IMG/VR virus record: IMGVR_UViG_3300020578_000285
Location: 1 to 31,547 of that record
DNA from: a virus
DNA: 31,547 bases
Reading direction: 5' to 3' (one strand)
Shown: piece after piece, positions 1 to 31,547 of the stretch
How positions within the stretch are numbered: position 1 is the first letter of the stretch
Layout of the letters: the number at the start of each line of letters is the position of its first letter
The notes under the pieces: model-generated
The model's database searches: none
Told to the model about the DNA's origin: nothing
Seen by the model: only the letters and a program-made list of their open reading frames with translations
Made by a program: the position numbers and the translations under genes

Positions 1-3000
1 CTGAAGAACCTGATGTTCCTGAAGAACCTGATGTTCCTGAAGAACCTGAGCTTCCTGATGTTCCTGAACTTCCGCTAGTTCCTGATGAACCAGATGAACC
101 AGATGTTCCTGAGCTTCCACTTGAACCACTTGTACCTGATGAGCCAGAAGTTCCTGAAGAACCTGAGCTACCACTTGTTCCTGATGAGCCAGAAGTTCCC
201 GAAGAACCTGAGCTACCACTTGTTCCAGATGAGCCAGAAGTTCCTGAAGAACCTGAGCTTCCGCTAGTTCCTGAAGAACCAGAGCTTCCTGATGTTCCGT
301 CTGTTCCACTAGTCCCTGAGGAGCCCGAACTACCACTTGTTCCTGAGCTACCACTTGTTCCTGAAGAACCTGATGTTCCACTTGAACCAGAAGAACCAGA
401 AGTTCCAGAAGAACCTGAAGTTCCTGATGAACCAGATGAACCACTTGTTCCTGAAGAGCCTGATGAGCCAGAAGTACCTGATGAACCTGAGCTACCGCTC
501 GTTCCTGATGAGCCAGAAGTTCCTGAACTTCCGCTAGAACCTGATGTTCCAGAAGAACCTGAACTTCCTGATGTTCCGTCTGTACCACTAGTTCCTGAAG
601 AACCCGATGAGCCAGATGTTCCTGAACTTCCACTAGTTCCTGAAGAACCAGAGCTACCGCTGGTTCCTGATGAGCCAGATGTTCCTGAAGAACCACTCGT
701 TCCTGATGAGCCAGATGAACCACTTGTTCCTGAAGAGCCAGAGCTACCACTCGTTCCTGAGGAACCTGAGCTACCACTTGTTCCTGATGAGCCGGAAGTT
801 CCTGAACTTCCGCTAGAACCTGATGTTCCTGAAGAACCTGAGCTTCCTGATGTTCCGTCTGTACCGCTAGTTCCTGAGGAGCCTGAGCTACCACTTGTTC
901 CTGATGAGCCAGAAGTTCCTGAGGAGCCTGAGCTACCTGATGTTCCTGAACTTCCGCTAGTTCCTGATGAGCCAGAAGTTCCAGAAGAACCTGAGCTTCC
1001 TGATGTTCCACTTGTACCACTTGTTCCTGATGAGCCTGATGAGCCGGAAGTTCCTGAAGAGCCTGAGCTACCACTTGTTCCAGATGAGCCAGAAGTTCCT
1101 GAAGAACCTGAGCTTCCGCTAGTTCCTGAAGAACCTGAGCTACCTGATGTCCCGTCTGTACCACTAGTTCCTGAAGAACCCGATGAGCCAGATGTTCCTG
1201 AAGAACCTGATGTTCCACTTGAACCAGAAGAACCAGAAGTTCCTGAAGAGCCTGATGTTCCACTTGAACCAGAAGTTCCTGAAGAACCTGAAGAACCTGA
1301 AGTTCCACTTGAACCAGAAGAACCCGATGTTCCACTTGAACCAGAAGAACCAGAAGTTCCAGAAGAACCTGAGCTTCCGCTTGTTCCAGAAGAACCTGAG
1401 CTTCCGCTAGTTCCAGAAGAACCTGAGCTTCCTGATGTTCCGTCTGTACCACTTGTTCCTGAAGAACCCGATGAGCCAGATGTTCCTGAGCTACCACTTG
1501 TTCCCGAAGAACCTGAGCTTCCTGATGTTCCTGAACTTCCGCTAGTTCCCGAAGAACCCGATGAACCAGATGTTCCTGAACTTCCACTTGAACCACTTGT
1601 TCCCGAAGAACCACTTGTTCCTGAAGAGCCTGAGCTACCACTTGTTCCTGATGAGCCAGAGGTTCCTGAAGAACCTGAGCTTCCGCTAGTTCCTGAAGAA
1701 CCAGAGCTTCCTGATGTTCCGTCTGTACCACTAGTTCCTGAAGAACCCGATGAGCCAGATGTTCCGTCTGTACCACTAGTTCCTGAAGAACCAGAGCTAC
1801 CGCTTGTTCCTGATGAGCCTGAAGTCCCTGAGGAACCTGAGCTTCCGCTTGTTCCTGAAGAACCTGAGCTTCCTGATGTTCCGTCTGTACCACTAGTTCC
1901 TGAAGAGCCCGATGAGCCAGATGTTCCTGAACTTCCACTTGTTCCTGAAGAACCTGAGCTACCACTTGTACCTGAGCTACCACTTGTTCCTGAAGAACCT
2001 GAGCTACCGCTAGTTCCTGAAGAACCAGAGCTTCCTGATGTTCCGTCTATACCACTGGTTCCTGAAGAACCCGATGAGCCAGATGTTCCTGAACTACCAC
2101 TTGTCCCAGAAGAACCCGATGAGCCAGATGTTCCTGAGCTACCACTTGTTCCTGAGCTACCACTTGTTCCTGAGCTACCACTTGTTCCTGAACTGCCACT
2201 TGTTCCTGAGCTACCACTTGTTCCTGATGAACCAGAGCTTCCTGATGTTCCGTCGGTACCACTTGTTCCTGATGAGCCAGAAGTTCCTGAAGAACCTGAG
2301 CTTCCGCTAGTTCCTGATGAACCACTTGTACCTGAACTTCCTGATGTTCCGTCGGTACCACTTGTTCCTGATGAACCTGAGCTGCCGCTTGTTCCTGAGC
2401 TACCACTTGTTCCTGAAGAACCTGAGCTTCCGCTAGTTCCCGAAGAACCAGAGCTTCCTGATGTTCCGTCGGTACCACTTGTTCCTGATGAACCTGAGCT
2501 GCCGCTTGTTCCTGAGCTACCACTTGTTCCTGATGAACCTGAGCTGCCGCTTGTTCCTGAGCTACCACTTGTTCCTGAAGAACCTGAGCTTCCGCTAGTT
2601 CCCGAAGAACCAGAGCTTCCTGATGTTCCGTCGGTACCACTTGTACCTGATGAACCTGAGCTACCGCTTGTTCCTGAGCTACCACTTGTTCCTGAAGAAC
2701 CTGAGCTACCACTTGTTCCTGATGAGCCAGAAGTTCCTGAAGAACCTGAGCTTCCGCTAGTTCCTGAGGAGCCTGAGCTTCCTGATGTTCCGTCTATACC
2801 ACTTGTTCCTGAAGAACCTGAGCTACCACTTGTTCCTGAGCTACCACTTGTTCCTGAAGAACCTGAGCTACCACTTGTTCCCGATGAGCCAGAAGTTCCT
2901 GAAGAACCTGAGCTTCCTGATGTTCCTGAACTTCCGCTAGTTCCTGAGGAGCCTGAGCTTCCTGATGTTCCGTCTATACCACTTGTTCCTGAAGAACCTG

Positions 3001-3696
3001 AGCTACCACTTGTTCCTGAAGAACCTGAGCTTCCGCTAGTTCCTGAAGAACCAGAGCTTCCTGATGTACCGTCTGTACCACTTGTTCCTGAAGAACCTGA
3101 GCTACCACTTGTTCCTGATGAGCCTGAAGTCCCTGAGGAACCTGAGCTTCCGCTAGTTCCTGAAGAACCTGAGCTTCCTGATGTACCGTCTGTACCACTA
3201 GTTCCTGAAGAACCTGAGCTACCACTTGTTCCTGATGAGCCTGAAGTCCCTGAGGAACCTGAGCTTCCGCTAGTTCCTGAAGAACCTGAGCTTCCTGATG
3301 TACCGTCTGTACCACTGGTTCCTGAAGAACCTGAGCTACCACTTGTTCCTGAGCTACCACTTGTTCCTGAAGAACCTGAGCTACCACTTGTTCCGGATGA
3401 GCCAGAAGTTCCTGAAGAACCTGAGCTTCCGCTAGTTCCCGAAGAACCAGAGCTACCTGATGTTCCGTCCGTACCACTAGTTCCTGATGAACCAGATGAA
3501 CCACTTGTTCCTGAAGAGCCAGAAGTTCCTGAAGAACCTGAGCTTCCGCTAGTTCCTGAGGAGCCTGAGCTTCCTGATGTTCCGTCTGTACCGCTAGTTC
3601 CTGATGAACCTGAACTACCACTTGTTCCTGAGCTACCACTTGTTCCTGATGAACCAGAAGTTCCTGAAGAACCTGAGCTTCCGCTAGTTCCTGATT
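1..3696 (-). repeat. Gly-X-Y coding repeat array with nested periods of 9, 117/162 and 279 nt
   Basis: Nine-nucleotide units encode Gly-Thr-Ser or Gly-Ser-Ser. Triplets carrying Asp (Gly-Thr-Asp or Gly-Ile-Asp) sit at 299, 578, 857, 1154, 1442, 1721, 1766, 1883, 2045, 2252, 2351, 2468, 2630, 2792, 2972, 3071, 3188, 3305, 3467 and 3584 (lowest base of each Asp codon). Every spacing is a multiple of 9. The values 279, 117+162 and 180+99 recur, pointing to a 279-nt (31-triplet) higher-order unit. Two 117-nt units at 3071-3305 are almost identical. Reading frame is preserved throughout. Confidence 0.92.
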
Positions 3697-4342
3697 CACC
3701 CGCAGCACCTAATACAATTAAGATAAATTCTGTGTTATTGGCAACCGCTGAAGCACCCGCACCTGCGATTTGACTTACCGTATAATCCTCAAATCCTGAG
3801 GACAGAGGATTTATCGCAGTAACCTCTAATAATTTATAATATGAAGAATCGTTAACTCTTACGAATTTCAATAAAGTACCAATACTGATATTATTGAGAT
3901 AAGTTTGAAATGATATTGAAGGGTAATATGAATTGTCACTTATAGATACTGATGTGGTTGTTTGTGAAAAATCATCTCCTGTATTCAAAGCAAAATATCC
4001 TGAACCTGGATTGATTGTTGTATCTGTCGCACCTGTGAATCTCCAAGAAGCTAAATTACCTTCCAGTCCTGAACTACCACTTGTTCCTGATGAACCAGAG
4101 CTACCACTTGTTCCCGAAGAACCTGAGCTTCCGCTAGTTCCCGACGAGCCTGAGCTTCCAGAAGTTCCTGACGAACCACTAGTTCCAGATGTCCCCGAGG
4201 TGAAACCAGAAGTCAGAGCAGAATATGATATTTGCGAAGAAGTCCCCGAGGTTCCGCCAGTGTAGTCGGTTACTATATAGAGCCTATCGTTTGGGGCTGC
4301 CGATAGGACTAAATCTAAGTCGGTTATTCTTACGTTTGCCAT
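1..4342 (-). CDS. Giant collagen-like (Gly-X-Y) virion fibre protein, 3' end outside window
   Basis: The frame is open from the ATG at 4342 to the left edge, giving at least 1447 codons with no stop. I checked Gly codon phase at many points from 8 to 4085 and it never shifts. The N-terminus (about 45 residues, MANVRITDLDLVLSAAPNDR...) looks like the attachment domains at the head of phage fibre proteins. A short Gly-Thr-Ser/Gly-Ser-Ser tract follows, then a globular domain of about 120 residues (about 4067-3697), then about 410 Gly-X-Y triplets. X and Y are almost only Ser or Thr, with Asp at 20 sites and no Pro seen. It is the last gene before the edge, after the Pro/Thr-stalk gene, and its start is 42 nt past that stop. 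Most likely a long tail or whisker fibre for surface contact. The fibre role is inferred; the repeat structure is directly visible. Exact length depends on assembly through the repeats. Confidence 0.9.
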   Translation of the reverse strand, partial: MANVRITDLDLVLSAAPNDRLYIVTDYTGGTSGTSSQISYSALTSGFTSGTSGTSGSSGTSGSSGSSGTSGSSGSSGTSGSSGSSGTSGSSGLEGNLASWRFTGATDTTINPGSGYFALNTGDDFSQTTTSVSISDNSYYPSISFQTYLNNISIGTLLKFVRVNDSSYYKLLEVTAINPLSSGFEDYTVSQIAGAGASAVANNTEFILIVLGAAGESGTSGSSGSSGTSGSSGTSGSSGTSGSSGSSGTSGTDGTSGSSGSSGTSGSSGSSGTSGSSGTSGSSGSSGTSGTDGTSGSSGSSGTSGSSGSSGTSGSSGTSGSSGSSGTSGSSGTSGSSGSSGTSGTDGTSGSSGSSGTSGSSGSSGTSGSSGTSGSSGSSGTSGTDGTSGSSGSSGTSGSSGSSGTSGSSGTSGSSGSSGTSGTDGTSGSSGSSGTSGSSGSSGTSGSSGSSGTSGIDGTSGSSGSSGTSGSSGTSGSSGSSGTSGSSGTSGSSGSSGTSGSSGTSGSSGSSGTSGIDGTSGSSGSSGTSGSSGSSGTSGSSGTSGSSGSSGTSGSSGTSGSSGSSGTSGTDGTSGSSGSSGTSGSSGSSGTSGSSGTSGSSGSSGTSGSSGTSGSSGSSGTSGTDGTSGSSGSSGTSGSSGSSGTSGSSGTSGSSGSSGTSGTDGTSGSSGTSGSSGTSGSSGSSGTSGSSGTSGTDGTSGSSGSSGTSGSSGTSGSSGTSGSSGTSGSSGTSGSSGTSGSSGSSGTSGSSGTSGSSGSSGTSGIDGTSGSSGSSGTSGSSGSSGTSGSSGTSGSSGSSGTSGSSGTSGSSGSSGTSGTDGTSGSSGSSGTSGSSGSSGTSGSSGTSGSSGSSGTSGTDGTSGSSGSSGTSGTDGTSGSSGSSGTSGSSGSSGTSGSSGTSGSSGSSGTSGSSGTSGSSGSSGTSGSSGSSGTSGSSGTSGSSGSSGTSGSSGTSGSSGSSGTSGTDGTSGSSGSSGTSGSSGSSGTSGSSGSSGTSGSSGSSGTSGSSGSSGTSGSSGSSGTSGSSGTSGSSGTSGSSGSSGTSGSSGTSGSSGSSGTSGTDGTSGSSGSSGTSGSSGSSGTSGSSGTSGSSGSSGTSGSSGSSGTSGTSGTSGSSGSSGTSGSSGTSGSSGTSGSSGSSGTSGSSGTSGSSGSSGTSGTDGTSGSSGSSGTSGSSGSSGTSGSSGTSGSSGSSGTSGSSGSSGTSGSSGSSGTSGSSGTSGSSGTSGSSGSSGTSGSSGTSGSSGSSGTSGTDGTSGSSGSSGTSGSSGSSGTSGSSGTSGSSGSSGTSGSSGSSGTSGSSGSSGTSGSSGTSGSSGSSGTSGSSGTSGSSGTSGSSGSSGTSGTDGTSGSSGSSGTSGSSGSSGTSGSSGTSGSSGSSGTSGSSGTSGSSGSSGTSGSSGTSGSSGSSGTSGSSGSSGTSGSSGTSGSSGSSGTSGSSGTSGSS
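4068..4206 (-). repeat. Short proximal Gly-Thr-Ser/Gly-Ser-Ser tract
   Basis: The same 9-nt Gly-X-Y units as in the long array encode a tract between the N-terminal domain and the globular island of the collagen-like protein. It is separated from the main array by about 370 nt of non-repetitive coding sequence. Confidence 0.8.
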
Positions 4343-4384
4343 AATTAATAAATATTTTAATTATTTACTTTTTCATTTTTTATT

Positions 4385-5281
4385 TTAACAAGGATTACAA
4401 ATATTAATTGTATAACCTTCACTATCTATCTGCAGAAAACTTCCACAGCCATCAATAGTGTTTGTATAATATAAATCACCACCATTGAATGGAGTTGCCA
4501 GAGATACGTCTTGGAAAAATCTCACAACATCATACCACCCACTTGTTGGTGAATATATTGTAACTGATAGAGTATATGAACCAGCACCCACACCACAAAC
4601 ACTCACAGTATCTCCCGTACTCACTAAGTATGTTGTTGGAGTCTGTTGAAGAATCAATTGGTTACCATCTTGAGTAATGATTACATTACCATCTTCGTCT
4701 AAAATTTGAATCTCAAAAATTGTAGGAGTACCTGTCGGTGTTGGTGTATGAGTTGGAGTTTGGGTATTAGTAGGTGTCTGAGTTAGAGTTTGGGTATTAG
4801 TTGGCGTCTGAGTTTGTGTTGGAGTTGGTGTTTCAGTAGGTGTTGGTGTTGCGCCAGGTGTCGCTGTCTCCGAAGGTGTTGGAGTAGTGGTCTGAGTATT
4901 TGTCGGAGTTACAGTCGGAGTTTCAGTATTTGTTGGTGTTGGAGTAGTGGTCTGAGTATTTGTCGGAGTTACAGTCGGAGTCTCAGTATTAGTTGGTGTT
5001 GGTGTTGGCGTTGCAGGTGTTGGCGTTAGAGTTGGTGTTGGAGTTGGCGTTGGTGTACCACATTCGAAGTTTACAACAACTCCATTCAACAAATCTGTTC
5101 TTGTATATCCTGAACCAAATAAATCTTCGTCCAAATAAATTGAAAATGGCCCTAAAGCATTTGAATTCTGAGTAAGTCTAATGATGTAATTGGTGCAACC
5201 TGTTACTGTCAACTGTTGTTCAATCTCTGAATCAACACAACCTATAGCATTATTTACAACTAAAATAGTATGAAGGGCCAT
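4385..5281 (-). CDS. Virion protein with Pro/Thr-rich stalk (298 aa)
   Basis: The protein has three parts. An N-terminal globular domain (1-74) includes a stretch [22 protein letters not shown] Thr-Pro-rich linker follows (about 75-187; units such as TPTNTQ and NTETPTVTP). A C-terminal Cys-containing domain (about 188-298) starts [12 protein letters not shown] and ends NICNPC. No signal peptide is evident. Such linkers are usually extended stalks and possible O-glycosylation targets (family knowledge; modification here is not shown). The gene lies alone between two small gaps, downstream of the 108-residue gene and upstream of the collagen-like gene, and a 15-nt motif ends 7 nt before its ATG. 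Likely a fibre or decoration protein. The domain layout is certain, the role inferred. Confidence 0.82.
4881..5000 (-). repeat. Two tandem 60-nt copies in the Pro/Thr linker
   Basis: Two nearly identical 60-nt copies (4881-4940 and 4941-5000) encode a duplicated 20-residue unit of the type [13 protein letters not shown] plus a Thr/Pro tail. Their high nucleotide identity, differing at about two positions, suggests recent duplication. Confidence 0.85.
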
Positions 5282-5288
5282 CCGCAGA

Positions 5289-5303
5289 TTTATTTTATAA
5301 ATA
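5289..5303 (-). promoter_or_regulatory. 15-nt AT-rich motif before the Pro/Thr-stalk gene
   Basis: On the minus strand it reads TATTTATAAAATAAA and ends 7 nt before the ATG at 5281. It is identical to the site at 11704-11718. The opposite strand contains TATAAATA, the T4 late promoter core. Late promoter or initiation-region element (inference). Confidence 0.45.
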
Positions 5304-5350
5304 CCAAAGGTGGGATGTTTATTTATTGAGAATCGTAAAAAAAATGAGTG

Positions 5351-5677
5351 TTAACAAATTACGAAAGCACAAGAAGATTCTGAAATGGATATATCTACAA
5401 TACAACTCGCTAATTCAATTGTAATTTCAAATGCACAACCGAATGTACAATCCAAAATTTTGAAGATTTCACAACCGTTCGCATCAATCAACTTTAGAAT
5501 TATTTCAGGTGCCGTACTGAAAATTGATGGTATGGTTGAATTGTATTTTACTTGAGGAGGAACAGGACCTGGAGTAATTGTGCCCAATAAGAATTGGTTG
5601 TTTCCATAAACATCAGTTATGTAAACACTAATAGGGTATGTACCTCCCGATATTTCAGTAATTCTAATTTGTACCAT
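5351..5677 (-). CDS. Small virion-cluster protein of unknown function (108 aa)
   Basis: I do not recognise a named family. The sequence begins MVQIRITEISGGTYPISVY and is rich in beta-forming residues, with several Cys in the C-terminal half (ANGCEIF, LDCTFGC, ELASC, SSCAFVIC). The ATG at 5677 shares one base with the TAA of the preceding 709-residue gene (TAATG), which favours this start over the in-frame GTG at 5689. Its N-terminal phrase resembles the beta-sandwich style of its neighbours, so it may be a small decoration or fibre-associated subunit made by coupled translation. That function is inference from position only. Confidence 0.75.
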   Translation of the reverse strand: MVQIRITEISGGTYPISVYITDVYGNNQFLLGTITPGPVPPQVKYNSTIPSIFSTAPEIILKLIDANGCEIFKILDCTFGCAFEITIELASCIVDISISESSCAFVIC

Positions 5678-7806
5678 TATGTTAAACACATTATATCATA
5701 AACTATCACTAGTTCAACTTTTATTTCTTGATTCTCTAACGAATTATTTGTTGTACTTGTTTGAATAGAAATTATATTATTCAACGGGTCAACTGTAACC
5801 GCCCCAATTCCAGGTATTGATAATAACAGAGATTTAACAGTGTCGTACCAAAGATTATCTGATGGTATGTCAACAAGAGAAGTTGAGGTATAGAATGATT
5901 GAGTAACGACTGTTCCCTCAGGAATCACAGATACTTTTGCGGTGAAAATTGCGCTCACCATATCACAATCAGTATTACCCGAAGTGATATCTTGAAATCC
6001 TTCATTCAACATTTGAATTAATCCAAACTTAGAACCAGGTTGAATTGTTATTATATTTTCTCCCATAACATAACTTTCAAATGATACATAACTTGAATCA
6101 CAACTTATAGTTGTTTTTCTTGTCAACGAACATTCTGCAGAATCAATTATTGTCAAATTATAAGTTCCCGCCGATAGTCCGCTGACATTTATCTGTTGTG
6201 GGTTTCCTTCCACGTTGTCTGACCAGTTGTAAGAGTATGGTGGAGTCCCTGATGTTATAAATGCGGTTATTGAACCATTGTTTCCTGTTCCACAAGATGT
6301 AGTATAAAGTGAAAAGTCTAATTGGGGGCTTGATGGAACAAAAACTTGAGTGGTTTGAACACACCCATCTGCATCCGTCACGGTAACTGTGTGCTGTCCT
6401 GATGTTACATTTGAGAACGTTACCGCAGAAAGACCTGTGTCTATCACATTGCTTAAACCATCTAATGAAAAATCCAAAGGTAAAGTATATCCCGACGAAC
6501 AACTAACATAAACTTGACCATTATTTTGATTACAGGTCGTTCCCACCGTCGAAGTCGATATTGTATACTTATTCGAAGATAAAATTGTTATTTCTTGAAC
6601 ATAACTACAAGTTAAACTATCCTGAACTGTAACAAGGTATGTTCCTGGTTGCAGATTGTTAAATAAATAAGAGGTTTGGCTATTGGTAACGTTGACAACA
6701 TTAGCGTCGGGGTATACTAATGTATAAGTAATTGGTACATTACCACCTATAACGTTGATAATAATCTGTCCATTATTGGAGGAACAATATGAACTTTGAC
6801 CTATTATTTGCACGTCTGTGATTCCCTGTGGTACTTCTAATGTTGTACCAACATTTATCGAACATAATCCCGCGTCAGTAACCAAAAAGTTATATTGACC
6901 TGCACTTAACCCTGAGAGAGTATAAGTTTTGGAATAAGAAATCGAGACCGCCCCTGTTGAGGCAGAATAATAATATGGTGCGGTACCTCCTGTGATTGTC
7001 AAATTAATTATACCATCACTTGAAAAACACGTTGGTTGTGTTGCTGTGAATATTCCAAAACCTAAAGGAGCAATATTCACAATTTGAGCTTTCTTCGTAA
7101 CCGAACATCCCTTACTATCCGTCACTTGGACTGAATATTGACCAGCGGTTAGTCCAGTTATAGTGCTTCCTGTCTGACCATCGGTCCAATAATATTTGTA
7201 TGGTGCTGTACCTGTTTGACCTGTTACGAATATTTTACCTATTGGATTTCCACCACATGCGGAGTTCGGGACCACATAAAGACCGCAATCAAATACACCC
7301 GAGGGTTCAATTATAAAGTTTTGACTTTTTCCAGTACAACCACCGAGGTCTTCGGCAATCATATAATATGTGTCAGCACTCAGACTATTAAAAACAACTT
7401 GATTGATTATCGTTGATGCTGAAGTCAAATAAGAATTATTTGAAGTATAGAGATAAAAATTGGTACTAGAAAAATAGGATGTTGATGTACCTGTAACCGC
7501 ACCATTGGTAAAATTACATGTTGTGGGTGCAACTCCAGTGACAGAAACACACATACCACTTGAAATAGGTATGTTCGCATAAATCTCTTCGTTAACAGGT
7601 AGGGTACTGTCGTTGATTCTAATATAATATGTCCCGTATGATAAATTAGTCCTTGTAGATTCTAAAATTCCAACATCTTCACCCAAATATGGTGTAATCC
7701 ATTCAACGGTGAACGGTGGAGTTGCATTATAAGGTACAACTTTAGCCGCACCAAGTTGACCTGTTGAACAATTACCCGTAACGCTTATGTCTGCAAAAAT
7801 TGGCAT
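5677..7806 (-). CDS. Virion protein with seven SprB-like repeats and a shared C-terminal domain (709 aa)
   Basis: Residues about 13-567 form seven repeats of 60-70 residues with the SprB pattern: a Cys near the start, an Asn/Gly-Gly-x-Ile strand, Gly-Gly-Thr-x-Pro-Tyr, then LSAGxYxVTVxDxxGC. Approximate spans are 13-80, 97-167, 184-243, 260-325, 341-409, 425-491 and 505-567. The first two are degenerate. SprB repeats are known from the surface adhesin used in Flavobacterium gliding. Residues about 572-709 form a separate domain whose end (QSFYT, DIPSDNLW, VKVE-like strand) matches the C-terminus of the upstream 994-residue protein. It starts 2 nt after that gene and ends by a TAATG overlap with the next. 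Likely an adhesive tail fibre or spike. Repeat identification is fairly firm; the receptor-binding role is inferred. Confidence 0.85.
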   Translation of the reverse strand: MPIFADISVTGNCSTGQLGAAKVVPYNATPPFTVEWITPYLGEDVGILESTRTNLSYGTYYIRINDSTLPVNEEIYANIPISSGMCVSVTGVAPTTCNFTNGAVTGTSTSYFSSTNFYLYTSNNSYLTSASTIINQVVFNSLSADTYYMIAEDLGGCTGKSQNFIIEPSGVFDCGLYVVPNSACGGNPIGKIFVTGQTGTAPYKYYWTDGQTGSTITGLTAGQYSVQVTDSKGCSVTKKAQIVNIAPLGFGIFTATQPTCFSSDGIINLTITGGTAPYYYSASTGAVSISYSKTYTLSGLSAGQYNFLVTDAGLCSINVGTTLEVPQGITDVQIIGQSSYCSSNNGQIIINVIGGNVPITYTLVYPDANVVNVTNSQTSYLFNNLQPGTYLVTVQDSLTCSYVQEITILSSNKYTISTSTVGTTCNQNNGQVYVSCSSGYTLPLDFSLDGLSNVIDTGLSAVTFSNVTSGQHTVTVTDADGCVQTTQVFVPSSPQLDFSLYTTSCGTGNNGSITAFITSGTPPYSYNWSDNVEGNPQQINVSGLSAGTYNLTIIDSAECSLTRKTTISCDSSYVSFESYVMGENIITIQPGSKFGLIQMLNEGFQDITSGNTDCDMVSAIFTAKVSVIPEGTVVTQSFYTSTSLVDIPSDNLWYDTVKSLLLSIPGIGAVTVDPLNNIISIQTSTTNNSLENQEIKVELVIVYDIMCLT

Positions 7807-7808
7807 TT

Positions 7809-10793
7809 TTATTTTTTACAATTTATGCTTATGTCAATACCGACTTTCAACGAAACCAAACTTTGTAAATCAAAAGGGCTACAAGTCAAACCATTAATCG
7901 TTAAAAAGTTACCATTCAAAAAATAACTATAACCATAATCGTTCAATTTTGGAAGATTTGTAATCAAACTACTTCTCCAAAGTTGACTTGTTGGTACATC
8001 ATCGATTCCAAATCCAGTGTAAAATTGTTGATTGATAATTTGATTTGTCCCAATTGCAAAATTTATATACCATTTTGTTCCTACCGATGATTGTATACAG
8101 TCATTAAGTGTCAACCCCAATGAAGTTAACATGGAATTAATTCTGTTTGTTAAAATACTACTGAAATTACTGACTGTAATATCACCGTTCAACCACGGAT
8201 AGATAAAAAAATCTGTAAATTGGTTGGAACAAGAAAAATCATATATATTTGAGTTGACGAAACAGGGGTCAACAGGGACTGGCACAAATTGACAACCTCT
8301 TTGTCTTCTATAAACAAACTTTTGTTTATTGAATACAGAATTTTCAAATCTTGTACCTCCATTCCATATTGTTGTGGCAGGCATCATCTGTTCGACTAAT
8401 TTTTGCCAATAAGGCCCAATTCCGTTTATATAATCTATCAATTTTTGATAAGTGTATTTGTTATTTGGTATACCAACTGTCTCTTCCGATTCTATATATT
8501 TCCACCATATAGATTGGAGTGTAGGATAACCTCCTGTCTTTCCATCCGTGATGAACTGGCGGTTTCTGGCATTAATCATGTTTTCCCAAAAAGTCTGTGA
8601 AAACTCAAAAAAGGTTTTTTTCTTTGGTTCAGGATTTATATATGTCCAATCCACTCCACCAGGTACAGGATAACCTACAGTTAATCCCGATTCTGGAATT
8701 GGGTAATCATTTTTAACTGATGAATCCCAAACATCATATACCAAACCTTGTGCGGGATTTAAGAATAAATCAACATTTTTTACATTCAGAACTAATTTCT
8801 CATCGTCAACGAAATAATATGCGTTATAGTCGCCATCTGTTGACACTCTTATCTTGTTATCGTCCGCCAACCAAGACTTATTGTTATCAATAACTTTCCT
8901 GAGTTTGAACCCCTCGGTCATAAATGGGAAATCTATATACCTGTTAAGATAAATCTGACCATAACTGAAAGGTTGTAAGGCTGTTTGTATGTCAAAGTTT
9001 TGACCTGTGAATTGTAGGTTTGTAATTGTGACTTGGTCAGGACTTCTATGTTGTGGTGTTACTTCATACCAACCAGCGCCCACTTGAAAAAAATAAGTTT
9101 CAGTATTTCTTGGTGCATTAGGGTATCCTTCATCATCTATTGGATAGTCATCCAATCTAATTGTTACATCAGTAAATGTATTTGTTGAGGTAAATCCCGA
9201 ATAGGTTTTACCTTTGATTTTGTAAGTGTTACCAATTTGAAATGACGGAGAGTTTTGAACATAAGTACCACCTGATATTTGTGCCCATTGAGTAAAAAAT
9301 TGGTCCATATTAATTTTCTGGTCAGCCAAATAAATGTGTTCATTATATTCTATGAGTGATTCAGGGGCACCAATCAATCTCATTATAAACTCAACAGACC
9401 TTCTTGTTCCTTTTGATTTGAAAAGGTACGCGGCATTCAAAATTAAATTTCTGTAAAAAGCGTAGTTTAATTCTGTCGGTGTAAGTGCTCTAGCATAACC
9501 AGGGTAAGTTGGTGTTGATGTATTCCCAAAAATAGAAGTAAGAAAATCTTCGTTAGTAATCGGCGAAAAATTAGAAGACCAACCCAATGTTCTTGCTAAG
9601 TTTACTAAAAGTTGAGATGGGATATCATTGCTAGGATTATAATTAACCGAGTTCATAAAGGCTAGGGCATCTATAAATTGTTTTACTTGGTCAAAACTTC
9701 TTCCATAGATTTGAAAAATCTTTTCTACCTTCTGTCCCAAAGTATCAAACTCTTTCAGAGCATCAGTAATCAGAAATCTAGAAATTAAATTTGATTTGAA
9801 CGAATCCAAGTTTTCCGCAATCAGTTGAAGTTGAGATATGTAATTATCAAAATTGTTGGACCTAATATCTAAGTTCCAAACACCGTCTTTTGGAAAAGTA
9901 ACTTGTTGATATGAGGTATAAAACTGACCAAACTCGTTCTGTTCAGGTACTTGGAAAAATGCAGTGTACTCAGGTCTAATTAATCTATTAAGTAAAAACT
10001 TTTCAACCTCATCAAAATTTTCATTGAATACTTTGTCTGTAACCAAATCATTCAATCTTATTTGGTATTGTTCTGTGATTGTTGATGCTGTAGTCCCAAA
10101 AGGTGCCCCTGAAACTATAAACTCCACGTATCCACTCGAAAGAGTTTGTGAAGGTGTGAAAGCAACTACTTTGAAAATGTTATCGTTGATTGAAACACAA
10201 TAATCAAGATAGGTGTTGTATAGATTTCTATATTGTGAAACCTCAATTTCTCTGACAGAGAGGTTTGTAGTAGCACTGATAGAATAATCAATATCAAACG
10301 GGTTATTAATCCTGTCGACATCAACTTTAAAGTATGTAGTGTCTTGAACTGAATCGTATAAGATGTTTTCAGCGGTATACCCCGTCAAAAAGTTTAAGTT
10401 TAGAAACAATACATCTAAAGCTGCTGGAAATTGATTGATAATATGGATGACTGATACTTGAAATCTTTTCGCTAAAGAACCATACATCGAGAAGTTCAAT
10501 ACTTGTGAAACATCATAGTTTGGATAGACTCTGAACTGAGTTGCAATAATCTTCCTACTCATGAACAAGTCATCAATATCCATCATCTCCAAACTCATAG
10601 GTTCAGAGAATGCACCCACATTAAAGAATCGATTAACTTTCTCCGTTACACCCGTCGTAAACTCAAAATTACCTTGCGTGAGTCCACCCCCTTCGACAGT
10701 TTGTAAACCAACAATATTGTCGGAGAATGTACCCGCCCCACTACCTGGTCTCGGCGGATAAAAAAATTTAGTTTTTTTTATCGTTTTCGCCAT
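7809..10793 (-). CDS. Large baseplate/tail protein with a P2 gpI-like segment; candidate gp7/gpI counterpart (994 aa)
   Basis: Residues about 341-475 follow the layout of phage tail protein I: a helical stretch (ALKEFDTLGQKVEKIF), a PSQLLVNLARTLGW motif near 392-405, and AAYLFKSKGTRRSVEFIMRL near 454-473. The last motif is the KGT-x-x-(A/S)-(I/V) helix typical of gpI. In T4 and P2 the (gp6)2-gp7 and (gpJ)2-gpI trimers are equivalent (established), and the length is close to T4 gp7 (about 1030 residues). This makes it a candidate wedge partner of the gp6 encoded here. The C-terminus (about 905-994) is a separate domain shared with the 709-residue protein. The ATG at 10793 overlaps the preceding TAA by one base. 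Virion role is likely; the gp7 assignment is moderate. Confidence 0.8.
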   Translation of the reverse strand: MAKTIKKTKFFYPPRPGSGAGTFSDNIVGLQTVEGGGLTQGNFEFTTGVTEKVNRFFNVGAFSEPMSLEMMDIDDLFMSRKIIATQFRVYPNYDVSQVLNFSMYGSLAKRFQVSVIHIINQFPAALDVLFLNLNFLTGYTAENILYDSVQDTTYFKVDVDRINNPFDIDYSISATTNLSVREIEVSQYRNLYNTYLDYCVSINDNIFKVVAFTPSQTLSSGYVEFIVSGAPFGTTASTITEQYQIRLNDLVTDKVFNENFDEVEKFLLNRLIRPEYTAFFQVPEQNEFGQFYTSYQQVTFPKDGVWNLDIRSNNFDNYISQLQLIAENLDSFKSNLISRFLITDALKEFDTLGQKVEKIFQIYGRSFDQVKQFIDALAFMNSVNYNPSNDIPSQLLVNLARTLGWSSNFSPITNEDFLTSIFGNTSTPTYPGYARALTPTELNYAFYRNLILNAAYLFKSKGTRRSVEFIMRLIGAPESLIEYNEHIYLADQKINMDQFFTQWAQISGGTYVQNSPSFQIGNTYKIKGKTYSGFTSTNTFTDVTIRLDDYPIDDEGYPNAPRNTETYFFQVGAGWYEVTPQHRSPDQVTITNLQFTGQNFDIQTALQPFSYGQIYLNRYIDFPFMTEGFKLRKVIDNNKSWLADDNKIRVSTDGDYNAYYFVDDEKLVLNVKNVDLFLNPAQGLVYDVWDSSVKNDYPIPESGLTVGYPVPGGVDWTYINPEPKKKTFFEFSQTFWENMINARNRQFITDGKTGGYPTLQSIWWKYIESEETVGIPNNKYTYQKLIDYINGIGPYWQKLVEQMMPATTIWNGGTRFENSVFNKQKFVYRRQRGCQFVPVPVDPCFVNSNIYDFSCSNQFTDFFIYPWLNGDITVSNFSSILTNRINSMLTSLGLTLNDCIQSSVGTKWYINFAIGTNQIINQQFYTGFGIDDVPTSQLWRSSLITNLPKLNDYGYSYFLNGNFLTINGLTCSPFDLQSLVSLKVGIDISINCKK

Positions 10794-11698
10794 TAAGTTG
10801 AGATGTTTGTAAAGTTCTTACTAAAATCAATATTTGTGCCTCTATTTTGTCTAACCTCAAACAATAACGCGTTGAATTGGTCTCTTATTTCATATAAATT
10901 ATACTGTCTGTATATATTATTTTCATCGTCGTAGATTGTATAGATACCGTCATCAATAGATTTAGTCTGATTACCAAAAAGAGCAATAGCAAGAGATGAA
11001 ATGTCATATTCAACCATGTTAATTTCAACAGTAATTGGATTGAAGTAGGTATTACTTATAATAATATCTTGGTCAGGTTGTCCAATAAAGGGCGTCGCAT
11101 TAGGTTTGTTAGTCGGTGATGATGAGGGTGATAATGTACAAAATAAAAGATTTGCAATTCCATCAACATATCTGTATCTGATAGCTTTTTGAGTAGTGTT
11201 TACTTGATTCACAACAACTGGTTCACAAAAGAAACAAGATGTAATCATTCTGAAGAAGTTTGGTATCTTGGTTCCGTCGGGATTCAAATATTCAACTCTG
11301 AAGCCTACCAATCCTTCAGGTACAAACTTATTTAGATACTGTGGTGGTACACCTGCCAAGTCAATTATGATTCCTTTGACGTTTGGTAATGCACTCAAAA
11401 CTCCACAATCTGTTATTGTGGTTCTGATTTGTGCAGGTCTAATATATAATGTGTAGATACCGAGAGCATTGAATTGTTCAGCGGGTAAAGTTAAGTTGTA
11501 AAGTCCTCCGAGAACCTCATTAGGGTCTCCACCTGTTGAACTGTTGTTGAAATAAGGTCTAAGTAATGTTTTTGCATCCAAGGTAGTTAATACAAACTCA
11601 TTTGTTGCATCTCTCGATGGTGTATAATTCATTATAATCTCCACGTCCTCAGGAGATACATCACTTGGTCTTATTGTACCATATGAACCAATTGCCAT
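10793..11698 (-). CDS. Putative virion structural protein (301 aa)
   Basis: I do not recognise a family. The start MAIGSYGTIRPSDVSPEDVE is polar, with no signal peptide or membrane segment. A cluster SCFFCEP (about residues 153-159) and a nearby single Cys in LLFCTL could form disulphides or bind metal. The C-terminal part (ITVEINMVEYDISSLAIALFG onward) looks mixed alpha/beta. It sits in the coupled structural run: preceded by a 35-nt gap holding a copy of the 15-nt motif, and followed by the 994-residue gene through a TAATG overlap. A baseplate or tail role is inferred from position alone. Confidence 0.75.
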   Translation of the reverse strand: MAIGSYGTIRPSDVSPEDVEIIMNYTPSRDATNEFVLTTLDAKTLLRPYFNNSSTGGDPNEVLGGLYNLTLPAEQFNALGIYTLYIRPAQIRTTITDCGVLSALPNVKGIIIDLAGVPPQYLNKFVPEGLVGFRVEYLNPDGTKIPNFFRMITSCFFCEPVVVNQVNTTQKAIRYRYVDGIANLLFCTLSPSSSPTNKPNATPFIGQPDQDIIISNTYFNPITVEINMVEYDISSLAIALFGNQTKSIDDGIYTIYDDENNIYRQYNLYEIRDQFNALLFEVRQNRGTNIDFSKNFTNIST

Positions 11699-11703
11699 TT
11701 TCT

Positions 11704-11718
11704 TTTATTTTATAAATA
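11704..11718 (-). promoter_or_regulatory. 15-nt AT-rich motif before the 301-residue structural gene
   Basis: Identical in all 15 bases to the site at 5289-5303 (TATTTATAAAATAAA on the minus strand), ending 5 nt before the ATG at 11698. It occupies most of the only gap inside this part of the structural run. Confidence 0.45.
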
Positions 11719-11733
11719 GTTTTATTTGATTTT

Positions 11734-12861
11734 TCACACTTCTCCATTTGTTTTATTGACAACGTTGAAAAATCCATATCCGTAGTTAATCATATCACCT
11801 AAATTGTCAACTTCTCCAAGTCTTTGTACTCTTTCGTAAGCACTATTCTTACCTCTTTCGACAAAAACATTCGTTTGAATATTTGGTTGGTCCACAACCT
11901 TAATTAAAACCTCCTCTTTTGTTATCGGTACCGCAGTCAAGTTAGATGTTGTCAAACCTGATGACTCCTCGAAAAATATTGTGGTACCATCTTGATAATC
12001 ATAATAGTTTACATCTTGAATAGTGTAAGCAGTAAAAACATTTAACTCAGCGTTTGTGACAACACCCCATATCTGACCATTTGCAATAATCGGAACTCCA
12101 AGTTGATACTTTTCATTGAACAACGGGGCGGTTAAAGGAACTGTTCCATATATTTGTAACTCTGTTAGTCTCGACTTAGTAAGACCAGATATTGTGAAAG
12201 GGACCACTACGTAATTGTTCGAGGTTTGAGCAGAAACGATATTCACCGCATCACCTGAGAATATATAATCATACGATATTGGTGTTTTTAACCAATTTCC
12301 ATCTAATGTTGTGAAATATATTTCCCCTTTTGGATTTGGGATTGGCACATTCACATAAGGTGTATGAATTGTTTTTTGAACTTTTGTCACACCCCAAGGA
12401 TTTCTTTGTTCCATCACAATTGTATATTCTTTAACCGCCGATGGGTAAGTATGATTTATAGAGTTCGGTGCGTAGTTCGTGATTGTCTGTTTCGGTGTAC
12501 CATCACCCCAATCAATAGTATAAGAGGATAAATCCAAAAACTTTTGAAACTCATCTGATGTATTATAAACATACCATTTGTAAGGTTCTTGAGTTGTAGA
12601 TGAAAATATGAAATTAGCGACAACATTTTTTTGCAAAACAAAACCATCAAAAGGTGAATAATATCCCTCATCTATTGTTGTCTGATTCAAAAGAAAGTTT
12701 ACCGTCAACCCAGTAAATAAAGATGTAAATCTTGGTCCCGATGTCACCATTTGGGACATACCCGAGTATACTCCAAATGTCTGTCCACTTACGGTGACTT
12801 TCGCAATGTCAGAGATAACTGTCTCAGGGGACACAATAAATCTATAATAATCTTGATTCAT
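11734..12861 (-). CDS. Virion structural protein with a PKD-like domain (375 aa)
   Basis: Residues about 105-170 carry the hallmarks of a PKD/Ig-like domain: TIDWGDGTP at 115-123, a HTYP strand at 137-140, then EYTIVMEQRNPWGVTK. PKD domains are beta-sandwiches common in surface proteins and phage tail proteins. The C-terminus has a conserved-looking FVERGKNSAYERVQRLGEVD stretch and ends with an aromatic Gly-Tyr-Gly-Phe-Phe segment. The ATG at 12861 shares a base with the TAA of the preceding gene. The next gene begins after a 35-nt gap. Position in the tail cluster suggests a baseplate-peripheral or fibre-connecting subunit (inference). Confidence 0.78.
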   Translation of the reverse strand: MNQDYYRFIVSPETVISDIAKVTVSGQTFGVYSGMSQMVTSGPRFTSLFTGLTVNFLLNQTTIDEGYYSPFDGFVLQKNVVANFIFSSTTQEPYKWYVYNTSDEFQKFLDLSSYTIDWGDGTPKQTITNYAPNSINHTYPSAVKEYTIVMEQRNPWGVTKVQKTIHTPYVNVPIPNPKGEIYFTTLDGNWLKTPISYDYIFSGDAVNIVSAQTSNNYVVVPFTISGLTKSRLTELQIYGTVPLTAPLFNEKYQLGVPIIANGQIWGVVTNAELNVFTAYTIQDVNYYDYQDGTTIFFEESSGLTTSNLTAVPITKEEVLIKVVDQPNIQTNVFVERGKNSAYERVQRLGEVDNLGDMINYGYGFFNVVNKTNGEV

Positions 12862-13682
12862 TATGGGTTAACATATTCAAACCATTTTATGGGAATGTTT
12901 GTCCCAAGTCTTTGTCCCTCAGTATTTGAAACTACGTAAGTTTGTTTCTCATAATCTAAATCCACTTGATAATAAAAATATTTTGTGCTGTCAAAACTAA
13001 ATGGGTTAGTTAAATACGCTTGAGGTCCATTAGTTCTATCAACTTGTCTATTTGTACTTCCTGTCATCATTTTGATAAATTGACCAGTTTTAGCATCAAA
13101 AAACTTTGCGGTCATGTAGAATCTTTTGATATCCAAAAAGTTTCTTTTTTTCAACCAATAAATAAAAAACCCCTCACTATCACCTATGTAGTCTAAAACA
13201 AAATTTGGTTTGTTGATTTTGACAGGTGTGCGATTCATAACAACATCCATTTTTGTTCCTTGTTGTGTTGGGATAATCATGGTTACGTAGTTGATTTGTT
13301 TTTTCTCATCTACAGAATCATATAAATCCAACTTGAAAAACGAGTTCGAGAAACTGTTAACATAATAAAAAACTTCTTGCGATGTAAATCCTTGATTAAG
13401 ATAATCAATTTTCCAATTACTGATTTGATTTAACGGTCCCCCCGAATAGAAATAAAACTCATAATTTATAAATGTATCGTTTGTTGTGCCAGTTGCTGGT
13501 TCATGTGCAAACCTTGAAACTTCGAAGTCCCTCCCTAAACCAATTACTTGGTTAATCATATCTTCTTCGTAAGCATCTATCGCATCATCCAAACCGAGAT
13601 AGTCCCAATTCAATTGAACGGGTAATACAATCTCTTTGTCCACGAGACCTGTTTGTAATATTTGAAATTTATTCACATCCAT
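12861..13682 (-). CDS. Putative virion structural protein (273 aa)
   Basis: Not a family I can name. It starts MDVNKFQILQTGLVDKEI. I chose the ATG at 13682 because the upstream in-frame codon at 13685 is only a TTG. Rich in Tyr, Phe and Asn (for example NYEFYFYSGG and KYFYYQVDLDYEKQTY), as expected for beta-rich tail proteins. It overlaps the preceding 562-residue gene by 14 nt and ends in a TAATG junction with the PKD-like gene, so the three are probably translated from one message. No signal peptide, membrane segment or catalytic motif is visible. Tail role inferred from context. Confidence 0.75.
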   Translation of the reverse strand: MDVNKFQILQTGLVDKEIVLPVQLNWDYLGLDDAIDAYEEDMINQVIGLGRDFEVSRFAHEPATGTTNDTFINYEFYFYSGGPLNQISNWKIDYLNQGFTSQEVFYYVNSFSNSFFKLDLYDSVDEKKQINYVTMIIPTQQGTKMDVVMNRTPVKINKPNFVLDYIGDSEGFFIYWLKKRNFLDIKRFYMTAKFFDAKTGQFIKMMTGSTNRQVDRTNGPQAYLTNPFSFDSTKYFYYQVDLDYEKQTYVVSNTEGQRLGTNIPIKWFEYVNP

Positions 13683-15357
13683 CAATTAGTGGTTTTACAA
13701 CAAAGTCGTATCCTGTTTTATAATTAGCCCCTTCAGGTATTAATCTGAAAGTAACTTCGGTATATGGATAATGTGCAGAGTTTAGATATGGGTAATCTAC
13801 ACCGAATCCTTGCTCATCAAAAAATCCATAAGTGTATAAATCCCTCCATAAAAATTGGGCTTCAGCATCTGAGTAGTAAGCATAAGAGGGAATCCCATCA
13901 ACCATGTTCGATGGGGCATTTTCAATATAATTAGAAAACACTCTTATCGTCAACTTGTTATGAGGAACATAATAAAAACCTGCGGCGTTAGGGTCCGATG
14001 TATTCGTGGTTTGGAAAACATTTTGATTATATTTCAACTTTTGATAATAAGTTGAAACGACACGCTCAAGTTGTTCCGAATTGTTCCACTCACAAAAGTC
14101 TCCATCAATCATGTCTCCTCTCTTTAAATCAAGATTATAGTAGAAGGTTTTAGTGGCACCATTTGTTTTTGTATAAGCGCTAGTGGGAATTGAGGTATTT
14201 GACTCAACGTTATTTTGTGACCACCAACTATTGATTGGATTTGTTATATTGAATTCCCAACCTTGTTTTAATCCAATTTCATTTGTTGGGTTGTTGAAAT
14301 ATCCCGAGAATCCTTTGTTTATAATTGAAAGATACAATTCTGATATTGGTCTTTTCTGATTGTCCTTCAATCCCAAAAGATTTAAATCGTATCCTACAGT
14401 AAAATTATAGGCGTTACTACTTGTTTTTTGAGATATTCGAGTAACATTATCAGGTGTAATAGAACTGAATTCCAATTTCTTTTCTTCCAAAAAAATATTT
14501 TTTTCAAACCCGGCTTTAGACACAATCATATCTTCAATATTTGTGAGAACCTTGTGTCTTCTAACATAATATTCGGATTTAGTTTCTTCAATATTATCAG
14601 GATTTATTACCCTCTTGAAAGTACCTGTGGTTCCGTTTGCAAAAGTTGTACCCGTATATCCCAAGTTGAATAGATTGAAGACATATTCTTCACTATCAAA
14701 TTGTCCATTACCTAACGAATATACCAAGAAAATATTTTTATTCTCATACGAAATGGAAAGTTCAACATATTCTCCTGGTGTCAATCCATGACTAGCAACA
14801 CAACTAAACTGAACAATTGGGTTTCCCTCCTCTAATGTGTTTGTTATTGAAAATGGAATTCCGTTTTTAGCCACCCAATTCAAGGTCCCAAAACTTGGAG
14901 ATGTATAGAAAAGTTTTTCCTCATAATCATTTTCCGCAGCATATGTTACATAATACATCCAATTGTAGGTGTATGCACTTTTTGCTTTGTATGTAAAATG
15001 CCCATCAGGGATATTTGGTCTGAAAAAATCGAACTCATAGTACTGAGGAAATCCTTTCCATATTCCACTTATTTGTGATTCCTCGGGATTTACATAATAC
15101 AACAAGTTTTTGAATGGGTTATAGGTGGTAGTGCCTGTATAGGAATTCGTATAAAGATATTTGACTTTGAATGTAGGTCTAAATATGGGTGAGCCTTGTC
15201 TTTCATTTTCGAAAACCTGAGCTAAACTAATAGTAGAACTCCTATCATATTCTACAAGTTGTTGACTTGTTTCATCTAAATTGACTTCAATTTGTTGGTC
15301 AAGAGATGGCGCCGCCGCATATCTCAAAGAACTCGGTATGATTGTAAACTTATTCAA
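13669..15357 (-). CDS. Putative virion structural protein (562 aa)
   Basis: I do not recognise a family. The start is uncertain: the frame opens with TTG at 15357, overlapping the end of the 1574-residue gene by 8 nt, and there is no in-frame ATG near the N-terminus. The sequence is aromatic and Asn-rich, without signal peptide or membrane segment. A stretch VQFSCVASHGLTPGEYVELS (about 181-200) resembles short beta-hairpin modules of tail proteins. It lies between the 1574- and 273-residue genes and overlaps both. In T4 the genes after gp6 encode further wedge and fibre-attachment proteins, so a baseplate role is plausible but rests on position. Confidence 0.75.
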   Translation of the reverse strand: MNKFTIIPSSLRYAAAPSLDQQIEVNLDETSQQLVEYDRSSTISLAQVFENERQGSPIFRPTFKVKYLYTNSYTGTTTYNPFKNLLYYVNPEESQISGIWKGFPQYYEFDFFRPNIPDGHFTYKAKSAYTYNWMYYVTYAAENDYEEKLFYTSPSFGTLNWVAKNGIPFSITNTLEEGNPIVQFSCVASHGLTPGEYVELSISYENKNIFLVYSLGNGQFDSEEYVFNLFNLGYTGTTFANGTTGTFKRVINPDNIEETKSEYYVRRHKVLTNIEDMIVSKAGFEKNIFLEEKKLEFSSITPDNVTRISQKTSSNAYNFTVGYDLNLLGLKDNQKRPISELYLSIINKGFSGYFNNPTNEIGLKQGWEFNITNPINSWWSQNNVESNTSIPTSAYTKTNGATKTFYYNLDLKRGDMIDGDFCEWNNSEQLERVVSTYYQKLKYNQNVFQTTNTSDPNAAGFYYVPHNKLTIRVFSNYIENAPSNMVDGIPSYAYYSDAEAQFLWRDLYTYGFFDEQGFGVDYPYLNSAHYPYTEVTFRLIPEGANYKTGYDFVVKPLIDGCE

Positions 15358-18300
15358 GTATTGAATATTTTTGTTTAAATTTATCTATAGCACTTTTTCC
15401 TTTTATGAGACCGAAATAGAATTGGAAAGGTGCTCCAACAATAAAATTATTACTTGTGGCACCAACTTTAGAATAGTCACCATTTATGTCCACACTGAAT
15501 ATGTACCCTCGCGCTGACTGTTCATTAACTGAGGTGTTGGAGTTTCTGAAATAATTTGGTTGTGTCAAGCTCAACCTATCTAAAGACTGATATGGTTTAT
15601 TTTGAACAATATCAGCGGAGCCTGAAGCCCAATTATTGAATTGTCCACCAAATATAGTTGTGGTGTTTGCTAGTTTCCATCTATATAAAGGAACTACTTG
15701 TGACTTTATACCATAGGTGAATGGAGCCGCGGATGATTGTGGATTAGCCCTAAAATCAATTCTGCCAGGTGTCAAAAAATCTTTGAATTGTAAGTCCTCA
15801 GTTGTCGATGAATACCAAATTGCCATGACTGGATTGGATGGTGTTCCTAATATATTTGTGGGGTTTTGAGGATTTCCCGCAACACTTTCGTAATACTCAG
15901 GAGAATATTTTATCAGTCCCATTTCAGAGTTTATCGACAACATTTGCGCTAAATCACCATCAATTCTCCTAGCAGTTCCTGAAGAAATATTATCTGGCTT
16001 ACCGTTTCTCGAAAATAATTGATTGACTGAGTTATCTCCAAGTGAAATTATTCTTCCTAAAACCGTTCCATCTGTTATTCTTGATATGACAAATAGGTTT
16101 ACCAAATCAGAAGTATCTCCATAGCTTGTGGATTCTAAAAGAGAAATTGTATATCCTCGTGTATCGGGTTCAAAAATTATTTCACCCCAAATAGTATCCT
16201 TCATTCCCAAGTTCAAAATTGTTGTTGGAAACATAAGATTCAGTATATTCACAGAGGAAGGACCGCTCAATCTTCCAACAAATTTGGATTGTGATGCATT
16301 GTAGGGTGAACTTCTATAATAAAAATTATTTGATTTTGTATCGAAGAATACTAATTGTTTTGCATATTTCACATCCTGAATCTTATTCAATCTATTAAAA
16401 CGAGTATCTACTTGTATCGGAAATTGATATAGTGTACCATTCATCCAATTATTCATAAATGATTGTGATAACACTCCCCTACACAAAGCATAGAAAAATC
16501 TAAATCTATATCCCCATTCTCCTAATGTTTTTATATCCTTAAATAAATCCAAAAACGGCCTTCTCATAAAAAGATAACAACCTATTTCAACGTTATCAGT
16601 TTCAGTACATCTTTGATTTACTTGAAAACTAGTCCCGAAACCTTGATAACAATTCAGGGACACCATCGTTTTACAATTGAAACTTTCCAACACATTGATT
16701 GCACCTATTTCATCCTCTATGTCAGGTGGGACTTGTTGTGCTCCTGTCGTAAATCCTGGTATTCCCTCAGGATTTTCCAATTCAGGTATTGTATAGAAAG
16801 TAAAGTTGTTATTTTGTTGTAGTAATGCAACGGCAGCTGAGTCCCAACTAATCGCATTCAATTGGTCAGATGAAGGTAATCTATCATTTCTAAATATATT
16901 ATTTGTTTTCACACTAATTGACATCGGATTACCTGTAAACTGAGGGTATAATACAGGACTTTTATATGATATATTCACATCAGAATATTCGAACCAAAGA
17001 CCCACCTCTTGGTCAAGATTTAAATAAAAATAGCCTCCTCCCGACAAGTCTTCTGAAGTACTGTATTTGTCCGCATCTTCACCTCCCCCGAATTGAAAAT
17101 TATTCGATGTTGTTGTAACACATGACCTTACACCATTCAATTGTGTAATTCTTACGTTTCCAGATGGATTATTTGCATCTCTGGCGCCGTAATAACCAAC
17201 TGTAGAAGATGTGAACCCACTGAACTCTCCTGGTGTGAAAAAATATGAGGGATAGAAAGTATTGGATTGATTCATCACTTGAACCGAAGTAGTGTTCGAG
17301 TTCAATTTTTGAATTGGGATATTCAATCTTGTGGATGCGGTAAATGTAATGTCATTTTCAGTAAGACCTAATATTTTTCCGATTGAATATTGATTTGTAA
17401 ATTTTGGAGAATATGGGTCAACTCCTCTTTGAAGAATTAGAATGAATTGTTCACTCATATTATCAAAAAATTCATAAGGGCTCCAAAACTCTTCAACAAT
17501 TTTTTCATAACCAGGTAATGGGAAATTTCTATGTCTCATTAACATCAGTTTATGTGTTTTACTCAACACGTTCGGAAATGTTTGTGTAGTTCCAGAGTTC
17601 CATATTTTTGCAGCTTCTGACACTGTTATTGCAGTAACAACTTGGAAATATTCTCTGTCCATAGGATAAACCTGTCGATTTATAGTTGTACCTGTATCAA
17701 GGTTATAAACTACGGACGTATTAGATAGTTGTGATGAAGCGTAATTTACCGTTATGGATTGTCCACCAGTAACCGAGGTTCCAGTTATACCTTGAAATAT
17801 TCCATTTGCGGTCATTGCAGTGTATAAAAAGTTAATGTCTGTTGTGGTCATTGGGTCGACCGCAGTAAGTAAATCCCCTGACTGATATGATTGGTTCGAC
17901 AAGACAGTAATTGTATTATCGTAGTGGAAACTTCCGATATTGTTAGGTTGATTGAATGTAACTTTTATTTTGTTTAGTCCATCAAAATAATAGTCCCTTG
18001 AGTTGAAAAGATTTATTCTTTCACCTAAAGTAAGTCCGTCTGACCAAGCAAAGTATCTATTATCGTCTGAAGCCAATCTCTGCACACTTGATTTTGGGAC
18101 TTTGAAAAGTCCAACATTTTCAACTTCGTCGGCATTTCCTGCCATCGCATCTACATAAAGTAATGATTGAGTCTGAACGTTTTCTTCTCTATTGCGAGCC
18201 CCCACGTAACTTTGAACATTATTAAAGTAACTCGAAGGGTCCGAAACATAAGACAACACACCATTTGTTCCACCCAATAGTGCCTCATCAAGTAATTTGC

Positions 18301-20074
18301 CGTCCCTACAAGTACAAGTTTCGCATTCTGGATAAGTTATCATGGGAAGCCTGATTGTATATTGTTTTTTAGAACACTTGATTCGAAATACGCTGCAGAT
18401 AAACCCAAAAGGCCTGACGTTTATAATTGGAATCTTGATTCTACAAATTGCACATATAACTCCTATCACCAAAGCATATAATCCGATGGCAAAGTGTGCA
18501 ACTATTAAAAGACCTAACAAATTGAACTGAATTATTGTAAATAAAATTGAAAATATAAAAAACAGTAGGTCGAAATTTCTAAATCCGTCGTTAACAGGAA
18601 ACTTATTAATTGTATCCTCACAACTGTCGTCGTCTATTTCTTTAATACCTATGAATCTTCCTTTTGCACCAACTTTCCATTGGTCAATTAATCCCGATAC
18701 AGTATAAACTCTATTGAACTTGAACTCGTAAAATGTATCTTCACAATTGATAACTTCGTTTAGTCTATTGGTCTTTTGTGTACCAACAAATCCATCAGTG
18801 TACCCTGACCAAGCTAAACCGAAATAATAAGAACTTGCCAATTGTTTTTCCAAACTACTTGACCCACTATTATATGGGTCAGCGGCAGAATTAACCCACC
18901 CATATTCTTTGACGTTAGGTACTATAAAGATTGGTCTTCGACTTTCTAAAGTTAGTGAAGTTGATTGTTGCCATTTAATTTTAAACCTATACTTGGCCTT
19001 AGTGGGAATACCTATCGTTGGGTCATAAGAAATAACCCTTTCCCCGAATTGATTAGTTGTCAGATAATCCAAGTTCATCGGTAATTCTAATATCCAAGTT
19101 CCATCCCCATCAATTACATTTCCATTTTGTTCTAATTGATATTGTTCTATAATCGGGTTCCCATCTATATCTTGTACTATGGTCTGTCTGAGAGCAATAA
19201 TTTGGCCAGGTCCCGTTTCGAGACTACACAAGTTACCCATGTTATCTCTCGGTTTAGCATTTTTTCTTACTCTATATTTGTTTGAGGTAGAGATGACTGA
19301 GCCCATAAAAATTGAAGTGGGTTGAATATCAATATCGGCTTCCTGTTTAAGGTCAAAATCAAGTCTATTGATTGCTATTGCACAGGTTGTAGGGTCTCCC
19401 CAAAGTGGAGAGATTTCTAAACTTTTAGGAATTGTTATTAATTGAGGTAAAGAATCCAAATCATTTGATGTAAGAAATGTATTTCCTGCAACTTGAGCTT
19501 GTGTTGCTCTACCCATCCTAATTAAATCTTGTGGTGTCAAAGAGAATTCTCCGATATCAGATAAGTCAACATCCATTACAACTCTCTGTATACCAAGTGG
19601 CACACCCATTATCATGTAATCACCGCTATCATTTGTCTTGGTTGTAAACTTGTAATATTTGTCGTAGATTTCAACTGCAGTTTTACCTGTTAATACATCA
19701 TTTTTTGATGGAAAAGTACCTGTAGCTGCATGTTTCGAATAGGATTTCTCATATGGTAATAGATTGTATCTAAATCCATCTTCGTTTTTATCTTCTGGTG
19801 ATTTATAAGGGTATATTGAACTGATGGCAGGATTCGACTCATCGACAGTTGTTATGGGTATAAAAATTGAAACTCTTGCATTAGGAATACCAAATCCATT
19901 GTTTGCGGTAACTCTTCCTACTATAACACCATAATCCGCACAATTTCTATTATAGATGTCAGCTTGTTGTATTTTTAGCGAAAGTATTTCTAAAAACTCA
20001 AAATCCTGAGTTAGCTCTAAATCAATCGTTTGGCTTATACCAATCTCGGTTTTTATCCTGTATGAGTCACCCAT
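15350..20074 (-). CDS. Very large virion protein with a carboxypeptidase-regulatory-like domain and a hydrophobic hairpin (1574 aa)
   Basis: The ATG at 20074 is preferred to the TTG at 20077; a variant of the 15-nt motif lies 8 nt upstream. Near residues 48-170 a carboxypeptidase-regulatory-like beta domain is suggested by GVIVGRVTANNGFGIPNARV and later TNDSGDYMIMGVPLG. Residues about 501-548 are strongly hydrophobic, enough for two membrane-spanning helices, and are followed by seven Cys in about 50 residues (ending CETCTC). The rest is beta-rich and polar. It ends FQFYFGLIKGKSAIDKF, then TAA at 15350, overlapping the next gene. It follows gp6, so it is probably a baseplate or tail-tip component. 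A hydrophobic hairpin in a virion protein could act in membrane penetration (speculative). Confidence 0.82.
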   Translation of the reverse strand: MGDSYRIKTEIGISQTIDLELTQDFEFLEILSLKIQQADIYNRNCADYGVIVGRVTANNGFGIPNARVSIFIPITTVDESNPAISSIYPYKSPEDKNEDGFRYNLLPYEKSYSKHAATGTFPSKNDVLTGKTAVEIYDKYYKFTTKTNDSGDYMIMGVPLGIQRVVMDVDLSDIGEFSLTPQDLIRMGRATQAQVAGNTFLTSNDLDSLPQLITIPKSLEISPLWGDPTTCAIAINRLDFDLKQEADIDIQPTSIFMGSVISTSNKYRVRKNAKPRDNMGNLCSLETGPGQIIALRQTIVQDIDGNPIIEQYQLEQNGNVIDGDGTWILELPMNLDYLTTNQFGERVISYDPTIGIPTKAKYRFKIKWQQSTSLTLESRRPIFIVPNVKEYGWVNSAADPYNSGSSSLEKQLASSYYFGLAWSGYTDGFVGTQKTNRLNEVINCEDTFYEFKFNRVYTVSGLIDQWKVGAKGRFIGIKEIDDDSCEDTINKFPVNDGFRNFDLLFFIFSILFTIIQFNLLGLLIVAHFAIGLYALVIGVICAICRIKIPIINVRPFGFICSVFRIKCSKKQYTIRLPMITYPECETCTCRDGKLLDEALLGGTNGVLSYVSDPSSYFNNVQSYVGARNREENVQTQSLLYVDAMAGNADEVENVGLFKVPKSSVQRLASDDNRYFAWSDGLTLGERINLFNSRDYYFDGLNKIKVTFNQPNNIGSFHYDNTITVLSNQSYQSGDLLTAVDPMTTTDINFLYTAMTANGIFQGITGTSVTGGQSITVNYASSQLSNTSVVYNLDTGTTINRQVYPMDREYFQVVTAITVSEAAKIWNSGTTQTFPNVLSKTHKLMLMRHRNFPLPGYEKIVEEFWSPYEFFDNMSEQFILILQRGVDPYSPKFTNQYSIGKILGLTENDITFTASTRLNIPIQKLNSNTTSVQVMNQSNTFYPSYFFTPGEFSGFTSSTVGYYGARDANNPSGNVRITQLNGVRSCVTTTSNNFQFGGGEDADKYSTSEDLSGGGYFYLNLDQEVGLWFEYSDVNISYKSPVLYPQFTGNPMSISVKTNNIFRNDRLPSSDQLNAISWDSAAVALLQQNNNFTFYTIPELENPEGIPGFTTGAQQVPPDIEDEIGAINVLESFNCKTMVSLNCYQGFGTSFQVNQRCTETDNVEIGCYLFMRRPFLDLFKDIKTLGEWGYRFRFFYALCRGVLSQSFMNNWMNGTLYQFPIQVDTRFNRLNKIQDVKYAKQLVFFDTKSNNFYYRSSPYNASQSKFVGRLSGPSSVNILNLMFPTTILNLGMKDTIWGEIIFEPDTRGYTISLLESTSYGDTSDLVNLFVISRITDGTVLGRIISLGDNSVNQLFSRNGKPDNISSGTARRIDGDLAQMLSINSEMGLIKYSPEYYESVAGNPQNPTNILGTPSNPVMAIWYSSTTEDLQFKDFLTPGRIDFRANPQSSAAPFTYGIKSQVVPLYRWKLANTTTIFGGQFNNWASGSADIVQNKPYQSLDRLSLTQPNYFRNSNTSVNEQSARGYIFSVDINGDYSKVGATSNNFIVGAPFQFYFGLIKGKSAIDKFKQKYSILE

Positions 20075-20082
20075 CAAAAGAC

Positions 20083-20097
20083 TTTATTCAATAAATA
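20083..20097 (-). promoter_or_regulatory. Variant of the 15-nt motif before the 1574-residue gene
   Basis: TATTTATTGAATAAA on the minus strand differs from the other two copies at 2 of 15 positions and ends 8 nt before the ATG at 20074. Shorter relatives with the same TATTTAT core precede the genes starting at 4342 (4354-4348) and 22476 (22488-22482). Confidence 0.4.
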
Positions 20098-20161
20098 GTT
20101 TATGTGTATTTTTTTAAGTACACACACTATCTAATCATAAGACTTAGATTGAATTAATAAA

Positions 20162-22000
20162 TTATGAGAATGTAATTGATTGGAAGTTTTTGACAGATAT
20201 TTTGATATCCTTTTGTGGGAATCTAACTTGATATACTTGGTTAGGTTGAGCAAAAATTGTATCGTCAACTGGTCCAATAATTTTGAGTTCAGGGTCGATA
20301 TATTCCATCGAAGTTTCCGCGGATGAATATTGTCCACCGACTTTATTTGTAACCTCGATATTTGCAACTGTCAAAATACCATTTTGATTTTGAATGATAC
20401 TTCTCAATTCAGATAGATTTACGTTTTGACCAAGTTGTCTTACTTGTGGGTCAAAATATGTTGAGATTTTATCTACTACGTCAGCAATCACCTGTCCTGA
20501 GTTTTGTGCAGAATCCAAAACAACTTGAACATCAATAGCTAAATCAATAACGTCGGCAGTGATTACTGATATGTAATCATTCATCATTCTATAGTTTGAC
20601 AAATAGGTTGCAATATTTTGTCTTAAGGTGTTAGAAACTATCGGGGTCAACTTACCTGTTGTGTCGTAAGATAAAATCTGAATTACAATTTTGTTATCGT
20701 TTTCTGTAATTGAAACTTTAGCTGGAGCACCGAATTGAGGGGGCATATTTCTTATCAGAGATTCATAATCTTGAACTGTTACCGCTCTTTTTTGAGCCGC
20801 AAAATTGAAAGAAACATAGTTTCTAATTTCCTCTAATGAAGGAACTCCCGCACCGCCTATTGCTGCCGTAACGTTGTTACATCTCAGTGAGTTGACCACA
20901 CTTGAGTTTGTGGCTTCTGAAGGGCCATTCACAAAGAATGATACCGTCCCAATTGAATTGATAATATTTGTGCCTAAGTTAGTTGCTAATCCACCACCTA
21001 TTCTATATTGAATGAAAAGTGTAGAGTTCGCGGTGAGTGTCGAACCAAGCGAAAAGTTATTTGAAAACTTCTGAAGGTCTAAAGTTGTTCCTAATGTTGT
21101 GAATTGGTTCAAGGCATCTTGAGCCGTATTTGTTCCCCCTCCAAAAGTTATTTTCTTGAATCCTTCAGGTGTATATTCTGAGATAAATCTATCTTGGGTC
21201 TGTATGTATCTTCCGACCTTAATACCAGGTTGGTCCGATACTTTTGTTGGGTCTTCAACAAAAACTCTATCCTCGGCCAAAGCATCAACTTCGTACCATC
21301 TATTATTTACACCCAAAAACTCAGCAACCGTTGGTACATTTGTATAATCCGTTCCGCTTTTCAAAAGCACACTTGTTATACCTAAAACGTTTTTTTCAGG
21401 TAAGAATAATTCGTAGAAAGGTCTCACATCATTCGGAGTTATAACCTTTTTGAAAACTTTTGTCAGTCCATTAACAACAAGTTCTCTCTTCGTGATTGTG
21501 TAATTTATTAATACGTTATTCGCGTTAAAGTTGGGAATCTTTAATCTGTTAGGAAATCCTTGAGCGTTATAGGGTGATGCAAAGTCTATATCATAAACGT
21601 TCTCGAACACAATACCAGCACCCAAGACTTGCGAACCTCTCGAAAGTGTTCCGAGATATCTCTCATCTTCTTTATCACCAAAAGCCGGTACTGTTATAGA
21701 AAAATCAACTAAGGCTAAAGACGGTCTTTGACCTGGTAATTTTAAACCATAAGTTCTTGCAATGTTGAATATTGAAGACCTTTGTTGTGCATATTGAAGT
21801 ACAGTTTCTTGGATACTTCTATCAATATGATAATGAAGGTTGTCTCCAATCGCCGCATTCAAATCTAAGAAAACTGAAAAAACAGAAGCATCATTGAAAT
21901 CCTGAATCAACTCAGGATAATAAGTTCTGACATAGTTAAGTAGTTCTACACGAAGTGCTTGGTAATCTCTTACTGTATATGAAATCTGTCTATTAGCCAT
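20162..22000 (-). CDS. gp6: Baseplate wedge protein, gp6/J-like (612 aa)
   Basis: The N-terminus (YTVRDYQALRVELLNYVRTY, then a long helix with DNLHYHIDRSIQE) is typical of T4 gp6 and its relatives. The central part (ALNQFTTLG; LEEIRNYVSFNFAAQKRAVT; VQDYESLIRNMP) matches the baseplate J-like core, where a protein chain re-enters as successive domains. Length is close to T4 gp6 (about 660). In T4, gp6 dimers join gp7 to form the wedge core that triggers sheath contraction. The gene starts 5 nt after gp25, an adjacency also seen as W-J in P2-like phages and supporting the call. After its stop there is an 87-nt gap before the 1574-residue gene. Confidence 0.93.
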   Translation of the reverse strand: MANRQISYTVRDYQALRVELLNYVRTYYPELIQDFNDASVFSVFLDLNAAIGDNLHYHIDRSIQETVLQYAQQRSSIFNIARTYGLKLPGQRPSLALVDFSITVPAFGDKEDERYLGTLSRGSQVLGAGIVFENVYDIDFASPYNAQGFPNRLKIPNFNANNVLINYTITKRELVVNGLTKVFKKVITPNDVRPFYELFLPEKNVLGITSVLLKSGTDYTNVPTVAEFLGVNNRWYEVDALAEDRVFVEDPTKVSDQPGIKVGRYIQTQDRFISEYTPEGFKKITFGGGTNTAQDALNQFTTLGTTLDLQKFSNNFSLGSTLTANSTLFIQYRIGGGLATNLGTNIINSIGTVSFFVNGPSEATNSSVVNSLRCNNVTAAIGGAGVPSLEEIRNYVSFNFAAQKRAVTVQDYESLIRNMPPQFGAPAKVSITENDNKIVIQILSYDTTGKLTPIVSNTLRQNIATYLSNYRMMNDYISVITADVIDLAIDVQVVLDSAQNSGQVIADVVDKISTYFDPQVRQLGQNVNLSELRSIIQNQNGILTVANIEVTNKVGGQYSSAETSMEYIDPELKIIGPVDDTIFAQPNQVYQVRFPQKDIKISVKNFQSITFS

Positions 22001-22005
22001 TTATA

Positions 22006-22476
22006 TTAAATATTAATTATAACAAAATCACTTTGTTCAAAAACACCTCGATTATTAGAATAATCTATTCTAACCACAGCAGTATACTCAGCAGTCCCTT
22101 TACCAGGAACTCTGAAAATTGATGATTCGGGAGTACCAGGTGTTGCAATACCTTCAGAGAGTGCAACTTCATTCAATGGGTCAGCAGGTGTTATTGTAAT
22201 ATTATTAAGAAGTAAGTTTGGCATATAAGTTTCTACCGAATCTCTGATATCTGATTGAATTGCATCAAAAGTCAATCCGTCAAACGGTTCAAAAATATAT
22301 TCGTATAGTCTTGTACCAAAATCAGGAAGATAATAACGAGAACCTTTCCTCGTCAATAACAAATGTATAAGGTCTGCTTTAATTTCTTTAGCCTCAGTTT
22401 CCGTCAACTGCAGGTAGTCACCACGAAGAGAATCTCTGAATGGAAAATTTATACCAAATGTAATCCCATCTGCCAT
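22006..22476 (-). CDS. gp25: Baseplate wedge protein, gp25/GPW family (156 aa)
   Basis: The family core is clear: LTETEAKEIKADLIHLLLTR, then KGSRYYLPDFGTRLYEYIFEP, corresponding to the conserved T-x-K-G-S-R...P-x-F-G motif of the GPW/gp25 group. T4 gp25 is about 132 residues, so this copy is slightly longer, with a C-terminal beta extension (FRVPGKGTAEYTAVVRIDY). gp25 links baseplate wedges to the first sheath ring, and relatives occur in type VI secretion (TssE). It is the first structural gene after the metabolic block. The ATG at 22476 is preceded by AT-rich sequence with an ATAAATA-type site on the opposite strand and no Shine-Dalgarno. Confidence 0.93.
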   Translation of the reverse strand: MADGITFGINFPFRDSLRGDYLQLTETEAKEIKADLIHLLLTRKGSRYYLPDFGTRLYEYIFEPFDGLTFDAIQSDIRDSVETYMPNLLLNNITITPADPLNEVALSEGIATPGTPESSIFRVPGKGTAEYTAVVRIDYSNNRGVFEQSDFVIINI

Positions 22477-22496
22477 ATGTCATAAATATACTTGGA

Positions 22497-22625
22497 TTAT
22501 TTTTTTATTGAAGTATTACCCTTTTGATATTTCGGCTCGTATGGACAATGTCGACAACCATCCCCACAACAATGTCCTCTCCTTAAATGATAGTTTTCGG
22601 TGAAAACCTTGTATGTACCTTCCAT
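22497..22625 (-). CDS. Small Cys-rich protein resembling DUF5522 (42 aa)
   Basis: The core YHLRRGHCCGDGCRHCPYEP has four Cys and two His packed as H-C-C-x-x-x-C-x-H-C. This is the hallmark I associate with the small DUF5522 family, which has no known function to my knowledge. The frame extends upstream to 22691, but that would place a perfect 9-bp stem-loop (22633-22663) and a basic low-complexity tract inside the coding region. The ATG at 22625 directly precedes the conserved part and is preferred. It sits between the ribonucleotide reductase and gp25. Metal or Fe-S binding is suggested by the Cys/His set (inference). Confidence 0.72.
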   Translation of the reverse strand: MEGTYKVFTENYHLRRGHCCGDGCRHCPYEPKYQKGNTSIKK

Positions 22626-22632
22626 ATAATAT

Positions 22633-22663
22633 AAAGGGAGAAGTTTTTCCGACCTCTCCCTTT
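22633..22663 (-). terminator. Stem-loop after the ribonucleotide reductase gene
   Basis: A perfect 9-bp inverted repeat (AAAGGGAGA / TCTCCCTTT) with a 13-nt loop lies 21 nt downstream of the reductase stop. On the minus strand it is followed by the U-rich but interrupted run TTTATATTAT. A strong T-run exists only on the plus side, so termination in the direction of the genes may be partial; it could instead stabilise mRNA ends. Confidence 0.5.
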
Positions 22664-22683
22664 TATTTTTTTTTTCTTTTCCA

Positions 22684-24546
22684 TTAAACAAATTTTACTT
22701 CACAAGCACCACCCGCACACGCAACTTCTCCACTTAAATCTGTATTGTCATCTGCTTCTACGATTTTAGATAGGTCAACGTCTTTGAGTGTTGACATAAG
22801 TTCTTCGTGTTTTTCTTTTGTACAATCCTCGAAGGGAGCCTGAATATAAGTTCCACCATCGTAAGGTAAAACTGAAAGACCGTTATAGTATTCTTTGTTT
22901 TCCCACATCCATTCGCCAACTGCAGGCCATTCGTGTTCACGGATGGAAACAGTCGCTGAAACGTTATGTGCGTTCGAACCACTTCTATGCCCTGGTTTAA
23001 TCCATTCTTGTTGTACTCTTTTTACTCTCTCAAGTAATTGAATAGGTGATTCGTTTCTTAGGATTGAACCTTCAGGTGCTTTTTGTGGAATACCAATTAC
23101 CGCAGTATCGTGTGGTCTGAAGTACTCATCTTCAACTAACTCTGAATGATTGTTTTTCAGATAAGAATATATTGATTCGTTTTTACCAACTCTAACTCTT
23201 CTGATGTAGTATTCGTTGTGCCAAGCGTGAATTCCTGATGAAGTGCCAAGTGTAAGTGATGTCGTACCAGCAGGTTTTACAGTTGTAGTTCTAGCCGCAG
23301 AATTAATTCCGATTAGGTCTGCAACTCTTTTGTTTTCTTCTTTTACAACTTTAGCCGCTGCTTTCATGTTCAAACCTAAGACTGCTCCTGAGCCAATTCC
23401 TGTCATTGAAATACCTACAAGAGCATCCTTTTCTGTTGTTCTTTGCCAAATTGGTCTTAAGTAGTGAAAATCAGTGTATCCAGCTTGAAGTGTTCCGATA
23501 AATGATGCCGCTTTAACTCTATCTTCATAGTCTTCTTGTGATACCACGTTTGATACGTTTACCTCTGTAAGGTTGCAGAATTGAAATGGTCTCAAAGCAA
23601 TTTCACAGCAAGGGTTAGTTCCCCAATCTTTGTCATTACTCAAATAAATACCAGGTTCACCTGCACCACTTGCTTCAATTCTTTTCCACAAGTCCATGAA
23701 ATAATCTTTTGTAATCTTATGTCTCATGAGAACTGCAGAGTTGTTTGCTCTACCTCTTTGTGGATTATGTTCCCACCATAAGCCACTTTTACATCCAATC
23801 ATTTCCTCATCGGTCGCTGAGAACAATGAGATAAGAGCAGCTCTTCTGATACCACCAGCCAATACCGCGTCTGCAATATGACAAACCATATCATGAACTT
23901 CAATTGGTCTTAATCTATCTCCGTCTTGTTTAGCATCTAATATACCTTCTAATTTAATCAAACATTCTTTTAGAGGTTGAGGACCTGGTGCTTTACCACC
24001 TGAAGTCACTAGTCTAGCCCCTTTCGGTCTAATATCACTAAAGTCAAACTGAATGTGTGAACCTCCATAAAAATATGATTTTACTAATACTTTCACAGCA
24101 TCTGCCCATCCCTCGATTGAGTCAGCCACTAACCATCTTCTTCCTCTCTCTTTACTCGGTTTTCTAATTTCAGGTAAAAATTCAACGTGATGTTTTTGTA
24201 CTGAATAACCAACTCCTGTTCCACCTAATAACAAGAACATGATTTCAGAGAATACTCTCCAATCATCAACAGGTGCATAAGCGCAATTATAGATTCTATT
24301 TGGTGAGATTTCGATAGGTTTACCTGCAAATTGCATTGACCTCATTGATGGTAGAACTTGTTTTTTATAAACATACATGTAGTTCTCTCTGATTTCTTTT
24401 TCTAACAGTGGAAACTTTTTGATATGCATCACCATGTTTCTTGTGACTAGTTCTTGCCACGTCTCTCTTCTTTTCAAATCAGGGATGTATTTTGCGTATT
24501 TCATATACACTGTAATCTCTGAGAGAATTCGGTTTGATATGTCCAT
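22684..24546 (-). CDS. nrdJ: Adenosylcobalamin-dependent (class II) ribonucleotide reductase, monomeric type (620 aa)
   Basis: Reduces ribonucleotides to deoxyribonucleotides using a B12-generated thiyl radical. Matches to the Lactobacillus-type monomeric enzyme are specific. NPCCEIALRPFQFC places the radical Cys at 313, catalytic Glu at 315 and a redox Cys at 324, the same 11-residue spacing as C408/C419 in the reference enzyme. The partner Cys is at 88 (IYNCAYAP), and the C-terminal reducing pair is CAGGAC (610/615). There is no class I di-iron subunit gene in the window. The reference enzyme is about 739 residues, so this is compact. I chose the ATG at 24546 (MDISNRILSEI) over the upstream GTG at 24630 because that extension would cross a terminator-like hairpin and has no family resemblance. 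Probably supplies dNTPs for phage replication; it needs host cobalamin. Confidence 0.93.
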   Translation of the reverse strand: MDISNRILSEITVYMKYAKYIPDLKRRETWQELVTRNMVMHIKKFPLLEKEIRENYMYVYKKQVLPSMRSMQFAGKPIEISPNRIYNCAYAPVDDWRVFSEIMFLLLGGTGVGYSVQKHHVEFLPEIRKPSKERGRRWLVADSIEGWADAVKVLVKSYFYGGSHIQFDFSDIRPKGARLVTSGGKAPGPQPLKECLIKLEGILDAKQDGDRLRPIEVHDMVCHIADAVLAGGIRRAALISLFSATDEEMIGCKSGLWWEHNPQRGRANNSAVLMRHKITKDYFMDLWKRIEASGAGEPGIYLSNDKDWGTNPCCEIALRPFQFCNLTEVNVSNVVSQEDYEDRVKAASFIGTLQAGYTDFHYLRPIWQRTTEKDALVGISMTGIGSGAVLGLNMKAAAKVVKEENKRVADLIGINSAARTTTVKPAGTTSLTLGTSSGIHAWHNEYYIRRVRVGKNESIYSYLKNNHSELVEDEYFRPHDTAVIGIPQKAPEGSILRNESPIQLLERVKRVQQEWIKPGHRSGSNAHNVSATVSIREHEWPAVGEWMWENKEYYNGLSVLPYDGGTYIQAPFEDCTKEKHEELMSTLKDVDLSKIVEADDNTDLSGEVACAGGACEVKFV

Positions 24547-24608
24547 TTTTTGTAATTTTTTGTAAAATGATTTTATTAAAAAAATAGGGGATTTTCTTAT
24601 TAAATATA

Positions 24609-24629
24609 TGGTCGGCAACGAACCGACCA
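24609..24629 (-). terminator. Hairpin between helicase and ribonucleotide reductase genes
   Basis: A 7-bp stem (TGGTCGG / CCGACCA) with a 7-nt loop lies 48 nt after the helicase stop. On the minus strand it is followed by TATATTTAAT. It probably ends or attenuates the helicase message, leaving the reductase with its own 60-80 nt leader. Confidence 0.55.
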
Positions 24630-24676
24630 CTAATTTTAATAAAAAAAAATAAGTTTTTTTCTAAAAAAGTAGATAT

Positions 24677-26062
24677 TTAATTAGGACTTTTTTTATGAGA
24701 TTCACGCTCTCTTCTCTTGTCCAATAATTCTTTAACTCTATCTCTTTTTCTTTCTTCCTGTTGTTCTTCAAATCCTAAAAAAGTTACTGAGGTATCTGTA
24801 TCTATTTCAAGTAGTTCATTGTCAAACTTGCAATTTTCGAATACAACACCGTCTTTACCAAGTCTTGATTTAGTAATAGCAACTGTTGCTAAGTTCATTT
24901 CTTTTTGTTGTAATGTCTTTGCTATTGTAATGATTACGTGACCCACTTGAGCTTTCTTGATTGAACCACCCATTTGGTCGGTGGTTACCACTTCAGATGA
25001 GATTGAACTTCTATTACCTTGTGTTGCTGTCCACCCAACAATATTGAGTTCGTGACACATTGCTTCAAAAGCTCTCATAGTTGAACCTTCAGCCTTCCAC
25101 TCGTCTTTAGCGGATTGTTCAGGTAACACACAATCAATATAATCTAAAACAATTAAATCTATTTTAGTACCATCAGCAATCAATTTTCTAACTTGATTCT
25201 TTATCTGATTCATGGTCATGGTATCGGATGCAAGTTTCTTGAGAACTAATTTATTCTTCATAGTCTCTTTAATCTCAATAATCTTATGCATAACCTCCAC
25301 TCGGTGACCAGAAAGTTCGTCGGGTCTGATACCAGTCCAAATCGTAAAGTGTTTTCTTTGAATAATTTTCGGGTTGTCTTCAAAAAATATCTGTAGGGTA
25401 TTGTATCCCAAATTGAAAGCAGTATTTGAAATCTTGGTAAGGATTGTTGTCTTACCGACACCAGTCGGGGCTAAGATAACTCCAATCTCTCCCCTAGCTA
25501 AACCACCCTTGAGCAAGTTATCTATTCCTCTGATACCCATAGGTATAGGATGTCTATAATCATCCTCGAGGACTGTTTCTAACTCATTGAAGACATCTGT
25601 TTGACCTTTTTCAATTTCACCAACTTGTAATGCCTCTCTAACCAAACCTTCAACCTTATCGTAAGATTCAAAGTCACCTTCTGTTATAATTTTGTTGGCC
25701 TTTTCCATGGCCTTTTGAAGTTCTTGTTGTTTACAAAACTTTAAGGCTTTTTCCTGAACAAAGTTTGTTCCTTCAAATGGAGCCTCCTTAATTTGATTAA
25801 GAGTATCAAGAACAATTTTTGCTATAAACTCCTGAGTCACTTCAGACTTTATAATTTGTTCAATTGTCTCAAAGTTTGGAGTAGCTTCGTATTTTACATA
25901 ATATTCCTTAACCATCTGAAGGATAATTTTGAAATATTTGTTGTCGAAATAATTACTTTCTATAACATCAATAATCGATGTTGAGAAATCCTTATCGACG
26001 ATAATTTGGTTTAAAAGTTGTAACTGGAATGTGTTACCTAAATAATCAAAGTTCTTAATCAT
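24677..26062 (-). CDS. gp41: Replicative DNA helicase, DnaB/T4 gp41-like (461 aa)
   Basis: An N-terminal helical domain (1-150) is followed by a RecA-fold domain. The Walker A motif is APTGVGKTT at 198-206 and the Walker B region is IDLIVLDYID at 301-310. A Gln-containing motif follows (GWTATQGNRSS, about 343-353), and a Lys/Arg stretch (AITKSRLGKDG) supplies the arginine-finger region usual in DnaB-like helicases. Length is close to T4 gp41 (475). The C-terminus is a charged helix (EEQQEERKRDRVKELLDKRR). It would form the hexamer that unwinds the fork. Nearby gp32 and UvsX fit a T4-type replisome; no primase or loader gene is recognisable in this window. Confidence 0.93.
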   Translation of the reverse strand: MIKNFDYLGNTFQLQLLNQIIVDKDFSTSIIDVIESNYFDNKYFKIILQMVKEYYVKYEATPNFETIEQIIKSEVTQEFIAKIVLDTLNQIKEAPFEGTNFVQEKALKFCKQQELQKAMEKANKIITEGDFESYDKVEGLVREALQVGEIEKGQTDVFNELETVLEDDYRHPIPMGIRGIDNLLKGGLARGEIGVILAPTGVGKTTILTKISNTAFNLGYNTLQIFFEDNPKIIQRKHFTIWTGIRPDELSGHRVEVMHKIIEIKETMKNKLVLKKLASDTMTMNQIKNQVRKLIADGTKIDLIVLDYIDCVLPEQSAKDEWKAEGSTMRAFEAMCHELNIVGWTATQGNRSSISSEVVTTDQMGGSIKKAQVGHVIITIAKTLQQKEMNLATVAITKSRLGKDGVVFENCKFDNELLEIDTDTSVTFLGFEEQQEERKRDRVKELLDKRRERESHKKSPN

Positions 26063-26095
26063 AATTTACAATATCCATCCTTATATTTTAAATAC

Positions 26096-26548
26096 TCATT
26101 TAATCATTTCAAATCCCAAGTATTCGTGAGTTAATTTATAATTTGAAAAAATGTCAGTCAAGTCCTTAAGGATTTCTTTCAAATATGGTCGTACGTCAAC
26201 AGTATAACGAACTTTGGGTGGATAAATTTTTCCATCAAATATTCTATGACAAAGTGTCGTATCCCCTATTTTGATAAAGATGTTAAAGATTTCAGGACCT
26301 TCAGTAAATGAAGTTTCCATAATTGATTGGTCATGGTTGATGGATTCTTTGTTATCCATCATATAGGTAACGGTCTTCATCTTTAAATAATACTGAAGTT
26401 CGTCTTTGATAGACTTAACATACTCGTAAAGTTCCAAAGAGTTTTTTGCTCTTGGATTGTAACCTTTAACATTGAAGAATCTTTGAACTACAATGTTTTC
26501 GTTTAAGGTTAGAAGAAATTCTAATTTTACACTTTCTTGCTCTTTCAT
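26096..26548 (-). CDS. Conserved-looking protein of unknown function next to the helicase (150 aa)
   Basis: I do not recognise the family. The protein is soluble-looking and charged, with alternating beta and helical stretches (KLEFLLTLNENIVVQRFFNV; YEYVKSIKDELQYYLKMK; YTVDVRPYLKEILKDLTDIF). One Cys, no signal peptide or membrane segment, and no obvious nucleotide-binding motif. It lies 33 nt upstream of the helicase gene and 12 nt downstream of the first oxygenase gene, so it is probably cotranscribed with replication genes. A helicase-loading or accessory role is possible by position only. Its size does not match T4 gp59 (217 aa). Confidence 0.75.
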   Translation of the reverse strand: MKEQESVKLEFLLTLNENIVVQRFFNVKGYNPRAKNSLELYEYVKSIKDELQYYLKMKTVTYMMDNKESINHDQSIMETSFTEGPEIFNIFIKIGDTTLCHRIFDGKIYPPKVRYTVDVRPYLKEILKDLTDIFSNYKLTHEYLGFEMIK

Positions 26549-26560
26549 ATTTTATTTTAT

Positions 26561-27283
26561 TTATTTTTTTGGTAATTCTTGCCAAAATGCGGCTAAATGT
26601 TCTATGTTATAATCCTTCGGTTTTTCTTTAGTAAAATAACATATTGAATAAGATAATCTGTTTATGTTTTGTGGGCAATTCAGAGGGTGCGGATGTCCAT
26701 GAAAGGTATCATGACTGACATTGAATAAAACCATTCTATTAAAGATAGGTTCAATTTTTTTTACACATCTACTCATATCTTTTTCCCATAGTTCTAAATC
26801 GCTCCCCCAACTTTTATCCCAATCCTTGTTCATATAGATAAGCATAGTAAGTCTTCTATATGTTTTATGAATTCTGTGGAGTGTGTAATCCGCATGAATA
26901 TCTAATTTTCCACCCTTAGTTAATTTATGTACCGCACCTCCAAGATATAAATTATCGGGTAACAAGTTTCTTATTCCACTAAGTTCCTCAATAAATCCTA
27001 TAAACTCTGCAGAGTTAAAAAAATTCATGAGTTTGTAAGTTGCTGGTGCATATTCCTTTAAATCGTTCATATTGTTTTCACACCAAGGTGTAAAAAATTT
27101 ATTTACTTGGTGTTCAGCAGAGTATGCTGTACCATCATATCCGAAAAATTCAAAAATATTCATTTCATCCATACTTTTGTTTAGCAAGGAGTCTTGCACA
27201 AAATCATCAATCACAATGTGTGGGTAAGGATATGCATTCTGATAACTATGTGCAATTTTTTTTGATAATGAAAAATCTATCAT
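26561..27283 (-). CDS. 2OG-Fe(II) dioxygenase, prolyl-hydroxylase-like fold, copy A (240 aa)
   Basis: The Fe(II) triad is visible: HAD at 130-132 and a distal His near 195 in FHGHPHPL. An Arg in the following NRLSYSICYF strand (about 209) would bind 2-oxoglutarate. The phrase LTMLIYMNKDWDKSWGSDLELW is typical of this oxygenase group. Such enzymes are frequent in T4-like phages of aquatic bacteria; substrates are mostly unknown. It shares its whole layout with the next gene upstream (copy B), including the start MIDFSLS/MIDLSIS and the same triad positions, so the two arose by duplication. A 14-nt palindrome lies 12 nt before the ATG. Substrate unknown. Confidence 0.88.
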   Translation of the reverse strand: MIDFSLSKKIAHSYQNAYPYPHIVIDDFVQDSLLNKSMDEMNIFEFFGYDGTAYSAEHQVNKFFTPWCENNMNDLKEYAPATYKLMNFFNSAEFIGFIEELSGIRNLLPDNLYLGGAVHKLTKGGKLDIHADYTLHRIHKTYRRLTMLIYMNKDWDKSWGSDLELWEKDMSRCVKKIEPIFNRMVLFNVSHDTFHGHPHPLNCPQNINRLSYSICYFTKEKPKDYNIEHLAAFWQELPKK

Positions 27284-27344
27284 TGTTAATTTTGTTTTAT
27301 TCGAATAAATCCTTGAGATTATGTACTTTTTCTTCGTGAATAAT

Positions 27345-28070
27345 TTATTGTGTAACTCCTATTTCTGAGTCTTTGTAAAACATAACAAAGCAACCGTCCT
27401 CTGTATATCTTTTTTCGTCAACAAAATAATATAATGCTAAAGAAAGTCTGTCTACATCTTCGGGACATTTCAAAGGAATTGGGTGGCCGTGAGGTGCATT
27501 ATTAATATCGAAAATGACCGCTCGATTAAATAATGGTTCTACTTCTATAACTTTATGAGAAACGTCCAAAGACCATAATTCCAAATTGCCACCCCATTCA
27601 GATTTCCAATTTTCATTTAGATAAATCAAAAGATTAAGTATTCTTATCTCATGGGACTCGGGATGTACTTGGTAATCTTTATGAACAGAAAGTTTTCCAC
27701 CAGTTTTTATCCTGTGAATTCCACCACCCATTAATGACGGGTCACGATGTAATCCTACGTGTCCTGTAAGTTTTTCCAAGTAACCAATAAACTCAGAAGA
27801 ATTTAAATAATCGAGCACAAGGGTTGTGATAGGAAGTTTAGTTTCGAACTCCTCTTTTTTGGTATTATGATTTGGATAATAGAATTTTTTCTGTTGGAAC
27901 TGCTGGGTAAATTCTACTGTATCGTAGTACCAAATATCGTGTTTCAATAATTCATTTCTACATGATTTCAAAATAAAGTCAGGTAAAAAATTATCAATAA
28001 CAATATAAGGAAATGGTTGGTTAGATTTATATGTGGTCGAAAGTTTTTCGGAAATGCTTAAATCAATCAT
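27345..28070 (-). CDS. 2OG-Fe(II) dioxygenase, copy B (241 aa)
   Basis: The triad matches copy A: HKD at 130-132, His near 194 in APHGHPIPL, and a 2OG-binding Arg near 208 (VDRLSLALYYF). LNLLIYLNENWKSEWGGNLELW is the same central strand pair. I chose the ATG at 28070 because the N-terminus then aligns with copy A and overlaps the nuclease stop as ATGA (4 nt); the frame reads on upstream to 28127 only through nuclease coding sequence. Copies A and B clearly share ancestry but differ substantially, so the duplication is not recent or the copies have diverged to different substrates (inference). Confidence 0.88.
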   Translation of the reverse strand: MIDLSISEKLSTTYKSNQPFPYIVIDNFLPDFILKSCRNELLKHDIWYYDTVEFTQQFQQKKFYYPNHNTKKEEFETKLPITTLVLDYLNSSEFIGYLEKLTGHVGLHRDPSLMGGGIHRIKTGGKLSVHKDYQVHPESHEIRILNLLIYLNENWKSEWGGNLELWSLDVSHKVIEVEPLFNRAVIFDINNAPHGHPIPLKCPEDVDRLSLALYYFVDEKRYTEDGCFVMFYKDSEIGVTQ

Positions 28071-29059
28071 ATTTTTCTTTTTTCTTTTCTTGTTAATTTC
28101 ATGAATGGCTTGAGAAAATTTACCCAAGCTTCATCATTTTTTGGTAGGTACTTGAAAAGACCGTCTTCCATCATAAGTCTCATCAAGTTTTTATATCCTC
28201 TATCTGTTGGGTCAATTGTGTCGGTATGGATTTGTTCAACTAACTCTTTACCGTCATCGGTAATCAGAGGATTTGTTAGGTCAACAATCTTAGAGTTTAT
28301 TTTGTAGAACTCTTCTCCAAGTATACCATTTTTCGTCCTTCCAGTCAAAATATTCTGTAGAGATTTTGATGATTTATTTTGTTGGATATTTTTGGCATAA
28401 CCCAATAATTCATCTATAGTGCATGGTTTTTCCAACATAATTGGGAAAAGCTTAACTAAGGTTTTTTCACCTAGTCCCTCAATACCGTCAATGTTATCTG
28501 ATTTATCACCCGTGAATACTTTTGTTATTGTAACATTATAGTGTGGGATATCAACTTTACTGATTGATATCATATCTCCGTTTTTGAAGTACCTTCGTGC
28601 CACGGGTGAATATATGGTCACTCTTTGACTTATCAGTTGGGTGAGGTCTTTATCACCCGAGAAGATTATAATGTCCTCATTGGTTGCAATTTGACTGTAA
28701 TAAGCGATTAGGTCATCCGCTTCGTTATTAATTATTTCAACTTGTCGAACAAAGACTTCTTCCAAATACATTTTCACCCTTCCTTTTTGTTGCAAATAAG
28801 ATTCGTATTTGTATTCGTTCATGTCTTGTCGACGATTACCTTTGTATTTAGAATAAATTGATTTTCTAATAGAAGAGTTAGAATCTCCGTCCCAAAACAC
28901 GATTACTTTGTCGTGATTGTGTTCTTCAAGAAATTTTCTTATGGTGTTGATGAAATGGTATACACCCCCAATATGACTACCCTCGCTATAAAATTCTTTG
29001 AAACCATGAAAACCAATTTTGAAAAGGTTATCGCCATCAATTAATAAAGTTTTGGGCAC
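28067..29059 (-). CDS. 5'-3' exonuclease / flap nuclease, T4 RNase H-like (330 aa)
   Basis: FEN-family motifs appear in order: LLIDGDNL (Asp 8, Asp 10), VFWDGDSN (Asp 57/59), KYKGNR, NEADDLIAYY (Glu 113, Asp 115/116), FSGDKDLTQL (Asp 135/137), and TGDKSDNIDGIEGLGEKT (185 onward), which combines the last acidic residues with the helix-hairpin-helix DNA-binding loop. Length is close to T4 RNase H (305), which removes RNA primers from Okazaki fragments. The start is GTG at 29059 (no in-frame ATG is near). The gene follows the microprotein and overlaps the next oxygenase by ATGA. The PolI-like exonuclease domain is an alternative family name for the same activity. Confidence 0.93.
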   Translation of the reverse strand: MPKTLLIDGDNLFKIGFHGFKEFYSEGSHIGGVYHFINTIRKFLEEHNHDKVIVFWDGDSNSSIRKSIYSKYKGNRRQDMNEYKYESYLQQKGRVKMYLEEVFVRQVEIINNEADDLIAYYSQIATNEDIIIFSGDKDLTQLISQRVTIYSPVARRYFKNGDMISISKVDIPHYNVTITKVFTGDKSDNIDGIEGLGEKTLVKLFPIMLEKPCTIDELLGYAKNIQQNKSSKSLQNILTGRTKNGILGEEFYKINSKIVDLTNPLITDDGKELVEQIHTDTIDPTDRGYKNLMRLMMEDGLFKYLPKNDEAWVNFLKPFMKLTRKEKRKI

Positions 29060-29080
29060 ATGTTGTATTTTAAGGGTAAG

Positions 29081-29170
29081 TCAATTTTTTTTTAGATTTG
29101 AAGTTACAACTTGAATTAACAAAAAGACTATAGCCAAGATTGAAAATATTAAGAATCCTTCGGTCGTCAT
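29081..29170 (-). CDS. Putative single-span membrane microprotein (29 aa)
   Basis: A short frame starts with ATG at 29170, one base after the uvsX stop, and ends with TGA at 29081. It reads MTTEGFLIFSILAIVFLLIQ and continues VVTSNLKKN. Residues about 6-23 are fully hydrophobic and would span a membrane once. The tail is basic and the N-terminus short and acidic, implying the C-terminus stays inside. Its position directly behind uvsX, and the coherent TM-plus-basic pattern, argue for a real gene; its size alone cannot exclude chance. Holin-like, spanin-like or host-takeover functions are possible, but none is supported. Confidence 0.5.
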   Translation of the reverse strand: MTTEGFLIFSILAIVFLLIQVVTSNLKKN

Positions 29171-29171
29171 T

Positions 29172-30173
29172 TTAGTCTTCTTTTTCTTCTGTCAAATCGA
29201 AATCACCCTCAGCACCAATAACTTCTTTCCAATAGTCAGCATATTCTTTCTTGTAGGTTTCAATCGAAGCTTTTTCTTCAGTTGTATCTTTACCAGCCAA
29301 AAATCCGTGTGGTGTGATAATAATTCTTCCATCATCATACCCGAGACCATTAATATGGTTTTTCATTACAGATATTTTACTTCTGACCGCAAACTTGACA
29401 GTTCTTTTGTCTTTTGTTGCAGTAATTTTAGTGGTACCCGCACCTTTTTGATTTCCAAATAAAAACACGAGTGAAGAGTTTAACCATACTGATTCACCAC
29501 CTTTAGCTTTGATTTTCGGTTGTCCGAATGGATTATCAGGTAATTCAACCCATGGTTGATTGATAATAATCAAAGTATTTTCGTATTCAGTATCTGCCTT
29601 TCTTGAACCTGAGATTCTTTGATTGATTCCCATACCTATCTTATCGGATAAGACTGATGCATTGTGTTGTTTACCACCTTTACCCTCGTAAGTCATTTTA
29701 CAAGGCACAGAACCAACTGAGTCCCAAATAAAACATAAACTGTAAATAAGTTCACCCTTTTCTTGAGCATCTAAAAGTTGATTGATATAATCTGTAATTT
29801 GCTCTATATAACTGAAGTTATTATTAAAAAGGAAAAACCCGTCCCAATCCATTTCACCTGTCGCAGTATCCACGACCTCTTCACATTGAAATCCCATCAT
29901 TTTGGCATGGTCAAAACTCCACTTTTGTTCTGTAATAATAAACACTGGTAGTATTTCCTTTTTCTGAGCATCAACCGCGGCTTTAATGGCTGCTGTTGTT
30001 TTACCTGTATCTGAATGCCCTAAAAACATATTTATATGTCCGATTGCAGGACCAGGAAGTCCAACCGCATCTAAAAAGTCACCACCCAAATCCAAAAACC
30101 TTTGAGGTTTGTATTTTGCTGAAGTCGAAAACTTTTTCTTTAAATTATTAAAATCGTTTTTTTTGATTGCCAT
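29172..30173 (-). CDS. uvsX: RecA-like recombinase UvsX (333 aa)
   Basis: The Walker A motif is GHSDTGKTT at 52-60 and the Walker B region is LCFIWDSVGS around 146-154. The phrase SGSRKADTEYENTLIIINQPW is in the position of the DNA-binding loop region, and the C-terminus is acidic (DFDLTEEKED), as in T4 UvsX. Length is close to T4 UvsX (391), though somewhat shorter. It would coat ssDNA and catalyse strand invasion for recombination-dependent replication. It follows gp32 after a strong 12-bp hairpin. The ATG at 30173 lacks a Shine-Dalgarno and has an A/T-rich leader. Confidence 0.93.
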   Translation of the reverse strand: MAIKKNDFNNLKKKFSTSAKYKPQRFLDLGGDFLDAVGLPGPAIGHINMFLGHSDTGKTTAAIKAAVDAQKKEILPVFIITEQKWSFDHAKMMGFQCEEVVDTATGEMDWDGFFLFNNNFSYIEQITDYINQLLDAQEKGELIYSLCFIWDSVGSVPCKMTYEGKGGKQHNASVLSDKIGMGINQRISGSRKADTEYENTLIIINQPWVELPDNPFGQPKIKAKGGESVWLNSSLVFLFGNQKGAGTTKITATKDKRTVKFAVRSKISVMKNHINGLGYDDGRIIITPHGFLAGKDTTEEKASIETYKKEYADYWKEVIGAEGDFDLTEEKED

Positions 30174-30190
30174 ATTATCAAAATAAAATA

Positions 30191-30218
30191 TGTTCCCGAC
30201 ACGGATGTCGGGAACATG
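30191..30218 (-). terminator. Strong hairpin between gp32 and uvsX
   Basis: A perfect 12-bp stem (ATGTTCCCGACA / TGTCGGGAACAT) closes a 4-nt loop 8 nt after the gp32 stop. On the minus strand the run ATTTTATTTTGATAAT follows, so it fits an intrinsic terminator or mRNA-stabilising element between the abundant gp32 message and uvsX. Confidence 0.75.
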
Positions 30219-30226
30219 TTATAAAA

Positions 30227-31078
30227 TTAGAATGGTAAATCTGTATCTACTTCAGCGTCTTCTTGTGGGTCAACTGATTTTTTTAGTAATTTAGAACCAC
30301 CAATTGTTTCTTCATTTACAGATGAGTCACCATAGACATATCCGCCTTTCTCGTTATCCCATTTTGGTGTTTCTCCTCTTGCGATTGCTTCAAGATACTC
30401 AACAGGTTTTTTGCTATATACATCAGTCCAACTGAGTTCATCAGTAATCCACTCTTTCGATTGGTCCTTGTCTGCATGTACAGGAGCTGGGTCGTCATAC
30501 ATAATAGCACTTACTGTCGTGTATTCTTTACCTTTTGGTGTTTTGGATTTAGCCAACTCAATGATGAGGTCACGACCTTTTTCAGGGTCTGTGATATCAC
30601 CTTTGTTTCTCCAAATTGGAATTATCTTATCGAGGATGCCTTCATTTTTGTAGTTGTGTTTGAATCGCCAAAACTTTGGTCCCTCATCCTCTTTGTCACG
30701 GTCAATAACTTTCACGATATAAAACTTACGTGACTTGTACTGTTTAGCAAGTTCCTTGTCTGTTTCTTTACCTGTAGACATTAACTCTTCGTAAACCTCA
30801 TTTAAAGGTGAACGTTCGTTGTCATTTTTTCCTGGGTCGTAGAACTTTTGCCACTGACCACCTACTTGGATTTCGTGATACCAAGCCTCTTTGAATGGTG
30901 AGGAACCATCTGCGGTAGGAAGGATTCTTACTCTTCTCTGACCTGATTTCTCTTTATCACCAAGGATTAAAGCGAAATACTTTTTCATTCTTTCGTCTTG
31001 CGACATTCTTGATTGGGCCCCGCCCCCAATTTGATTTTTTTCATACTGTGCCAATACAGCGTCTAATACATTACTCAT
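30227..31078 (-). CDS. gp32: Single-stranded DNA-binding protein gp32-like (283 aa)
   Basis: The central core (KFYIVKVIDRDKEDEGPKFW, then RFKHNYKNEGILDKIIP) matches the T4 gp32 OB-fold region, and the N-terminus (LDAVLAQYEKNQ... then MKKYFALILGDKEKSGQRRV) is the cooperativity-like segment. The C-terminus is acidic (DPQEDAEVDTDLPF), as needed for partner binding. T4 gp32 is 301 residues. There is no Cys anywhere in the protein, so the zinc site of T4 gp32 (H64, C77, C87, C90) is absent. The region where it should lie reads QKFYDPGKNDNERSPLNEVY. It has its own promoter and is insulated by terminators on both sides. Confidence 0.93.
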   Translation of the reverse strand: MSNVLDAVLAQYEKNQIGGGAQSRMSQDERMKKYFALILGDKEKSGQRRVRILPTADGSSPFKEAWYHEIQVGGQWQKFYDPGKNDNERSPLNEVYEELMSTGKETDKELAKQYKSRKFYIVKVIDRDKEDEGPKFWRFKHNYKNEGILDKIIPIWRNKGDITDPEKGRDLIIELAKSKTPKGKEYTTVSAIMYDDPAPVHADKDQSKEWITDELSWTDVYSKKPVEYLEAIARGETPKWDNEKGGYVYGDSSVNEETIGGSKLLKKSVDPQEDAEVDTDLPF

Positions 31079-31103
31079 AATAAAAGTGTTTAATTGTTTA
31101 TTA

Positions 31104-31132
31104 ATTATAATTGGGAAATCCCCTTATGTCAA
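31104..31132 (-). promoter_or_regulatory. Consensus sigma70-like promoter for gp32, with an internal dyad
   Basis: On the minus strand TTGACA (31132-31127) and TATAAT (31109-31104) are both perfect consensus hexamers separated by exactly 17 bp. The predicted start falls near 31097, giving a leader of about 19 nt before the gp32 ATG at 31078. The spacer contains the dyad GGGA-TT-TCCC (31122-31113), a possible operator. Confidence 0.75.
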
Positions 31133-31139
31133 ATTAAAA

Positions 31140-31155
31140 GGGACCTTTCGGTCCC
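31140..31155 (-). terminator. GNRA-capped hairpin before the gp32 promoter
   Basis: On the minus strand GGGACC-GAAA-GGTCCC forms a 6-bp stem with a GAAA tetraloop and is followed by TTTTAATTT. It lies 6 nt after the stop of the upstream coiled-coil gene and just before the gp32 promoter, so a terminator-promoter boundary is likely. Confidence 0.75.
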
Positions 31156-31161
31156 CTTTTT

Positions 31162-31547
31162 TTATTTTTTAAATTCGAAATTATCTATCGGATTTGAGCT
31201 TGGTTGAAAGGAACTCTTGATGTCATTGACATTAATATCCATAACTTGGTCTGAGGTTAGAACATAATCATTTTTTCCTGTCTTGTCCATATCTTCTTCC
31301 TTTTCGTCAAAGAATTGGGAGAGTTTTTGATTGAAAGGATATGAGTCCAAACTTCTAAGTTCTAATCTTTCTTCAGGAGTCTTTTGTCTATATTTTTCAA
31401 TCTTATCTTCTAAAGTGTTAAGTTTTGTCATGATTTGGTCCATTTCACCTAGTCTACCCTGTAAGTCATCAAGTTGACTGAATAGGTTTTGGAAATACTC
31501 CTCTTGTTTTGCTTCGATTGATTTTTGTGAGTCGACCAAATCAGTGA
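31162..31547 (-). CDS. Charged coiled-coil protein, 5' end outside window (at least 127 aa)
   Basis: The frame has no stop up to the right edge, so the N-terminus lies outside. A helical segment with heptad-like spacing (FSQLDDLQGRLGEMDQIMTK, then LNTLEDKIEKYRQKTPEERL) is followed by LELRSLDSYPFNQKLSQFF and a C-terminal acidic, less ordered part ending NFEFKK. I cannot name a family. In T4, genes 59 and 33 lie near gene 32, but no specific match to those is visible. It is separated from gp32 by a terminator and promoter. A DNA-replication or structural accessory role would be a guess. Confidence 0.75.
   Translation of the reverse strand, partial: TDLVDSQKSIEAKQEEYFQNLFSQLDDLQGRLGEMDQIMTKLNTLEDKIEKYRQKTPEERLELRSLDSYPFNQKLSQFFDEKEEDMDKTGKNDYVLTSDQVMDINVNDIKSSFQPSSNPIDNFEFKK

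Follow-up and report, generated by a model that had tools for sequence, protein, structure and literature searches.

A proline-free collagen-like tail fibre in a T4-like phage fragment, and a TibC/AAH-family glycosyltransferase gene accompanying such fibres in its relatives

Phages related to the one studied here that carry long Pro-free Gly-X-Y arrays encode a TibC/AAH-family O-glycosyltransferase, typically just 3' of the fibre gene. This association is new here, and the literature search found no papers linking TibC-family enzymes to phage collagen. The window, a 31,547-bp virus fragment from IMG/VR, contains a fibre coding sequence that is probably the N-terminal part of the tail-fibre shaft of a T4-like myophage, a collagen-type shaft in which O-glycosylation of the Y-position Ser would take the place of Pro.

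The genes of the window lie almost all on the minus strand, and they include a gp32-like SSB, a UvsX-like recombinase, a DnaB-like helicase and a ribonucleotide reductase. The gene order leads from the gp25-like baseplate wedge protein (22006–22476, minus strand) and the baseplate J/gp6-like wedge protein (20162–22000, minus strand) through large virion proteins to the collagen-like fibre CDS, which comes last. The proteins in between include, all on the minus strand, a 301-aa protein (MAIGSYGTIRPSDVSP...; 10793–11698) that is syntenic in the relatives, a 994-aa protein (7809–10793) also found upstream of array fibres in the relatives, a decoration-type protein with SprB repeats (5677–7806; Pfam SprB 2.8e-16, PHROG Hoc-like), and a small conserved protein (5351–5689) occupying the same place in the relatives. 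The original prediction, a phage fibre whose shaft is collagen-like and Pro-free, is borne out by the baseplate genes, by the N-terminal anchor shared with 33 relatives and by the constraint on Gly described below; the C-terminus of such a tail fibre is seen in the relatives only.

The immediate neighbour of the fibre CDS is a Thr/Pro-rich, stalk-like protein with PTPT repeats (4385–5281, minus strand) and a weak match to phrog_15511. Its PTPTNTET repeats are reminiscent of a mucin-like stalk, longer homologues are present in L034 and L048, and it is a possible second substrate of glycosylation. Elsewhere in the window, two tandem 2OG-Fe(II) oxygenases (PF13640) are encoded on the minus strand (26561–27283 and 27345–28127). 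This superfamily takes in the prolyl hydroxylases, and the collagen of the window phage is without Pro; also in the Microcystis phage Mel-JY01 one CDS is annotated as a prolyl 4-hydroxylase. There were no tRNA or Rfam matches in the window, and the search of genome contigs with the anchor alignment for a host found no relative.

The fibre CDS (2–4342, minus strand) comprises 1447 codons with no stop before the contig end, and its C-terminus is missing. It matched the Pfam Collagen model PF01391 with 2.5e-177, a score that reflects composition, and among the PHROGs it matched tail fiber and collagen-like minor tail proteins. The protein opens with the conserved 49-aa anchor MANVRITDL...ISYSALTSGFTS (4196–4342, minus strand), followed by a first short Gly-X-Y run of about 14–16 triplets (4052–4195, minus strand), the last two of which (GLE and GNL) lead into a globular insert domain of about 121 aa (3704–4066, minus strand). 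The insert is a cassette that occurs once or twice per fibre in the relatives. Its AlphaFold2 model, with a mean pLDDT of 76, is mostly beta, and comparison with the PDB gave no significant fold match.

The main array (2–3709, minus strand) consists of 412 uninterrupted triplets, close to the approximately 410 Pro-free, almost exclusively Ser/Thr triplets reported originally: GSS 228, GTS 162, GTD 17, GID 3, GAA 1 and GES 1. Because the array runs off the contig end, this number is a minimum, and it would correspond to at least 354 nm of fully extended triple helix, taking 0.286 nm per residue. Gly is found at position 1 only, and recurs at every third residue without a break through the 412 triplets, as in collagens; the enrichment of Pro or Hyp in X and Y, which is typical and not strictly defining of collagens, is absent from the window array, which contains no Pro. 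The X and Y positions are not equivalent, X being occupied by Ser (228), Thr (179) and Ile (3) and never by Asp, and Y by Ser (390) and Asp (20) and never by Thr. The 20 Asp triplets were found on CDS 4342..2 with the spacings listed earlier, from the N- to the C-terminal side 13, 18, 13, 13, 11, 20, 18, 18, 13, 11, 23, 18, 13, 5, 31, 32, 33, 31 and 31 triplets; that all of these are multiples of 9 nt is true and also trivial, a triplet being 9 nt long. The matches of the array in the PDB (animal collagens and 8zxl, 'spindlefibril' and 'axialfibril') were rejected as reflecting Gly periodicity only, the aligned sequences containing Pro. An antisense open frame (3–3773, plus strand; 1256 aa, PEEPELPLVP...) was likewise rejected as a gene, because a G-(S/T/I)-(S/D) array cannot yield a stop codon there, and is a mechanical shadow.

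The anchor search identified 33 further IMG/VR loci, all with Ser/Thr arrays and nearly all broken inside the array. Of the complete relatives, L041 has a terminal Peptidase_S74 chaperone (E=3.6e-19) and the others a C-domain starting SKSFDIPHPTKEG, which is also terminal in many array-less phage fibres. The trimerising ends suggested originally are accordingly supported in relatives only (by the Peptidase_S74 of L041), the window C-terminus being absent. The second C-terminal domain, of about 110 aa (SKSFDIPHPTKEG...RLRYGxLEGPEHGVYxRG; alignment A4, L034:13692-14174 and 24 others), is widespread in phages, and had no Pfam model and no significant PDB structure match.

The composition of the family was determined from 163 dereplicated arrays including 12,610 triplets. 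X was occupied by Thr in 62.7%, Ser in 28.4%, Ile in 3.2% and Pro in 0.02%, and Y by Ser in 81.2%, Asp in 7.1%, Thr in 5.2%, Asn in 4.0% and Pro in 0.11% of the triplets, so that the lack of Pro is no peculiarity of the window sequence and is the norm across the family. In the published collagens of phages, Gram-positive bacteria and humans, Pro makes up 22–48% of X, acidic residues sit mostly in X, and Y carries Thr, Lys or Arg (PMC3368898 Table 4). Judged by composition, the fibre family is a class of its own. Asp or Asn in Y ranges among the relatives from 0% to 40% of triplets (0% in L070 with 88 triplets, 0.6% in L059 with 357), and Lys and Arg that could pair with Asp are almost lacking from the family arrays. 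Since Asp is optional and its partners nearly missing, the ion bridges at Asp proposed originally do not hold as a general stabiliser. The longest single run observed, in L160, has 921 triplets and would be about 790 nm long if fully extended.

Arrays of this kind were present also in named phage records. The uncultured 735-kb LR756501.1 encodes at least two Pro-free GTS-array proteins (L130:3-7121 and 7158-15605) of 2373 and 2816 aa, with runs of 301 and 424 triplets. In the isolated relative Mel-JY01 (PP395634.1; L131:1-3052) the GTS/GSS fibre frame lies on the plus strand (2-3049), and in its place the record annotates the minus-strand shadow ORFs WWT39286 and WWT39287 (PEVPRVPLVP...); Pro-free Ser/Thr arrays invite such wrong-strand gene calls. 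The 321-kb contig IMGVR_UViG_3300032050_000001 (L021 and L054) starts and ends within the same fibre array, and because both ends lie there it is probably a nearly complete jumbo genome of about 321 kb broken only at the array. The same phage has a second, separate collagen-repeat gene (G007:C1:273804-274877).

The enzyme was identified in a protein of 1234 aa adjoining the fibre of the L034 lineage and in one of 1226 aa near the Mel-JY01 fibre. The C-terminal domains of both passed the NCBIfam model TIGR04414 (hepto_Aah_TibC, autotransporter O-heptosyltransferase) with 293.6 and 317.4 bits, the cut-off being 200, and the alignment of the enzyme to the PDB structure of TibC (4RAP) gave 1.2e-74. 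The catalytic Asp110 of TibC together with Thr226, Lys230 and Trp305, and also the four iron-finger Cys (Cys339, Cys342, Cys358 and Cys370), were conserved in ten of ten sequences. Arg286, which in TibC contacts the adenine of ADP-heptose, was replaced by Met, Gly, Ile or Leu in the ten sequences, and therefore the enzyme is described here as working like TibC and not as an ADP-heptosyltransferase. The gene gmhA of heptose synthesis was searched for in eight phages with enzyme and array and found in none; together with the loss of Arg286 this suggests that the donor sugar may be other than heptose. In these phages the enzyme is fused to FkbM/GT1 or other modules. TibC glycosylates Ser and not Thr (PMC4358343), a specificity matching the Ser in Y of the arrays. 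Of other sugar-transferring candidates, GT2 (PF00535) was not enriched near the fibre, its matches lying elsewhere. Beside the L041 fibre two fusions of GT7 (beta4-galactosyltransferase-like) with Laminin_G_3 were observed (L047:4405-5847 and 5799-7229), and its surroundings also include an epimerase and several radical-SAM proteins.

In the relatives the enzyme gene is typically convergent with the fibre gene and immediately 3' of it; 18 of the 19 array–enzyme pairs examined were convergent, several with 3–56 nt between the ORFs. Among loci sharing the C-domain, the enzyme was found within 9 kb in all five array clusters and in none of the 29 array-less ones (Fisher 3.6e-6, a value that overstates independence because the clusters belong to related lineages and are not phylogenetically independent). 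It was absent from the entire length of 15 whole array-less records with the shared C-domain, and the same query was positive in three of the three long array-bearing records searched. When the search was started from the enzyme, Ser/Thr arrays were found within 10 kb at 46 of 80 viral loci, these being the 80 closest of more than 580 matches and not dereplicated. Collagen repeats were present in 10 of the 12 whole enzyme-bearing records, including three with none nearby. Among 50,697 phage records the enzyme occurred in four, three of which have such arrays (the 735-kb phage twice, and Mel-JY01); the fourth, LR756504 (636 kb), had no collagen match. The distance is not always short: over 30 kb separate the enzyme from the arrays examined in both L041 and the 735-kb phage, the TibC-family gene of LR756501.1 (735 kb) being located at 580 kb. 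Three of the 15 enzyme-less records had collagen repeats elsewhere, all of them containing Pro (GPQ/GEQ/GEK with 17 Pro in 50 triplets, and GPT). Thus the enzyme accompanies the Pro-free Ser/Thr arrays and not the Pro-containing ones seen. No gene of the TibC/AAH (BAHT) family was found in the 31.5 kb of the window, where the contig ends before the expected position, nor in another 14 contigs that break off within the array or close to it, and some long contigs ending in the array (for example L035, 99 kb; L037, 66 kb; L012, 64 kb) had no enzyme in the sequenced part. As the window stops inside the array, before the place where the enzyme would be expected, we infer its presence in the window phage from the relatives.

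The same genes could be read otherwise, with an ordinary unmodified collagen-like fibre and a TibC-family enzyme and sugar genes acting on the host surface (O-antigen or capsule) or on another protein. In marine T4-like phages the tail-fibre region often harbours clusters of glycosyltransferases, whose usual interpretation is O-antigen modification (PMC7029224), a wider sugar gene cluster lies beside the fibre in L059 and L061, and also the variable residue at Arg286 would fit such a role. Yet BAHT genes usually adjoin the gene of their substrate, and enzymes of the TIGR04414/TibC kind O-glycosylate a protein, the adhesin encoded next door (PMC4358343). Furthermore, the enzyme is linked to the Pro-free arrays and not to array-less fibres sharing the C-domain or to those collagens with Pro that were observed, which makes an action on the host surface or another protein unlikely. 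Of the three stabilisers named in the original prediction, glycosylation is thereby the best supported, a TibC-family gene accompanying the arrays in the relatives.

Selection on the array was assessed from paired copies at lags of 5, 13, 18 and 31 triplets. Positions 1 and 2 of the Gly codons showed no differences in about 900 comparisons and position 3 differed in 31–36%, indicating strong purifying selection for Gly at every third residue. Ser in Y was kept through switches between TCN and AGY codons, with differences in 18–25% at the first and second codon positions of Y. On these codon comparisons both Gly at every third residue and Ser in Y are selected, which argues against the array being a mere linker.

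This bears on the possibility of a flexible Gly-Ser-Thr tether, or of a bundle resembling polyglycine II, in place of a three-chain collagen helix. A bare triple helix that lacks Pro and nearly all charge pairs would presumably be weak, and the preferences in X and Y are opposite to those of the published collagen groups (PMC3368898 Table 4), with Asp in Y and Thr in X, so that a triple helix of the standard kind cannot be taken for granted. A linker, however, would not need an absolute Gly at every third residue in the face of saturated synonymous change, nor an asymmetry of X and Y over 12,610 triplets, and hundreds of triplets without turn signals would be ill suited to a folded-back polyglycine-II sandwich. 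The tether or bundle is accordingly considered improbable, and a collagen-type shaft remains the preferred reading of the array.

Autocorrelation of the triplet string gave 0.699 at lag 31 (279 nt), with z=7.0 against shuffles of the ts and tss words; in 1000 word shuffles the maximum at any lag of at least 9 was 0.627. The 279-nt peak predicted originally is thus genuine, and it belongs to a nested set of four peaks of equal height, at 45, 117, 162 and 279 nt, lags 18 (0.712), 13 (0.698) and 5 (0.706) being equally strong. All four lags are sums of words of two (GTS-GSS) and three (GTS-GSS-GSS) triplets. The pairs of adjacent Asp spacings summing to 31 were five of 13, 3.1 being expected on shuffling (P=0.16), giving no footing to the idea that 117+162 and 180+99 are subdivisions of 279. 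With three other lags as strong and other periods in other lineages (4/8, 13, 15/16, 51 and 3 triplets), an ancestral 31-triplet unit was not upheld, and 279 nt was rejected as the fundamental unit.

Also the identity of synonymous codons peaked at lags 13, 18, 31 and 5 (z 8.2, 7.7, 6.8 and 5.3), so the periods record stepwise duplication of the DNA. Ten contigs with 100% identical DNA over 8 kb upstream differ inside the array by whole blocks, among them a 51-triplet duplication in L034 relative to L014 and 22 triplets in L013; part of the variation between assemblies may be assembly error. In view of the synonymous periods, the differing periods of the lineages and these block differences, the super-period is a record of slippage or recombination and not a conserved axial repeat. 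An artefact, of assembly or mechanical, is a very improbable source of the super-period and of the array length: the contig does end inside the array, eight 120-mers are repeated and assemblies of one phage disagree in array length, but exact repeats reach 127 nt at most, no 150-mer recurs, synonymous variation makes most positions unique, and the arrays of relatives are independent and of similar size.

On the preferred reading, a glycosylated collagen-type shaft, the protein would form homotrimers that make up a very long tail fibre in a large T4-like myophage. The fibre would be joined to the virion by the N-terminal anchor, the Gly-X-Y array would form a collagen-type shaft of three polyproline-II chains, globular cassettes would interrupt it, and the missing C-terminus would be a receptor-facing or chaperone domain, as in the relatives. 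Shaft length and period would arise from repeated in-frame duplication and deletion of DNA, acting on words of two and three triplets, blocks of five triplets and larger blocks. The phage TibC/AAH-family glycosyltransferase is predicted to modify the nearly invariant Ser in Y in the host cytoplasm, before assembly, and the glycans, perhaps methylated by the FkbM modules, could replace Pro in providing hydration, stability and shielding.

Among known systems, EPclP of E. coli O157 prophages similarly has a Gly-X-Y fibre shaft between non-collagen N- and C-domains, varying in length in steps of three residues (PMC3368898). Its X positions hold 48% Pro and 36% Asp or Glu and its Y positions 31% Lys or Arg, whereas the window family is essentially without Pro and cations, has arrays many times longer, and has a linked BAHT gene; no Pfam domain corresponding to PfN, PCoil or PfC was found in the window protein, which also lacks the Pro- and charge-rich composition. 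BclA of Bacillus and BclA1 of C. difficile share a bacterial collagen-like shaft for which O-glycosylation has been proposed as a stabiliser (PMC8968730). Gram-positive collagens have 31% Pro in X and 48% Thr in Y, in contrast to no Pro, Thr in X and Ser in Y in the window family, and the enzyme of its relatives is of the TibC family and phage-encoded. With TibC/AAH and their partners TibA/AIDA-I the relatives share TIGR04414, the iron-finger Cys, catalytic residues and a gene beside a long Ser/Thr-rich adhesive repeat protein; the partner is here a phage collagen-type fibre and not a beta-helix autotransporter, the enzyme is fused to modules, and Arg286 is replaced. Glycosylated virion proteins have been described in mycobacteriophages (Freeman et al. 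2023, as cited in PMC12619734), where, in that account, capsid and tail-tube subunits are modified at their C-termini; in the present case the whole fibre shaft is the predicted substrate.

We tentatively suggest, at slightly less than even confidence, that the fibres represent a widespread natural collagen class of large and jumbo phages, including LR756501, in which Pro is replaced by enzymatic O-glycosylation of Ser in Y. Just short of an even chance is also given to the fuller description of this class, a Gly-(Thr/Ser)-Ser shaft of up to 921 triplets (about 0.8 µm extended), varying in length in frame and served by a dedicated TibC-family enzyme.

The stability of collagen normally depends on Pro/Hyp or on charge pairs. 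If the proposed reading is true, long arrays with neither would be a natural experiment on the stabilisation of the Gly-X-Y helix, and the array and its enzyme a defined two-gene system in which to study it. The frequent breaks of assemblies at the fibre gene in such genomes would be explained. The TibC/AAH family would extend from bacterial adhesins to phage fibres, and glycosylated fibres of several hundred nanometres would be predicted on some of the largest phages.
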